A stretch of DNA of 57,897 nucleotides from Alphaproteobacteria bacterium (GTDB lineage Bacteria; Pseudomonadota; Alphaproteobacteria; Rs-D84), in assembly GCA_017466525.1 (NCBI GenBank), contig JAFTTY010000010.1:1-57897 (forward strand). Direction: 5' to 3'. Below the pieces are notes generated by a model. It searched no databases and was not told the origin of the DNA. It saw nothing but the letters and a program-made list of their open reading frames with translations. Position numbers and translations under genes: made by a program. Below are positions 1 to 57,897 of this stretch, one piece after another. How positions within the stretch are numbered: position 1 is the stretch's first letter; each line of letters begins with the position of its first letter.

Positions 1-17
1 AACGGGACGTTTTATAA

Positions 18-95
18 TGGGGCGGATAACCGGACTCGAACCGGCGACATTTGGTACCACAAACCAACGCTCTAACCAACTGAGCTATATCCGCC
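18..95 (-). tRNA. tRNA-His (GUG)
   Basis: Complete cloverleaf on the minus strand with anticodon GTG in a seven-base loop. Aligned to the usual tRNA-His frame, the first base (95) is the extra G-1 typical of tRNA-His and faces C73 at 21. The CCA end is encoded at 18-20. Many Alphaproteobacteria have lost G-1/C73, so keeping it is a mildly informative lineage trait. Confidence 0.95.
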
Positions 96-136
96 ATACT
101 ATGGGTCGTAAAGACCTGCTGCTGTGGGATTAAAAG

Positions 137-212
137 TGGTGGAGCTGATCGGACTCGAACCGACGACCCCTTGCATGCCATGCAAGTGCTCTACCAACTG
201 AGCTACAACCCC
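137..212 (-). tRNA. tRNA-Ala (GGC)
   Basis: Complete cloverleaf on the minus strand with anticodon GGC. The acceptor stem carries the G3-U70 wobble pair that identifies tRNA-Ala. CCA is encoded at 137-139. It lies 41 bases upstream of tRNA-His on the same strand, so the two are probably co-transcribed. Confidence 0.95.
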
Positions 213-283
213 ATAACCCTTGTGTCAGGGCTTTATTTTATATTGTCATGAATCAAATGTCAAACTATTTTATACAGAATTTA

Positions 284-316
284 CACAAAAACTACCCCCC
301 GGATATGCCGGGGATT
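284..316 (-). terminator. intrinsic terminator of the coiled-coil gene
   Basis: Stem CCCCGG / CCGGGG at 297-302 and 308-313 with a five-base loop. On the minus strand it is followed by a T-rich stretch, directly after the stop codon of the 320-1420 gene. Confidence 0.6.
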
Positions 317-319
317 TCC

Positions 320-1420
320 TTAGCGTTCTATTTTACGTTTTTCATGTTCTATTTGTTCGACTGTTTCACGCATTTTCTTGATTCCGCGACTGCCAATCCC
401 GATTTTCAGTTGATCTGTTGCGTCAATCAGGCGTTGTGTGCGCTCTTTTTCTTTGCTTAGTTTGGCATTTGCCCCCTCGTTTATGGCGCGCTGTTTTTGA
501 ATTTCAATCTGTGATTCTTTCAGTTTTTCTGTTGTTTCGCGCCAGCCTTCTTGGGTTTCTTTTAATTTGCCTTTTATTTCTGCGTTTTCTGCCATAAGTA
601 TTGCATTTTGTTCCATAAGTATTGCATTTTGTTCCATAAGCCCCTGTATAGGCGATTTGTATTCTATGTTAATGTCTGGATTCAGTATTGTATCGATTTT
701 ATATTTTTGTGCGATTTGGTTTTCTAAATCGTCATCACCAACATATTTAGCAAATATTCTCAAATCCTCGATTTCTTTTTCGATATGTGATACATCGGGA
801 ATTGTTTTTTTGATTTCTGTTTTTATTAAATCTTGCAATTTGGCTTCTGCTTCTGTAAACAGTACGTTACACATATCGGGATTTAGTTGTCTGCCGTACG
901 CAGTAGCCAAATTAAAAAAATCATAAACCCTTGCTAGCGGGCTTCTTGCGCGCAGTGTCCGAATTTTAATGCGTAATGGTTTGGAATATTTTCCTTGGTC
1001 CAAGATTCTTAACGCATCATATTTTACCTGTTCATCTGTGATAGAGTCAATATTCTTCACAAATACTGATAACATGTGTTCTGGTTTTGTTTTGGCTTTA
1101 GCCAAATTGTCTCCATAGAAAGGAAATCTGCGTGTGGCAAAAAATGTCCCCAAAACCATTTTCAACAGTTCTAACAATGAGGATTTTTCCTTGTCTTTTG
1201 CCAACGCTACAATATCTATATCCATATCATGAAAGGGTGAATGCTGGGAACCCTTATTACGGTTAGATTGTATAACTTTTTCAATACTTTCAGGGTTTGC
1301 ATTCTCGTTATCAATCGCTAAATATACATCTATAAATAATTTATTAAACGCAGAATCTAGACCGGCGTTTAATATGTGTTTGGTACATGTGGTAAAAAAA
1401 TTTGTTTCTTCTGGTGTCAT
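320..1420 (-). CDS. unrecognised coiled-coil protein
   Basis: A 366-residue protein that I do not recognise. The start at 1420 (MTPEETNFF) is preferred because a GAGG ribosome site lies 8 bases upstream; longer in-frame extensions lack one. The N-terminal two thirds are mixed and look globular. Around residue 260 there is a short tandem repeat (MEQNAIL twice, then MAENAEI), after which the protein is charged, heptad-like coiled coil to a basic end. No signal peptide or membrane segment is visible, so it is probably cytoplasmic. It is a single gene with its own promoter and terminator, beside two tRNA genes on the same strand. The N-terminal part could be a member of a nuclease-like accessory family, but no catalytic motif is clear. 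Confidence 0.75.
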   Translation of the reverse strand: MTPEETNFFTTCTKHILNAGLDSAFNKLFIDVYLAIDNENANPESIEKVIQSNRNKGSQHSPFHDMDIDIVALAKDKEKSSLLELLKMVLGTFFATRRFPFYGDNLAKAKTKPEHMLSVFVKNIDSITDEQVKYDALRILDQGKYSKPLRIKIRTLRARSPLARVYDFFNLATAYGRQLNPDMCNVLFTEAEAKLQDLIKTEIKKTIPDVSHIEKEIEDLRIFAKYVGDDDLENQIAQKYKIDTILNPDINIEYKSPIQGLMEQNAILMEQNAILMAENAEIKGKLKETQEGWRETTEKLKESQIEIQKQRAINEGANAKLSKEKERTQRLIDATDQLKIGIGSRGIKKMRETVEQIEHEKRKIER

Positions 1421-1456
1421 TTCAAAGACCTCTTCATTTTTTATCCTATTACCTTG

Positions 1457-1485
1457 ATTGTACCACAAAAACACTAAATTTTCAA
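1457..1485 (-). promoter_or_regulatory. promoter of the coiled-coil gene
   Basis: On the minus strand TTGAAA (1480-1485) and TACAAT (1457-1462) are separated by 17 bases, about 36 bases before the chosen start. Confidence 0.55.
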
Positions 1486-1580
1486 AATTATTTAGATGCC
1501 TGGACATCGATTTGTATATTTCTACTTGCCAATTGCGGAATCAATTTGCTACCCTTTCCATACGCTAAGGAGTATTAAAT

Positions 1581-2141
1581 ATGGACTATCAATTATTAAA
1601 AGCAGAAGTTGAACAAAAAACAGCCCAAACATTGGAAGTTTTAAAGACAGAATACGCAGGTTTACGTACGGGCCGTGCATCTGTGCATTTGTTGGATGCG
1701 GTTCGTGTGCCTGTATATGGTTCTGAAATGCCAATTAACCAGGTTGCGACCGTTTCGACCCCAGATAACCAGACGTTGTCTGTGACTGTTTGGGATATTA
1801 CAAACGCGCCTGCGGTTGAAAAGGCAATTCGTGATTCTGGATTGGGTCTGAATCCAATGACTGCGGGTGGGGTAATCCGCTTGAATATGCCACCATTGAC
1901 CGAAGAGCGTCGTCGTGAATTGACCAAGGTTGCCGGTAAATACGCAGAAGAGGCCAAGATTTCCATGCGCAACATCCGTCAAGACGCAATGGGTAAAATC
2001 AAACGCGCCGTCACAGACAAAGAAATTTCTGAAGATGATCAGCGTAAATACGAAGACGATATTCAAAAGGTCTTTGACAAACGCGGAACCGAGGTTGACG
2101 CCTTGGCACGTGAAAAAGAAGCCGACATCATGTCTGTTTAA
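1581..2141 (+). CDS. frr: ribosome recycling factor
   Basis: Ribosome recycling factor, 186 residues, the family's usual length. With EF-G it splits post-termination ribosomes in the cytoplasm. The sequence shows the family pattern throughout: the LRTGRA segment near residue 28, the PI(N)Q-type loop of domain II, the NPMTAGGVIR-like stretch, the PPLTEERR motif and the long C-terminal helix rich in R, K and E. The ATG follows an AAGGAG-like ribosome site. It is the first gene of a frr-uppS-cdsA-rseP-bamA run, a classical proteobacterial block. uppS begins 35 bases after its stop, so co-transcription is likely. Confidence 0.97.
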   Translation: MDYQLLKAEVEQKTAQTLEVLKTEYAGLRTGRASVHLLDAVRVPVYGSEMPINQVATVSTPDNQTLSVTVWDITNAPAVEKAIRDSGLGLNPMTAGGVIRLNMPPLTEERRRELTKVAGKYAEEAKISMRNIRQDAMGKIKRAVTDKEISEDDQRKYEDDIQKVFDKRGTEVDALAREKEADIMSV

Positions 2142-2176
2142 TCAAATTGTTTTACACAAAAATTCGGATACTGAAC

Positions 2177-2935
2177 ATGTTCAAATTATTTAAAAAACAA
2201 GAAAAGAAACAAACAGTCGCGCCATCCGTTGTGCCACAGCATATTGCATTTATATGTGACGGCAATCGCAGATGGGCTGAAAATCGTGGGTTGCCACCAT
2301 TAATGGGACACCAGGCTGGGATTTCAAATTTTGAAAACTTGGTTGATTGGTTTATCGCGCGTGGTGTATCGACAATTACGTTCTTTTGTTTTTCAACAGA
2401 AAACTGGAACCGTTCCCAGGACGAAATTGATTTCTTGATGGATTTATTCTATACAGAATTGACCAAAAACATGAATCATGCGCTGGAAAAAAACTTGCGC
2501 TGTCGTGTTATTGGTTCGCGTGACAGATTGCCAGAAAAATTGGCCGCGCTGTGCGATGAACTGGAAGAAAAAACTGCTGAAAACACCGGTGGTACGGTCG
2601 CATTCGCGGTGAACTATGGTGGGCAACAAGAAATAATTGATGCGGTAAATGCGGCAATCAGTGCCGGGGAACCTGTAACACGTGAAACATTTGAAACATA
2701 TCTGGATACGGGTGATCTGTTGCCGATTGATTTGATGGTTCGCACCAGCAATGAAAATCGCATTTCTAATTTCTTGTTATGGAAATTGGCGTATGCAGAA
2801 TTGTTGTTCGTCCCAGAACATTGGCCAGATTTGGTCAAGGACGAAAAGTTGTGGCAATATGTCTTGGACGAATTTGCCAAACGTAATCGTCGTTTTGGTG
2901 GTGGAAAAAAGAAAAACTATACTGGTAAAAAATAA
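2177..2935 (+). CDS. uppS: undecaprenyl diphosphate synthase
   Basis: Cis-prenyltransferase that makes undecaprenyl diphosphate from farnesyl and isopentenyl diphosphates, the carrier for peptidoglycan and surface polysaccharide. The catalytic Asp28 lies in DGNRRWA, followed by the GHQAG and FSTENW motifs and the C-terminal RTSNENRISNFL substrate-binding segment. From ATG 2177 it is 252 residues, the normal size. A TTG at 2147 would add ten residues but has no ribosome site. In the last motif many homologues read R-T-S-G-E-x-R; this one has Asn in place of Gly. The next gene, cdsA, starts 17 bases later. Confidence 0.96.
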   Translation: MFKLFKKQEKKQTVAPSVVPQHIAFICDGNRRWAENRGLPPLMGHQAGISNFENLVDWFIARGVSTITFFCFSTENWNRSQDEIDFLMDLFYTELTKNMNHALEKNLRCRVIGSRDRLPEKLAALCDELEEKTAENTGGTVAFAVNYGGQQEIIDAVNAAISAGEPVTRETFETYLDTGDLLPIDLMVRTSNENRISNFLLWKLAYAELLFVPEHWPDLVKDEKLWQYVLDEFAKRNRRFGGGKKKNYTGKK

Positions 2936-2952
2936 TACCATGGGGGTATGAT

Positions 2953-3597
2953 ATGACAAACACAAAACAAAGAATTATCGTTGGTGCGATTATGGCGACG
3001 GTCATTGGGCTGGTCGCATGGGTGCAATCTTTTGGTATTCCTGCAGTCCGTTATTTTGGGATTGCGGTTATTGCTGCGATGATTGTCGAATACATTTTGT
3101 GTTTGCGTCGCGCGTCACGTGATGCGGTTCGTCAGAATTGGTTGATGTCAATATTCTTTATTGCGTGGTTGGTTTTGATGTTGGTATCGATGAACATTGT
3201 CGGCACGCGTCCGTGGATTGTGTTCTTGCTGTTATTAATTATCTGTTCTGCTGATATTGGTGCCTGGTTCTTTGGACGCTTAATTGGTGGCGATAAAATG
3301 TGGGAACGCCTGTCTGCAAACAAAACGTGGGCGGGTCAGATTGCCGGCATCGTATGTGGTACATTTGCATCTGTAATGTACGGTCTGTTGGGTGCAGATA
3401 TCTTTATGCCTCAGTTATTATGGATTGGTATCAGCGTTGCATTATTGTCACAGTACGGCGATTTAACAGCCAGTTGGATAAAACGCAAATTGGGAATCAA
3501 AGACTTTGGCACAATACTACCTGGGCATGGCGGTCTGCTGGACAGATTTGATGGTTGGATTTATGCCCTGCCATTGGTATGGTTAATAATGATGTAA
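2953..3597 (+). CDS. cdsA: phosphatidate cytidylyltransferase
   Basis: CDP-diacylglycerol synthase of the inner membrane: CTP plus phosphatidate gives CDP-diacylglycerol, the precursor of all phospholipids. There are six or so hydrophobic segments and the full family signature near the C-terminus (KRKLGIKDFG, then PGHGGLLDRFD). At 214 residues it is shorter than the E. coli enzyme (about 285) but keeps the catalytic end, as many compact alphaproteobacterial CdsA proteins do. A GGGGG ribosome site lies 7-8 bases before the ATG. In most Alphaproteobacteria dxr follows next; here rseP does. Confidence 0.94.
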   Translation: MTNTKQRIIVGAIMATVIGLVAWVQSFGIPAVRYFGIAVIAAMIVEYILCLRRASRDAVRQNWLMSIFFIAWLVLMLVSMNIVGTRPWIVFLLLLIICSADIGAWFFGRLIGGDKMWERLSANKTWAGQIAGIVCGTFASVMYGLLGADIFMPQLLWIGISVALLSQYGDLTASWIKRKLGIKDFGTILPGHGGLLDRFDGWIYALPLVWLIMM

Positions 3598-3629
3598 TAT
3601 AAATCAGAGAAGGTAAAGGACGGAAAGGA

Positions 3630-4697
3630 ATGCATATTTTATTGACAGTTATTGCGTTATTGGTTGTCTTGGGTGTTGTGGTTTTTGTCCATGAACTGGG
3701 GCATTTTTTGGCGGCGCGTTGGGCGGGTGTTCGTGTTGATACTTTTTCGATTGGTTTTGGACCTGCGTTATTAAAGTGGCATGACAAACGCGGCACGGTT
3801 TGGAAATTGGCATGTTTGCCATTGGGTGGCTATGTTTCTATCTATGGCCAAGAAGACATGTTCAATCGCAAGAAATATGCAGAAATGTCTGCCGAACAGA
3901 AAAAGGGGCATTATTTATCTGCACCTGCATGGAAACAGTTTATAATCATTGGCGCCGGTGTATTTATGAACTTTTTATTGGCGTGGATGATATATACATC
4001 GCTGTTTATGTTTCAGCCACGTCTTGTTGGAAATTCACAGTTGCCGGTTGTCGGCCAGGTTATCCAAGAATCGGTTGCGTTTAATGCCGGCGTAAAACCG
4101 GGTGATACAATTATCAGAATTGATGATGCAAAGATTTCAAATTGGGGCGAATTAATCTTGGCCAAAGAATTGGCGTCAAACCGTGATGCGAATGTACTGA
4201 TTGTTCGTGGCGACGAATTAGTTAATGTAAAATTGGCACCATCTGAACGTTGGGGCATGGTCGCAGACGGCAGTCGCAAGGCCGACCCAGAACGCCAGGG
4301 ATTGTTCCGCGCAATGTATTCTGGTGCACGTAAAACGTATTATGAATCAAAAACATTGGTTGTTGTACTGAAACAAATTATCACGGGTGAGCGTTCGTCA
4401 AAACAGTTGGGTTCATTTATCACAATTGCAGAATATTCAGGCAAGGCTATGTTGGCTGGGTTCTTTACATTGCTGTCATTAATTGCATTATTGTCTGTGA
4501 ACCTAGGTGTCTTGAATTTATTACCATTGCCGGTACTGGACGGTGGATATTTGCTGATATTGATGATAGAGGCAATAACCCGTCGCAAATTACAGGGGCG
4601 CGGTATGGAAATTGCGATTATGATTGGTTGGGTATTAATTCTTGGTTTATTTGTTTTAACAATGTGGAATGATTTGGCACGTGTATTTGGGTTATAA
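3630..4697 (+). CDS. rseP: RseP-type site-2 zinc metalloprotease
   Basis: M50 intramembrane protease, 355 residues. The zinc site HELGH is at residues 21-25 in the first membrane segment. A PDZ domain spans roughly 115-190, and the second conserved motif (LPLPVLDGG) lies in a late membrane helix. It probably cleaves anti-sigma factors and leftover signal peptides in the inner membrane. The protein has one clear PDZ domain, whereas E. coli RseP has two. The stop is only three bases before bamA, so the two are translationally linked. Confidence 0.94.
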   Translation: MHILLTVIALLVVLGVVVFVHELGHFLAARWAGVRVDTFSIGFGPALLKWHDKRGTVWKLACLPLGGYVSIYGQEDMFNRKKYAEMSAEQKKGHYLSAPAWKQFIIIGAGVFMNFLLAWMIYTSLFMFQPRLVGNSQLPVVGQVIQESVAFNAGVKPGDTIIRIDDAKISNWGELILAKELASNRDANVLIVRGDELVNVKLAPSERWGMVADGSRKADPERQGLFRAMYSGARKTYYESKTLVVVLKQIITGERSSKQLGSFITIAEYSGKAMLAGFFTLLSLIALLSVNLGVLNLLPLPVLDGGYLLILMIEAITRRKLQGRGMEIAIMIGWVLILGLFVLTMWNDLARVFGL

Positions 4698-4700
4698 AAA

Positions 4701-6968
4701 ATGAAAAGAATATCTTTATTAACTGTTTTGTCGTATTTCACAATTGCGTCTGCGTATGGCGCGACGGTATCGCGTATTGACGTGTCTGGAAATCAGCGTA
4801 TGGATACAGAATCAATCCGTATTCTGTCTGATGTCAAGGTTGGCGATAATGTTGGTGACGCCAAATCAAATGAAATCGCCAAGAAATTACAGGAAAGTGG
4901 TTATTTTTCAAAAATAAACGTTCGTATGTCTGGCAATGTCTTAAAGATAGACGTGGTAGAGGCACCGATTATAAACATGGTAACTGTCGAAGGAAATGAT
5001 GAGGTTTCAACCGACGACCTGAAAAAAGAAATTCGTACCAAGGAACGTTCGTCATACGACGCAGCAACAATTGGTGCCGACGTACAACGTATGTTAACGG
5101 TTTATCAGCGTCAGGGTTTTTTCGGAACCAAGATAGAGCCACAAAAAATCGAACTGGACGGCAACCGTGTAAATGTTGTTTATGAAATTACCGAAGGGCA
5201 CCCGACCTGGATTACCGACATCGACTTTGATGGAAATAAAAAGTTTAGTGACCGTACATTGCGCGATGAAATATTGTCGCGCGAACATGCTTGGTGGCGT
5301 TTTATGGCACAATTTGATACCTTTGACGAAGATAGAATCCAATACGATGCCCAGATGTTGCGTCAATTCTATTTACGTAATGGTTATGTTGATTTTAAGG
5401 TGACGGATACAAATGGCACCTTTACACCCGATCGTCAGTATTATTCTGTTGTCTTTACTGTTGACGAAGGTGACCAGTATGACTTTGGCAAATTAACCAT
5501 CGACAATCCATTCCCAGATGTTCCAACAGATGAACTGATGGATGTTATTGCCATGAAATCTGGCAAGACATATAACATTGATTTGGTTGATGAAACTATG
5601 TCTGCACTGCGCAGTCGTGTTGCAGATTATGGTTATGCGTTTATAAATGTTGAACCAATTCCAACCAAAAACGATGACGACAAGACGATTGATTTGACGT
5701 TCAAGATTCAAAAGACAAATCGCATATACCTAAATACAATTAACATCTTGGGGAATGTTCGTACATTTGATTCTGTAATTGAACATTTAATTCCGATGCG
5801 TGCCGGCGATCCATTTTCATTGCAAACAATCGAAGAAGGGCGCCAGAAAATGATGCGCACCCGTTATTTCAAAGACGTGCAAATGATACCAACACGTGTT
5901 GCTGAATCCAATATGATGAATTTGGATATTAAGGTTGAAGAACAACCAACCGGTGAATTATCTGGTGGTTTTGGTTGGTCGAATATCAACGGATTTATGG
6001 TTGATGCTGGAATCACGGAAAATAACTTTATGGGCCGTGGCCAGATTGTACAACTGCGTGGTTCGATTGCAGAATATCAAAAGCAGGCATTATTCAGTTT
6101 CACAGAACCATATCTGTTTAATCGTCAATTGTCTGGCGGTTTTGATGTGTCGTATACAATGTATGACTATTCTTCATTGGGCAGCTTTGGTTATGACCGT
6201 GACAGTTTAACTGTTGCGGGTCGTTTGGGGTGGCGTTTAACAGACCATTGGTCCCAGAATGTACGCCTGTCTGCATCATTTGACCAGAATTATGAAATCC
6301 AAACCACCGATGGTTGGCAAAAGGCAAATTTATATACCCTGGGCACAAATTTTAGATACCATAATTTGGACACTAATTTTGCCCAAAATACACATACTGG
6401 TGTTGTCGCGAACCTGGGCGTTGCGTATACTGGTTTTGGTGGTACAGAATCATTTATGCGATACAGTGCAGATATCATCGGCATGGTAAATTTCTGGTCT
6501 GATAAGTGGCAGTTGCGATCGTCTTTGGACTTTGGCTATATCCAGCCACTTGGTGATGATTATGTATCGCGTGTTTATCGTTATTTCTTGGGCGGCGAAT
6601 CCCTGCGTGGATTTGACGTTGCGGGCGTTGGTTCGCGCAACTGGGCGTACAAGACATATGCATTGGGCGGTTTATGGAAATTAAATGGTTCAACCCAATT
6701 AAACTTTCCAGTCTTTATCCCTGATGAATATCAGATAAAGGGCTTTGTCTTTATGGACTATGGTATTTTGGGCAAACCACCTGCGGACGAAGATTATTTT
6801 GCGGGACGTCCAAACGATATTGATGATGATTTGCGTACATCTGCGGGTGTTGGTATTTATTGGAACACACCAATGGGGCCAATGAATTTCAGTTGGGGCT
6901 GGCCATTAAAGATGAATAAATACGACCGCGAACAAAGATTCTTGTTATCGTTTGAAACGCAGTTTTAA
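4701..6968 (+). CDS. bamA: outer membrane protein assembly factor BamA
   Basis: Omp85-family insertase, 755 residues. A signal peptide (about 20 residues ending SAYG-A) is followed by five POTRA repeats to about residue 410, then a 16-strand barrel. The barrel carries the lid-lock motif as SLRGFD near residue 635 and ends in a terminal Phe (FETQF), the BAM-recognition signature. It inserts barrel proteins such as the two encoded at 51 and 57 kb. It closes the frr-bamA block. The usual downstream skp/lpxD/fabZ/lpxA genes are absent, and a new promoter begins two bases after the stop. Confidence 0.97.
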   Translation: MKRISLLTVLSYFTIASAYGATVSRIDVSGNQRMDTESIRILSDVKVGDNVGDAKSNEIAKKLQESGYFSKINVRMSGNVLKIDVVEAPIINMVTVEGNDEVSTDDLKKEIRTKERSSYDAATIGADVQRMLTVYQRQGFFGTKIEPQKIELDGNRVNVVYEITEGHPTWITDIDFDGNKKFSDRTLRDEILSREHAWWRFMAQFDTFDEDRIQYDAQMLRQFYLRNGYVDFKVTDTNGTFTPDRQYYSVVFTVDEGDQYDFGKLTIDNPFPDVPTDELMDVIAMKSGKTYNIDLVDETMSALRSRVADYGYAFINVEPIPTKNDDDKTIDLTFKIQKTNRIYLNTINILGNVRTFDSVIEHLIPMRAGDPFSLQTIEEGRQKMMRTRYFKDVQMIPTRVAESNMMNLDIKVEEQPTGELSGGFGWSNINGFMVDAGITENNFMGRGQIVQLRGSIAEYQKQALFSFTEPYLFNRQLSGGFDVSYTMYDYSSLGSFGYDRDSLTVAGRLGWRLTDHWSQNVRLSASFDQNYEIQTTDGWQKANLYTLGTNFRYHNLDTNFAQNTHTGVVANLGVAYTGFGGTESFMRYSADIIGMVNFWSDKWQLRSSLDFGYIQPLGDDYVSRVYRYFLGGESLRGFDVAGVGSRNWAYKTYALGGLWKLNGSTQLNFPVFIPDEYQIKGFVFMDYGILGKPPADEDYFAGRPNDIDDDLRTSAGVGIYWNTPMGPMNFSWGWPLKMNKYDREQRFLLSFETQF

Positions 6969-6970
6969 TC

Positions 6971-7000
6971 TTGACGCGAACGATGGATTTTTCTTATAAT
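6971..7000 (+). promoter_or_regulatory. promoter of the lipoprotein/VirB8-like group
   Basis: TTGACG (6971-6976) and a perfect TATAAT (6995-7000) with an 18-base spacer, immediately after bamA. A start near 7007 gives a short leader with a GGAAGGAG-type ribosome site for the lipoprotein gene. Confidence 0.7.
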
Positions 7001-7023
7001 TCAAAAAAGGAAGGAGTTTAGTC

Positions 7024-7170
7024 GTGAAAAAATTATTCTTTGGCATTTTGGTTGCGTTGTGCCTTGCCGGCTGTGGCCAGGTTTATGATCGCGAACCTGT
7101 TGGCGTCGGATATGACAATAACGAATTAAAATTAAGTCCATGCGCCTGCATTATGGTATATCAGGCATAA
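7024..7170 (+). CDS. small lipoprotein, possibly VirB7-like
   Basis: A 48-residue protein starting at GTG 7024, preceded by a strong AAGGAAGGAG ribosome site. It begins MKKLFFGILVALCLAGC, a short signal peptide with lipobox LAGC and acylated Cys17. The mature part is only 32 residues and ends in a Cys-x-Cys segment (SPCACIMVYQA). Tiny lipoproteins next to VirB8 are typical of type IV secretion clusters, where VirB7 stabilises the outer-membrane core. The next gene here is VirB8-like, so a VirB7-type role is possible, but the sequence itself is too short to prove it. Confidence 0.75.
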   Translation: MKKLFFGILVALCLAGCGQVYDREPVGVGYDNNELKLSPCACIMVYQA

Positions 7171-7197
7171 AGAAATCCAATATCGCAGGGGGGATAA

Positions 7198-7899
7198 TTG
7201 GAATACCCAGACGATTTTGAAATGCCCGCATTTCCTGCGGGCAAGCCAGTAAATTCGACACGCCTTGTATCCATCGCTACAATGGTGGTGTTTTTGCTGA
7301 CGATTATCGCTTGTGGTATGCTGTTATGGATACAGCAATCTGTAAAGGTTCATCCATTTTTGGTTTCGATAAATAATATTACTGGTCAGTGGGAAATTGT
7401 TGGTCATGAACACGAAAGTGTAAGACGCGTCCCGACAAAACGTTCATTACAGGAATCAGTTATTGGTAAGTTTTTACGTTCTTGGTTTTTTGTTTCTAAC
7501 ATACAAAGTGTTCGTGATGCTGCGTGGAAATCTTGTGAACGTGCCACGGGTTGTGGTTCTGACTATGGTAATGATGATAGCGCGATGTCCTGCGCACTAT
7601 ATTGTGTTTCTAGTGATGCCTTATATGAAAAATTTATTAGTGGGGTTGTCCCGGGCTATATGACCCGCATTGATTCAGGCGAGGTTTGGACCCTGATATC
7701 TTCAACAATACAAATTTCCCCAATTGGCGAGATTACCGACTCTGGTGCCACATGGCAGATACGTGCCCAAATAAAATCAAATTTATCGGACGTGCCAATT
7801 GACATTTTGGCATACGCTGTTGTATACAGGGCTAGTGACAAGTATCCACAAACATTGGGATATTACATTGAAGATTTTAACGCGTATAAGATGAACTAA
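7198..7899 (+). CDS. VirB8-like inner membrane protein
   Basis: A 233-residue protein starting at TTG 7198 behind an AGGGGGGA ribosome site. A short cytoplasmic tail is followed by one membrane helix (about residues 22-47) and a periplasmic domain. The stretch just after the helix (VHPFLVSINNITGQWEIV) matches the first strand pair of VirB8 proteins. The later W-x-I-x-A strand also fits that NTF2-like fold. Four Cys in the middle (residues about 113-141) suggest disulphides. VirB8 is the periplasmic assembly factor of type IV secretion systems. No VirB4, B9 or B10 gene is in the window, so the partners, if any, are elsewhere. The family assignment is by eye. Confidence 0.6.
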   Translation: MEYPDDFEMPAFPAGKPVNSTRLVSIATMVVFLLTIIACGMLLWIQQSVKVHPFLVSINNITGQWEIVGHEHESVRRVPTKRSLQESVIGKFLRSWFFVSNIQSVRDAAWKSCERATGCGSDYGNDDSAMSCALYCVSSDALYEKFISGVVPGYMTRIDSGEVWTLISSTIQISPIGEITDSGATWQIRAQIKSNLSDVPIDILAYAVVYRASDKYPQTLGYYIEDFNAYKMN

Positions 7900-7907
7900 G
7901 AAAAAAC

Positions 7908-8579
7908 ATGAGGAAAATTTTATATTTCTTTATCGGGATTTTATTAATGGTGGCGACATTTTTGTCGTTGACGGTGACTGGTGTGATTTATGATATGGGC
8001 GCCAAGACAATGATTGAACCGAAATTTTTTCAAACGGATAATAGTCATGAGGACAGGCCTGGTGTTCCTGCGGCTCCGACCGATTTAGGGGACAACAAGA
8101 TGCGTGATTTATTAATCACAAAATATGTCACAGAACTATTTTACATCACGCCAGACAATGCCGAAACATTGCGCCGTATCACTGGTAAAACATCTTTTCG
8201 TGCTATGTCTTCCCCAACGGCATTTAAAAAATGGCAAGAAGTTGTCGCGCCAGAAATAGAAGAAGCCTCAGGGAAAGGGGTGTTGCGTACAGTTTTAGTG
8301 ACTGGGATTTTGCCACGCAAGGGCAGTGATAATTATTGGACTGTGTCATATGAACTAAAAACGTGGCATGCGCCAAATGATTTTTCTGTTGAGCCTGAAA
8401 TTACGCGCGACCTTATTGATCTGCATGTTCGTTATGCACCTGGTTTAAAGTCCAAGGATAATTTGAAAGGGCTAACGGTAACAGAGTATCTGGAAAATAA
8501 AAATATGGAACCATCTGGCGTTTTCAATTTTCAGGTTGAAGATATAGTATTTGATGAAAAAATGGCTGAGGATAAATGA
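7908..8579 (+). CDS. membrane-anchored periplasmic protein, possibly a second VirB8-like
   Basis: A 223-residue protein with an N-terminal membrane anchor (residues about 4-28) and a soluble periplasmic part. Its layout repeats that of the previous gene: one helix, a linker rich in Pro and Asp, an alpha-helical stretch, then strands (YWTVSYELKTW, later FNFQVEDIVF) like the NTF2-type fold. It starts 8 bases after the previous stop, and its own stop overlaps the next start by four bases (ATGA), so the three proteins are made together. I cannot confirm the family; a tandem paralogue of the VirB8-like gene is my best guess. Confidence 0.6.
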   Translation: MRKILYFFIGILLMVATFLSLTVTGVIYDMGAKTMIEPKFFQTDNSHEDRPGVPAAPTDLGDNKMRDLLITKYVTELFYITPDNAETLRRITGKTSFRAMSSPTAFKKWQEVVAPEIEEASGKGVLRTVLVTGILPRKGSDNYWTVSYELKTWHAPNDFSVEPEITRDLIDLHVRYAPGLKSKDNLKGLTVTEYLENKNMEPSGVFNFQVEDIVFDEKMAEDK

Positions 8580-9355
8580 TAAAGAAAATATGTTTTTTAA
8601 TTGGTTTATTTATAGTGGCAATACCTGGCGCATATGCAGAAGAAGATCCGATGGATTTTGAAAATTTTGCAATCACGGACAGTGGCGATGTCGATATTAC
8701 AATGGAAAACTTTGATCTGAACGATGATTATGAGGTTGTCGGTGTTGATAATTTTGATATCGCTGGGATATTATTGGGCATGTCTTTTGATGATGTGTAC
8801 ACCATTTTCGCGCGCGACAGGGGCTTGTATTCGCCACGCAAGAAAGATAGCGTTATTTATTCGATACACCAGGATTGGAAAGCCAATCTGGATTATGAAT
8901 GTCGTCAACAGGGTATCGTAATCCCAACAGAATTGGACAAGTGTATTAAAACATTGGCGCGAAATCGTGGTTTGTTATACGCGTCTGAATTCCACTTGGT
9001 CCGTGAAAACACAGGCGAAACAATCGATGTATATTTTACCAGTAATGCCACAGACAACGTTGTGTGGCGCGTTGTTTATAACAATGACGTAAATGATATA
9101 GAAGGTGCCGCTGAAAAATTCGTGAAACAGCGTGAAAATAAAATCTTGGCATTTTGGCAAAACGTTCTGGACAAATATGGTGCACCAAATTCTGGCACAG
9201 ACAAGTGGATTTCCAGTACTAATTCGTATTCACCAATGATGACCGCGTATTATGGTGTGCTTGATTTAATAGATAATGGTCGTCATGCGACAGACTTGGC
9301 AAAAAATATTCAGGCTGCACGTGAAAACTTTAGGGCAAAGCCATATGCGTTCTAA
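8576..9355 (+). CDS. exported protein of unknown function
   Basis: A 259-residue protein with a clear signal peptide (MIKKICFLIGLFIVAIPGAYA, cut before EED). An acidic low-complexity stretch to about residue 55 is followed by a globular part beginning with the pattern I-x-G-I-L-L-G-M-S-F-D-D-V, a motif seen at the start of many small periplasmic domains. Two Cys (in YECRQQ and DKCIKT) could pair. It is coupled to the gene before by ATGA, and yraN begins inside its last codons. Function unknown; it is probably periplasmic and works with the two membrane proteins upstream. Confidence 0.7.
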   Translation: MIKKICFLIGLFIVAIPGAYAEEDPMDFENFAITDSGDVDITMENFDLNDDYEVVGVDNFDIAGILLGMSFDDVYTIFARDRGLYSPRKKDSVIYSIHQDWKANLDYECRQQGIVIPTELDKCIKTLARNRGLLYASEFHLVRENTGETIDVYFTSNATDNVVWRVVYNNDVNDIEGAAEKFVKQRENKILAFWQNVLDKYGAPNSGTDKWISSTNSYSPMMTAYYGVLDLIDNGRHATDLAKNIQAARENFRAKPYAF

Positions 9356-9695
9356 GACATCATATGAAAGTGGTCTGTTTGCAGAATTTCTGGCGCGCAT
9401 GTATTTGCGTTTCCGTGGTTTTAAAATTGTAAAGTCGCGTTATATAACCGGTCGAAATACAAATCGTGCAGAAATTGATATCATCGCCCGTCGTGGCAAT
9501 TTGCTGGTGTTTATAGAGGTTAAACGTCGCCCAAGTATAGAGATTGGCTTTTCCGCCATAACATCGAATCAGGCATGTCGCCTGCGGCGTGCCGCCGAAA
9601 CGTATATTGCAAAAACGCATTGGGCGGGTGATGCACGTTTTGATGTAATTGTTGTATGCAACACAAAAATTCATTGGGTGAAAAATGCCATATAA
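9345..9695 (+). CDS. yraN: YraN/UPF0102 family nuclease-like protein
   Basis: A 116-residue protein of the UPF0102 family, a Holliday-junction-resolvase-like PD-(D/E)XK fold. The conserved core is visible: ESGLFAEFLARMYLRFRGF, then the E-I-D-I-I-A-R strand, then LVFIEVKRR, which supply the Glu, Asp, Glu and Lys of the nuclease-like site, and the RLRRAAETYI helix. The start at 9345 fits the family length; it overlaps the previous gene by 11 bases. No biochemical role is firmly established for the family. It is usually beside rsmI, which is not here. Confidence 0.88.
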   Translation: MRSKTSYESGLFAEFLARMYLRFRGFKIVKSRYITGRNTNRAEIDIIARRGNLLVFIEVKRRPSIEIGFSAITSNQACRLRRAAETYIAKTHWAGDARFDVIVVCNTKIHWVKNAI

Positions 9696-9698
9696 ATC

Positions 9699-9727
9699 TT
9701 GCTAAATTGATTTTTCTCCTATATAAT
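9699..9727 (+). promoter_or_regulatory. promoter of the 9760 lipoprotein gene
   Basis: TTGCTA (9699-9704), 17-base spacer, perfect TATAAT (9722-9727), then an AAAGGAG ribosome site before ATG 9760. Confidence 0.7.
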
Positions 9728-9759
9728 TAATTCTGTTGATTAACCTAAAAGGAGAAAAC

Positions 9760-9909
9760 ATGAAAAAAGTTATGTTGGCATTGTTCGCCGTTTTGACTTT
9801 AAGCGCATGCATGGGTCACTATAAATCTGGTAATTGTGAATATGATTTCTTGTTGCACAAAGATATTTCTGTTTCAAAAATCATCGGCAACGTTACAGGT
9901 GGTTGCTAA
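9760..9909 (+). CDS. small lipoprotein
   Basis: A 49-residue protein beginning MKKVMLALFAVLTLSAC: signal peptide with lipobox LSAC, acylated Cys17. The mature 33 residues contain two further Cys (NCEYD and the C-terminal GGC). A strong AAAGGAG ribosome site lies 5 bases before the ATG, and the gene has its own consensus promoter and terminator, so it is likely to be well expressed as a single-gene unit. The composition is typical of small envelope lipoproteins. I do not recognise the family. Confidence 0.75.
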   Translation: MKKVMLALFAVLTLSACMGHYKSGNCEYDFLLHKDISVSKIIGNVTGGC

Positions 9910-9916
9910 AAAAAAT

Positions 9917-9942
9917 AAATCCGGCATCGCCGGATTTTTATT
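9917..9942. terminator. bidirectional terminator between the lipoprotein and nrdG
   Basis: Stem AAATCCGGC / GCCGGATTT with loop ATC, T-rich on both sides; it serves the plus-strand lipoprotein and the minus-strand nrd operon. The same hairpin recurs exactly at 15899-15919. Confidence 0.8.
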
Positions 9943-10646
9943 TAACCTTCGCGCCAAATAACAGACGGGAACATGCCATTAATTTTTTCGCGCAGTATCG
10001 CATCTGTAAAGAATTGTTCGCGTTGTGCGCTTGTTGTTTTATTATCTTCGTCTTCAAAATGTGGAATATATTTTTGTATCGCAACATTTTGAACCCCACG
10101 CGCACCTAATATCCCCATAATTTCCATCAGGTTATCTTTATCGATATAACGCGGGTCACATGTTATGCGTACTTCGAAATCTTTTTTTGCCTTTATCAAT
10201 ATATCCAAACTGCGCAGCATGTTTTCGTACGCAACACCTTGTCCCGTCAGGGCAGGGTACACACCACACGTTGCCTTGAAATCCAATCCAACCCAATCAA
10301 TGACATCAATTGCCCGATGTAAAACATCTGGATAAAATCCATTTGTATGCAGGCCGATTTTGAATCCCATATCACGAACGGTGCGCATATATTCGATTGT
10401 TGTGTCACCTTGCATTAATGCCTCGCCACCGGAAAAGACAACTGCTTCTAATTTTCCAACACGTGATCGCAACCATTCAGATACCTTGTCTGGTGCATAT
10501 TCGCCGTCGCCTGGGGATAATAAATGGGGGTTGGAACAATACGCGCACCGTAACGGACAACCAACCAAGAACAGCACCGCGGCCAGCTTGCCTGGATAGT
10601 CAATCGTGGTGAACGATACCAACCCCCCAATTTGAATTTCGCGCAT
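9942..10646 (-). CDS. nrdG: anaerobic ribonucleotide reductase activating protein (radical SAM)
   Basis: Radical-SAM activase, 234 residues. The cluster motif CxxxCxxC is Cys30, Cys34 and Cys37 (CPLRCAYC). The SAM-binding FSGGEAL motif follows near residue 70. It uses a 4Fe-4S cluster and S-adenosylmethionine to place the glycyl radical on the class III reductase. It lies five bases after the small glycyl-radical protein and is third in the operon nrdD - small subunit - nrdG. The N-terminal IQIGGLVSFTTIDYPGKLAAVLF form is that of the longer NrdG type rather than the short E. coli form (154 residues). Confidence 0.93.
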   Translation of the reverse strand: MREIQIGGLVSFTTIDYPGKLAAVLFLVGCPLRCAYCSNPHLLSPGDGEYAPDKVSEWLRSRVGKLEAVVFSGGEALMQGDTTIEYMRTVRDMGFKIGLHTNGFYPDVLHRAIDVIDWVGLDFKATCGVYPALTGQGVAYENMLRSLDILIKAKKDFEVRITCDPRYIDKDNLMEIMGILGARGVQNVAIQKYIPHFEDEDNKTTSAQREQFFTDAILREKINGMFPSVIWREG

Positions 10647-10651
10647 GGTAT

Positions 10652-10834
10652 TTATGCCGCACGTTTCAACAAATCAGAATGTCTTTGACCTGCACTCAGG
10701 CTGTTTGCTTCTGTAAACGTTTTGCGTTCGCAGAATTCAGAATACTTACCAATGTTAAAGTTCTTCACTGGTCTGATAAACCCCATAGAGCGTGAAAATA
10801 CTTCGCATGGTGTTCTTTGTGCATTGTTAATCAT
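10652..10834 (-). CDS. detached glycyl-radical subunit of class III ribonucleotide reductase
   Basis: A 60-residue protein that matches the C-terminal end of NrdD. The segment around Gly18 (FSRSMGFIRPV) aligns with the glycyl-radical loop R-V-x-G-Y of NrdD. NFNIGKYSEFCERKTF aligns with the conserved W/F-N-x-G-K-x-x-E-F-x-x-R tail. The ATG has a near-perfect ribosome site (GGGAGGAG, six bases upstream). It lies 36 bases after the nrdD stop and in the same reading frame; the 12 codons between hold no other stop. The large chain ends in a complete zinc knuckle but lacks this segment, so Gly18 is the only visible radical site. After the match there is an extra 20-residue basic tail. The arrangement recalls stand-alone glycyl-radical domains such as YfiD/GrcA. 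Confidence 0.8.
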   Translation of the reverse strand: MINNAQRTPCEVFSRSMGFIRPVKNFNIGKYSEFCERKTFTEANSLSAGQRHSDLLKRAA

Positions 10835-10870
10835 ATCTTTCTCCTCCCTTTTTAATTTCTTTCTGATTTG

Positions 10871-12907
10871 TTATGCATTTTCTTTGTCTTGGTTTGCGGC
10901 CATTTCTGCGTCGCACTTCGGACAGAATTCATGTTTGCCTGGTAAATAACCGTGTTTTGGACAGATTGAGAACGTTGGTGTCAATGTCATGTATGGCACT
11001 TTATAGTTCTCAAATATTGTACGCACGATTTTTTGTGCTGCATCACCACTTGATACAGGTTCGCCCATATACAGATGCAACATTGTTCCACCCGTATATT
11101 TGCGTTGCAGTTCTTCTTGGTGTTCCAACGCAACAAACGGATCGTCTGTAAAGTTCACCGGCAACTGTGTCGAATTTGTATAGTATGGCGCATCTTTGGT
11201 TCCTGCTGTGATGATATCAGGGAAATTCTTGACGTCCGTCTTTGCAAAGCGATATGAACAACCTTCGGCTGGTGTTGCTTCCAAGTTATACAGGTTTCCT
11301 GTCTGTTCCTGGAATGTTGCCAGATTGTCACGGATAAAGTCCATAACATCCAATACCAACTTTTTACCCAACGGCGTGGCAATATTTTCACGATCGCCTG
11401 TAAAGTTGCGAACCATTTCGTTTGCACCATTTACACCAATTGTTGAAAAGTGATGATTCCAATCCCCCAGATAACGTTTTGTGAATGGATATAAACCGCG
11501 TTCCATGTTCTTGGAAATAATATCACGTTTGATTTCCAATGCATCGCGTCCCAAATCCAATAAACGTTTCAGTTCTGTAAATAATCCTTCGCGGTTTCCA
11601 CGGTGGATATATCCCAAACGTGCCAAGTTGATTGTGATAACACCAATCGAACCCGTCTTTTCCGCGGATCCAAACAATCCACCACCACGTTTCAACAGTT
11701 CGCGCACATCCAAACGTAAACGACAGCACATTGAACGTACATCTGTTGGATTCAGGTCAGAATTCAAGAAATTTTGGAAATTCGGAATCCCATATTTTGC
11801 CGCCAAATCAAACAATGGTTTTACATTTGGGTGTTCCCATGGGAAATCCGGCGTGATGTTATATGTTGGAATTGGGAATGTAAACGGACGTCCCAATGCA
11901 TCGCCTTCGGTCATAACTTCCAAGAATGCCCTGTTAATAATATCCATTTCTGCCTGCAATTCGCCATATGTAAAGTCCGCATGCTTTTTACCAATGAATG
12001 GACGTTGATTCTTTAAGTCTTCTGGGCATGTCCAGTCGAATGTAAAGTTAATAAATGGTGTCTGTGTACCCCAACGACATGGAACAGCACAGTTAAAGAT
12101 AAGTGTCTGCATTGCATTTTTTACATCTGCATATGACAGGTTATCGATTCTGACATATGGTGCCAAATATGTATCCACGGACGAAAATGCCTGGGCCCCT
12201 GCAAATTCATTCTGTAATGTGCCCAAGAAGTTCACCATATGTGAAATTGCTGTTGCCATATGCTTTGCCGGTTGGCATTGCAGATACCCTTCGACCCCAT
12301 TAAATCCTTCGTACAACAGTTCGCGCAATGACCAACCCGCACAATATCCTGTCAGCCATCCCAAATCATGAACATGGATTGCCGCTGTTTTATGTGCCTC
12401 AGCAACCGCCCGCGGATACAGATTTAACCAATATTCCGCGGTTACGCGTTCGCTGGTACGCAATATCAGCCCACCGATGGAATAGCCGACATTTGCATTC
12501 TCTTTGATACGCCAGTTTGAACCACCGACGTACCCTTCAATAATATCCACTGCATCAACCATTGATTCGCGAATTTCTGTGCGCTTTTGACGATAAATAA
12601 TATATGCTTCTGCTGTTTTATATGCACGTGCATCCATCAACGCCTGAATAACTATATCTTGTATTGCCTCAACAGTTGGTGTTTTATCTGCGAACTTTTC
12701 ATCCAAGCGTTTTAAAACATCTTGTGTAACTTTTACAACTTCTACATCAGAAATTTCGGTTGTAACAGCCACGGCTTTTTTAATTGCTTCATAAATCTTT
12801 TTTGCATCGAACGGTACTGTTTCGCCACTGCGCTTTTGAACCGCGACCAAACGTGTTGTAAGCGTTGGTGTAATTTGAATTCTAATTTCGTTTTGTGTTT
12901 CTGACAT
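10871..12907 (-). CDS. nrdD: anaerobic ribonucleoside-triphosphate reductase, large chain lacking the glycyl-radical tail
   Basis: Class III reductase, 678 residues from ATG 12907 (ribosome site GGAG, seven bases upstream). An ATP-cone regulatory domain lies at residues about 18-115. The ten-stranded barrel follows, with a Cys pair at 394-395 in SMCCRLRLD that matches the catalytic-loop Cys-Arg of the family. C-terminal zinc knuckle ligands are Cys649, His652, Cys662 and Cys665. It converts NTPs to dNTPs without oxygen, in the cytoplasm. The chain stops 13 residues after the last zinc ligand, before the glycine loop that family members normally carry; that piece is the next gene. nrdG follows. 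Transcription is probably repressed by NrdR. Confidence 0.93.
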   Translation of the reverse strand: MSETQNEIRIQITPTLTTRLVAVQKRSGETVPFDAKKIYEAIKKAVAVTTEISDVEVVKVTQDVLKRLDEKFADKTPTVEAIQDIVIQALMDARAYKTAEAYIIYRQKRTEIRESMVDAVDIIEGYVGGSNWRIKENANVGYSIGGLILRTSERVTAEYWLNLYPRAVAEAHKTAAIHVHDLGWLTGYCAGWSLRELLYEGFNGVEGYLQCQPAKHMATAISHMVNFLGTLQNEFAGAQAFSSVDTYLAPYVRIDNLSYADVKNAMQTLIFNCAVPCRWGTQTPFINFTFDWTCPEDLKNQRPFIGKKHADFTYGELQAEMDIINRAFLEVMTEGDALGRPFTFPIPTYNITPDFPWEHPNVKPLFDLAAKYGIPNFQNFLNSDLNPTDVRSMCCRLRLDVRELLKRGGGLFGSAEKTGSIGVITINLARLGYIHRGNREGLFTELKRLLDLGRDALEIKRDIISKNMERGLYPFTKRYLGDWNHHFSTIGVNGANEMVRNFTGDRENIATPLGKKLVLDVMDFIRDNLATFQEQTGNLYNLEATPAEGCSYRFAKTDVKNFPDIITAGTKDAPYYTNSTQLPVNFTDDPFVALEHQEELQRKYTGGTMLHLYMGEPVSSGDAAQKIVRTIFENYKVPYMTLTPTFSICPKHGYLPGKHEFCPKCDAEMAANQDKENA

Positions 12908-12931
12908 CTTATAACTCCAATCCTTGTAAAA

Positions 12932-12997
12932 ACACAACATATAGTGGTTGTTTGTTAAATTCGATTACAATATATAGTTTTATGTAAAGAGTATCAA
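12932..12997 (-). promoter_or_regulatory. nrd operon promoter with two NrdR-type boxes
   Basis: On the minus strand TTGATA (12992-12997) and TATATT (12969-12974) are 17 bases apart. Two 16-base boxes resembling the NrdR consensus (ACAC-A/T-ATAT-A/T-GTGT) lie at 12964-12979, over the -10, and 12932-12947 (ACACAACATATAGTGG). They are exactly 32 bases apart, the three-turn spacing usual for paired NrdR sites. The reading is by eye. Confidence 0.75.
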
Positions 12998-13257
12998 TAC
13001 ATAAAAACGTAAAAAAAATTTATTTTTCGCTTTACTTTTAAAAAAGGGGATTTTCTGCCCATTACAGCATGAAAACAGAATCGGTGTTTTTACACTAACA
13101 ACCCTTTTGTATAAAGAATTGTCAATTTATGCACTGGGAAATGATTCGTTTTATTTCAAAAAATACAAAATATAGATAAAAAATCGCGATTCGTTGTCTA
13201 TATGTTGATAAAGGGTACCCTGATTCGGGCACCCCAAAAAATAGAAAATATGAAAAC
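12998..13257. other. AT-rich intergenic region before the nrd promoter
   Basis: With the nrd promoter this makes a 350-base gap. I see no gene in it. It is AT-rich, with runs of A or T. Near its right end a hairpin (GGGTACCC / GGGCACCC, 13213-13234, loop of six) lies after the stop of the 13258-13467 gene and could end its transcript, although the T-run on the minus strand is short. Confidence 0.5.
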
Positions 13258-13467
13258 TTATCGTATTTTCTGTACGATAACAGAATCAGCGTTGTTTTTG
13301 TTAACTGTTTCGAATTTATTTTGTTCTGTGGCTTTTTGATCAGGCTTTAATTTATTTGTCATTGCCATCGCTGCCAATATCAGCAACCCGATTGCCACCG
13401 TAGACAAGGAACCAATCAGTTGTATTTTTGCAACTTGTCTTCCTTTTGCATATATTCTTTCTGACAT
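13258..13467 (-). CDS. small single-pass membrane protein, function unknown
   Basis: A 69-residue protein with a basic N-terminus (MSERIYAKGRQVAK), one hydrophobic helix (residues about 16-36) and a polar, Lys/Asn-rich tail. An AGAGG ribosome site lies just upstream of the ATG, and a promoter is visible at 13491-13518. It is divergent from the acyl-CoA ligase gene, sharing a 150-base control region. I recognise no family; the single helix and small size suggest an inner-membrane accessory protein. Confidence 0.6.
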   Translation of the reverse strand: MSERIYAKGRQVAKIQLIGSLSTVAIGLLILAAMAMTNKLKPDQKATEQNKFETVNKNNADSVIVQKIR

Positions 13468-13490
13468 AAACTACCTCTAAAATCGCTAAC

Positions 13491-13518
13491 ATTCTAGACT
13501 ATCTATTAATATAGTCAA
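13491..13518 (-). promoter_or_regulatory. promoter of the small membrane protein gene
   Basis: Minus strand TTGACT (13513-13518), 16-base spacer, TAGAAT (13491-13496). Confidence 0.55.
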
Positions 13519-13531
13519 GATGTAAAATATA

Positions 13532-13560
13532 TTGTATTTATATCACAAAATGTTTATATT
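13532..13560 (+). promoter_or_regulatory. promoter of the acyl-CoA ligase gene
   Basis: TTGTAT (13532-13537), 17-base spacer, TATATT (13555-13560). A start near 13567 precedes the ATG cluster at 13617-13625. Confidence 0.5.
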
Positions 13561-13616
13561 CCTAGGTATACATTGAACAATCAATGTATTTTAACCTGAA
13601 ACAAACAAGAGTAATC

Positions 13617-15206
13617 ATGATGATGAAAAATATATATGAAATGCTGCAAGACGTTTGTGCACGAAACAAAGACAACATTTTCTTTGTCCGTCAGAATGAA
13701 ACGTATGCAGATTTGTTGAAAAAGGTGAAGCAGCGTGCTGTTTTATTGGCACAACGTTTTGGTATTAAAAAGGGCGACACTGTTGCGATTTTATCTGGCA
13801 ACACCCCAGACTTTTTGCGTACTTATTTCGCAATCACGTCCCAGGGTGCACGCGCATTAATGTTGGATACGGGTTTGAATACCACAGAACACATTAATAT
13901 GATGAAGCGTACAGATTGTAAATTAGTTATGGCGCAAAAGTCGTTGTTTATCGAAGATGCACCATGTGAAATGTTCGATATCGAAAATATTGACGATACC
14001 GACGAAAACGAATTTACAATGGCGCAAACAGAACGCAGCGATATTGCACAATTGTCCTTTACGTCTGGTTCGACCGGCAATCCAAAGGTTGTGGGATTAA
14101 CACATGAAAATCTGCTGTCGCTATCAGATGGCGCACAGTTTTACAAGGATGTTATTCATCCTGGCTATACGTTCTATGGATTTTTGCCGCTATATCACAT
14201 ATATGGCGTTGTTATTAACATCATTGTTCCGGTCTCGCTTCAGGGTAAATTGTTATTACAACCTGTATTAAAACCCCAAGAATTCGTCAAAGACTTTAAA
14301 CAGTACCGACCAGAGGTTATACCTGCGGTACCACGCCTGTGGGAAGTATTTTACAAAAAGATTGTGGACAGCGCCCGTGAAAAACATGTTTGGACATTGA
14401 TGCGTGTCATTGTGTCATTGCGTCACGTGCTGCGTGCAATTGGCTTGGGCGGATTGGTAAAAAAGGTGACCAAACCAGTCCACGATGCGTTTGGTGGAAA
14501 TACCAAGGTACTGGTATCGGCCGGTGCCACGTTAAAACCGTCAATTCGCAAATTCTATGAAAGGATGGGATTTGTCGTTGGTGATTGTTATGGTTTGACA
14601 GAAACAACGGGGCCCGCAAACTTTAACTTTGCATTCCGTCGTTCGAATGGTTCCATGTATTACGCGGGTCCATTGCCAGGCAATGAAATCCAAATTCACA
14701 ATCCAGACAAACATGGCGTTGGTGAAATTTGGGTCCGTGGCAATATGGTAATGCCGGGTTATCTGGAAAACGATGCCGCCAACGCAGACGCATTCGAAGA
14801 CGGTTGGTTTAAAACAGGTGATTTGGGTTGCCTGGATAAATTTGGTCGCCTGCAGGTAAAGGGACGCCAAAAACAAGTAATCGTTCTGGACAGTGGTAAA
14901 AACGTATACCCAGATGAATTGGAAGACCTGTATATGCAAAACCCTGAAATCTTGAACGCCGCGGTTTTTGAATATGTTATAAAGGATAAAACCGTTCCGT
15001 TCGCGGTATTTCAGGTAAAACCGGGTACAACAATTGACCGGGTTGCATTGCTGTTGAAAAAGTCTAATTTGGCAATCGCGCAATATAAATGGGTGCGGCA
15101 TTTTGCGATTACCGAAGAAGAATTGCCAACAACATCTGCACGCAAGGTTAAACACTTTGCCGTTCGCGATATGTTGGATAACGGTGCCTTTACACGTGCC
15201 CAGTAA
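13617..15206 (+). CDS. AMP-forming acyl-CoA synthetase (long-chain fatty acid ligase type)
   Basis: ANL-superfamily ligase, about 529 residues. The P-loop signature SFTSGSTGNPKVVGLTH is complete. The A5 region reads GDCYGLTETTGP, and the hinge/A8 motif appears as FKTGDLGCLDKFGRLQVKGRQKQVI. It activates a carboxylic acid to acyl-AMP and transfers it to CoA, or possibly to ACP. Three ATG codons in a row (13617, 13620, 13623) make the exact start uncertain; a longer start at 13584 has no ribosome site. It stands alone with its own promoter and terminator. Substrate cannot be read from the sequence; a long-chain fatty acid is the usual case for this subgroup. Confidence 0.88.
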   Translation: MMMKNIYEMLQDVCARNKDNIFFVRQNETYADLLKKVKQRAVLLAQRFGIKKGDTVAILSGNTPDFLRTYFAITSQGARALMLDTGLNTTEHINMMKRTDCKLVMAQKSLFIEDAPCEMFDIENIDDTDENEFTMAQTERSDIAQLSFTSGSTGNPKVVGLTHENLLSLSDGAQFYKDVIHPGYTFYGFLPLYHIYGVVINIIVPVSLQGKLLLQPVLKPQEFVKDFKQYRPEVIPAVPRLWEVFYKKIVDSAREKHVWTLMRVIVSLRHVLRAIGLGGLVKKVTKPVHDAFGGNTKVLVSAGATLKPSIRKFYERMGFVVGDCYGLTETTGPANFNFAFRRSNGSMYYAGPLPGNEIQIHNPDKHGVGEIWVRGNMVMPGYLENDAANADAFEDGWFKTGDLGCLDKFGRLQVKGRQKQVIVLDSGKNVYPDELEDLYMQNPEILNAAVFEYVIKDKTVPFAVFQVKPGTTIDRVALLLKKSNLAIAQYKWVRHFAITEEELPTTSARKVKHFAVRDMLDNGAFTRAQ

Positions 15207-15231
15207 TAGGTTAGGGCACAAAAAGAAAGGG

Positions 15232-15253
15232 GGGGCAGGTTCCTGCCCCTTTT
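15232..15253 (+). terminator. terminator of the acyl-CoA ligase gene
   Basis: Stem GGGGCAG / CTGCCCC with loop GTTC, followed by TTTT. Confidence 0.75.
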
Positions 15254-15268
15254 AATTATAATTATCTC

Positions 15269-15298
15269 TTGACAAAACAAATATAAGTACTATATACT
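15269..15298 (+). promoter_or_regulatory. strong promoter of the 15331 gene
   Basis: Perfect TTGACA (15269-15274). The -10 is either TATATA (15291-15296, 16-base spacer) or TATACT (15293-15298, 18-base spacer). Confidence 0.7.
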
Positions 15299-15330
15299 GT
15301 GTGTGTAAATAAAAACATAGGGATTTCAAA

Positions 15331-15897
15331 ATGGCAAAAAACGAAAAGTCAGTACAAATTGGTGTCTTTCATATATTAAAGTCTGTAATGGATGCCAAGG
15401 CCAAACCATTAAGACGTTTGGTTGAGCGTGGTGACCATGCTGCCCAAGAAGAAGTTGTAATTAACGAACGGATTTCGAATTTATACACTTATATCTCTGC
15501 TAATCGTTACGATCGTGAAACGGTTCGTGATGCTGAATACGATATCGCAGAATACGAAAACGAAGCCGCTGCCATTCGTCAGCACATAATTCGTGGTGTT
15601 CAGGCAAAAAAAGACATGGAACATGTTAAACAGTTCAACAGAACTTATTATGGTGTTATTAATGGTGGACGCCTGGAACAATTACAAAAAGCGTTTCGTG
15701 TAATCGAAGATAAAATCACAAAGTTAGATGACCGTATTTTTGCATGTCAGGTTAACATGAACCCTGATGAACGTGACGCAGACACTGTCGCCCAGGCAGA
15801 AGAAGATATCGCGTATTACGAAGAAGAATATAAAAATTTGGATGCGCGTCGTGATGAATTGTTAAAAGAAATCGCGGACCTGCAAAATCAAAAATAA
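15331..15897 (+). CDS. coiled-coil protein of unknown function
   Basis: A 188-residue, highly charged protein, predicted mostly helical. Long heptad-like stretches rich in E, K, R and A (residues about 60-110 and 115-188) indicate a coiled coil. There is no signal peptide or membrane segment, so it is probably cytoplasmic. The final part (AEEDIAYYEEEYKNLDARRDELLKEI) repeats the style of the middle part (AEYDIAEYENEAAAIRQHI), suggesting an internal duplication. It has a strong promoter and terminator and forms its own unit. I do not recognise the family. Confidence 0.75.
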   Translation: MAKNEKSVQIGVFHILKSVMDAKAKPLRRLVERGDHAAQEEVVINERISNLYTYISANRYDRETVRDAEYDIAEYENEAAAIRQHIIRGVQAKKDMEHVKQFNRTYYGVINGGRLEQLQKAFRVIEDKITKLDDRIFACQVNMNPDERDADTVAQAEEDIAYYEEEYKNLDARRDELLKEIADLQNQK

Positions 15898-15898
15898 T

Positions 15899-15920
15899 AA
15901 ATCCGGCATCGCCGGATTTT
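15899..15920 (+). terminator. terminator of the 15331 gene
   Basis: Stem AAATCCGGC / GCCGGATTT, loop ATC, then TTCTTTT. Identical hairpin to the one at 9917-9937. Confidence 0.75.
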
Positions 15921-15964
15921 CTTTTGTTGAATATTGGGCGCGTTTTCATTAAACTTTTATATAT

Positions 15965-18025
15965 ATGAAACGTGATTTAATTGATTTTTTAAATACAGAT
16001 TTACAATTTATCAAGGGTGTTGGCCCTGTTTTGGCGTCGCGTTTATGTGATGTGTTGGGCGGGCGTCGTGTCCTTGATTTTTTATTGCATCGCCCATCAT
16101 ATATTCGTGCGCGCGGTATATCTGAAACTGTCACAGATGTTACCCCGGGCGATACAATAACAATACCATTGCTTGTAAAATCGCATCGCATGGGTGGGGC
16201 ATTCGGTCGTGGTCGTCGTCGCCCAACCCAGATTATATGTAATGATAGTGCCGGCAACACGGTTACAATTCAATTCTTTAATGTAAATTATCTGGATTAT
16301 TGGTTAAAAAAATTACCAATTGGCGCATGGCGTATGGTGTCTGGTAAACTGGAACGCACTTCGCGCCCAACAATCAGTCATCCCGATTTTATTGAAGAAC
16401 CGCAAAACGCATCCAAAATTCCTGCAATTCAGGCAATCTATCCATCTGGCGAAGGTTTAACGCAAAAGGTTTTTGCAAACATCCGCGATCAGATTTTTGC
16501 GGCATTACCTGATAAATTGCGTGGTGAATCTGATGAACGTTGTATCGAATTTTTTGATGCATTACGTCACGTACATTTTCCAGAATCTGATACCGATTTA
16601 TCGCCAAACGCAACATATATGATAAAGTTGGCATATTGTGAACTGTACGCGCATCAGTGTGCAATCGCCATCAGTCGTCGCAATCGGACGGACATAAAAA
16701 ATCGTCGCGCATTACGCCCCCAGAAATATAAATTAATGGATAAATTTTATTCTGCCATACCATTTGAAATGACAGGCGCCCAGGCGCGCACCTGTGATGA
16801 AATTTTTGCAGATATGTCGCGTGATATTCCAATGATGCGTCTGGTCCAGGGTGACGTGGGCAGTGGAAAAACCATTGTCGCCTTGGCTGCCGCGGTCAAG
16901 ATGGCAGAAACTGGTGCGCAGACTGCCTTGTTGGCACCAACAGATACATTGGCGCAACAGCATTATACGAAACTAAAACCGCTGTGCGAAAAAATTGGTA
17001 TTGTATGCGAATGCCTGACCGGTCGTGACAAGGGGGCATCCCGTCGTGAAAAATTAACGTCTTTACGTTCTGGTCGTACGCGAATTGTTGTTGGCACACA
17101 TGCGCTGTTTTCAAATGATGTTGAATATCGTGATTTGGGACTGGTCATAATTGATGAACAGCATCGATTTGGTGTTTCGCAGCGTCAGGCCTTGCGAACC
17201 AAGGGTGACAATCCGGATTTATTGGCACTGTCTGCAACCCCGATTCCACGTACATTATCCATGACGATATATGGCGATATGGATATATCTATTATTAATG
17301 AAAAGCCGGCTGGTCGTAAACCCATCAAGACCACCAAGTTATCTGTATCGCGAATTATGGATTTGGTATCGCGTCTACGGGTTCAGGTTGATAACGGTGC
17401 GCGCGTATATTGGGTGTGTCCATTGGTAACGGAAAGTGAAGATGAAAACACGACATCAACCGCGGCTGTTGAACGTCATAAAATGCTGACGCAATATTTC
17501 CCTGCGGCGGGTCTGGTTCATGGTCAAATGGATAAAAAAGAACGTGACGCAGTCATGGCGAAATTTGCAGATATAAATTCTGATATGCCGATATTGGTCG
17601 CCACCACGGTAATAGAGGTTGGCATTGACGTCCCCCAGGCATCTATTATTGTGATTGAAAATGCAGAACGCTTTGGCCTGTCCGCATTGCATCAGTTGCG
17701 TGGTCGTGTTGGGCGTGGCGACACCCAGTCTTATTGTATTTTATTGTTTGGTCATAATATGTCCGATGATGGTGCGCGTCGCCTGGATATATTATGTGAA
17801 ACAGATGATGGATTTGTCATCGCAGAACAAGATTTAATGATGCGTGGCGTTGGTGAATTATTGGGAACGCGTCAAAGCGGTTGGTTGCACTATCATTTTG
17901 TAGATTATCGTGAACATCGGGATTTATTCAAGTTGGCATCGCGTGCCGCCCGTGATAATGATATTGATGATTGGGCAAATGACTTGATGTCCATATTTGA
18001 TTGTGGGGTGACGTTGGGTGCGTAA
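15965..18025 (+). CDS. recG: ATP-dependent DNA helicase RecG
   Basis: Branch-migration helicase that rescues stalled forks, 686 residues, the usual length. The N-terminal wedge/OB part includes LQFIKGVGPVLASRL and the fold near residues 55-140. The helicase motifs are in order: Walker A GDVGSGKT (about residue 300), DEQHRFG in place of the DEAD box, LSATPIPRTL, and the C-terminal ATTVIEVGIDVP and QLRGRVGRG motifs. No ribosome site precedes the ATG. Its stop overlaps the start of the following protease gene by eight bases, so the two are coupled. Confidence 0.96.
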   Translation: MKRDLIDFLNTDLQFIKGVGPVLASRLCDVLGGRRVLDFLLHRPSYIRARGISETVTDVTPGDTITIPLLVKSHRMGGAFGRGRRRPTQIICNDSAGNTVTIQFFNVNYLDYWLKKLPIGAWRMVSGKLERTSRPTISHPDFIEEPQNASKIPAIQAIYPSGEGLTQKVFANIRDQIFAALPDKLRGESDERCIEFFDALRHVHFPESDTDLSPNATYMIKLAYCELYAHQCAIAISRRNRTDIKNRRALRPQKYKLMDKFYSAIPFEMTGAQARTCDEIFADMSRDIPMMRLVQGDVGSGKTIVALAAAVKMAETGAQTALLAPTDTLAQQHYTKLKPLCEKIGIVCECLTGRDKGASRREKLTSLRSGRTRIVVGTHALFSNDVEYRDLGLVIIDEQHRFGVSQRQALRTKGDNPDLLALSATPIPRTLSMTIYGDMDISIINEKPAGRKPIKTTKLSVSRIMDLVSRLRVQVDNGARVYWVCPLVTESEDENTTSTAAVERHKMLTQYFPAAGLVHGQMDKKERDAVMAKFADINSDMPILVATTVIEVGIDVPQASIIVIENAERFGLSALHQLRGRVGRGDTQSYCILLFGHNMSDDGARRLDILCETDDGFVIAEQDLMMRGVGELLGTRQSGWLHYHFVDYREHRDLFKLASRAARDNDIDDWANDLMSIFDCGVTLGA

Positions 18026-19319
18026 GATTGTTTTATTTTTATTGTGTGCATTATTTTCGACACCTGTTCTGTCGGCGTCCCTGATTAACGACACAGAAAC
18101 AGAACGCGTTTTAATGAAATTAGTTTTGCCGTTGGCGCGCGCTGCGAACATTCCAGATAATCGATTAAAGATACATATTGTAAACGATGATGATTTTAAT
18201 GCCTTTGTTATGGGGGGCGACGATGTTTATGTGTATACTGGATTGTTGCGTCAAATAAAATCACCAGACGCATTACAGGCCGTCGTTGCACATGAATTAG
18301 GACATACGCTTGGTGGGCATATGGCCCAGATGTCCGAACGCATGAACGCGGAAATGAAACGCACAATGTTAATTCAGGCATTGGGCGTTGGTTTAATGGT
18401 TGCAGGTGGAAATCCATCCCTTGGCGCCGGTGTTATGGCGGGTGCAACCGGTGTCGCGCAACAGTCTATGTTGGCATTCACACGTGACGAAGAACGCATC
18501 GCAGACAATCTGGGGGTTGATTTAATGGTATCTGCAAAACAAAATCCACATGGTTTTGTGACGGTCTTGGAACAGATGCACGAACTAACCGGCACGATGG
18601 AGAGCAAGATTAATCCAAATCGAATAAACCATCCATTAACAACAGAACGTTTAAATAACGTACGTGCACGTATTGCCGATGTTGCGCCTGATTATAAGCC
18701 TAATAAAAGCGTGGAAAAATCACGCCATGCAGAATATGAATTGGTTCGTGCAAAATTGGTCGGGTATCTGGATGCGCCATCGCGTGTTCGTGAATTGTAC
18801 CCGTCGTCTGACATGTCAGATTCTGCACTGTATGCGCGCGCGATTGCGAACATGCGCGGTGGGAATTTGGATGGTGCCCGCATTGGGACACGCACATTAA
18901 TTGCCCGGAATCCTGATAATCCGTATTTTTATGAATTGCTGGGCGATATTGAATATCAGTTTGGCCATTATGACGACAGTGTCGATGCATACGAACGTGC
19001 GCTGGAATTGGCGGGCGACGCCCCCCAGATTCAAACGGCGTTGGCACTGGTTTTATCTGAACGCGCCCGACCAGATGACAAATTGCGCGCCATTGAAATG
19101 GCAAAGCGTTCATTGTTATCAGAACCTGCACCATTGACATATTGGGTTTTGGCGCGCGCCTATGGCGATAGTGATTCTGGGCGTCACGATTGGGCGATGG
19201 CAGAATATTATAACATGACCGGCGACACTAAAAACGTAAAGAAATATGCCAAACGTGCACAAAAAAAATTAAAGAAATCAGATTCTGAATATATCAAGGC
19301 TGGCGACCTGTTGAAATAG
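18018..19319 (+). CDS. periplasmic M48 metalloprotease with TPR repeats (BepA-like)
   Basis: A 433-residue exported protein. The start is GTG 18018, eight bases inside recG. A signal peptide (residues 1-20, ending VLSA) is followed by an M48 peptidase domain with zinc motif HELGH at 92-96 (AHELGHTLGGH) and the third ligand region DEERIADNLGVDL. The C-terminal half (about 265-400) is TPR repeats (GDIEYQFGHYDDSVDAYERAL). E. coli BepA, with this layout, checks assembly of outer-membrane proteins such as LptD. A similar quality-control role is likely. Confidence 0.9.
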   Translation: MRKIVLFLLCALFSTPVLSASLINDTETERVLMKLVLPLARAANIPDNRLKIHIVNDDDFNAFVMGGDDVYVYTGLLRQIKSPDALQAVVAHELGHTLGGHMAQMSERMNAEMKRTMLIQALGVGLMVAGGNPSLGAGVMAGATGVAQQSMLAFTRDEERIADNLGVDLMVSAKQNPHGFVTVLEQMHELTGTMESKINPNRINHPLTTERLNNVRARIADVAPDYKPNKSVEKSRHAEYELVRAKLVGYLDAPSRVRELYPSSDMSDSALYARAIANMRGGNLDGARIGTRTLIARNPDNPYFYELLGDIEYQFGHYDDSVDAYERALELAGDAPQIQTALALVLSERARPDDKLRAIEMAKRSLLSEPAPLTYWVLARAYGDSDSGRHDWAMAEYYNMTGDTKNVKKYAKRAQKKLKKSDSEYIKAGDLLK

Positions 19320-19342
19320 TCGCATTGTTGGATTTTTTTCTG

Positions 19343-19371
19343 TTGTTATTTTTTTTCAAATGTTCTAAATT
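19343..19371 (+). promoter_or_regulatory. possible parC promoter
   Basis: TTGTTA (19343-19348), 17-base spacer, TAAATT (19366-19371). The predicted start lies about three bases before the parC ATG, so the mRNA would have almost no leader, which agrees with the missing ribosome site. Confidence 0.4.
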
Positions 19372-19380
19372 TCTATCATT

Positions 19381-21612
19381 ATGAGCAAGGAAATTATCGA
19401 AAATATTGATTCTCAGCAGTTATCTGATGCATTATCAGAACGCTATCTGTCATACGCGGTCAGTACGATTGTATCGCGTGCTTTGCCCGACGTTCGCGAC
19501 GGGTTAAAGCCGGTTCATCGTCGAATTTTATATTCTATGTTGCGTCAAAAATTGTCGCCGAACGCTGCGTTTCGTAAATGCGCAACGGTTGTTGGTGACG
19601 TGTTGGGCCATTACCACCCACACGGGGACAGTTCTGTGTACGATGCGATGGTTCGTCTGGCCCAGGATTTCTCGGTTCGTTATCCCTTGATTGATGGTCC
19701 GGGAAACTTTGGAAACATTGACGGCGACCCCCAGGCGGCATATCGTTATACAGAATCAAAAATGACTGAGGCTGCCATGCTGATTATGGAGGGCCTGGAC
19801 GAAGACAGCGTTGACATGATGCCGAATTTTGATGGCACTACATTGGAACCTGTTGTTATGCCGGGCGCATTCCCGAACCTGTTGGCAAATGGTGGCATGG
19901 GTATTGCCGTGGGTATGGCAACGAATATCCCAACCCATAACGTGGCAGAGGTTTGCGATGCCCTGAACCTGGTTGTTGATAAACCTGATGCGACAACCGC
20001 CCAGTTTATCAAGAAAATGGTTGGGCCTGATTTCCCAACAGGTGGTGTTTTAATTGATAGTTTTGATACGATTGTAAAAAATTATGAAACGGGGCGTGGC
20101 GCATTTCGCGTTCGTGCACGTTGGGAAATCGAAGAACTGGAACGTGGTGCGTGGCAGGTCGTCGTTTCTGAAATTCCATATGGCATTGTAAAATCCAAAT
20201 TGGTTGAACAAATTGCGACATTAATTGATGCAAAAAAATTGCCATTGGTTGACGATATTGTCGATGAATCAACAACTGATGTTCGTATTGTTATCACGCC
20301 AAAGACGCGTAATATCCCGGCGGATAAAATGATGGCGCACTTGTTTGCGATGACGGATTTGGAATATCGCTTTAACATGAATTTCAATGTTATCGATTCC
20401 AAAGGTGCACCACGTGTCATGCCAATCGGCGATGTTTTACGTGAATTTATCGCACATCAAAAGACTGTTTTACGTCGTCGCACACAATGGCGTTTAAATA
20501 ACATCGCGCGTCGATTGGAAATCTTGGGTGGTTTGCTGGTTGTATACTTGAACCTGGATCGTGTAATTGAAATCATCAGAAATGAAGATGATGCCAAGGC
20601 TGTATTGGTTGCAGAATTTAATTTAACTGAGATTCAGGTAGAGGCGATTTTGAATACACGCCTGCGTTCATTGCGCAAACTGGAAGAAATGGAAATAAAA
20701 CGCGAAGACGCGGCCCTGCGCGCAGAACAAGAAAAATTACAGGCACTGTTGGCCAGCGAAGATGCCCAGAATGAACAGTTAAAGGCCTGGTTCAGCGATA
20801 TTAAAAAGACATATGACAAAAAGACAAAGTTGGGACGTCGTCGTACCACTTGGGCAGAACAAACCGAAGAAATTGTTGTTAATGCAGACGACTTTATCGA
20901 AAAAGAACCACTGACAATTATTTTATCAAAAATGGGTTGGATTCGTGCGGCCAAGGGGCATTTGGATTTAAATTCATTGGATTTGAAATTCAAAGAAGGC
21001 GACGAATTGCATACCGCGTTCCATGCAATGTCAATTGACAAGATTAATTTGTTCGGCACATCGGGGAAAATGTTTACATTATCTGCGAACGAATTGCCGT
21101 CTGCGCGTGGCTTTGGTGAATCTGTTCGCATGATGGCAGACATCAGTGCTGACGAAGACATTGTTCGCGCCTTTGTCTTGGACATGAATGCAAAGTATTT
21201 ATTGGTGTCGCGTCATGGAAACGGATTTATTGTTTCTGGTGAAAATTGCCTGGCACAAACCAAGAATGGAAAGCAGGTAATGAATACAGAACCCAAGAAT
21301 CCTGCACACATGTGTGTTGCTGTGACGGGTGACACAATTGCGATGTCTGGTTCCAATGATAAATTGCTGATATTCCCGACATCCGAAATCCCAGAAATGA
21401 CCCGGGGCAAGGGCGTGATATTGCAGAAATATAATGCTGAACGTACATTTGTCTTAGACATTATGTTCTTTGATGAAAAAGATGGTTTTGGTTGGACAAC
21501 TGGTCGTGGTACCACCAAGATGGACGATTGGACACCATGGCGTGCGAAACGTGCATCCCAGGGACGCACAGTTCCAGTTGGTTTCCCACGCAGTGGTAAA
21601 TTTGGGAAATAG
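19381..21612 (+). CDS. parC: DNA topoisomerase IV subunit A
   Basis: Type II topoisomerase subunit that cuts and rejoins DNA to unlink daughter chromosomes, 743 residues. The catalytic tyrosine is Tyr123 in AAYRYTE. The quinolone-determining loop HPHGDSSVYDAM (80-91) carries Ser84, Ser85 and Asp88, a susceptible-type pattern. The C-terminal wheel domain is short and lacks an obvious GyrA box, which favours ParC over GyrA; the length also fits alphaproteobacterial ParC. There is no ribosome site before the ATG. A small membrane-protein gene follows nine bases after the stop. Confidence 0.92.
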   Translation: MSKEIIENIDSQQLSDALSERYLSYAVSTIVSRALPDVRDGLKPVHRRILYSMLRQKLSPNAAFRKCATVVGDVLGHYHPHGDSSVYDAMVRLAQDFSVRYPLIDGPGNFGNIDGDPQAAYRYTESKMTEAAMLIMEGLDEDSVDMMPNFDGTTLEPVVMPGAFPNLLANGGMGIAVGMATNIPTHNVAEVCDALNLVVDKPDATTAQFIKKMVGPDFPTGGVLIDSFDTIVKNYETGRGAFRVRARWEIEELERGAWQVVVSEIPYGIVKSKLVEQIATLIDAKKLPLVDDIVDESTTDVRIVITPKTRNIPADKMMAHLFAMTDLEYRFNMNFNVIDSKGAPRVMPIGDVLREFIAHQKTVLRRRTQWRLNNIARRLEILGGLLVVYLNLDRVIEIIRNEDDAKAVLVAEFNLTEIQVEAILNTRLRSLRKLEEMEIKREDAALRAEQEKLQALLASEDAQNEQLKAWFSDIKKTYDKKTKLGRRRTTWAEQTEEIVVNADDFIEKEPLTIILSKMGWIRAAKGHLDLNSLDLKFKEGDELHTAFHAMSIDKINLFGTSGKMFTLSANELPSARGFGESVRMMADISADEDIVRAFVLDMNAKYLLVSRHGNGFIVSGENCLAQTKNGKQVMNTEPKNPAHMCVAVTGDTIAMSGSNDKLLIFPTSEIPEMTRGKGVILQKYNAERTFVLDIMFFDEKDGFGWTTGRGTTKMDDWTPWRAKRASQGRTVPVGFPRSGKFGK

Positions 21613-21621
21613 GGCGCAGTC

Positions 21622-21903
21622 ATGAATAAAAAAGAGATTTTTGAACGTCAGGCAAAGCACATGCGTACCCAGGCAAAGATATCAAAATGGGGTGCAATAT
21701 TGGCAAATTGTGGTGGTGTTGCCGCGGTTGTTTCGGCACTTGCGTTCGTTGCAGAAAAAGACACAGACAGTGCTTTTGCCAGTGGCATGCTTGGCGCATT
21801 GTTATTTCTTATGGGTGATATGGCGTGGGATTCATATAAAATGTCACAGAAAACGGCAAAGAAGTTTCAACGCAAAGCAACCAAACAACAAAAAACACGA
21901 TAA
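21622..21903 (+). CDS. small membrane protein, function unknown
   Basis: A 93-residue protein: basic, helical N-terminus, two hydrophobic segments (residues about 24-44 and 52-67), then a strongly basic tail (KKFQRKATKQQKTR). It begins nine bases after parC and ends at a terminator, so it is probably the last gene of the parC transcript. No family recognised. Confidence 0.65.
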   Translation: MNKKEIFERQAKHMRTQAKISKWGAILANCGGVAAVVSALAFVAEKDTDSAFASGMLGALLFLMGDMAWDSYKMSQKTAKKFQRKATKQQKTR

Positions 21904-21905
21904 AA

Positions 21906-21933
21906 AAATCCCCCCAGTTGGGGGATTTTTTTT
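21906..21933. terminator. bidirectional terminator between the parC unit and the RNase E/G gene
   Basis: Stem AAATCCCCC / GGGGGATTT with a five-base loop; T-run on the plus strand and A-run (T on the minus strand) on the other side. Confidence 0.85.
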
Positions 21934-23725
21934 AGCCGACAATTTTCTGCCAAATTGTCTTCTTTTTCGGCTGCTTTTTACGCTTGCGACGTTGTGCAGA
22001 CACTGTTGTACGCTTTGCATCAACATGCTGGGCGTGTTTCTTTTTAATGTCTGTTGATGGTGCGTGTGCTGTCAACAAATCGTCTGTTTTGTTTTGTTCT
22101 GGGGCAACGCGTTGGATTGAATATTGATCGATATTCAACAGGCTGTCGTCACCAACAATAACGATTTCTGTTTCGAACTTTACCTCCATCTCTGCCAGTT
22201 CTGCACGTTTGTGATTTAACAAGTAAATTGCAACGTCTGTTGGCACAGTCATAATGATTTTTTGTGCACTTTTTGCCAGCAATTTTTCTTGCAAATGACG
22301 GAACAAGATAATCGCCGCCGTCTGGATTGATGGCACAACACCTGCGCCCATACAATGCGGACATGCCACATATGACGATTCCATAAAACTGCTGCGCAGT
22401 CTTTGACGCGACAACATCAGTACGCCAAAGTTATTAATCTTTGCAACCTGGGTACGTGCGCGGTCACGTTTCATAACCTCGCGCATTTTCAGTTCCAGTT
22501 TACGGTTATTTTTTTCTTCTTCCATATCGATAAAGTCAACCGCAACGATACCAGCCAAGTCGCGCAAACGCAATTGCAGTGCGATTTCTTCGGCCGCTTC
22601 CAGATTGGTGTTTAATGCGGTCTGTTCGATATCCTTTTCTTTGATTGCGCGCGAAGAATTCACGTCAATTGTCACCATTGCTTCTGTCTGGTTGATAACC
22701 AGCGACCCACCAGATGGCAATTGAACATATGGTCCATGCAGTCCTTCTAATTGCTTTTCAACGCCGGCCTTGACCATCAATGGTACTGCGACATCCTTGT
22801 ACTGTACCAATTGTTTGCGTGGTGCGCGTCCGTACATCTGTTGGAAATATTGTTTTGCCGCATCGTATGCTTCTTCACCTTGAACGACCAAGACATCTTC
22901 TTTATCGCTCAAGAAATCACGCACAACGCGACGCAACAATGAATCTTCGGTATGGATTGTCACTGGTGCAACAGATTCCAATGTTGTTTTACGAATTTCA
23001 TTCCACAGGTTTACCAGATAGTCATAGTCTGCTGCAATATCAGCCGGTTGTGCACCCATGGCCGCTGTACGCAGAACGACGGTCATACCCTTTGGTATTT
23101 TCAAATTGTGTAACACTTCACGCAATCTTGCACGTTCGGCCTTGTCTGATATTTTCTTGGAAATACCATAGCTATTACGTTTGCGTGAATTCGGCATCAG
23201 AACAGCAAAGCGACCTGCCAATGACAGATATGTTGTCATAGACGCGCATTTTTGGCCACGTTCTTCTTGTACTCCCTGAATCAGCAAGATTTGTTTTGGC
23301 TTGATAACGTCCTGGATTTTGAATTCGCGTGCGCGCTTAACAAATTCTTTATTGTCTTCGCCTGCGCTGTGATCATCGTATTCTGCGACTTCGTCTTCTT
23401 CGTCATTTGGGTCATCATCGTCGTCAACGATGTTGGCGTGTGCCAATTCCAGTAATTTTTTCTTTTGTTCTGGCGTCACTTGATAGTAATCAGGATGAAT
23501 TTCTGAAAACGGCAAGAAACCATTTTTTCCTGTCCCGTAATCAACAAATGCCGCCTGCAAGGATGGTTCGACGCGAATAACCTTGGCCAGATAAATATTT
23601 CCCTTTATCTGTGGTTTTGTGGTTGTTTCAACGTCAAAATCAGAAACGCGATTGGTCGCAGTATCTACGACAACGACACGTGTTTCTTCCGGGTGGACTG
23701 CGTCCACATATATCTTTTTTGACAT
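21932..23725 (-). CDS. rne: ribonuclease E/G
   Basis: Endoribonuclease, 597 residues from ATG 23725 (AAGGA ribosome site; longer in-frame starts lack one). It opens with the split RNase H-like part and an S1 domain (GNIYLAKVIRVEPSLQAAFVDYG). A family-typical acidic insert within S1 follows (about residues 85-110, DDDDPNDEEDE). The catalytic DNase I-like domain has Asp residues in TIDVNSSRA and VAVDFIDM, and the zinc-link is CPHCMGAG. The C-terminal scaffold is short and ends in a basic patch, so the degradosome arm is reduced compared with E. coli RNase E. It processes and degrades mRNA and rRNA. A leader of about 180 bases precedes it. Confidence 0.93.
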   Translation of the reverse strand: MSKKIYVDAVHPEETRVVVVDTATNRVSDFDVETTTKPQIKGNIYLAKVIRVEPSLQAAFVDYGTGKNGFLPFSEIHPDYYQVTPEQKKKLLELAHANIVDDDDDPNDEEDEVAEYDDHSAGEDNKEFVKRAREFKIQDVIKPKQILLIQGVQEERGQKCASMTTYLSLAGRFAVLMPNSRKRNSYGISKKISDKAERARLREVLHNLKIPKGMTVVLRTAAMGAQPADIAADYDYLVNLWNEIRKTTLESVAPVTIHTEDSLLRRVVRDFLSDKEDVLVVQGEEAYDAAKQYFQQMYGRAPRKQLVQYKDVAVPLMVKAGVEKQLEGLHGPYVQLPSGGSLVINQTEAMVTIDVNSSRAIKEKDIEQTALNTNLEAAEEIALQLRLRDLAGIVAVDFIDMEEEKNNRKLELKMREVMKRDRARTQVAKINNFGVLMLSRQRLRSSFMESSYVACPHCMGAGVVPSIQTAAIILFRHLQEKLLAKSAQKIIMTVPTDVAIYLLNHKRAELAEMEVKFETEIVIVGDDSLLNIDQYSIQRVAPEQNKTDDLLTAHAPSTDIKKKHAQHVDAKRTTVSAQRRKRKKQPKKKTIWQKIVG

Positions 23726-23932
23726 TACGTAATCCTTTTGTGTTGATGGCGTATGAAATGGCAACAATCCGTCCCCGTGGGGCGTCCCAGCCCATGCCAA
23801 GGGATTGCGCCACGATAACCATCAGCGCCATGCGAATTGTTGAAAATAGTGACAATACAAACACTTACTTATAGCCCCATTTTACATACACAGGAACTAT
23901 TTTACATGACATTATATCAGTTGGCAAGGTAT
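23726..23932 (-). promoter_or_regulatory. RNase E/G promoter and long 5' leader
   Basis: An extended -10, TGATATAAT (hexamer at 23911-23916), puts the start near 23904 and gives a leader of roughly 179 bases with no convincing gene. RNase E mRNAs in other Proteobacteria carry long leaders that the enzyme cleaves to control itself; the same could hold here. Confidence 0.45.
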
Positions 23933-24964
23933 TTATTTTCTGTTTTTGATATCTGATTTTATGTGTTTGATTTTTGTGCGAATTTCGTTTGTTTTTTCTT
24001 TCGCTTCATTCAGCCATCTTTTCATACGTGCGCGCAACCATCTTTCGTATATAAAGAACAGTCCGCCGACCCCAATCAGTGGCAATACATAATAAATAAT
24101 TCTATACGCCAGCAACGCACCAAAGATATTTGCCTTGTCAATCGTATCAGGCAACGCCATCAAGAACACCGTTTCAAACACGCCGATGCCACCTGGAACC
24201 TGACTGAAAACACCAGTTGTCTGTGCAATAACAAACAGGCCAATAAATATTCCAAACGGAATATTCACAAACGGAATCATACAGAAATATAGCACCAATC
24301 CGGCCAGTACACTGTCTGTTATACCCAATATTGTCTGGGTTAACGCCATGCGTGTTGACGGGATTTGAAACTTTATTTGCCCGATTTTAATGCTTTTTTT
24401 ATGAAAAATGACTGTAACGGCAAAATATGTCAGCAACATTGCCGCACAGAAAATAAACAGCGTGTTAAGTCCCATGCTAAGTCCGACAGAATTATCGAAC
24501 ATTTCGCGTGGCACCAAGAAATAACCAATAACAACAATCGCCGACGCGCCCAAGAAATATGTAAATCCAGAAATGGTCAGCATTTTTAATATGTCGCCAC
24601 CACGAATACGCCAACGGGTATACAGTCTGTATCTGATTGCGCCACCAGAAACAACTGCGTGGCCGGCATTGTTACTGATTGCAAAGCCCAACATTCCTGC
24701 CAACATCCATTTCCACCACGTGACACGGCCGCCGACATAATGCAACGCCAAATAATCATACAAAGACAACGCAACGTAGCCCGCAAAGCAAGCCACACAT
24801 GCCATAATCAAATTGCGTAATGGTATATCCAGTATCGCATGCGCAATGTCTGACAAACTGTATCCGCGCAATTGCCACCACAGCATTCCTGCCGCCAAAA
24901 CAAAAAAGAAAATGCCTGAATAGCTGATAATTTTCTTAATCAGACGCTTGGTCTTTGCTGACAT
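23933..24964 (-). CDS. lysylphosphatidylglycerol synthase transmembrane-region family protein (YbhN/UPF0104-like)
   Basis: A 343-residue inner-membrane protein with about eight hydrophobic helices, starting at ATG 24964 behind AAGGA. It resembles the flippase half of MprF: the AISNNAGHAVVSGGAIRYRLY stretch and the QVPGGIGVFE motif near residue 270 are characteristic of this family. The soluble lysyl-transferase domain of MprF is absent, so it cannot itself make lysyl-phosphatidylglycerol; a lipid-translocating role is inferred. It is transcribed toward, and just upstream of, the RNase E/G leader. Confidence 0.85.
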   Translation of the reverse strand: MSAKTKRLIKKIISYSGIFFFVLAAGMLWWQLRGYSLSDIAHAILDIPLRNLIMACVACFAGYVALSLYDYLALHYVGGRVTWWKWMLAGMLGFAISNNAGHAVVSGGAIRYRLYTRWRIRGGDILKMLTISGFTYFLGASAIVVIGYFLVPREMFDNSVGLSMGLNTLFIFCAAMLLTYFAVTVIFHKKSIKIGQIKFQIPSTRMALTQTILGITDSVLAGLVLYFCMIPFVNIPFGIFIGLFVIAQTTGVFSQVPGGIGVFETVFLMALPDTIDKANIFGALLAYRIIYYVLPLIGVGGLFFIYERWLRARMKRWLNEAKEKTNEIRTKIKHIKSDIKNRK

Positions 24965-24985
24965 AAAAATCCTTTTTCTTAGCAC

Positions 24986-25014
24986 AGCATAGCAATATCA
25001 TTTATAAAATGAAA
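24986..25014 (-). promoter_or_regulatory. possible promoter of the YbhN-like gene
   Basis: Minus strand TTTCAT (25009-25014), 17-base spacer, TATGCT (24986-24991). The stretch ATTGCTATGCTG is shared with the ackA promoter at 26346. Confidence 0.4.
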
Positions 25015-25017
25015 GCC

Positions 25018-25064
25018 AAAAAAAACACCCTGCACACACAAATATTTCATTGTGGGGCAGGGTG
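25018..25064 (-). terminator. ackA terminator
   Basis: Minus strand stem CACCCTGC / GCAGGGTG around a long loop with an inner ACAA/TTGT pairing, followed by eight T. Confidence 0.75.
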
Positions 25065-25073
25065 GTTCAATAA

Positions 25074-26315
25074 TTATTTCGCAAATGAATAGTCCATTTC
25101 CAGATGATTTGGATTATATGTTCCATTCATAATCGCCAGTGTATCTTCTACGATAACCAGTTCTTCGTTTGTTGCAATCATCAAGATTTTAACACGACTG
25201 TCATCTGTACTGATAACTGCCTGGTCGACACCTTTGCGTGCCAATGCCTGGGCATTCTTTTCCAAATCTAATTTGATACCCAGTTCTTCTAATCCTTCAC
25301 AGAATTTTGCACGCAGATAGTCGTCGTTTTCACCAACGCCTGCGGTAAATACCAACGCGTCAACATGCCCCAGTTCCGCCATAAACGCACCGATGTATTT
25401 TTTTACATTGTGTGCTTCCATATCAATAGCCAAACGGCACAGGTCGTTTGTGTCCTTGTTGCCTTCTACATCGCGACGGTCGGCAAAGCATTCTGTAATA
25501 CCCATCAGACCAGAATCCTTGTTCAGATGCTTTTGCATTTGATCTGCTGTGATACCCAATCTGTTCATAACATACAATACAACACCTGGGTCCAAGTCAC
25601 CTGGACGCGTACCCATTGTCAAACCAGACAACGGTGTCATACCCAATGAAGTATCAACAGATTTACCATTGCGAATTGCGGTTGCAGACGCGCCCGAACC
25701 GATATGCAACGTAATCAGATTGCATTGATCGGCTGGTTTGCCCAACATTTTTGCTGCAACTTTTGATACATATAAATGGCTGGTCCCGTGGAAACCATAG
25801 CGACGCACGCCCAATTCTGTGTACCACGCACGTGGCACGGCATAGCGATACGCATAGTCTGGCATTGTCTGATGGAATGCGGTATCAAATACTGCAACCT
25901 GTTTTGCATTTGGCAATAATTGCTGTGCTGCGACAATACCAACCAACGCGGCTGGGTTATGCAGTGGTGCAATCGCAGATAATTCTTCGATTGTCTTGAT
26001 AACTTCGTCATTGATTTCAACAGATGACGCAAATTTTTCACCACCCAGAACAACGCGATGACCAACGCCCTTGATTTCATTCATGTCAACAGACGCTTCG
26101 CGCAACATGAACATAACGACATTTAGTGCTTCGTTATGATTTTGCATACTGCATTCTTTCTTTTGTTTTGTTCCGTCTGGATACTTTTGTGTGACAAAAG
26201 AATCCGGCAGACCGATTTTTTCAACGTTTCCACCAACGATGGCTGTTTTTGTATCTGCGTCAAACACCTGGTATTTCAGGGACGAAGAACCACAATTTAA
26301 TGCAAGTATGTACAT
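25074..26315 (-). CDS. ackA: acetate kinase (copy 1)
   Basis: Acetate + ATP to acetyl phosphate + ADP, run in reverse to make ATP in fermentation; cytoplasmic. 413 residues, slightly longer than the usual 400. The ASKHA motifs are present: N-terminal LNCGSSSLKY, GVGHRVVLGG (substrate Arg), catalytic Asp in VFDTAFHQTMP, GFHGTSH, HIGSGASATAI and the late FTAGVGEND. An AAGGA ribosome site precedes the ATG. No phosphotransacetylase gene (pta) is adjacent. A close paralogue lies at 55466-56722. Confidence 0.96.
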   Translation of the reverse strand: MYILALNCGSSSLKYQVFDADTKTAIVGGNVEKIGLPDSFVTQKYPDGTKQKKECSMQNHNEALNVVMFMLREASVDMNEIKGVGHRVVLGGEKFASSVEINDEVIKTIEELSAIAPLHNPAALVGIVAAQQLLPNAKQVAVFDTAFHQTMPDYAYRYAVPRAWYTELGVRRYGFHGTSHLYVSKVAAKMLGKPADQCNLITLHIGSGASATAIRNGKSVDTSLGMTPLSGLTMGTRPGDLDPGVVLYVMNRLGITADQMQKHLNKDSGLMGITECFADRRDVEGNKDTNDLCRLAIDMEAHNVKKYIGAFMAELGHVDALVFTAGVGENDDYLRAKFCEGLEELGIKLDLEKNAQALARKGVDQAVISTDDSRVKILMIATNEELVIVEDTLAIMNGTYNPNHLEMDYSFAK

Positions 26316-26345
26316 GTGAAATCCTTTTTTTATTCTTCGGGCATC

Positions 26346-26374
26346 AGCATAGCAATGTTTTTTTCAGAATTCAA
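26346..26374 (-). promoter_or_regulatory. ackA copy 1 promoter
   Basis: Minus strand TTGAAT (26369-26374), 17-base spacer, TATGCT (26346-26351). Confidence 0.5.
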
Positions 26375-26943
26375 TAGTAAACTCGGAATAAAATGCACCA
26401 ATTTTCATCTGTGATTTCCGTTTGAACGCCCGTGTCATGATGGCGAACCCAGTACTTTTGACAACCGGTCAGCAGGAACAAATTCATTCCATTTTGGTTT
26501 TGTTCACAGTTTGGAATCGGATTTGCATGATTCCCCACACCAAATGCCCATACTTCGTCACCGACGGCATATCCTGCCTCTGCATTTTGACAGACCAGGG
26601 CGCACTGCACAAATTTTGGCTTTTCTGTGTCCCCCAGAATATAATTCAGTCCTGCAACCCTGCTGTTAATCTGTATTGGTGTTGTTTCGTGTACTGTAAA
26701 TGGGGCAGGCGCGTGTTGTGCCACGATATTTGCCCAGAATTCATCAGATACATTTTCTATATCGAAATTACCGGTGTTGGTTGCCGCATCATTCGCGCGT
26801 GCAAGTGTGAATCCACCCAGCGTTTCACCATCATGCACACGCAATGTTTTTGCGTCTGTATCCATTGTGATTTCGCCGGGCATACCGGTAAAGTTATCAT
26901 TTTGTGCGGCCGAACCGCGTCTAATTTGTAAAACACGTGTCAT
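26371..26943 (-). CDS. phage tail-fibre-like protein with Mtd N-terminal-type domain (copy 1)
   Basis: A 190-residue protein. The first 50 residues (LQIRRGSAAQNDNFTGMPGE, then TLRVHDGETLGG) match the beta-prism head that opens the Bordetella phage major tropism determinant and many phage tail fibres. The rest is a strand-rich domain with five Cys and several Trp, unlike the second copy at 35419-35997, which shares only the N-terminal part. There is no signal peptide and no neighbouring phage structural gene. An AAGGA-type ribosome site precedes the ATG. It probably works as a trimeric receptor-binding or surface-exposed module; how it would leave the cell is unclear. Confidence 0.75.
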   Translation of the reverse strand: MTRVLQIRRGSAAQNDNFTGMPGEITMDTDAKTLRVHDGETLGGFTLARANDAATNTGNFDIENVSDEFWANIVAQHAPAPFTVHETTPIQINSRVAGLNYILGDTEKPKFVQCALVCQNAEAGYAVGDEVWAFGVGNHANPIPNCEQNQNGMNLFLLTGCQKYWVRHHDTGVQTEITDENWCILFRVYY

Positions 26944-27343
26944 ATAATTTTCCTTTTTTTGTTAATGTTAAAAATTGTGATTTTAAAAAGTTCTTAAAAA
27001 ATTAAGCATCAACCAAAACAACTTTTTTTATTTTATAGCCCCACTCCTGCCTGCGCAGGGGTGACAAAATGCGCAAAGCGTGCACAAAAAAACAAACGCC
27101 GTTGTTCCCAACGACGCATGTTTTTATTATACCACAAATCCCCCAAAAAATCAAGGTTATTATATTATCGTCCAATGCTGTGACTTGCATAATAGTCTTC
27201 AAACCGTTGGTGTATTTTCTTCTTGCCTGTTGTTGGATCCACCTCGTCCGCATCTTTTTGAACATCTTTATGTAATCTGAATATGTTGTAATCCTTGGTG
27301 TTGGCGGACGAATTAAAGCATAAATTAAGGATAAAATCAGGCG
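26944..27343. other. 400-base region without a convincing gene
   Basis: AT-rich intergenic DNA upstream of the Mtd-N-like gene. A minus-strand frame of 87 codons (27002-27265) is open but lacks a ribosome site and known motifs; I leave it uncalled. At 27041-27062 there is a GC-rich imperfect palindrome (CCTGC CTGC GCAGG core) that stands out from the AT background and looks like a dispersed palindromic element. A second short hairpin, GTTG / CAAC, lies near 27102. Confidence 0.4.
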
Positions 27344-28063
27344 TTAGCGGATGATTTGTACCTTTTGGTTTATTAAAGACATTCTTATTTGTTGTTTTTG
27401 TCTTGAAACCTCGATTTGAACACCATTACCAGCTATTTCAATAATTGACCCCGAAGTATTAATTTGTAAATTTTCTATTAATAGATGGTAGCCCCTTGTG
27501 GGGTATAACAATTGAGACTGCTTTTGTATTTCTGTTTGCCATTTTTTCTCGATGTTTTTGTATGATTCTGACGAAAGATTTTCGTGATGGCGTTCTTTAG
27601 AATAAATAGTTTCTGTCATATTGTCTTCAGAATAACGAGATAACGAGCGTACCTGCATTTCCAATGCCTGCAACTGATCGTGAATATGTTTGTATTGTGC
27701 CATATGTTTTTTCAACTCGCGCTCTCGCGAAGAAAAACCAATAATCCAAGAGAGTTTGTCATATTCATCGTCCTTAAGACGCTCGTATTTGCTAAACACA
27801 TCACTATGCAAAGAGTAAAATTTATTACGATTCTTTTGAGCATCTATATACGATTGTTTAAGTGCGGGAATAGACTCTCTAAATTTTTTCCGTTTTTCAT
27901 TTATCGCTGCTGATTCTCTAGCTCGTTCCTGTTGTTTTATTTTATTGATATGGTCTTGTCTAACTAATGCACCCAAAAAAGTATCGTATTCTTTTTTTGT
28001 AATTTCTTTAAAAGTGAAATCTTTCAAACTCCCCAGGGCGTATGGAATAAAAATTGTACTCAT
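27344..28063 (-). CDS. coiled-coil protein of unknown function
   Basis: A 239-residue protein from ATG 28063 (AAGGA ribosome site eight bases upstream). Charged and helical between residues about 20 and 190, with coiled-coil character. The last 45 residues look strand-rich (YHLLIENLQINTSGSIIEIA). No signal peptide or membrane helix. It follows the 806-residue coiled-coil gene by 66 bases on the same strand, so the two may be one transcript and their products partners. Family not recognised. Confidence 0.65.
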   Translation of the reverse strand: MSTIFIPYALGSLKDFTFKEITKKEYDTFLGALVRQDHINKIKQQERARESAAINEKRKKFRESIPALKQSYIDAQKNRNKFYSLHSDVFSKYERLKDDEYDKLSWIIGFSSRERELKKHMAQYKHIHDQLQALEMQVRSLSRYSEDNMTETIYSKERHHENLSSESYKNIEKKWQTEIQKQSQLLYPTRGYHLLIENLQINTSGSIIEIAGNGVQIEVSRQKQQIRMSLINQKVQIIR

Positions 28064-28129
28064 ACAAAATCCTTTTTTAGGATTGTGGCACATGTAATAC
28101 ATTTGTCAATTATAAATTAACCCAAAAAA

Positions 28130-30550
28130 TCAAGCTGTATATGAATAATTGCTTAAATAATCATTTATATACTGCTGTTTTTTTGCGTCGAATTTCCCTT
28201 GTGCACCTTTTGCGCTCAGACCGCGTCCGCCCCAGTTATACATCTTTCCTGTACGTGTGTTGCGCCCCGTTTCCAGCATGTCCCAGTACGCCATCAATTC
28301 TTTATATTGGTCTTTGTGGTTGTTGTCCCAATCACGTATTTCTTCATCGCGTTTACTAATTTGTTCGCTTAGTTCTTCGATACTGTTTTTCGCGCTTTCG
28401 TATTTTTTTACACGCGATTTCATGTCATCAAGGCTATCTTGTTCTTGCTGCAAGTCGTTTTCCCGTCGTTCCATGTCGGTAACTGCCTGCTGTTGATTTG
28501 CCCAGTTTGGATTATTTGTAATATTATTAAGATTATTTCGCGACTGTCGCAGTTCTTGCGCAATTTCTGTTCTTCGATTTTGCATTTCTATTTTCTGTTG
28601 CAACAATGCATTTGTACGAAATTGTTTTTCCGCATCCGTCATTTGTGTGTCGATTTGAATTTGGTTTATTTTATCATTCAACTTTTTGATATCTCTTCTT
28701 AACTTTGCGCCTTCCTGTCGTAATTGAGGTATCGCAGCATTTAAATTATTATAGGTATCAACGTTTGTCTTTGCGTCCTTATAAGACTGCTGTTCTTTAT
28801 CATTATTTATTTGATTTTTTATGCCGGTTAAACGTTGTTCGTCATTATCCAGATCGGCTTTTTTTTGTCCCAGATTACTATCTGTTATACGCTGTTGTTG
28901 TGTCAGACCGTTGTTGGCATCTCGCAAATCCTGTGTTTTTTGTTGAATTTCCTGATTTGCCATTGCGTCTTTGTGTCGGCGCTCTGCCTCTGCATCTTGT
29001 TTTTCTGTCGCGTTTTTATTTGCCCAATTGTCACTTGCTTTCTTCAGATTCTTGTCGCGTTCGCCCTTAAATTTACTGCCCGACAGGTTGTATGCATTTA
29101 CGGCCATTGTTATACCATAACCCAATCCTGTAATTGCATATTTGATACCTTTGTCCAGTGCTTTTGTCACAAATGCCATGCCCTCGTTTTTATTCCATGA
29201 CAAATCTTTATCTGAAAATATACTCACATCAACTTTTTTCAGTGCGTCCATGGTTTTACTGGTCGTGTATCCATACTTGATAACGGACATAACCTCCATC
29301 GCAGATTTGGCTTCTTCGACTTTGCCGTCGCGTACCGCCGTCATAATCATTTCTTGGATAATTGCGCGCATTTGGCGCCCGTTTTGCAGTGCGCCCGCAA
29401 ACGCCTTGGGCATTGTTGCCTGCAGTTCTGTCAGTGTTTTAATTGTCCAATCAAAATGTTCTGTTGCTTTTGGTGATTTATACAGTAATCCTTTTTTGAT
29501 TGTGTCTGCATTTTTTAATACGCCATCCAGACCGTCGGTTGGTTTGACTTTTGCTTTGTGTAATGCCTCAACAATACTTTTTGCCTGTGGTGAAAAATAC
29601 ATACGGTCACCACTAAACTTGATGTACTTTGCAAATGTATCTTCGTATGTGTCTCCAACAAATTTTGAGACTTGCTGCCATGGATTCAGTTCATCGTCAC
29701 GTTTTGGCGGAACGTAGTCTTTACTTTCTTTGTTATCGTAATCGACATTGTTTTTTGCCTTTTCGTATGCGTTTTTAACCTTATCCGATGGGAATGCCTC
29801 GCGTATATCTTTGGTGCGATATATCTTGCGCAAAATTATATCAAATTCAGTCTTGAATGCATCCAATCTGTTTGGATCAATGGTTGTGTCTTCAAACCCA
29901 GTGCCAATTTTATCAACAGCAGGCGGTGTTAATCCTTGCAACGTATCGCCCGGATAACTTAAATATTCTGCAAGCGTTGTCAGTGTTTTACGAAATTTTG
30001 TGTCAGTATTGTATTTTTTGTCCTTGATTCCGTCTTGTAAATCCTTAAATGTAAAGTCTGTATCATTTACAAGCCCCCAATCGCGTCGCAACACTGCCTT
30101 CATCTGTGACGCATTATCTTTCAGGAACTGCCCCAATGCCTCTATCTGTTGTTCGGCTTCTTGATTTGCTTTAGCAGGTTCAAATAATTTCCCCACACCA
30201 AAATATTCATCCAAGAAATCGATAACTTTACTCTTATTTACAGAGAAGTCTACACTATTAGAGAAATTCTTCTTGTTGGCCGCCATTTCACGAAAGGCGC
30301 GTTGAAATTCTAAAAATAGCTTTTTTAACTCATCTTCCGCCAACATACTTGCATCAGGAATGTCATTTTGCACCAATTGCCCATTGTTGTCGTGCATCAG
30401 CTGCTTCTTCCAGTCCTTCATATGGCCACGGAAATCATCGTTTTTAGCATAGGCATCAAATTGTGCGCGTTGTGCAGGTGGCATATTGTTGAAATGCATT
30501 TGCATAAAATATTGCAATAAAAAATCATTCATATTTAATTTATCTGCCAT
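28130..30550 (-). CDS. large coiled-coil protein of unknown function (806 residues)
   Basis: Starts at ATG 30550 after an AAAGGT ribosome site. The N-terminal 60% is mixed alpha-helical and contains no motif that I know. A glycine-rich hydrophobic segment (GIKYAITGLGYGITMAVNAY, residues about 470-490) could be membrane-active. From about 510 to 770 it is a long, very charged coiled coil with many Q, N, D and K residues. It ends with a Gly/Tyr-rich tail. No signal peptide. The pattern (globular head, single hydrophobic patch, long coil) recalls secreted effectors, phage tape-measure proteins or structural scaffolds, but none can be argued from sequence alone. It sits in the accessory stretch with phage-like genes. 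Confidence 0.65.
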   Translation of the reverse strand: MADKLNMNDFLLQYFMQMHFNNMPPAQRAQFDAYAKNDDFRGHMKDWKKQLMHDNNGQLVQNDIPDASMLAEDELKKLFLEFQRAFREMAANKKNFSNSVDFSVNKSKVIDFLDEYFGVGKLFEPAKANQEAEQQIEALGQFLKDNASQMKAVLRRDWGLVNDTDFTFKDLQDGIKDKKYNTDTKFRKTLTTLAEYLSYPGDTLQGLTPPAVDKIGTGFEDTTIDPNRLDAFKTEFDIILRKIYRTKDIREAFPSDKVKNAYEKAKNNVDYDNKESKDYVPPKRDDELNPWQQVSKFVGDTYEDTFAKYIKFSGDRMYFSPQAKSIVEALHKAKVKPTDGLDGVLKNADTIKKGLLYKSPKATEHFDWTIKTLTELQATMPKAFAGALQNGRQMRAIIQEMIMTAVRDGKVEEAKSAMEVMSVIKYGYTTSKTMDALKKVDVSIFSDKDLSWNKNEGMAFVTKALDKGIKYAITGLGYGITMAVNAYNLSGSKFKGERDKNLKKASDNWANKNATEKQDAEAERRHKDAMANQEIQQKTQDLRDANNGLTQQQRITDSNLGQKKADLDNDEQRLTGIKNQINNDKEQQSYKDAKTNVDTYNNLNAAIPQLRQEGAKLRRDIKKLNDKINQIQIDTQMTDAEKQFRTNALLQQKIEMQNRRTEIAQELRQSRNNLNNITNNPNWANQQQAVTDMERRENDLQQEQDSLDDMKSRVKKYESAKNSIEELSEQISKRDEEIRDWDNNHKDQYKELMAYWDMLETGRNTRTGKMYNWGGRGLSAKGAQGKFDAKKQQYINDYLSNYSYTA

Positions 30551-30666
30551 CTTTGCGCACCTTTGTTTTTCTTATCAATTAATTATAGTGCATTTTTGAC
30601 AAAAATTCAATATTTACTGTACTTTTTTTGTCGGCACGGTGTATACTGATTGCAAAAGGAAGAAAA

Positions 30667-31842
30667 TTGACGCGTTTATTATTCTCTCTATACGGTTTTT
30701 CGTTTTTTAATAAGTTCTTGTTGTTGACGCCTGTCTATGCGATTTTTATGCAACAAAACGGCGTCAGCGACATTCAACTGTCGACAATGTTTATTATTTC
30801 GGCGACCGCGACCGTGTTGGGACAACTGCCAATTACGTTTATTACAAATCGCATTGGCCAGCGTTGGGCAATGGTATTTGGTCAGTCTTTAAAGATGTGG
30901 GCTGTTTTGCTGTGGTTATTTTGGCCGACATATGCCGGATTTGCAATTGGTATGGTCTTGTGGGGATTGCAGGCCGGATTTCGCAGTGTTGCATTCGAAG
31001 GTCTGATGTATGACAGTATCCGCGCCCGTGGCCGTGCCCGTGATTATTCGCGTATTTTGGGACGCAAGTATACATATGAATCAATTGGTGTCGCGCTGTC
31101 GGCGTGCGGTTCGCTGTTGATGTTCTTGGGCTATGAATGGGTGACGTGGGCATCTGTGGTCGCGATATTGGTGTCTATGTTGTGTCTGATAATGGTGCCG
31201 CGCCTGCCAAGCGGTGCTGCAAAACCTGTTGCCGCCCCAGAATTCCGCCAGGTTTTTCGTACAGGTATAAAAGTGTGCCTGAAAACGCCGTGCCTGATGT
31301 CGATAATGTTGCTGACATTATTGGTGGTAAATATTCCTTTCTTAGACGATTTTTTAAGCCCGATTGGCCTGCAGCTTGGCTTGTCAACGGAATATGTTGG
31401 TGCGATATCGTTCTTTTTGTTGGGGTGCGCCACCGTGGGCCAGCGTTTTGCCTATCGCTTTAACAAATTACCAGATTGGGTTTTGTACATGTTGATTGGC
31501 TGCGTCGGCATTGGTTATTTGGCATTTGCTGCGATTTACACAATTGGCGCATTGTGGATTCTGGGGTTGGCGTACATGCTGTTTTATGGCTTGTTTAATT
31601 TATTCTATGCCCAGTTTCAGCATTTAATCCCAACACGTCATCGCTCTGTTATCTTGTCGCTTTACACAACGTTGACTTATCTGGTTTATATTGCGGTGTG
31701 TGGCATTATTGGTCTGGGCGCACAATTGGGCAGTTGGCGTTACAGTATCGCAATTTTAGGTGTCTTGATGTTGATGTTGTGTGCATGGTCGGTGGTTTAT
31801 GTGCGCCGTCGTTGCGAACTGGATGCTGGTGTCAGGTCTTAG
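30667..31842 (+). CDS. MFS transporter
   Basis: Major facilitator with about twelve membrane helices, 391 residues from TTG 30667. That start follows AAGGAAG closely; an upstream TTG at 30628 would lie ahead of a -10-like TATACT (30642-30647). The loop between helices 2 and 3 (TNRIGQRWAMVFGQ) matches the MFS G-x-x-x-D-R-x-G-R-R signature in weakened form. Substrate unknown; the N-terminal half (helix 1 SLYGFSFFNKFLLLTPVYAIFM) resembles small drug-efflux or metabolite exporters. Inner membrane. Confidence 0.82.
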   Translation: MTRLLFSLYGFSFFNKFLLLTPVYAIFMQQNGVSDIQLSTMFIISATATVLGQLPITFITNRIGQRWAMVFGQSLKMWAVLLWLFWPTYAGFAIGMVLWGLQAGFRSVAFEGLMYDSIRARGRARDYSRILGRKYTYESIGVALSACGSLLMFLGYEWVTWASVVAILVSMLCLIMVPRLPSGAAKPVAAPEFRQVFRTGIKVCLKTPCLMSIMLLTLLVVNIPFLDDFLSPIGLQLGLSTEYVGAISFFLLGCATVGQRFAYRFNKLPDWVLYMLIGCVGIGYLAFAAIYTIGALWILGLAYMLFYGLFNLFYAQFQHLIPTRHRSVILSLYTTLTYLVYIAVCGIIGLGAQLGSWRYSIAILGVLMLMLCAWSVVYVRRRCELDAGVRS

Positions 31843-31890
31843 GCGAACGTTCCTATACATATTGCCACATGTTTTTTGTAAAATTTGTGC

Positions 31891-32571
31891 ATGAAGATAA
31901 GTTTTCGCACAATATTTTTAAAGTCTTTACCGTACCTGATGTCAATCGCCGGTGGCATTATATTGTATACAGGTGCAATTGATAACGCGCCAAATGATAA
32001 TCTGCGTGATTTGATAATCGACATTTCTGGATCTTTATTGTCGATACCGTTGGTGTTCTTGTTATATGATTATATGAATTCGCGTGTTAATCGCCAGATG
32101 AAAAAGACCATTGCAAACAGTGTTTCAGACAAATTGAATACATTAATGTTGGGGCTGGTGTTTATGTTGCGTGAATCCATGGGGGTGCGCAGCAAACTAA
32201 CCACAGAAAACTTGAATCGAATGTTGATATGGCGGACCCCAGAAATTTCACGTCGCTTAAAAATCACCCCTGGGGTATTGGATAAATTAAATGCCTATCA
32301 TAATGATTTAGACACATTACTGTATCGCAACAGCCAAAGCAGTGTTTTGTCGCCGCAACAGATTCAGATATTGTCTGCCTTGGCGCGTGACATGACGCAT
32401 TTGATTAATGAAAATAAGTTCCATCATCGCAATCGTCACATGTCTGCAAAGTATATAGAAAACATAATGTCGCGCATGCTGGATTGGCTGGATTCAGACT
32501 CGGTCGCGATGCTAAATCTGCAACAGCATTTATCAGACGGCGCATTGGCTGGGAACGGTGGCAAAAAATAA
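31891..32571 (+). CDS. membrane protein of unknown function
   Basis: A 226-residue protein with two N-terminal hydrophobic helices (residues about 10-30 and 45-62) and a cytoplasmic, helical C-terminal part of about 160 residues. The ATG at 31891 has no ribosome site; a TAAAAT (31879-31884) ends six bases before it, so the message may be leaderless, though no good -35 is visible. No family recognised. It is followed by a strong hairpin and tRNA-Lys. Confidence 0.6.
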   Translation: MKISFRTIFLKSLPYLMSIAGGIILYTGAIDNAPNDNLRDLIIDISGSLLSIPLVFLLYDYMNSRVNRQMKKTIANSVSDKLNTLMLGLVFMLRESMGVRSKLTTENLNRMLIWRTPEISRRLKITPGVLDKLNAYHNDLDTLLYRNSQSSVLSPQQIQILSALARDMTHLINENKFHHRNRHMSAKYIENIMSRMLDWLDSDSVAMLNLQQHLSDGALAGNGGKK

Positions 32572-32632
32572 AAACGAATTTTTTATTATTTTTTCTTGCA
32601 TTTTAATTTGAAATATGTCAAAATTACGCCCG

Positions 32633-32676
32633 AACCGCGGAAACAGAATGTAAATTCTCGCTTTCCGGGTCCGGTT
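32633..32676 (+). other. long interrupted hairpin directly before tRNA-Lys
   Basis: Arms AACCG, GGAAA, AGAAT pair in order with ATTCT, TTTCC, CGGTT, ending two bases before the mature tRNA 5' end. It could be a terminator of the preceding gene or a structured precursor leader for RNase P processing. Confidence 0.4.
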
Positions 32677-32678
32677 TT

Positions 32679-32754
32679 GGGGACATAGCTCAGTTGGTAG
32701 AGCAAATGACTTTTAATCATTGGGTCCAGGGTTCGAGTCCCTGTGTCCCCACCA
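32679..32754 (+). tRNA. tRNA-Lys (UUU)
   Basis: Complete cloverleaf with acceptor GGGGACA / TGTCCCC, anticodon TTT in loop CTTTTAA, T-arm CAGGG TTCGAGT CCCTG and an encoded CCA at 32752-32754. Its 3' end is repeated 187 bases downstream. Confidence 0.95.
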
Positions 32755-32946
32755 GAAATAAGAAAACCGCCGCATGGCGGTTTTTTTATTTTTGTATGGG
32801 GCGCGGACGAGAACCCAAAAAGGGTTCGGAACGTCAGTTGGTGAAAACAAGCGTATGCGCCGTTTGAACCTTACGAAGTGAATGGGGCCCATCGCGCCAA
32901 CGTGGCGCAGATGGGGATTTACAGTCCCTGTGTCCCCACCAGAAAT
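32736..32946 (+). repeat. 24-base direct repeat of the tRNA-Lys 3' end (att-like)
   Basis: The last 19 bases of tRNA-Lys plus five bases beyond (32736-32759) recur perfectly at 32923-32946. The second copy lacks the rest of the tRNA. Each copy is followed by its own different intrinsic terminator. This is the layout left when an element integrates at a tRNA 3' end. The 163 bases between hold small hairpins (GAACCC AAAA GGGTTC; GCGCC AACGT GGCGC) but no gene. Confidence 0.7.
32764..32788 (+). terminator. tRNA-Lys terminator
   Basis: Stem AAACCGCC / GGCGGTTT, loop GCAT, followed by TTTT and further T. Confidence 0.85.
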
Positions 32947-32948
32947 TC

Positions 32949-32978
32949 AACGACCGCACGCCGGTCGTTTTGTTTTTT
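32949..32978 (+). terminator. terminator after the second tRNA-Lys 3' copy
   Basis: Stem AACGACCG / CGGTCGTT, loop CACGC, then TTGTTTTTT. Confidence 0.75.
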
Positions 32979-32979
32979 A

Positions 32980-33072
32980 TTGAAAAAATTCGTATTTTAT
33001 GATATAATACACGTATTCTGCGGACGACATTTGGTCGTCTTTTTTTATTGCCCGCCACGCGGGTGTTTTTTA
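32980..33072 (+). promoter_or_regulatory. lysozyme-gene promoter and leader with two terminator-like hairpins
   Basis: TTGAAA (32980-32985), 17-base spacer, perfect TATAAT (33003-33008). Between the predicted start and the ATG at 33092 are two hairpins, each followed by T: GACGAC / GTCGTC with seven T (33023-33046), and CCCGC / GCGGG with TGTTTTTT (33051-33071). An AAAGGAG ribosome site follows. Much of the transcript should stop before the gene unless something prevents it. Confidence 0.6.
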
Positions 33073-33091
33073 TTTAGCAAAAGGAGTTTTT

Positions 33092-34207
33092 ATGAGTGAT
33101 ATTTGGGATGGTGTCACCTGGAATGAAAATGGCGAATTGGTTCTGGGCATCTACGCAGAACCGCCAATCGCAGAAACAGATGAAGAATTGGAAGAATACG
33201 AAGAAGAATTTGAACATACATACGCAACTGTTGATTGTGGTGGTGAATGTGGCGGATGCGTTGCATTGATTGTTGACGGGGTTGTTGTATCTGGTCCACC
33301 GTTTCATCCTCATTGCGGATGTTCTTTGAGTCCACAAGATATCAAAAACGCAGAACAGCATAAATCAAACCTGCATGGCACGGTTGCCCCGGACAGAAAT
33401 GTTGATACACGTGATGTAGAATGGTTAAAAAAATCACTGACCCAGTTGGATTGCTATGAACCAGATACCCGTGCCGGCGAAAGTGCTGACAATCCAAACC
33501 CGTATCCGAACCAGAAACTGTTTGATGCGATTGAAAAGTTCAGAAAATTACAAAAAATCAAAGAGCGTGGCGCTGTCAAACCCGGCCACTGGACAGAAGT
33601 AAAAATAAATCAAGAACTGGAAAAGAAACAATACGAGAAAAACGATATGAAAAATATTTTGACCGATAATTTTAAAAAAGATGTAATGGCACACGAAGGA
33701 GTCAGAAAAAGTCCATACACAGATTCCAAAGGTTATTTAACAATTGGAATTGGCAAAAACATACATAAACTAAATGATTTTTTAAAGTTAGATATTATAA
33801 ATACAAACACTGGTACAGAATTAACCGAAGTAGAGAAACAAAATATTCATTCAAAAATGGTATCAGAAATAAATAACGGTACTTTTAGAGAATATGATTA
33901 TGCACACATACAAATATCGCCAAATCAAATTTATAACCAGTTTAACCAACAACTGGAAATCGCATACAATGAATTAAACAAAAAAATAACGAATTTTATA
34001 GATATGCCGACACCCATACAGCAGGCATTGGTAGATATGCAATTTAATATGGGAAACAACAGGTTTTCTGAACGATATTGGCCAAAGTTATTTGAAGCCA
34101 TCAAAAATAAAGATTGGGAAACCGCAGCAAAGGAAGCATCTGAAAGAAAAGATGTACAAAAAGCTCGTCGTGAATGGACAAAACGAATGTTTCTAAAGGC
34201 AAACTAA
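33092..34207 (+). CDS. mosaic lysozyme (Cys/His motif, peptidoglycan-binding-like domain, GH24 lysozyme)
   Basis: A 371-residue protein with no signal peptide. An acidic N-terminus (to about 45) is followed by a metal-site-like segment with Cys49, Cys53, Cys56, then PPFHPHCGC (69-77), which resembles the H-P-x-C-x-C motif at the end of phage minor head proteins. A peptidoglycan-binding-like stretch lies at about 108-175 (LFDAIEKFRKL, AVKPGHWTE). The C-terminal domain (about 190-371) is a T4-type GH24 lysozyme with the triad Glu202, Asp211 and Thr217 (HEG, YTDSKGYLTIGIG). It cuts peptidoglycan glycan strands. Its end overlaps the convergent lipoprotein gene by four bases. Either a phage relic or a deployed lytic protein. 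Confidence 0.8.
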   Translation: MSDIWDGVTWNENGELVLGIYAEPPIAETDEELEEYEEEFEHTYATVDCGGECGGCVALIVDGVVVSGPPFHPHCGCSLSPQDIKNAEQHKSNLHGTVAPDRNVDTRDVEWLKKSLTQLDCYEPDTRAGESADNPNPYPNQKLFDAIEKFRKLQKIKERGAVKPGHWTEVKINQELEKKQYEKNDMKNILTDNFKKDVMAHEGVRKSPYTDSKGYLTIGIGKNIHKLNDFLKLDIINTNTGTELTEVEKQNIHSKMVSEINNGTFREYDYAHIQISPNQIYNQFNQQLEIAYNELNKKITNFIDMPTPIQQALVDMQFNMGNNRFSERYWPKLFEAIKNKDWETAAKEASERKDVQKARREWTKRMFLKAN

Positions 34208-35142
34208 CGATAAAATATTTCGTGCAAAATCAGGCTGGATGCGGTCATTTTTGCATATTTGATTGCATCAGGTTCTGACATGTGTAATGCATCAGTATAG
34301 TATTCTTTTATATTATCTACCATTGCATCATATATCAAAACCAGGTCATCATATTTTGCCAATTCTGATAATAAATCTTTTGCATAAAAAAACTTTTTTT
34401 CTTCAAAATTGAGTTTTATGAATAAATCATCCTGTGTCTTATCTTGAAAAAAAGACACAGGATAAGTCAACATCTCTATCATATCATGATAATTTGATGT
34501 ACTGAATGTGAAACTCATTGTGCCATCAATGGGTGGTTCTGGATTTAATTTTGACAATTCGTCAAAACTGGGTGACTGAACAAAACGTCTTAGTTGTGTT
34601 ATCTCATACGGATTAAATGGTTTGCAAATACTCGCAATCGCAGCATCTCGCGAACTGCCGAAATGCCCCTCTATCAATTCAAGTGCACTTTTATTTTCCT
34701 TTATCATACCTATGTGAACACAAGGCAATGTCATGTGAAATAAATGTTTGGCATCATCAAAATTCTTAAAATATTCTGGCCATGAAACATCGTCCTTAAA
34801 ATATTCAAAATAACAAAAATTATCATATGTACCATGCGCGCCATCGCAATCAGAGGCCATTATCTGCATCGTGTTGTGAATCAGTTGATTGGCATATTCA
34901 ATGTCTTGATATTCATTGTCCGACAAATAGATATAGGCCAGATACAACATAGAATCTGTATATTTTTTATCATTTGCATCCAAGGTTGCTAAACACGCTT
35001 TATACATATCAACCGCTTCCTGCTTTTTTGACCAATCAAGGGAATAAATATCGCCACATATAGTATTGTTGGTCAATTCGGGCACGTTGTAATCGCAGCC
35101 CAACAGGCATAGAAAACAAAATATCTTGAAAAATTTCTTCAC
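34204..35142 (-). CDS. lipoprotein of unknown function, convergent with the lysozyme gene
   Basis: A 312-residue protein starting at GTG 35142 (MKKFFKIFCFLCLLGC): signal peptide with lipobox LLGC and acylated Cys16. A longer frame starting at 35178 is rejected because that codon lies in the -35 box. The mature part is alpha-helical, with short repeats (ATLDANDKKYTDSMLYLAYIYLSDNEY) that look TPR/Sel1-like and several Cys. The promoter's -10 ends seven bases before the start, so the message is probably leaderless. Its tail-to-tail overlap with the lysozyme gene suggests a partner or inhibitor, but no lysozyme-inhibitor motif is clear. Confidence 0.72.
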   Translation of the reverse strand: MKKFFKIFCFLCLLGCDYNVPELTNNTICGDIYSLDWSKKQEAVDMYKACLATLDANDKKYTDSMLYLAYIYLSDNEYQDIEYANQLIHNTMQIMASDCDGAHGTYDNFCYFEYFKDDVSWPEYFKNFDDAKHLFHMTLPCVHIGMIKENKSALELIEGHFGSSRDAAIASICKPFNPYEITQLRRFVQSPSFDELSKLNPEPPIDGTMSFTFSTSNYHDMIEMLTYPVSFFQDKTQDDLFIKLNFEEKKFFYAKDLLSELAKYDDLVLIYDAMVDNIKEYYTDALHMSEPDAIKYAKMTASSLILHEIFYR

Positions 35143-35149
35143 AATTAAA

Positions 35150-35178
35150 ATTATATGCCGATTTGTAAAGTTAGTCAA
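35150..35178 (-). promoter_or_regulatory. promoter of the 34204-35142 lipoprotein gene
   Basis: Minus strand TTGACT (35173-35178), 17-base spacer, perfect TATAAT (35150-35155). The GTG start codon begins eight bases after the hexamer. Confidence 0.7.
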
Positions 35179-35293
35179 TGGTTTTATATATTCGACTAGT
35201 GTCGCGTACGAACTTTTGCTGTATATTGATTTTTATAATCAGATCTTTTATACTGCATTGTATGAAAAGACTTGTCTTATTTTGTGTATTTTT

Positions 35294-35389
35294 GTTGATT
35301 TTTTTCGTGTTTTGTGATATAATCTAACACGAAATCCTGGCCATGTAGTGTGGGATTTTTTTATTTGTCGTCGTTTGGACGACTTTTTT
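35294..35389 (+). promoter_or_regulatory. Mtd-N copy 2 promoter and leader with two terminator-like hairpins
   Basis: TTGATT (35294-35299), 17-base spacer, perfect TATAAT (35317-35322); the -10 is flanked by CGTGTT / AACACG. Two hairpins with T-runs follow: AAATCC / GGATTT (35331-35361) and GTCGTC / GACGAC (35366-35388). The last is nearly the same as the first hairpin before the lysozyme gene. Confidence 0.6.
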
Positions 35390-35418
35390 ATTTTTTTAAC
35401 AACAAAGGATATCCAAAA

Positions 35419-35997
35419 ATGTCAAGACAAATACAAATTCGGCGTGGAACTGCGACCGAACACGAAAATTTTACTGGCGCCATTGGCGAAGTCACCATGG
35501 ACACCACAAATAAAACATTGCGCGTACATGATGGCGAAACCTTGGGCGGTATTGCGATGGCGCGTGCAGACGCACAACCAGACCTGTCGCAAATCGGTTC
35601 CGAAAACGCCCATAAATTAATTGGCAATCGTATCTGGATAAGTGACGAGGTATCACTATCATCTGCCGCAAATATTATTATTTCGCATAACCTAAATCTG
35701 GAAAAACCGTATATGGCAACTGCAATACCATATTTAAAATTTTATGAAAGTATGTGTGGGTACTCTGTCGGCGATATCATTAGTCAGTTTGGGTTTGCCA
35801 TAAATGCGTATACCCCAGGTGATGTTTTGGTTTCCAGCAGTGATTTTGGTAAATTTTTAAATATAGACACAAACACCGTAACGATTCCCCGATGTCAATA
35901 CGGTAAAATATATTTACCGAACAAGTCAACCGGTTTGCCGTTTGTGCAGATTTTTACAGCCAGCAATGTAAAACTGTTTGTAAAAATTATTTATTAA
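35419..35997 (+). CDS. phage tail-fibre-like protein with Mtd N-terminal-type domain (copy 2)
   Basis: A 192-residue protein from ATG 35419 (AAAGGAT ribosome site). The N-terminal 50 residues (IQIRRGTATEHENFTGAIGE, then TLRVHDGETLGG) closely match copy 1 at 26371-26943 and the N-terminal domain of phage tropism determinants. The C-terminal 130 residues differ from copy 1: a strand-rich fold with few Cys. No signal peptide, no adjacent phage genes. The conserved head with a variable tail suggests interchangeable receptor-binding ends. It has its own promoter with a hairpin-rich leader and a strong terminator. Confidence 0.75.
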   Translation: MSRQIQIRRGTATEHENFTGAIGEVTMDTTNKTLRVHDGETLGGIAMARADAQPDLSQIGSENAHKLIGNRIWISDEVSLSSAANIIISHNLNLEKPYMATAIPYLKFYESMCGYSVGDIISQFGFAINAYTPGDVLVSSSDFGKFLNIDTNTVTIPRCQYGKIYLPNKSTGLPFVQIFTASNVKLFVKIIY

Positions 35998-36025
35998 TTC
36001 AGGCGGTTCCCGCCTGAATTTTTTT
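35996..36025. terminator. bidirectional terminator between Mtd-N copy 2 and the polysaccharide operon
   Basis: Eleven-base-pair stem AATTCAGGCGG / CCGCCTGAATT, loop TTC, then T; it overlaps the last bases of the Mtd-N-like gene and can end both units. Confidence 0.85.
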
Positions 36026-36045
36026 ATATGATATATGTCGATGAA

Positions 36046-36267
36046 TTAGTCTCCCAATGTCACACGCGACATAATGTCTTGTACTGTTTTCAATTGGTCT
36101 ATATCTGCATATGATAGTTTTACTCCAAATTCTTCCAAAAAAACCTGTACTTCCAGTTTGGCCAAGGAATCCCATTCTTCTAAATCGTTTAAATTTGTTT
36201 CTGGCAACAAGTTTGTTTGGGTGTGTAATGCTTCTTTTAATTTGGACAAAAATTCTTCTTTTTTCAT
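36046..36267 (-). CDS. acyl carrier protein dedicated to the polysaccharide operon
   Basis: A 73-residue carrier protein with the phosphopantetheine site Ser34 in EWDSLAKLEV and the four-helix pattern of ACPs. It differs from a housekeeping ACP (which reads DSLD/E-x-VE-L) and is the last gene of the surface-polysaccharide operon, one base after the KAS III-like gene. It probably carries a short acyl chain made by that enzyme and handed to the hexapeptide acyltransferase for sugar modification. Confidence 0.88.
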   Translation of the reverse strand: MKKEEFLSKLKEALHTQTNLLPETNLNDLEEWDSLAKLEVQVFLEEFGVKLSYADIDQLKTVQDIMSRVTLGD

Positions 36268-36268
36268 A

Positions 36269-37324
36269 TCAATTCCCCTTATAATTTTTAATTGTTGAAC
36301 AATAAATAGGTCCTGTATTAATTATTGCGCTTGCCCAACTTAATCCGACACCAAATCCTGCAATTGCAAGACGCAAAGAATTCTTAGAAATCTCATCGGC
36401 TAAATTGTCTGCGATTGTTGCTGGGATGGATGCCCCACATTGATTCCCATATTTTGAAAGGGTCTCTGTTGGCATTTTATCTTTATTGATATTCAATTTT
36501 GATGCAATTGTATTCAATATCAATTTATTTGCTTGGTGTAAAACATAATAATCAACTTGGTCGCTTGTTAAGCCTGCAAAGTCCAGATTTTCTTGGATGC
36601 TTGGGTAAATGCGATTGATCGCGAAATCAAAAATTCGTCCTCCGTCCATTTTTGCCTGATAACGAAATTGACCATTTTCATAAAAGTCTTCTTTCTTGGG
36701 TGGGGTCTTAAATCCACCAGCAGAACAAATCAATGCATCATATCCGGTACCATCAGATTGTATATTAAAGTATGTCGCGGGGGCCTGTTCATCATAATCG
36801 ATTAGTGTGGCACTGCCCGCATCACCAAAAACGGGCGCGGAATGATTAATGAACATATCTGTAAATTTTGAGAAACTGTCGCCAACCAGTAGTAAGACAC
36901 GCTTGCATCCATTGTTCAACAACATTCCTGCCTGATACAACCCCAGGACATATCCAGAACATGCTTGCGGAATATCCATAACTACACAGCTCTCAGATAA
37001 ACCCAAGCGTTGGTGTAAAACATATGACGTTGCCGGCATCAGATAATCGGGTGTATAGCTGATAAACAGCAACGCATCAATAGATGTTTTTTCGATTCCT
37101 AATTTGCTGATTAAATCTTCGGCTGCCTCAAAACATAAATCGGATGTCATTACGTGTGGTTCAGAAACACGTCGTTTTAAAAAACCAGAAGATTCGATAA
37201 CGCGTTTTATTCGCTGTTCGTTACCGCCATACAATTCTTTGTCATCCAATAGAGACAACTCCTTTGGGGGCACAACAACGGAAATCCCCCTTATCTTTGC
37301 GTTTTTAATAACTGCTTTAACCAT
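36269..37324 (-). CDS. 3-oxoacyl-ACP synthase III family protein
   Basis: KAS III-type condensing enzyme, 351 residues, with the full triad Cys122 (QACSGY), His263 (VLHQAN) and Asn294 (KYGNQCGAS). It joins an acyl-CoA to malonyl-ACP. At 351 residues it is longer than FabH (about 317), with an extended N-terminus, as in the KAS III-like enzymes of secondary metabolism and O-antigen clusters. The gene overlaps the upstream acyltransferase gene by eight bases and abuts the ACP gene, so it probably makes a special acyl group for the polysaccharide rather than starting bulk fatty-acid synthesis. Confidence 0.9.
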   Translation of the reverse strand: MVKAVIKNAKIRGISVVVPPKELSLLDDKELYGGNEQRIKRVIESSGFLKRRVSEPHVMTSDLCFEAAEDLISKLGIEKTSIDALLFISYTPDYLMPATSYVLHQRLGLSESCVVMDIPQACSGYVLGLYQAGMLLNNGCKRVLLLVGDSFSKFTDMFINHSAPVFGDAGSATLIDYDEQAPATYFNIQSDGTGYDALICSAGGFKTPPKKEDFYENGQFRYQAKMDGGRIFDFAINRIYPSIQENLDFAGLTSDQVDYYVLHQANKLILNTIASKLNINKDKMPTETLSKYGNQCGASIPATIADNLADEISKNSLRLAIAGFGVGLSWASAIINTGPIYCSTIKNYKGN

Positions 37325-37883
37325 TGTTTTCCTCTAAATATTGTTGTTCTAGTTCTAAAATATGCTTACTTCTATCCATTATTGGTCGGGCAGGTATACC
37401 AAAATATACCTTCCAGGGTAGCGTTGGCTTCATCACCAGGCTCATCGCGCCAACAGATGTGCCTTCGGCAATATTTGCGCCAGGAAAGACCATGCTGCCA
37501 GCACCGACAATGCTGTGTCTGCCAATTGTTATAGACTTTGGTTCGTGTTTCACAAATTTTAACGGAATTGTTGCATTTGTCATATATTGCCCAGAATAAT
37601 CATCTGTGTTAACAAAAACCGTACATCTTGGCGCTAAACCAGAAAAGTCTTCAAACGTAATTAATGCACCATCAGTAGACAATACAGAACAATAAACAGA
37701 TAAATGCACGTTATTATGTATTTCGACATGGTTTCCTACGGTACAAAAGTCATCTATTTGAACATTATTGCCCAGGGAAATGCGTTCCGGTCTATAAAAA
37801 ACAGCCTTGTCACTGATTTTTAAATTTTTGCCGTATGATTTAAAGCCGATTTCTTTTATCTGTTCTTCTGTTAAAAAAGCCAT
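37317..37883 (-). CDS. hexapeptide-repeat acyltransferase
   Basis: Left-handed beta-helix acyltransferase, 188 residues. Hexapeptide-type repeats run through the protein (ISLGNNVQIDDFCTVGNHVEIHNNVHLS, then ITIGRHSIVGAGSMVFPGANIAEGTSVGAMS), ending in the loop and helix typical of the NodL/WbbJ group (VYFGIPARPI). The catalytic His is probably in IGRHSIVGAGS or the preceding loop. It most likely moves an acyl group from CoA or the neighbouring ACP to an (amino)sugar. It starts at ATG 37883 behind AAGGAAAAT and overlaps the KAS III gene. Confidence 0.87.
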   Translation of the reverse strand: MAFLTEEQIKEIGFKSYGKNLKISDKAVFYRPERISLGNNVQIDDFCTVGNHVEIHNNVHLSVYCSVLSTDGALITFEDFSGLAPRCTVFVNTDDYSGQYMTNATIPLKFVKHEPKSITIGRHSIVGAGSMVFPGANIAEGTSVGAMSLVMKPTLPWKVYFGIPARPIMDRSKHILELEQQYLEENNG

Positions 37884-37971
37884 AATTTTCCTTTAAAATT
37901 TGTCGTTCGCATTATAACGCTGATTAATTAGCCAAGGCAACAAATAATTTAATGTTTTTTGTGTATATTCC

Positions 37972-38682
37972 TTAGCGTGATTTTGTAATTAATTCGTAAT
38001 TATTTAACATTTTATGAATTTCCTCTGGCGAATTAAACATCATTATATCAATCATTGACAGCCCTGGCACAAATTCATTTTTAAATTGTTTATATGGTGT
38101 GATGTTTGTCTTCATGAAACGTAAGTCAATGCCGTGGTTCTGAAAATCCGTTGGCGAATATAGTTCCATTCCACCGATAGCATTTATGTATTTTGTCCCG
38201 CCCAGTAATTTACAAATATGTATAACCTTGTCTTGCGCATGCAAAGAATTGTCTTTTTTTATTTCTGATGATACTATTAACTCCGTTTTTATGCCCAGGT
38301 AATCACAGACTTGTTTAAACTGATTTATTAATGCCTTTGCTATCATATTGCTTTCTTCTGTTATAATACTTGAAACAATTGGATATACCTGATTAAAATA
38401 AGGGGCTTTTTTGTATGCCATTTCAATTGTACGCAACAATTTTTCTTTTTCTTTTGTGCGCGGTGTAATTTTAATTTGATTAATTGGTAAAAATGGCGAG
38501 GCACCATCCAGTGGCAATGTTAGCATATGTTTTTGACCGTTCAGCAATATGTTGTTTCGGTTTATCCAGCCATTTTTTATAAAGTTAACATCGTCATATA
38601 TGACATATCTATCAACTGCATTCAATGTTTGCCAATACCCCAAATATGGGAAGAAATATGGCTGCATAATTCCTATTTTCAT
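37972..38682 (-). CDS. WbqC family protein
   Basis: A 236-residue protein of the WbqC family, recognisable from MKIGIMQPYFFPYLGYWQTL and DDVNFIKNGWINRN. Members sit in O-antigen and glycan clusters; the biochemical role is not firmly established, and some are thought to be amidotransferase- or ligase-like enzymes acting on amino sugars. The start at 38682 overlaps the glycosyltransferase stop by four bases (ATGA), showing translational coupling. An 88-base gap separates it from the acyltransferase gene downstream. Confidence 0.88.
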   Translation of the reverse strand: MKIGIMQPYFFPYLGYWQTLNAVDRYVIYDDVNFIKNGWINRNNILLNGQKHMLTLPLDGASPFLPINQIKITPRTKEKEKLLRTIEMAYKKAPYFNQVYPIVSSIITEESNMIAKALINQFKQVCDYLGIKTELIVSSEIKKDNSLHAQDKVIHICKLLGGTKYINAIGGMELYSPTDFQNHGIDLRFMKTNITPYKQFKNEFVPGLSMIDIMMFNSPEEIHKMLNNYELITKSR

Positions 38683-39656
38683 ATAATCATTCCTATGGTT
38701 AAAATCGCACATATTATTCCAGTGGTGATAGTTATATATTTTATCAACTGTTTGTATTTTTTTATTTTCTTATTTTGCATATTTATTTCATACGACAGCA
38801 TATCTGGACATATTTTTATAATTTCTATGGCTTGGTCATACATATCTGCCTGAATATATACACCCAGAAATTCACGTGCGCGTTGACACACGAATGTATG
38901 GTATTCGCTGGGGTTTGGTGCAATTTGCTTTTCGACCGCCAGATAAAAATTTAATTCTTGTATACCCCATTGTTTGTGCAATGCGTCGCGCGATTGTGTG
39001 TCCGCAAATGATATACCTGCCTCATGCCGGCGATAGTTTGCCATAACATCCGGAATAAAACCGATTTTTCCGTCTTTGGCATGTTTCAGATGCACGAACC
39101 AGTCACCTGGATATATTTTTTTTGGGAATTTTTCTGTGAACATATTTGCCCAACGATACACAACCGCACAATTTGGTATAAAGTTTGTACGCATTAGGCG
39201 CTTAAATGATATGTCTTTTGTGTGTTTTGGCCATATATGCTGTTGCTTTTGTCCGTTTTCATAAAAAACATTTACCGGATGAAAGCACAGCATATAATCC
39301 GGGTGGTCGTCTAAAAAATCGACCTGTTTTTGCAGTTTATTTTCATCTGTCCAATAATCATCCCCATCACATACGGCGACATATTGACTGTTTATACGTG
39401 GCCATATAAAGTTCTGTGTTACAGGTTTACCTTGTGAATATTGATTTTCCGTTTGCAGAATTGGTTTGATTATTTCTGGATATTTTTCCGCGTATTCACG
39501 AATAATGTCCGCAGTACCATCGGTCGATGCATCGTCATGTATTATGACTTCGAATGCAAAGTTCGTTTTTTGCATGACAAAGCCATCCAAAGTTTGTCTT
39601 ATAAACTTTGCATGATTATATGCAACACAAACAACAGACAGTTTTATTTTGGCCAT
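38679..39656 (-). CDS. family 2 glycosyltransferase with C-terminal membrane anchor
   Basis: A GT-A glycosyltransferase, 325 residues. Strand 1 is SVVCVAYNHAKFIRQTLDG, the nucleotide Asp lies in IIHDDASTDGT, and the DxD motif appears as VCDGDDYW. The C-terminus carries a coiled, basic segment and one hydrophobic helix (ITITTGIICAILTIGMII), anchoring it to the inner membrane. It transfers a sugar to a lipid-linked acceptor. It overlaps the upstream glycosyltransferase gene by 13 bases and WbqC by four. Confidence 0.9.
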   Translation of the reverse strand: MAKIKLSVVCVAYNHAKFIRQTLDGFVMQKTNFAFEVIIHDDASTDGTADIIREYAEKYPEIIKPILQTENQYSQGKPVTQNFIWPRINSQYVAVCDGDDYWTDENKLQKQVDFLDDHPDYMLCFHPVNVFYENGQKQQHIWPKHTKDISFKRLMRTNFIPNCAVVYRWANMFTEKFPKKIYPGDWFVHLKHAKDGKIGFIPDVMANYRRHEAGISFADTQSRDALHKQWGIQELNFYLAVEKQIAPNPSEYHTFVCQRAREFLGVYIQADMYDQAIEIIKICPDMLSYEINMQNKKIKKYKQLIKYITITTGIICAILTIGMII

Positions 39657-40534
39657 GCCTCTCTCTTTATAAATTCATAAATAACCGCGATAAACAATGT
39701 AATTTTTGTTCCAAAAACCCTGCGCAGACGTTTCATTGTGCGCTTTGGATAAATGTCCATGAAATAGTTCGCATATTTAAACCCAAAAAAGCGATAGCCC
39801 ATCATTGTCACTTTGCGCATTTCCAGGCGTTTTTGTGGTTTTGTCAGTCGTGTCCACATGCCTGTCATTGATGTGCGGTAAACAGACACAGGGGTATGAT
39901 AAAAATAAGAACGTCCACAATCTAAATACAACCAGTACAAATAAATATCGGCGTCGAATGGATAGTTTGGCATATTGGCAAAGTCTAAAATGTTTCGATA
40001 CACGCGTGCAGACGTTTGTGAATAAAGGTAATTATTGATACTTATATCATGACCAGAACCGTCCATGTTTTCGTGCGCCAATATTGTTTCTTTTTCGCCT
40101 TTGCAATAAAAGTTTCCTGCGAACATATTATATTCTGGATTTTGTTTCAGGAATGTAATTGCCGTTTCAAAAAAATTATCTGCGATATGATAATCGTCAC
40201 CTTCGATAAATGCCCAATATTGTGTTTTTATTTCATTTATCATTGCCGGTTTAATATGCGCGCAACGCGTATTTGTCGGTTGGGCGATTAATTTGAACAT
40301 GTCGGGGTATTTTTCGACATATTCCTTGCAAATTGCCAATGTATTATCCGTTGAACAATCTTCCAATATTTTCACAATAAACTTGTATTGTGTTTTTTGG
40401 CGCAGAATACCTTCAAAAGTCTCACGAATTGTATCTTCGTGATTATACGTTAATAAAAACAACGTAAAATCTGGTGCGTCCTTTGGCGCGACAAATGTAT
40501 GTCTTTTTACAAATTTATTTGTACGATAGCTCAT
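39644..40534 (-). CDS. family 2 glycosyltransferase
   Basis: A GT-A glycosyltransferase, 296 residues, with TLFLLTYNHEDTIRETFEG, the ILEDCSTDNT nucleotide-binding turn, and FIEGDDY as the DxD equivalent. The basic C-terminal region could bind the membrane surface. It is a diverged relative of the next gene. Its ATG overlaps the DegT-aminotransferase stop by four bases, so the genes are coupled. Confidence 0.9.
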   Translation of the reverse strand: MSYRTNKFVKRHTFVAPKDAPDFTLFLLTYNHEDTIRETFEGILRQKTQYKFIVKILEDCSTDNTLAICKEYVEKYPDMFKLIAQPTNTRCAHIKPAMINEIKTQYWAFIEGDDYHIADNFFETAITFLKQNPEYNMFAGNFYCKGEKETILAHENMDGSGHDISINNYLYSQTSARVYRNILDFANMPNYPFDADIYLYWLYLDCGRSYFYHTPVSVYRTSMTGMWTRLTKPQKRLEMRKVTMMGYRFFGFKYANYFMDIYPKRTMKRLRRVFGTKITLFIAVIYEFIKREAWPK

Positions 40535-41607
40535 TTTACATTCTCTCTGATTATCTTTGCGATTTGTTCAATTGTTTTGTTTTCTAAGCCCACATACAGT
40601 GGCAAACACGCCACGCGTGAAGAAATGTCTTCGGATACAGGGCATTTTTGTGCCTGAACATACGGCAACTTGTTTAGGGACGGATAGAAATATCTGCGCG
40701 GATATATCTCTTTTTTATTCAGTGCGGCAAAAACATTTAACAATTCCTGTTCATTTTTGAACACGACTGGATAATAGGCATAATTATATTTCAAATTTTT
40801 TTGCGTTTTTGGACGCGACACCACACCTGTTAATAGCGTGTCATATAAATCAGATACACGCTTTCTGTCCGCGATAATTTTTTCAATATATGGATAATTT
40901 GCCAATCCCATCGCGGCATGGAATTCGGATTGTTTTGCATTAATCCCCAGCATCTGGTGATCATCGCCATTGTGGCCAAAACGTTTCTGCATTTCCAGTT
41001 TGTCTGAAACGTTTTTATCTTTGACAATGCATGCGCCACCTTCGATTGTGTGGAACAATTTTGTCGCATGGAAAGAGCAGGTTGACACATCCCCATACGC
41101 CAATAATGATTTATCATTATATTTAGAACCAAATGCATGCGCGCCATCATATATAACTTTTAAATTGTGTTTGTCGGCAATTTTCTGAATTTTATCGACA
41201 TCGCATGCATACCCAAAAACATGCACCGCCATAATTGCGCGTGTGTTTGGTGTTATTGCGGCTTCTATTTTATCGCTGTCTATGGTAAAATTATTTCTTT
41301 CTATATCGACAAAAACAGGTTTACAGCGTTGCCACATTATGCTGGATGTTGTTGCAACGTATGAAAACGGTGTCGTGATAATTTCCCCATCGTTTATATC
41401 CATGGCAGATAACGCCAATTGCAATGCAATTGTCCCATTTGATAGATAGTGAAAATTATCCACCCCCAGATATCCAGACAATTTGTTCTGTAATTCTTGA
41501 ACGTTTGGCCCCTGGTTGGTTAATATTCCATTTTCAAAAATTTTGGCCACATGATTGTTGTATTCTTCAACTGGTGGCATAAAAGATTTTGTTACATAAA
41601 TTGCCAT
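40531..41607 (-). CDS. DegT/DnrJ/EryC1/StrS family aminotransferase
   Basis: PLP-dependent sugar aminotransferase, 358 residues. The PLP lysine is Lys183 in SFHATKLFHTIEGG. The cofactor Asp is in VIYDGAHAFGS (about 154), and the typical N-terminal GILTNQGPNVQELQ and FSYVATTSS motifs are present. It aminates a nucleotide keto-sugar. No dehydratase or epimerase that would supply the keto-sugar is in the operon. With the acyltransferase, ACP and KAS III downstream, an N-acylated amino sugar is the probable product. It begins one base after the GT4 gene. Confidence 0.93.
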   Translation of the reverse strand: MAIYVTKSFMPPVEEYNNHVAKIFENGILTNQGPNVQELQNKLSGYLGVDNFHYLSNGTIALQLALSAMDINDGEIITTPFSYVATTSSIMWQRCKPVFVDIERNNFTIDSDKIEAAITPNTRAIMAVHVFGYACDVDKIQKIADKHNLKVIYDGAHAFGSKYNDKSLLAYGDVSTCSFHATKLFHTIEGGACIVKDKNVSDKLEMQKRFGHNGDDHQMLGINAKQSEFHAAMGLANYPYIEKIIADRKRVSDLYDTLLTGVVSRPKTQKNLKYNYAYYPVVFKNEQELLNVFAALNKKEIYPRRYFYPSLNKLPYVQAQKCPVSEDISSRVACLPLYVGLENKTIEQIAKIIRENVK

Positions 41608-41608
41608 T

Positions 41609-42751
41609 TTACATACTCTTGATTAAATTTACAATTTGTTCTGCTATGTTTGTTGGTGCAAAGCGTACCAGCGATGCCGTTGCGTTTTTTATTGTTTTAT
41701 CTGTATCGCCTGGATTATCTAAGACGAATTGCATTTGCTGTGCTAATTCCTGGGCGTTCCCAACATTAAACAAGTATCCTGATTTGCCATTTTCAAATAT
41801 TTCTTGGGGGCCACTTTTGCAGTTTGATGAAATTGTTGGTGTTCCCAATGCCATGGATTCAATTAACACAGTTGGCAGTCCCTCAAACTCGCTAGATAAG
41901 ATATTTGCGATTGCACCACGCATATAGCCGTATGGATTTTCTTTTGCGCCTGTAAAGATAATTTGCGGCTGTGACGTTTTTTGTTTTGCATATTCCTGAA
42001 AAACGGTTGCCATTTTACCGTCGCCGATGATATACAGGTTTATATTTTGGTTTTTTTGTGCAAATATATCAAACGCATCAATTAATGTTTTTATATCTTT
42101 CCCATTGGTCAATCTGGAAACGTGACAAAAATATTTCCCAGACGGGCATTCTGCGTCATCGGCCAGTTGGCGTAACCGTGTAACGTCAATCGGGTTATAT
42201 ATGCGAACGACTTTGTGTGCGTGTTCTGGGTATAATTTTTTAAATTCGTTCACGAAATCGTCGGTAATTGCAACGATTTTATCGTATGTGCCCATGCGTT
42301 CAAATTTACCAGATTTTTGGAAAAAAGATATTGCGCTATGCGCCCACACAATCTTTGGTTGTTTAAACAACTTAATTTCGCGGTGAAATTCAAAACTTTT
42401 ATAATCAATGACTACATCAACCTTTTTCAGTGGCTTTCGTATCTGCCACAACACACGACGGTATTTTTTATACAGGCTGAACGCGATTTTGCGAATTTGT
42501 TTCAAGGGAAATATTTTGCAATATTTTTGCAAATCTTCGAACCAGTTAGACAACGGTCTGTATACAATCAGTTTTATCCCTGGGTGTTCTGCAAACCATT
42601 GCGCATATTGTTTTTCGCGAATTTTATTGTGTGTAACAACAGTTATTTCGATGTCATCCCGCCTGATCAGTTCATTTAATGTGTTTATAAAAACAGTTTC
42701 GACACCGCCGATTACCATATCTGGAATACAAAATGCCACCCTTGTTTTCAA
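41609..42751 (-). CDS. family 4 glycosyltransferase
   Basis: A GT-B glycosyltransferase, 380 residues. The N-terminal acceptor lobe starts AFCIPDMVIGGVETVFINTL. The C-terminal donor lobe contains CHVSRLTNGKDIKTLIDAF and the E-x7-E motif in SSEFEGLPTVLIESMALGTP. It uses a nucleotide sugar to extend a lipid-linked glycan. It is the first gene of the polysaccharide operon, about 120 bases after a TTGACT / TATTAT promoter. Confidence 0.93.
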   Translation of the reverse strand: MKTRVAFCIPDMVIGGVETVFINTLNELIRRDDIEITVVTHNKIREKQYAQWFAEHPGIKLIVYRPLSNWFEDLQKYCKIFPLKQIRKIAFSLYKKYRRVLWQIRKPLKKVDVVIDYKSFEFHREIKLFKQPKIVWAHSAISFFQKSGKFERMGTYDKIVAITDDFVNEFKKLYPEHAHKVVRIYNPIDVTRLRQLADDAECPSGKYFCHVSRLTNGKDIKTLIDAFDIFAQKNQNINLYIIGDGKMATVFQEYAKQKTSQPQIIFTGAKENPYGYMRGAIANILSSEFEGLPTVLIESMALGTPTISSNCKSGPQEIFENGKSGYLFNVGNAQELAQQMQFVLDNPGDTDKTIKNATASLVRFAPTNIAEQIVNLIKSM

Positions 42752-42872
42752 ATGCGCACACCCCTGTTTTGGCAGAAAATAGGATTTTATTCGTCTGATA
42801 CGTGCGAAAAAAACATTCAGGGCACGTCCCAGTTGTCAAAACGAACAAAAACCAGGATTGAATTTATTCCTA

Positions 42873-42902
42873 ATAATATTGCACAATATATTGAAAAGTC
42901 AA
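42873..42902 (-). promoter_or_regulatory. polysaccharide operon promoter
   Basis: Minus strand TTGACT (42897-42902), 18-base spacer, TATTAT (42873-42878). Start near 42866 gives a leader of about 115 bases. The 268-base gap to fabI contains this and the divergent fabI promoter. Confidence 0.55.
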
Positions 42903-42951
42903 GGTTGTTTATACTAAATATACACGACATTTTCCGCAATTTATAAAATTA

Positions 42952-42980
42952 TTGCAGTGGTTTTTTTTTGGTGTTATATT
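42952..42980 (+). promoter_or_regulatory. fabI promoter
   Basis: TTGCAG (42952-42957), 17-base spacer containing a T9 run, TATATT (42975-42980). An AAGGAA ribosome site precedes ATG 43020. Confidence 0.55.
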
Positions 42981-43019
42981 CAAAACGTCCAATAATTATT
43001 TATGAAAAAGGAATTTTAG

Positions 43020-43826
43020 ATGTTACTAAAAGGAAAAAAGATTTTAATCACAGGCGTTGCCAACGACTGGTCAATGGCGTGGGCAATTGCAAAGCGTGCA
43101 CATGAAATGGGGGCTGAAATTGCGATGCCATACGCGATGCCCGCATTGGAAAAGCGTGTACGCCCATTGGCAGAATCAATCGGTGCAAAATTTGTTCAGG
43201 AATGCAATGTACAAAACGATGAACAAATGGACGCTTTGTTTGATGCAATTGGGCGTGAATGGGGCCATTTGGACGGAATGTTGCATGCAATTGCATTTTC
43301 GGACAAGAATGAATTGACAGGTCGCTATGCCGATACAACGCGTGATAATTTCAAGAACACGATGGATATTTCTGTTTATTCATTGGTTGATTTGACACGT
43401 CGTGCATCCAAATTGATGGATAATGGCGGCAGTATTGTGACCCTGACATACTATGGTGGTGAAAAATCTGTACCAAATTATAATGTAATGGGTGTTGCAA
43501 AGTCTGCCCTGGACAGCAGTGTTCGCTATCTTGCGTCTGACCTGGGGCGTGAAAACATTCGCGTCAACGCAATCAGCGCAGGTCCAATTATGACATTGGC
43601 ATCCAGTGGTGTTGGTGGATTCAAGGCAATGTTGCGCCTGAACGCGGAAACAACACCATTGCGTCGCAATATGACATTAGATGATGTCAGTGGCGCGGCA
43701 ATGTATTTGTTTAGTGACCTGTCATCTGGCGTCACTGGTGAAGTTCATCATGTTGACTGTGGATATTCAACCACTGGCATGATGCCCAACGATATGAAAG
43801 ATATATTACTAAAAAATCTGGATTAA
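43020..43826 (+). CDS. fabI: enoyl-ACP reductase
   Basis: NADH-dependent enoyl-[ACP] reductase, last step of each fatty-acid elongation round, 268 residues. The FabI form of the Rossmann motif is GVANDWSMAWAIAK. The catalytic Tyr-x6-Lys is Tyr154 and Lys161 (YNVMGVAK), with SAGPIMTLASSGV as the cofactor/substrate loop that takes triclosan in other FabI proteins. It is cytoplasmic and stands alone, divergent from the polysaccharide operon, with its own promoter and terminator. Confidence 0.95.
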   Translation: MLLKGKKILITGVANDWSMAWAIAKRAHEMGAEIAMPYAMPALEKRVRPLAESIGAKFVQECNVQNDEQMDALFDAIGREWGHLDGMLHAIAFSDKNELTGRYADTTRDNFKNTMDISVYSLVDLTRRASKLMDNGGSIVTLTYYGGEKSVPNYNVMGVAKSALDSSVRYLASDLGRENIRVNAISAGPIMTLASSGVGGFKAMLRLNAETTPLRRNMTLDDVSGAAMYLFSDLSSGVTGEVHHVDCGYSTTGMMPNDMKDILLKNLD

Positions 43827-43849
43827 TTTGTTCCAGAAAAATCAATAAA

Positions 43850-43874
43850 AGCCCGTTTAATACGGGTTTTTTAT
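43850..43874 (+). terminator. fabI terminator
   Basis: Stem GCCCGT / ACGGGT with loop TTAAT, then six T. Confidence 0.8.
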
Positions 43875-43955
43875 TGTGTTTTTGTGTGGCAATCTGTACA
43901 AGTATGACGTTGTGTTGTGTGGCATAGGAACCTTTGCCTAAATGCTTTATTGCGA

Positions 43956-44010
43956 TTGCATGAGGACTTAAAAAGATTTATAATGTCAATGTCTTAAAAC
44001 TTTTAAGACA
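43956..44010 (+). promoter_or_regulatory. promoter with a 21-base palindromic operator before the DUF378 gene
   Basis: TTGCAT (43956-43961), 17-base spacer, perfect TATAAT (43979-43984). A perfect 21-base inverted repeat, TGTCTTAAAA-C-TTTTAAGACA (43990-44010), covers the predicted start site, a classical position for a dimeric repressor. Confidence 0.65.
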
Positions 44011-44041
44011 CAGTACAGTAAATCTTGAAAAGGAGAAAGAG

Positions 44042-44257
44042 ATGAGAGGACTTGTAAATTTTGTTCTTATACCATTGACATTCATCGGCGCTTTGAACTG
44101 GGGGCTGGTTGGTATCTTTGGTTTTGATTTAGTCGCATTTTTGTTTGGTCCTGCGACATTGGCCAGCAATATCATATATGCGATTATTGGTATCGCGGCG
44201 CTGATATGGTTGATTTGGATGTTTATTGACCGTCCAACGTCACGTAATGACAGATAA
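44042..44257 (+). CDS. DUF378 family small membrane protein
   Basis: A 71-residue protein with two membrane helices and the DUF378 signature (IPLTFIGALNWGLVGIFGFDLVA). The function of the family is unknown; Bacillus YuzA is a member. A strong AAAGGAG ribosome site precedes the ATG. It is a single-gene unit with its own promoter, a palindromic operator and a terminator, so it is probably expressed only under particular conditions. Confidence 0.9.
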   Translation: MRGLVNFVLIPLTFIGALNWGLVGIFGFDLVAFLFGPATLASNIIYAIIGIAALIWLIWMFIDRPTSRNDR

Positions 44258-44282
44258 TCATACAATTTAAGTTTCATGTCTG

Positions 44283-44305
44283 CGCCCTGTACTTCGGGGC
44301 GTTTT

Positions 44306-44307
<2 letters not shown>
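44283..44307 (+). terminator. terminator of the DUF378 gene
   Basis: Stem CGCCC / GGGCG with a nine-base loop, then six T. It reaches into the ligA stop from the other side. Confidence 0.65.
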
Positions 44308-46372
<2,065 letters not shown>

Positions 46373-46378
46373 TTATCC

Positions 46379-46407
46379 TTTACTTTTGACAAAAGTACTT
46401 ATATAAT
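46379..46407 (+). promoter_or_regulatory. lysS promoter
   Basis: TTTACT (46379-46384), 17-base spacer, perfect TATAAT (46402-46407). Start near 46414 gives a leader of about 147 bases before lysS. Confidence 0.55.
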
Positions 46408-46447
46408 CAACAGCACACAAAGAAAATAACAGGGGCACATATAAAAA

Positions 46448-46532
46448 ATGAAATGGAATTTGAAACGTTTTAGATAATATCGTGCGACCAACAGAAATTA
46501 ACTGCGGGCGCACTATTATGCGTCCGTTTTTT
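46448..46532 (+). promoter_or_regulatory. lysS leader: short open frame and terminator/antiterminator pair
   Basis: A nine-codon frame (46448-46477, MKWNLKRFR) with two Lys codons is followed by a hairpin (CGGGCGCA / TGCGTCCG, 46505-46526, one G-T pair) and six T, an intrinsic terminator 30 bases before lysS. GTGCG at 46482-46486 can pair with CGCAC at 46509-46513 and would break the terminator. This looks like transcription attenuation. The ribosome site of the small frame is weak. Confidence 0.5.
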
Positions 46533-46560
46533 AATAAAAAAAAGCCAAGGGAAAAGAAAA

Positions 46561-48033
46561 ATGTCACAAAATACAACACCGATATCAACAAATGAATTGA
46601 CTGCGCGTTTGCAAAAGGCTGAAAACATCAAGGCACGCGATGGCGTTGTATGGAAAGATAAATTTGACCGCACGCATACGATTGAATCTGCCCGCGAATT
46701 GCCAGATGACACACCAGTACGCTTGGCTGGCCGTGTGACGGCATTGCGCTGGTTGGGCAAATTGATGTTTGGTCGTATCTATGACATCAATGGCGAAATT
46801 CAGTTTTCTATGTCGCGCGAAGAATTAGGCGAAGAAAATTACAAGTTTATGAAGGCAAATGTTGACTTGGGTGACTTCATTGGCATCACAGGTGTTTTGT
46901 ATCACACAACTGCCGGCGAATTGACGGTCAAGGTATCTAATTATGAAATCTTGGCCAAGGCACTGCGTCCATTGCCAGAAAAGTATCATGGCTTGACCGA
47001 TATGGAAACCAGATATCGTCATCGTTATTTGGATATTATTTCTAATCCAGAGGCGCGCAATGCGTTACTGGGGCGTTTCAAGATGACACAATACTGGCGT
47101 GATTATATGAACAGAAATGGATTCTTGGAAATTGAAACACCTGTATTGCAAAACATTGCATCTGGTGCGGCGGCGCGTCCATTTACAACGCACCACAATG
47201 CGCTGGATACAGATTTCCAATTGCGTATTTCCCCAGAATTATTCTTGAAACAGGCAATCGGTGCCGGCTTTGACCGTGTGTACGAAGTTGCCAAAGATTT
47301 CCGTAACGAAGGTATGGATGCCACCCACTTGCAAGAATTTACAATGGTTGAATGGTATGCGGCATATTGGGACTTTAACGACAATATTAAATTCACATGG
47401 GAATTAATCCAGGAATTGCTGATGAAATGTCGTGGCACGTTACAGATTGAATATCAAGGCACGCCATTGGATTTCAGCAAATATGAAATGATTGATTACA
47501 CAGCCAAGATGAACGAATTCTTTGGTTGCAATATCTTGGACTTTGACGATGTCGATGTCCTGCGCCAGAAATTGGTTGACGAAGGCATGTTCCCAATGTC
47601 TGAACTTGAAGATTTAAAGTCAATTCCAACATTGGTTGACTATGTTTACAAGCGTAAAATCCGTGGCGATATTGTAAACCCAACAATATTGTACAATTAT
47701 CCTGCATATATGGTTCCATTGGCGCGTCGTAATGATAATGACGAGCGTCGTATCGACATGTATCAATTGTTGGTCTGTGGCGCTGAAATCTGCAAGGGAT
47801 ATTCAGAACTTGTAAACCCAATCCAACAGTTGGCGGCATTCGAAGAACAGGCACGCAATATCGCAGACGGTGACGAAGAAGCCTTTAACCCAGACAATGA
47901 TTTTGTTCGTGCGATGGAACATGGTTTCCCACCGATTTCAGGTGTTGGTATGGGTGTTGACAGATTGGCCAGCATTATATTCGATCAGCCGACATTACGT
48001 GATATCGTATTGTTCCCAATGATGAAGCAGTAA
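46561..48033 (+). CDS. lysS: lysyl-tRNA synthetase, class II
   Basis: Charges tRNA-Lys with lysine, 490 residues. An N-terminal OB anticodon-binding domain (about 55-160: VRLAGRVTALRWLGKLMFGRIYD) precedes the class II core. Motif 2 appears as FRNEGMDATHLQEFTMVEWY and motif 3 as GVGMGVDRLASI. The longest-known alphaproteobacterial form is class I LysK, so a class II enzyme is notable. A GGGAAAAG ribosome site precedes the ATG. The RelA/SpoT-like gene starts 13 bases after the stop. Confidence 0.96.
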   Translation: MSQNTTPISTNELTARLQKAENIKARDGVVWKDKFDRTHTIESARELPDDTPVRLAGRVTALRWLGKLMFGRIYDINGEIQFSMSREELGEENYKFMKANVDLGDFIGITGVLYHTTAGELTVKVSNYEILAKALRPLPEKYHGLTDMETRYRHRYLDIISNPEARNALLGRFKMTQYWRDYMNRNGFLEIETPVLQNIASGAAARPFTTHHNALDTDFQLRISPELFLKQAIGAGFDRVYEVAKDFRNEGMDATHLQEFTMVEWYAAYWDFNDNIKFTWELIQELLMKCRGTLQIEYQGTPLDFSKYEMIDYTAKMNEFFGCNILDFDDVDVLRQKLVDEGMFPMSELEDLKSIPTLVDYVYKRKIRGDIVNPTILYNYPAYMVPLARRNDNDERRIDMYQLLVCGAEICKGYSELVNPIQQLAAFEEQARNIADGDEEAFNPDNDFVRAMEHGFPPISGVGMGVDRLASIIFDQPTLRDIVLFPMMKQ

Positions 48034-48046
48034 AAAAGGGGGACGC

Positions 48047-49450
48047 ATGCCATATTTTGTTGGTTCAGACACATGGGCGCAAGATATATCTGCGGATAAC
48101 GACAGACGGAATCTGGCGGTGATTGAACGCGCCATCGCAGACGGCCGTATTAATAATCAGGCGGGCGAATATCTAAAAACGTTATATTCAGATAGTATCC
48201 ATTGGTTTCGTGAGGTTTTTCACGTTCTGGGAAAATGTCTTGGCGCACCCAAGGCTGCGGTTATGAAATACGACTATGAAAACGACAGTGCTATTGATGA
48301 ACCGATACGTATTGCCGATATCAACCCATTGTCACCGTATGTCGTAAATCATCGTCTGGACGCAGATCCAATGCGAAATCAGTTTTTTACCAGTTCTGCG
48401 GGCCACAAAATTGATTTGTCGGTGTCGTCAATCGTAACGGTTATTGTTGGTGCGCAAAAAAAGATAGACAGGGCGCTGGATAAAATCACGGGTAAATATT
48501 ACGAAGATTATGTAAACGACGTTGCAAATGCTGCGCATCATGTTTTGTGTACACATGGTCGTGTTGCGTCTGCCAATGCGATTGCTGAAAAAATTCGTGA
48601 AGAATTTTCTAAACGCTATATCAGTGCAGCATCTGAAACGGTGTTGGGTATTATCGGACGTGGGCATGAAAGTATCGCGGTTGATTTGGTTCGTGCCATT
48701 GACAAGATTGAACCCCCACGCATGCGTTTACAAGACGTGTGGCGTGTAAAATGTCTGTTTGACTTAATCCCCCAGGCGCGTACATTTATTGAACGCTTGC
48801 GTGAAATGATGCCGGACAGAATTTTAACTGTGCGTGATAAATTCTATGATATGAAGAATCCGCGTAATTATCGTGATGCCAAGATTATCATAAATATTGG
48901 GCCGACCCCTGAAATGATAATCCCAATGGAAATTATCTGCCAGGTGCGTACATTTTTTGAATTTGAAAACAAAACCCATGGTGCATATGAAACAGCGCGC
49001 AAAAAGAAATGTGCAAAATCTGACAGTATCGAAGCAAAATTATCTACCTATATGGAAGAGGGGGTAAAATCATACAATCGCATGATTTGTGATTGCTTAG
49101 AAGATTTGTTTGAACGTGTCGGTTGGAACATTTTGTATTCCAGAAACAACAATATTTCTATATTCGAAGGTTTCCCAAAGGAATGTACACTGTACTATCC
49201 GCCAAAGGTTTTGGATAATATTTTAGAAAAACTGGATGACGCATTGGAAAACGAAGTTTTTCATGTTCCCAATGCGCCGGCAAAGTTGTCGCGACACCAA
49301 GAAAGTCAAATCTTTCACTTTTTGGCACGGTTTGTCTTGGTGTCCGCAATGCCTTATATGCAGCGCGATTGGGCCTTTGTCCCAACAACCCAGGCAGAAA
49401 AGTTGTTTAACTTTGTCATGACCGAGGTTCAGCGTTATTACAAGAAATAA
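48047..49450 (+). CDS. protein with RelA/SpoT-like nucleotidyltransferase domain
   Basis: A 467-residue, apparently cytoplasmic protein with no signal peptide or membrane helix. Residues about 225-320 resemble a diverged RelA/SpoT synthetase fold: Asp230-x-x-Arg233 (as in the D-I-x-G-x-R strand), NPRNYRD at 271-277, EIICQVRTFFEFENKTH at 295-311, where the family has E-I-Q-I-R-T and a later His. The flanking N- and C-terminal parts are helical and unknown to me. A GGGGG ribosome site lies just before the ATG; the gene follows lysS by 13 bases. The pairing with a tRNA synthetase would suit a translation-stress role. The domain call is by eye and moderate. Confidence 0.6.
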   Translation: MPYFVGSDTWAQDISADNDRRNLAVIERAIADGRINNQAGEYLKTLYSDSIHWFREVFHVLGKCLGAPKAAVMKYDYENDSAIDEPIRIADINPLSPYVVNHRLDADPMRNQFFTSSAGHKIDLSVSSIVTVIVGAQKKIDRALDKITGKYYEDYVNDVANAAHHVLCTHGRVASANAIAEKIREEFSKRYISAASETVLGIIGRGHESIAVDLVRAIDKIEPPRMRLQDVWRVKCLFDLIPQARTFIERLREMMPDRILTVRDKFYDMKNPRNYRDAKIIINIGPTPEMIIPMEIICQVRTFFEFENKTHGAYETARKKKCAKSDSIEAKLSTYMEEGVKSYNRMICDCLEDLFERVGWNILYSRNNNISIFEGFPKECTLYYPPKVLDNILEKLDDALENEVFHVPNAPAKLSRHQESQIFHFLARFVLVSAMPYMQRDWAFVPTTQAEKLFNFVMTEVQRYYKK

Positions 49451-49453
49451 GAT

Positions 49454-49481
49454 ATGCCCACAATGTATGTGGGCATTTTTA
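49454..49481 (+). terminator. terminator of the lysS unit
   Basis: Stem ATGCCCAC / GTGGGCAT with a seven-base loop, followed by T. Confidence 0.8.
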
Positions 49482-49575
49482 TTCCCCTTGCATTAATTAA
49501 AAAAAAATGACAAAATTATATCAGGTTCTGAACTTACTTCGCAGAACCATAACAGCATAAGGAAAGGATAGGATT

Positions 49576-49917
49576 ATGCGTCAAGGAAAAGTAAAATGGT
49601 ATAACGGTAAAAAGTGTTTCGGCTTTATTAGTCCAGACACCCCAAACGCAGATGGCAACACAGATGATGTATTTGTTCATTCCAGTTCATTAAAGGCCGC
49701 CGGCATCAGATTTTTGAATGAAAACGACATTGTCGAATTTGAAGAAGAAGTTCGCAATGGTAAATTATCCGCAACAACTATCGCAGTTGTTCAGCGTGAC
49801 GAAGAATCTGCCCGTCGTTTCCAAGAACGTCGTGCCGAACGTCGCCGTGCAATCGAAGAACGCAAACAGCGTGAAGACAAATCTACACGTCGTGGCTTTG
49901 CATTCTGGAAAAAATAA
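49576..49917 (+). CDS. cold-shock domain protein
   Basis: A 113-residue protein. The N-terminal 70 residues form a CspA-type OB fold: GKVKWYNGKKCFGFISPD (RNP1, with KCFGFI in place of the usual KGFGFI) and DDVFVHSSSL (RNP2). It binds single-stranded RNA or DNA as a chaperone. A basic, Arg-rich helical tail of about 40 residues (RRFQERRAERRRAIEERKQ) adds nucleic-acid affinity; plain CspA proteins lack it. The leader (49490-49575) is AT-rich with an AAAGGA ribosome site. Confidence 0.93.
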   Translation: MRQGKVKWYNGKKCFGFISPDTPNADGNTDDVFVHSSSLKAAGIRFLNENDIVEFEEEVRNGKLSATTIAVVQRDEESARRFQERRAERRRAIEERKQREDKSTRRGFAFWKK

Positions 49918-49932
49918 AAAAATGTAAAAATC

Positions 49933-49959
49933 AAATCCCCCGCATGGGGGATTTTTTTT
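49933..49959. terminator. bidirectional terminator after the cold-shock gene
   Basis: Stem AAATCCCCC / GGGGGATTT, loop GCAT, then a long T-run. The same stem class as at 21906. Confidence 0.8.
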
Positions 49960-49975
49960 ATTGTATGTATTATAT

Positions 49976-50296
49976 TTACCGCGAAAGCGCAAATTGTGCC
50001 CGCATCATACGATTATGACGTTTATAATAATGTTTTAATATATGATACGCGGCCCAGTTTTGCAGACTGCTTAGGTCACGAATTTCATTCGGCGAATGAT
50101 ATGCAATCACCCCAATTGAAAACAGGGGGCCCGCCTGAATCCATCGAATATTATCAAAATGTTCAAACTGCTGATTTCTGTTGTACGGTTGCTGTATATT
50201 AAACTCGTATTCCGCTTCGCCTTTTGAACTTAAAAAGCGCGATATTAATTCAGGGTTATTTTTCGCGACATTATAAATCTGTTTAATTGTATACAT
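49976..50296 (-). CDS. hypothetical protein (106 residues)
   Basis: A soluble-looking, basic protein with aromatic-rich central part (FDNIRWIQAGPLFSIGVIAYHS) and a His/Lys/Arg-rich end (HILKHYYKRHNRMMRAQFALSR). It is 23 bases after the end of the next gene upstream on the same strand, so both probably share a transcript. No family recognised. Confidence 0.55.
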   Translation of the reverse strand: MYTIKQIYNVAKNNPELISRFLSSKGEAEYEFNIQQPYNRNQQFEHFDNIRWIQAGPLFSIGVIAYHSPNEIRDLSSLQNWAAYHILKHYYKRHNRMMRAQFALSR

Positions 50297-50319
50297 TTCG
50301 CAAAATCCCCCCGATAATA

Positions 50320-50973
50320 TTATTTTGTTTTTTGTTTTGTTATTGCGTTCAGAACACGTTTACGTAACGCTAATAAATCGTGCGCTGTTTCAATTGGTGG
50401 CAGGTTATAACGCGTATTATGTTTTGTGTTATTGCCATTGAATACTTTTCGATCTGGATACTTTGCTGTTGCGCCAATCCACAGTTCTTTCAGCGGTTCA
50501 AATAAATGTTTGTTTTGTTCATAGTACATTGCATCTGGCTGTTCTGCGCATACGTGCGGGCCACGAAATATTCCCTTGTTCGTTGCCATTGCTGCCGCCA
50601 TAAATGCAACATTATATTGTTTGCGCCACGCGCCATCTGGATCCAGTTTGTACCGTTTGCTCAAATCAGGGCAACTTTGCCAGCGTTGTGGTATATTGTT
50701 TTCCATAACGCTTAAAGAATAACGTTCTAATTCGCCCGGTTTAAAACCCCACCGGCCAATTCCAAACAATGTTTTCCAAAAGCCGTCATAATAAAAGACA
50801 CCGGTCCGTGCAACGTCGATTTGAAAATTATCAACCATTAAACTAAGGTGTTGATTGCCAAAATATTGCGCAGAATCAACGACGCCATTATTGATTGCAT
50901 CGATTAATTGTTGTACGAATTTCACATCTGCAGATTGAGTGTCTGTAATTTTATGACTATTTTTTGATAACAT
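50320..50973 (-). CDS. hypothetical protein (217 residues)
   Basis: No signal peptide or membrane segment. The middle contains several Trp and aromatic motifs (FYYDGFWKTLFGIGRWGFKPGELERY) that look like a compact alpha/beta or all-alpha domain; the end is basic. A weak AAAGG lies 13 bases before the ATG. It is probably co-transcribed with the following 106-residue gene. I do not recognise the family. Confidence 0.6.
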   Translation of the reverse strand: MLSKNSHKITDTQSADVKFVQQLIDAINNGVVDSAQYFGNQHLSLMVDNFQIDVARTGVFYYDGFWKTLFGIGRWGFKPGELERYSLSVMENNIPQRWQSCPDLSKRYKLDPDGAWRKQYNVAFMAAAMATNKGIFRGPHVCAEQPDAMYYEQNKHLFEPLKELWIGATAKYPDRKVFNGNNTKHNTRYNLPPIETAHDLLALRKRVLNAITKQKTK

Positions 50974-51050
50974 TCCGCATAGACCTTTCTTTTGTACACT
51001 CTCTTTCCCTGGACGCGCAGATTTTAATATATTGCCAATATAAAAAGCAA

Positions 51051-51080
51051 TAAAAAAATCCCCAAAATGGGGATTTTTTT
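51051..51080. terminator. terminator of the 51088 outer-membrane protein gene
   Basis: Stem AAAAATCCCC / GGGGATTTTT, loop AAAAT, with T on the minus strand after the stem. Confidence 0.8.
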
Positions 51081-51087
51081 CATATTG

Positions 51088-51747
51088 TTATTTTAGTCCA
51101 AATTTATAAACTGCGCCGAAATAGAATTCTGTTGCATCAACATCTGTTATTGCAAATTCTTTGTCATGCAATTCGTGTTCTAATTTGCCATAGTATTGGT
51201 ATTTTACCCCCAGGTTCAAATCGATTCTGTCGTTCAATGCAAAATTAACCCCTAACATAATCTGATATGACAAATCAAAAACAGAATCAGACATATGCCC
51301 GTATGGCGCATCGATATCGCCCCAAATGCTGGCAAAGCCAATGCCCAGTCCGGCATACGGTGCAATGGCGCCGGCATATTCTTTGAACAAATATACATTC
51401 AGCATATTTGCCCACACGTCATAGTTATAATCAGTCCCGCGCTTTGATTTTTCTGCACCTGTATATAATGTTTCAAATTCGATTTTTACATTATCGCTAA
51501 GTCTGTTACCGACAACCGCCCCAAATCCCCAGTTGTCTTTGCGAATTGTTGAGTTTCCACCGTCATGCATATCGTATTTAAATGCGATATGTTCATTTTT
51601 GTGAATTCTAAGCCCAACATAGTTATCCCGTTTTGTATTTTGCGTTTCATATTCATAAAAATCGTACGAATCATAATCATCTATATATTCTTCTGCCACG
51701 GCAGGCATTGCGACCATACAGGCCAAAATAACAGCAATTTTTTTCAT
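51088..51747 (-). CDS. outer-membrane beta-barrel protein (small)
   Basis: A 219-residue exported protein from ATG 51747 (GAGGG ribosome site). Signal peptide MKKIAVILACMVAMPAVA-E, then an acidic, Tyr-rich linker and an eight-strand barrel pattern. Alternating hydrophobic strands such as WGFGAVVGNRL, PYAGLGIGFAS, DLNLGVKYQYYG and FYFGAVYKFGLK are visible. The family resembles OmpA-type or surface-antigen (opacity-like) barrels. The last residue is Lys after a hydrophobic Leu, a slightly unusual terminal signature. It is divergent from the PBP gene. Confidence 0.82.
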   Translation of the reverse strand: MKKIAVILACMVAMPAVAEEYIDDYDSYDFYEYETQNTKRDNYVGLRIHKNEHIAFKYDMHDGGNSTIRKDNWGFGAVVGNRLSDNVKIEFETLYTGAEKSKRGTDYNYDVWANMLNVYLFKEYAGAIAPYAGLGIGFASIWGDIDAPYGHMSDSVFDLSYQIMLGVNFALNDRIDLNLGVKYQYYGKLEHELHDKEFAITDVDATEFYFGAVYKFGLK

Positions 51748-51794
51748 ATATTCTTTCCCTCTTTTACATGCTATAAATATATAAATATAATCTT

Positions 51795-51824
51795 TTGCAA
51801 AACGCAAGTTGTTTATGCTAAGAT
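51795..51824 (+). promoter_or_regulatory. possible promoter of the PBP gene
   Basis: TTGCAA (51795-51800), 18-base spacer, TAAGAT (51819-51824), then an AAAGGAG ribosome site before TTG 51846. Confidence 0.4.
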
Positions 51825-51845
51825 TCCCATGAAAGGAGATATGAT

Positions 51846-53615
51846 TTGCCACGTTGTACAGAAAAGACCCCCGAAAAAACACCGGAAAAGCCGTCATTTC
51901 GTCGGCGTATCTTGGTGTGGTTATTCAATATTTTTTTGATGTGCGGGATTGCTGTTTGTGGATATGTTGCGGTTATATATTTATCGATGCCGTCACTGGA
52001 TGCGATTTTGCATGAAACGCGCCCTGCAACAATTGTGTTCTTGGATAATGATGGTAACGAATTACGCAGTGCCAATCGTATTATGGGTACACCCGTGTCT
52101 GTTGAAACATTGCCCCCACATGTATGGCAGGCGATTGTTGCCATCGAAGACAAGCGCTTTTTTGAACATGGCCCGATTGATATACGTGGCATAACGCGTG
52201 CAGTAATATCTAATCTGCGTCACGGTCGTATAACATCTGGTGGGTCTACGATAACGCAACAAACGGCCAAGAATATATTTTTGTCGCGTGAAAAAAAGAT
52301 TTCGCGCAAGGTTCAAGAGCTAATAATTTCATACTGGTTGGAAAATCGTTACGATAAAAATCAGATACTTGATTTGTATATGAATCGCGTATCGTTGGTT
52401 GGTGGAATGCGTGGCATTGATGCCGCGGCGCGTACAATGTTTGGCGTACCTGCGACAAAACTATCTATTGCCCAGTCTGCCCAGATTGCCGCAATGTTAA
52501 AGGCCCCCACAACATACAGTCCGCTTCGCAATCCTGAAAAGAATATAGTGCGTGCCCGCACCGTTTTAACAGAAATGGTTCGTCAGGGATATATTACTTT
52601 GAATCAGGCGCGTGCCGCCGCGCAGTCTTTATCGCCTGCGGTTGGGATGGCGGACACAAACTTGTATCGTTATTGGACTGATTTTGTAATGGACGAATTA
52701 AAATCACGAATTGGCGCATTTGAAACAGATATGTATGTGCATACAACGCTTGATACCAGATTACAGGATTCCATTGCCGCAGTTTTACCAAATAAAATTG
52801 GCGAATATCAATCTGCGGTTATCGCGATGAATCCTGATGGTGCGTTGCGTGCCATGTCAGGTGGTGCAGATTATCAGCGCAGCCAGTTTAACCGTGCCAC
52901 ATCACTGCGTCAACCGGGCAGTGCGTTTAAACCTGTTGTATATTTGGTTGCACTTGAAAATGGCATGACCCCAGATAGTATTGTAAATGACGCACCATTT
53001 GCGATTGGTGATTATAATCCAAAAAATTACAACGGGCGTTATTATGGTGAAATAACGTTGGCGACTGCGTTTGCAAAAAGTGTAAATTCTGTGCCATTAA
53101 AATTAACAGAAACATTTGGTATCGATTCTGTATTGGATATGGCGGGACGTTTGGGGGTCGGAACCAAATTGCGTCGTGAATATTCGACTGTTTTGGGGGC
53201 GTCTGAAATGACTTTGTTGGATTTAACAAACATTTATGCTGTTATTTGGAATGATGGCAAATCTGTGCGTCCGTATTCGATTACAAAAATTACAGACATG
53301 GCTGGGAACGTATTGTATGAACGTAATCCGTCTGAACCAATTGATGTTCTGCATCCCCAGACGGTTGAATATATGCACGCGTTGTTATCAGATGTTGTTG
53401 CCCCGGGTGGCACGGGTGGGCGCGCCCGCACAGATGGCGTCTTGGGCGGCAAGACCGGCACCAGCAATGAAAACCGCGACGCATGGTTTGTTGGCGCAAC
53501 AGAAGATATGGTAATTGGCGTTTGGTTGGGTAACGACGATTTTACACCAATGGATTCAAAAATCACTGGTGGCACAATTCCGGCAGAAATATTTCGCGAA
53601 ATAATAACACAATAA
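51846..53615 (+). CDS. class A penicillin-binding protein (peptidoglycan glycosyltransferase/transpeptidase)
   Basis: Bifunctional peptidoglycan synthase, 589 residues, PBP1-type. It starts at TTG 51846 eight bases after AAAGGAG. A membrane anchor spans about 21-48. The GT51 domain has catalytic Glu101 in EDKRFFEHGP and the GGSTITQQTAKN motif at 132-143. The transpeptidase domain has SxxK at Ser359-Lys362 (GSAFKP), SxN at 412-414, and KTGT in the last hundred residues. It is shorter than E. coli PBP1a (850), with minimal linkers. It works in the periplasm on lipid II, whose carrier is made by the uppS product. The ABC exporter follows after 26 bases. Confidence 0.94.
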   Translation: MPRCTEKTPEKTPEKPSFRRRILVWLFNIFLMCGIAVCGYVAVIYLSMPSLDAILHETRPATIVFLDNDGNELRSANRIMGTPVSVETLPPHVWQAIVAIEDKRFFEHGPIDIRGITRAVISNLRHGRITSGGSTITQQTAKNIFLSREKKISRKVQELIISYWLENRYDKNQILDLYMNRVSLVGGMRGIDAAARTMFGVPATKLSIAQSAQIAAMLKAPTTYSPLRNPEKNIVRARTVLTEMVRQGYITLNQARAAAQSLSPAVGMADTNLYRYWTDFVMDELKSRIGAFETDMYVHTTLDTRLQDSIAAVLPNKIGEYQSAVIAMNPDGALRAMSGGADYQRSQFNRATSLRQPGSAFKPVVYLVALENGMTPDSIVNDAPFAIGDYNPKNYNGRYYGEITLATAFAKSVNSVPLKLTETFGIDSVLDMAGRLGVGTKLRREYSTVLGASEMTLLDLTNIYAVIWNDGKSVRPYSITKITDMAGNVLYERNPSEPIDVLHPQTVEYMHALLSDVVAPGGTGGRARTDGVLGGKTGTSNENRDAWFVGATEDMVIGVWLGNDDFTPMDSKITGGTIPAEIFREIITQ

Positions 53616-53641
53616 AATCAGATTGCAAAAAAGGATAACGT

Positions 53642-55438
53642 ATGTTGCGCAAAAAATCCAAGGAAATGCGAGAAGGACAGAATTCGGCACTACCTAAATC
53701 ACTGTGGCGGTTTTATTTTAAGTACGCGGTACCTGGTTCATGGGCTGCGCTGATTACATGGGCGGTATTTTATTTTATCGTATCCATGGAGGGCGTATTG
53801 TTCCCGAACTTTCAACGTTGGTTTGTTGCCTTGTTTGAAAATCCAGTTCCAGCGGGCATGACACTGATGCAACACGCAATTCCAACCATTGTTTTGATAG
53901 TCGTTTTGTTGTTGTTAATTGATGTCAGCGCATTATTGCGCAGCACCTTTGCAGGGCGTTGGATTCCCAAGGTCAAGAATCGTTCGTCGGTCGTTTTGAA
54001 TGACTATGTGCATTCTCAATCTATGTCATTCTGGACGGGGCGCATGTCTGGCAAGGTTCATACACAAATAATGTACGTCGCCGATGGTTTTCGTGCCGTC
54101 GAAGAATTTTGGCGTATATTCTGTTTGCTGTCGGTAATTATTATAAACGTCGGTTTAATATTATCGATTAACAAATATGTCGCCGTGTTGTTTGGTATCG
54201 TGTTTGTTTTTCGCGCGGCGTACAGTTGGATTATGGTAAAGCCCATGAATCGTGCTGCCAAGGAATCCAGTGGCGCATCCAGTGAATTGTCTGGTCGGAA
54301 TGTTGATAGTCTATCAAACTTTTCTGTGGTGAAATTATTTGCTGGCGCCCGTCGTGAACGCGAATACTTGGAACCTGTGCGTAAAAAGAATATTGCGGCA
54401 TGGATTCATTCATTTTTTGTTCAGCGTGTATTCTGGGGCGTGCCAATGATTGTTTGGGACATCAGTTATGGTGCGACATTACTGTTGTGCGTATGGCTAT
54501 ACATGAATGGTAAAATTACTGTTGCGGAAATCGTGTTTACAAACTCTGTATTCTTTTCGACCATGGGTACAATTGGTGCAATTGTAAACCAAATCCCGGC
54601 AATAACAGATCGTATCGGCGCTGCGTCCAAGGCATATAACGAATTGGTTGTTCCGGTCGATGTTGTTGATGCGCCAAATGCGCCATCACTGGTTGTGTCG
54701 CGTGGCAAGATTGAATTTCGCAATGTATCATTTCGTTATAAACGCAAATGGGTTCTGCGCAATTTGAATTTAACAATTAATCCAGGCGAACGTGTGGGAC
54801 TGGTTGGTCCGTCTGGCGCGGGAAAAACGACGTTGGTAAATCTGTTGATGCGTTTTTATGAACCGACCCAGGGTGAAATCTTGATTGACGGCCAGAACAT
54901 TCGTGACGTTACCCAGGATTCACTGCGCGAATCAATCGCATTTATCCCCCAGGAACCAACAATGTTTAATCGCACCCTGCGTGAAAATATTGCGTACGGC
55001 AAACCAGATGCAACAACGCGCGAAATTCACCATGCCTCGAAACAGGCAGAGGCGCACGAATTCATCATGGGCACAGACAAGAAATACGATTCTATGGTTG
55101 GTGATCGTGGAATTAAATTGTCGGGCGGCCAGCGTCAACGTATCGCAATCGCGCGTGCGTTCTTAAAAGATGCCCCAATCCTGGTTTTGGACGAGGCGAC
55201 ATCTGCCCTGGATTCTGAAACTGAGGTTTGTATCCAGCGTTCATTTGACGAATTGGCGTCTGGGCGCACCACTTTGGCGATTGCACACCGTTTATCAACA
55301 TTGCGCAATATGGACAAGATTGTTGTTCTAAAAGAAGGTCATGTGATAGAGCAGGGCTCTCACACCCAATTACTGCGTCGTGGTGGTGAATATGCCCGCC
55401 TGTGGAAGATGCAATCTGGTGGTTTTATCAAAGAATAA
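53642..55438 (+). CDS. MsbA-like ABC exporter (fused permease/ATPase)
   Basis: A 598-residue half-exporter. Six membrane helices lie in residues about 25-330, then a nucleotide-binding domain. Walker A is GPSGAGKTT (about 394), the Q-loop FIPQEPTMF, the signature LSGGQRQRIAIARA and Walker B ILVLDEATSALD. It pumps lipids or drugs across the inner membrane as a homodimer or with another half. The position after a PBP gene would suit a lipid or glycan exporter, but the substrate is not evident. A terminator follows. Confidence 0.93.
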   Translation: MLRKKSKEMREGQNSALPKSLWRFYFKYAVPGSWAALITWAVFYFIVSMEGVLFPNFQRWFVALFENPVPAGMTLMQHAIPTIVLIVVLLLLIDVSALLRSTFAGRWIPKVKNRSSVVLNDYVHSQSMSFWTGRMSGKVHTQIMYVADGFRAVEEFWRIFCLLSVIIINVGLILSINKYVAVLFGIVFVFRAAYSWIMVKPMNRAAKESSGASSELSGRNVDSLSNFSVVKLFAGARREREYLEPVRKKNIAAWIHSFFVQRVFWGVPMIVWDISYGATLLLCVWLYMNGKITVAEIVFTNSVFFSTMGTIGAIVNQIPAITDRIGAASKAYNELVVPVDVVDAPNAPSLVVSRGKIEFRNVSFRYKRKWVLRNLNLTINPGERVGLVGPSGAGKTTLVNLLMRFYEPTQGEILIDGQNIRDVTQDSLRESIAFIPQEPTMFNRTLRENIAYGKPDATTREIHHASKQAEAHEFIMGTDKKYDSMVGDRGIKLSGGQRQRIAIARAFLKDAPILVLDEATSALDSETEVCIQRSFDELASGRTTLAIAHRLSTLRNMDKIVVLKEGHVIEQGSHTQLLRRGGEYARLWKMQSGGFIKE

Positions 55439-55440
55439 GA

Positions 55441-55468
55441 AACGCCCCGTTTGGGGCGTTTTTTTTTA
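55441..55468. terminator. bidirectional terminator between the ABC exporter and ackA copy 2
   Basis: Stem AACGCCCC / GGGGCGTT, loop GTTT, then seven T. Confidence 0.85.
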
Positions 55469-56722
55469 GCGTTGTTTTTGTTTGCCGGCAAATGAATAAT
55501 TCATTTTCAAATGATCTGGATTGTATGTCCCATTCATGATTGCCAATGTATCTTCGACAATAACCAGCTCTTCATTTGTTGGAATCATAAAGATTTTAAC
55601 TGGGCTGTCTGGTGTGCTTAATACCGTTTCGCCTGCACCCTTGCGCGCCAACAGTCCATCGTTCTTTTTGTAATCCATTTTGATTCCCATTGGTTCCATT
55701 CCGCGGCAGAATTTATCACGCAACAGGTCATCATTTTCACCAACGCCTGCGGTAAATACCAACGCGTCTACATTGCCCAATGTCGCCATATATGAACCAA
55801 TGTATTTTTTTACATTGTGCGCTTCCATATCCATTGCCAGACGACATGCGTCATTATTTTGACGGTTTTCTTCGATATCACGACGGTCGGCATAGCAACC
55901 TGTGATACCCAGCAGGCCAGAATCTTTATTCAAATGTTTTTGCATTTGGTCTGGTGTTAATCCCAAACGTTGCATTACATACAGAACGACACCCGGATCA
56001 ACATCGCCTGGGCGTGTTCCCATCGTCAAACCTGCGGTTGGTGTCATGCCCATTGATGTGTCTACGGATTTGCCGTTACGGATTGCCGTGATTGATGCGC
56101 CCGAACCGATGTGTGCAGTAATTAAATTGCATTCGTCTGCTGGCTTGTTCAGCATGTCTGCTGCACGTTTTGACACGTACAGATGGCTGGTTCCGTGGAA
56201 CCCATATTTGCGCACGCCCATATCTTTGTACCATACCTGGGGCAGGGCATATCTATACGCATAATCAGGCATTGTCTGATGAAATGCGGTATCAAACACT
56301 GCGACTTGTTTTGCGTTTGGCAGCAATTGTTGTGCTGTCACGATGCCAGACACGCCACTTGGGTTGTGTAATGGCGCCAACGGTGCCAGTTCATTTAATG
56401 TTTTTATAACGTATGGATTGATTTCAACAGATGATGCGAATTTGTCACCACCCATAACAACACGATGTCCAACGCCGCCAATGTCTGATTTTGCGATAGA
56501 TGCATCGCCCAGCATATTCATTACGGCCTTTAACGCATCGTTATGATTTTTCATTGGGTATTTGATTGTTTGTTTTGTGCCGTTTGATAATTTCAAAGAA
56601 ACAAAAGAATCAGGTAAACCAATTTTTTCCACGTTTCCGCCCAAGATAGATTGTTTTGTATTTGCGTCAAAAACTTGATATTTCAATGACGACGAACCAC
56701 AGTTTAATGCCAGTATGTACAT
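55466..56722 (-). CDS. ackA: acetate kinase (copy 2)
   Basis: A second acetate kinase, 418 residues, very like copy 1 at 25074-26315. The same N-terminal LNCGSSSLKY, GVGHRVVMGG, VFDTAFHQTMP, GFHGTSH and FTAGVGEND motifs are intact, so it should be active. The differences cluster in residues 40-80 and at the C-terminus, which ends in a Lys/Gln/Arg tail. No pta is adjacent. The gene faces the ABC exporter and lies upstream of a terminator. Copies this close in sequence but 29 kb apart point to a duplication within the lineage. Confidence 0.95.
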   Translation of the reverse strand: MYILALNCGSSSLKYQVFDANTKQSILGGNVEKIGLPDSFVSLKLSNGTKQTIKYPMKNHNDALKAVMNMLGDASIAKSDIGGVGHRVVMGGDKFASSVEINPYVIKTLNELAPLAPLHNPSGVSGIVTAQQLLPNAKQVAVFDTAFHQTMPDYAYRYALPQVWYKDMGVRKYGFHGTSHLYVSKRAADMLNKPADECNLITAHIGSGASITAIRNGKSVDTSMGMTPTAGLTMGTRPGDVDPGVVLYVMQRLGLTPDQMQKHLNKDSGLLGITGCYADRRDIEENRQNNDACRLAMDMEAHNVKKYIGSYMATLGNVDALVFTAGVGENDDLLRDKFCRGMEPMGIKMDYKKNDGLLARKGAGETVLSTPDSPVKIFMIPTNEELVIVEDTLAIMNGTYNPDHLKMNYSFAGKQKQR

Positions 56723-56809
56723 ATTCTGCCCTTTTTTGCTTTCTTGTTTTGTTCGTTTCTTTCTCTCGCCGTGATGACGATAGCAAAAGGGGGAATTTAT
56801 TGCAATGCT

Positions 56810-56842
56810 AAAAAAAAATAAAAAGCCGTCAAAATCGACGGC
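56810..56842 (-). terminator. terminator of the 56849 outer-membrane protein gene
   Basis: Stem GCCGTC / GACGGC (56825-56830 and 56837-56842); on the minus strand it is followed by a run of T broken by a single A. Confidence 0.75.
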
Positions 56843-56848
56843 CTTTAT

Positions 56849-57826
56849 TTAGAATTCGAACCTGATTCCAATCATCAAATTCGCATAGAACATGTTCTCT
56901 GCGCTAAACCATTCGCGTGTTCGTGTTTCTGCCTCGTTCGTCAGTTCCCACTTTACCTTTGGCAAATATACCAAGCGTGCACTAAAATCAAAAAACATCG
57001 TTTCTGTAATTCCATACGATATACCCGCAGACAACAGTCCTGCAACATTTGTTGTATTCTGCTTTGAACGATAGAATTGTACCACCCCATAATCGTCCAG
57101 TTCGCCGTACTGCTGTAATTCTACCTGGGCAGACAGGTCGCCATATGGGTCTGATAAAACCAACGTTGTTTCAGAATCTGCATAACCAATACCAAAACCA
57201 ACATACGGAATTATTTGGTTGATTGGTTTTTTGATGCCGTCAAAGAAATCATAGAACGCCATTGCACTGACGATATCTGTTTTTATTTTTGAATTAACCG
57301 TCGCGCTTTGCGCATAAATCGTCATGTCACCCAATGCGCCACCTGTTAAATTCAGATCACCTTCATACATTGGGGATGCGTTATATTCGCTTTTTGAAAT
57401 ATGGTCATAACCAACCTCTATTCGCCATTGTGGCTTATTCGGTATTGTCCAACCGATACTGGCACCGGCCGCAAATGCGAAACTTTCAAAGTCTTTATTA
57501 ACAGGCAGTTCATTCAGATAACCATAACCAGCATACACAAAATCATCACAATCGCCCTGTTCAATGCATGAATAATAATATGTCTCAGAAACAATTGTGC
57601 TGCCATCTGGACTGGCATAGTAATTATTTGCGATGGCACCGGCTTCATTTTTTATAGACGCCATACCAAACGACATGCCCCCACGCGCAGATATAACAAA
57701 ACGCGAACCGTCATCTTCGTACCAGCCATCACCAACGTATGTCCCCGGATATTGCCAATTTGCCATTGCTGGCGCAGTTGCCAGACACGATAAAATCGAT
57801 AAAACGTAAAAACTTCTTTTTCTCAT
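56849..57826 (-). CDS. outer-membrane beta-barrel protein (surface-antigen type)
   Basis: A 325-residue exported protein from ATG 57826. Signal peptide MRKRSFYVLSILSCLATAPAMA-N, then a barrel with alternating strands (FVISARGGMSFGMA, FAAGASIGWTI, PYVGFGIGYADSET, LLSAGISYGI, MIGIRFEF), ending in the Phe that BamA-dependent proteins normally carry. Two Cys in the first long loop (YSCIEQGDCDD) could form a disulphide. It resembles OmpA-like or P44/Msp-type surface antigens. There is no ribosome site; TATAAT lies seven bases before the ATG. Confidence 0.85.
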   Translation of the reverse strand: MRKRSFYVLSILSCLATAPAMANWQYPGTYVGDGWYEDDGSRFVISARGGMSFGMASIKNEAGAIANNYYASPDGSTIVSETYYYSCIEQGDCDDFVYAGYGYLNELPVNKDFESFAFAAGASIGWTIPNKPQWRIEVGYDHISKSEYNASPMYEGDLNLTGGALGDMTIYAQSATVNSKIKTDIVSAMAFYDFFDGIKKPINQIIPYVGFGIGYADSETTLVLSDPYGDLSAQVELQQYGELDDYGVVQFYRSKQNTTNVAGLLSAGISYGITETMFFDFSARLVYLPKVKWELTNEAETRTREWFSAENMFYANLMIGIRFEF

Positions 57827-57833
57827 GCTTGAT

Positions 57834-57862
57834 ATTATATCATAAATAATCATGATATGAAA
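57834..57862 (-). promoter_or_regulatory. promoter of the 56849 outer-membrane protein gene (leaderless)
   Basis: Minus strand TTTCAT (57857-57862), 17-base spacer, perfect TATAAT (57834-57839), seven bases before ATG 57826. Confidence 0.6.
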
Positions 57863-57867
57863 AGGAA

Positions 57868-57894
57868 AAATCCCACCAGATGGTGGGATTTTCT
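57868..57894. terminator. hairpin at the window end
   Basis: Stem AAATCCCACC / GGTGGGATTT with a short loop and T on both sides. It probably ends a minus-strand gene lying beyond the window. Confidence 0.6.
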
Positions 57895-57897
57895 TAT

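Follow-up and report, generated by a model that had tools for sequence, protein, structure and literature searches.

Gene transfer agents (GTAs) are known in few lineages. RcGTA of Rhodobacter capsulatus is a long-tailed (siphovirus-type) GTA, and its capsid, tail and fibre families differ from those of the system described here. According to the consulted part of PMC10218006, the tail fibre rcc00171 and the head spike fibre rcc01080 of RcGTA bind the organism's own capsular polysaccharide; the present system is likewise alphaproteobacterial, and its fibres are likewise predicted to bind the surface sugar of their own host. In the consulted part of PMC12946183, a short-tailed GTA is first reported, in January 2026: FpGTA of Faecalibacterium, a podovirus-like GTA for which both particles and 8.4–8.9 kb of packaged DNA were shown. 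Like the system considered here, FpGTA belongs to a gut bacterium and has a structural operon of short-tailed type that is kept across the genus, and its second, unlinked operon carries fibre or receptor-binding genes together with lysis genes. The host of FpGTA is Gram-positive, however; a T7-type split terminase, Mtd_N fibres, a linkage to glycan clusters and Enterousia are not described in that part of the paper.

The Mtd protein of Bordetella phage BPP-1 (PDB 1yu0–1yu4) shares 55% sequence identity with the first 49 residues of the fibre protein here named class A, but the C-terminal domain is unmatched, no retroelement was found, and the protein does not belong to a live phage. T7-like phages have in common with the present system the portal, capsid, scaffold, tail-tube and terminase families as well as the N-terminus of the fibre (gp17), but here the terminase is encoded by two genes, the fibre is made up of an adaptor and an Mtd_N protein, and the loci are scattered on the chromosome. 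No description of such a particle in Enterousia or Rs-D84 was recognised in the open-access literature; PMC12306168, which assigns Enterousia, with its genomes of around 1 Mb, to the order Rs-D84, makes no mention of phage.

The stretch of DNA analysed, referred to as the window, comprises 57,897 nucleotides and belongs to an assembly (G000) that consists of 42 contigs totalling 944,600 bases, with 93% completeness and 5.6% contamination. Relatives of the class-A gene were found in metagenome-assembled genomes of Alphaproteobacteria, many from the guts of sheep, deer, buffalo and other animals, one of them being Candidatus Enterousia avistercoris, and the host, an uncultured organism, is probably Candidatus Enterousia or close kin. 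Contig 1 of the assembly (L185, 9 kb), which carries a second copy of the T7-like locus described below, has 99.5% identity to species G011 and is regarded as a contaminant. The window itself is distinct from G011, as the class-A gene of L076, assigned to that species, is 52% identical to that of the window. The features of the window are as follows:

25074–26315, minus strand: acetate kinase (ackA), a host gene and the fixed downstream neighbour of class A (PF00871, 494 bits)
26371–26943, minus strand: class-A Mtd_N fibre protein, 190 aa (PF18454, AlphaFold AF2 model, conserved neighbours, dN/dS)
28130–30550, minus strand: c4, a helical protein of about 800 aa (806-aa family) upstream of class A (AF2, all-helical)
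30628–31842, plus strand: MFS transporter (PF07690, 72 bits)
31885–32571, plus strand: membrane protein (conserved gene order)
35419–35997, plus strand: class-B Mtd_N fibre protein, 192 aa (PF18454, 56.1 bits; hhalign of the C-terminus)
36269–42751, minus strand: surface-glycan cluster (LPS/O-antigen type), convergent to class B (profile scan)

The sequence-only reading from which this analysis started had described the gene at 26371–26943 as a stand-alone Mtd-N-like tail-fibre gene, the first of two with different C-terminal domains. The gene is real, but it is coded on the minus strand (26943–26371, with an ATG start), and the plus strand there does not encode the protein. Both products far exceed the Pfam cut-off for Mtd_N (PF18454; 47.8 bits for class A and 56.1 bits for class B, cut-off 26.3), which bears out their Mtd-N-like identity, and the N-terminus of a PHROG "tail protein" was matched in both. 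Counting paralogues, a check proposed in the same reading, gave exactly two Mtd_N copies in the assembly, both inside the window. Taken together with the evidence given below, we consider it fairly probable that the two proteins serve as receptor-binding fibres on a T7-like (short-tailed) phage particle that has been domesticated, most likely a GTA.

Class A comprises an Mtd_N head (approximately residues 6–41) and a predicted C-terminal beta domain (approximately residues 82–190). In the AF2 model, built from 59 sequences, the mean pLDDT was 87 and that of the C-terminal domain 92–98. Residues 7–48 of the model aligned with Bordetella Mtd (VIA-align Z 3.8–4.0, 46–48% identity), and the best fold matches of the predicted beta domain at residues 82–190 were weak, with tail and baseplate proteins among them: a pseudaminidase domain was the best found (Z 7.3, 3.3 Å over 96 residues), followed by weak matches to baseplate and tailspike domains, including the phiKZ (Z 5.7) and P1 (Z 5.6) baseplates. 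A named fold for the C-terminus was rejected, as these matches are too weak (Z 7.3 at best); no C-type lectin was among the fold matches listed for this domain.

The C-termini of the two proteins had been called unrelated, which does not apply to the pair in the window: a profile of the class-A C-terminus (59 sequences) aligned with that of class B in hhalign (probability 75, E 2.6e-5, score 34.2), compared to scores of at most 16.5 in 20 shuffles, and the claim was rejected for this pair. Across the genus it stands, since class-B C-termini are swapped, and the class-A profile scored only 9–12.6, as for unrelated sequences, against all of 10 other C-termini of the class-B kind. The proposed logic, in which the Mtd_N head stays constant and the receptor-binding ends are exchanged, thus holds across the genus; the exchangeable class-B C-terminus often contains the motif WYRKYKSGW-EQGG.

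A diversity-generating retroelement (DGR) would be another source of such variation, with the two Mtd_N genes as its targets as in phage BPP-1, and is brought to mind by the Mtd_N domain common to both genes and BPP-1 Mtd and by a reverse transcriptase (RT) on contig 41 (L190 138–1124). This is the only RT of the genome; it is small, group II-like or unclassified, far below any curated cut-off, and unlinked to the Mtd_N genes. No template repeat was found for the class-A 3' end in the whole assembly, nor for the class-B 3' end in four stretches tested. Furthermore, the class-A C-terminus is under purifying selection: the median dN/dS was 0.165 for the whole gene (38 pairs), 0.094 for the N-terminus (37 pairs) and 0.166 for the C-terminus (38 pairs). 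The DGR is not supported, as no template repeat was found within this scope and the RT is unlinked and group II-like, and we regard it as extremely improbable.

Class A typically has a single chromosomal address, between c4 and acetate kinase. In 64 public class-A loci, two of them cut or fragmentary (L115, L133), ackA lies directly downstream in 60 (exceptions L096, L115, L130, L133) and c4 upstream in 58 (exceptions L074, L095, L097, L108, L130, L133). The MFS transporter and the membrane protein (30628–32571, plus strand) flank the c4–class A–ackA block in divergent orientation, an arrangement that is conserved. In congeners lacking Mtd_N, c4 and ackA are direct neighbours, without a recognised gene between them, in 9 of 13 stretches; in the remaining four (G019, G040, G043, G045) the site is rearranged or ackA falls outside the stretch. 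The c4 protein, found in 93 of the 114 genomes of the order Rs-D84 but in none outside the host's family, is a candidate particle protein. Its AF2 model is all-helical, and fold searches returned only generic coiled coils, which are uninformative. As the main partner of Mtd_N it was rejected, because most Mtd_N-negative genomes of the family also carry it.

This fixed address, far from the portal in most genomes, and the occurrence of c4 without class A could also suggest that class A has left the particle and now acts for the host, as an adhesin or a glycan-binding protein produced together with c4 and acetate kinase. On visual inspection, however, class A shows no evident signal peptide, and among the matches listed the gene is confined to genomes with the short fibre adaptor introduced below. 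Moreover, in G014 and L074 class A directly adjoins the portal cluster, and in L128 the two share one 20 kb stretch; in L048 and L074 the portal cluster occupies the position of c4 at the class-A site. An adhesin role thus appears very unlikely.

Several other features were observed around this block. Class A and c4 are separated by an ORF of 252 aa (27344–28102, minus strand) that has no relative in 20 congener stretches. The window encodes two acetate kinase paralogues 29 kb apart (25074–26315 and 55466–56722, both on the minus strand), of which only the former has an adjoining class-A gene. Within 32679–32946, a tRNA-Lys is accompanied, 187 bp downstream, by a second copy of its 3' end with flank (25 bp, 1 mismatch), a duplication like that of an attachment site left by a lost element. 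The product of 33092–34207 is a lysozyme of phage type (PF00959, 39 bits; phrog endolysin) whose N-terminal part is rich in Cys, and the gene may be a particle lysis gene; a homologue is found near class A in G010 (L042 6945–7529).

In 16 of the 18 loci examined (all but L034 and L044), a surface-glycan cluster ends with class B, which is oriented convergently to it. Among the neighbours there are glycosyltransferases, DegT aminotransferase, GDP-mannose dehydratase and WavE; profiles were run on nine neighbours and all nine counted as glycan-type, L036 falling below the family cut-off and L037 just at it, and those of six loci (L157, L166, L088, L100, L103, L105) were judged by reading the sequences. 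In the window, the cluster encodes a KAS III-like protein, a hexapeptide transferase, WbqC, two GT2 enzymes, a DegT aminotransferase and a GT1 enzyme. One-piece fibres likewise end glycan clusters in L179 and L182, where the adjoining gene was scanned as a glycosyltransferase, and in L184, where the cluster was assessed by reading its sequences and the single scanned gene is a radical SAM protein; no recognised glycan cluster lies beside the one-piece fibre of L180.

The sequence-only reading had also stated that the window holds no tail, baseplate or RT gene. None was indeed recognised there, but a set of T7-like head, packaging and tail genes is present in the same assembly, on the minus strand of contig 27 (L052) around the host gene dnaB, and adjoins several class-B genes in relatives:

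18819–19646, minus strand: major capsid
18547–18777, minus strand: small head protein
17949–18467 and 16218–17933, minus strand: tail tubes
15283–15828, minus strand: fibre adaptor
14697–15347, minus strand: terminase ATPase
10513–11382, minus strand: terminase nuclease
9255–10538, minus strand: portal, followed by a small membrane protein

The capsid (PF19821) scored 240 bits and the portal (PF12236) 276 bits. In relatives, a scaffold-like gene precedes the capsid gene (PF05396, 33.9 bits in a congener's locus). The adaptor has a gp17 N-terminal domain, the congener protein in L048 matching phrog_1640 (E 1.6e-15) and scoring 22.2 bits for PF03906, just below the cut-off of 25.2. The terminase is encoded by two genes, for an ATPase and a nuclease, which map to columns 270–460 and 465–708 of phrog_38; the Walker A and nuclease motifs are present in 26 of 26 genomes examined in the host's family, and in other families the terminase is split wherever both halves were recognised (L134, L136, L137, L141, L142, L144–L146). 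Outside the order, a terminase match of 469–521 aa was found in three loci of the class (L191, L192, L195), which we read as unsplit. The genome thus encodes a major capsid, a portal, tail-tube proteins A and B, a T7-type adaptor and a two-chain terminase with its motifs kept. Between the two terminase genes, dnaB and two more genes lie on the other strand; this dnaB is single-copy in 23 of 25 genomes, the other two being a broken frame and the present assembly with its contaminant contig. A conserved small gene upstream of the scaffold gene (L056 16401–16811, same place in L053–L057) has a weak match to a cell-wall hydrolase (PF07486, 18.8 bits, below the cut-off) and is a candidate endolysin. 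Between the scaffold and capsid genes, a histone-like ORF with a lysine-alanine-proline repeat (L056 17785–18120) could be a DNA-condensing particle protein.

The portal (PF12236) was found in 108 of the 114 genomes of the order (16 of 18 genera), in one copy in 106 of these, and in none of 14 control genomes. Mtd_N is present in 57 of the 114 genomes and missing from 57. All but one of the positive genomes carry the portal, the exception (G033) being 72% complete, and in 17 of them an Mtd_N gene lies at most 1.4 kb from it. In the host's family (96 genomes), and among the matches listed, a short adaptor occurs in all 46 Mtd_N-positive genomes and in one of the 50 negative ones (G092, a broken frame of 122 aa), and 41 of the negative genomes have a one-piece fibre (at least 262 aa), against 5 of the positive ones. 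Outside the family, an adaptor of 150–296 aa is found in 10 of 11 Mtd_N-positive genomes. On a host-gene tree of 26 genomes the Mtd_N and adaptor traits each change six times, and in independent pairs they change together in five of five, though with only five pairs (p 0.0625). The description of the Mtd_N gene as stand-alone is therefore correct for the window but not for the relatives, in which it is tied to the T7-like locus by adjacency and by co-occurrence with the adaptor. That the Mtd_N proteins belong to the T7-like particle is, in our view, very likely.

Over unsaturated pairs, dN/dS was 0.09 for the portal (5 pairs), 0.11 for the capsid (53) and 0.16 for the terminase nuclease (6), with dnaB (0.05, 6 pairs) and ackA (0.09, 6 pairs) as reference genes; synonymous sites were saturated for the terminase ATPase, tail tube B, the adaptor and c4. 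Virion and ackA distances correlated over 22 genomes (Mantel r 0.57, reached in 0 of 9999 permutations; ackA against dnaB, r 0.66), but host and virion trees have only 10 of 23 splits in common, so that descent of the particle locus is mainly vertical, with noise or some exchange. In a sample of the class Alphaproteobacteria, the portal family was found in 102 of 385 genomes, about a quarter, and was for that reason rejected as an order-specific marker. Outside the order (L191–L198 among them), the portal occurs in at least four genomes of 1.1–1.5 Mb from family f95. The carriers across the class may hide further domesticated particles.

Portal relatives are thus common in Alphaproteobacteria, and the locus might be a decaying or intermittently active prophage shared by descent, with the Mtd_N genes as leftover tail-fibre cargo. 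In IMG/VR (best 80 of 279 portal matches), 49 relatives had at least 57% identity, on contigs of at most 21 kb; all 49 carry host dnaB, and a free virus bearing this set of genes was thus not encountered. The next 31 of these 80 contigs (43–48% identity) look phage-like, one with an unsplit terminase of 498 aa, which lends the prophage some support. The best portal identity in phage databases was 42%, the next 32%. No IMG/VR contig carries the whole class-A protein, seven matches reaching residue 75 and one of them residue 104, and 0 of 55 matching phage records cover 80% of it. Reading the ORFs of the 20 kb stretch L052 by eye revealed no replication or integration genes; PF00940 had no match in 40 relatives, but its control likewise matched nowhere, so this absence is uninformative.

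Rather than a contiguous element with an integration module at a variable site, the genes occupy several distinct places on the chromosome that are conserved and, in the genus, interrupted by dnaB. The reading as a prophage pair was rejected because the Mtd_N neighbourhoods consist of conserved host genes and a contiguous prophage was not found. One recognisable prophage holding both genes, which the sequence-only reading had named as the observation that would speak against it, was not found, as the linked locus is order-wide, chromosomal and placed around single-copy dnaB in the genus. With genes that are near-universal, nearly always single-copy, intact in their motifs, low in dN/dS and spread over at least two or three places, a prophage is improbable. 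On our best reading of the sequences, the particle genes seem to sit at scattered, vertically kept loci.

A tailocin, i.e. a tail without a head, was rejected, as capsid, portal and terminase are present. Three features of a GTA were found: the genes are host-encoded and of clade-wide descent, as indicated by the portal count, the dnaB locus and the Mantel correlation, though not by all splits; those for capsid, portal, tail and packaging are intact, with the small terminase not identified; and they are dispersed over the dnaB locus (contig 27), the c4/ackA locus and the glycan-end locus (both in the window). We consider that the particle is probably a GTA. The same genes could instead be kept for a job other than DNA transfer, such as killing or lysing neighbours by means of the capsid, or serving as a decoy in defence, and the Mtd_N fibres would then do the aiming. 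Glycan-linked, swappable fibres would suit the targeting of rivals too, a split terminase could reflect altered packaging, and DNA transfer is here a proposal. However, the capsid, the portal and the active sites of both terminase chains have been retained, with low dN/dS where measurable, and would be needless in a pure killing device, which makes a role of this kind rather unlikely.

For the GTA, particle production, glycan binding and DNA transfer are proposed by analogy to described systems. The short adaptor would sit on the tail tube and hold the Mtd_N head of one or both fibres, and the C-terminal beta domain would bind a cell-surface sugar, by analogy to RcGTA and FpGTA. With the class-B gene kept at the end of its own glycan cluster, fibre and glycan would be swapped together, which would direct the particle to cells that carry the same surface, and class A, kept beside c4 and ackA, would be the constant, perhaps genus-wide binder. 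The particle would then deliver packaged chromosomal DNA between kin. A stricter version, in which the entire order maintains a DNA-delivering T7-like GTA with a two-chain terminase that is locked to serotype, with the class-B fibre and the glycan cluster inherited and exchanged as a unit and DNA traded only within a surface type, is put forward tentatively.

If true, a T7-like GTA spread over an order whose genomes measure about 1 Mb would imply that even strongly reduced bacteria retain a DNA-exchange machine, and a fibre gene travelling with a glycan cluster would provide a simple, testable genetic basis of kin-limited exchange. The split terminase, with its two active sites on separate chains, would furthermore be a natural test of the coupling between motor and nuclease.
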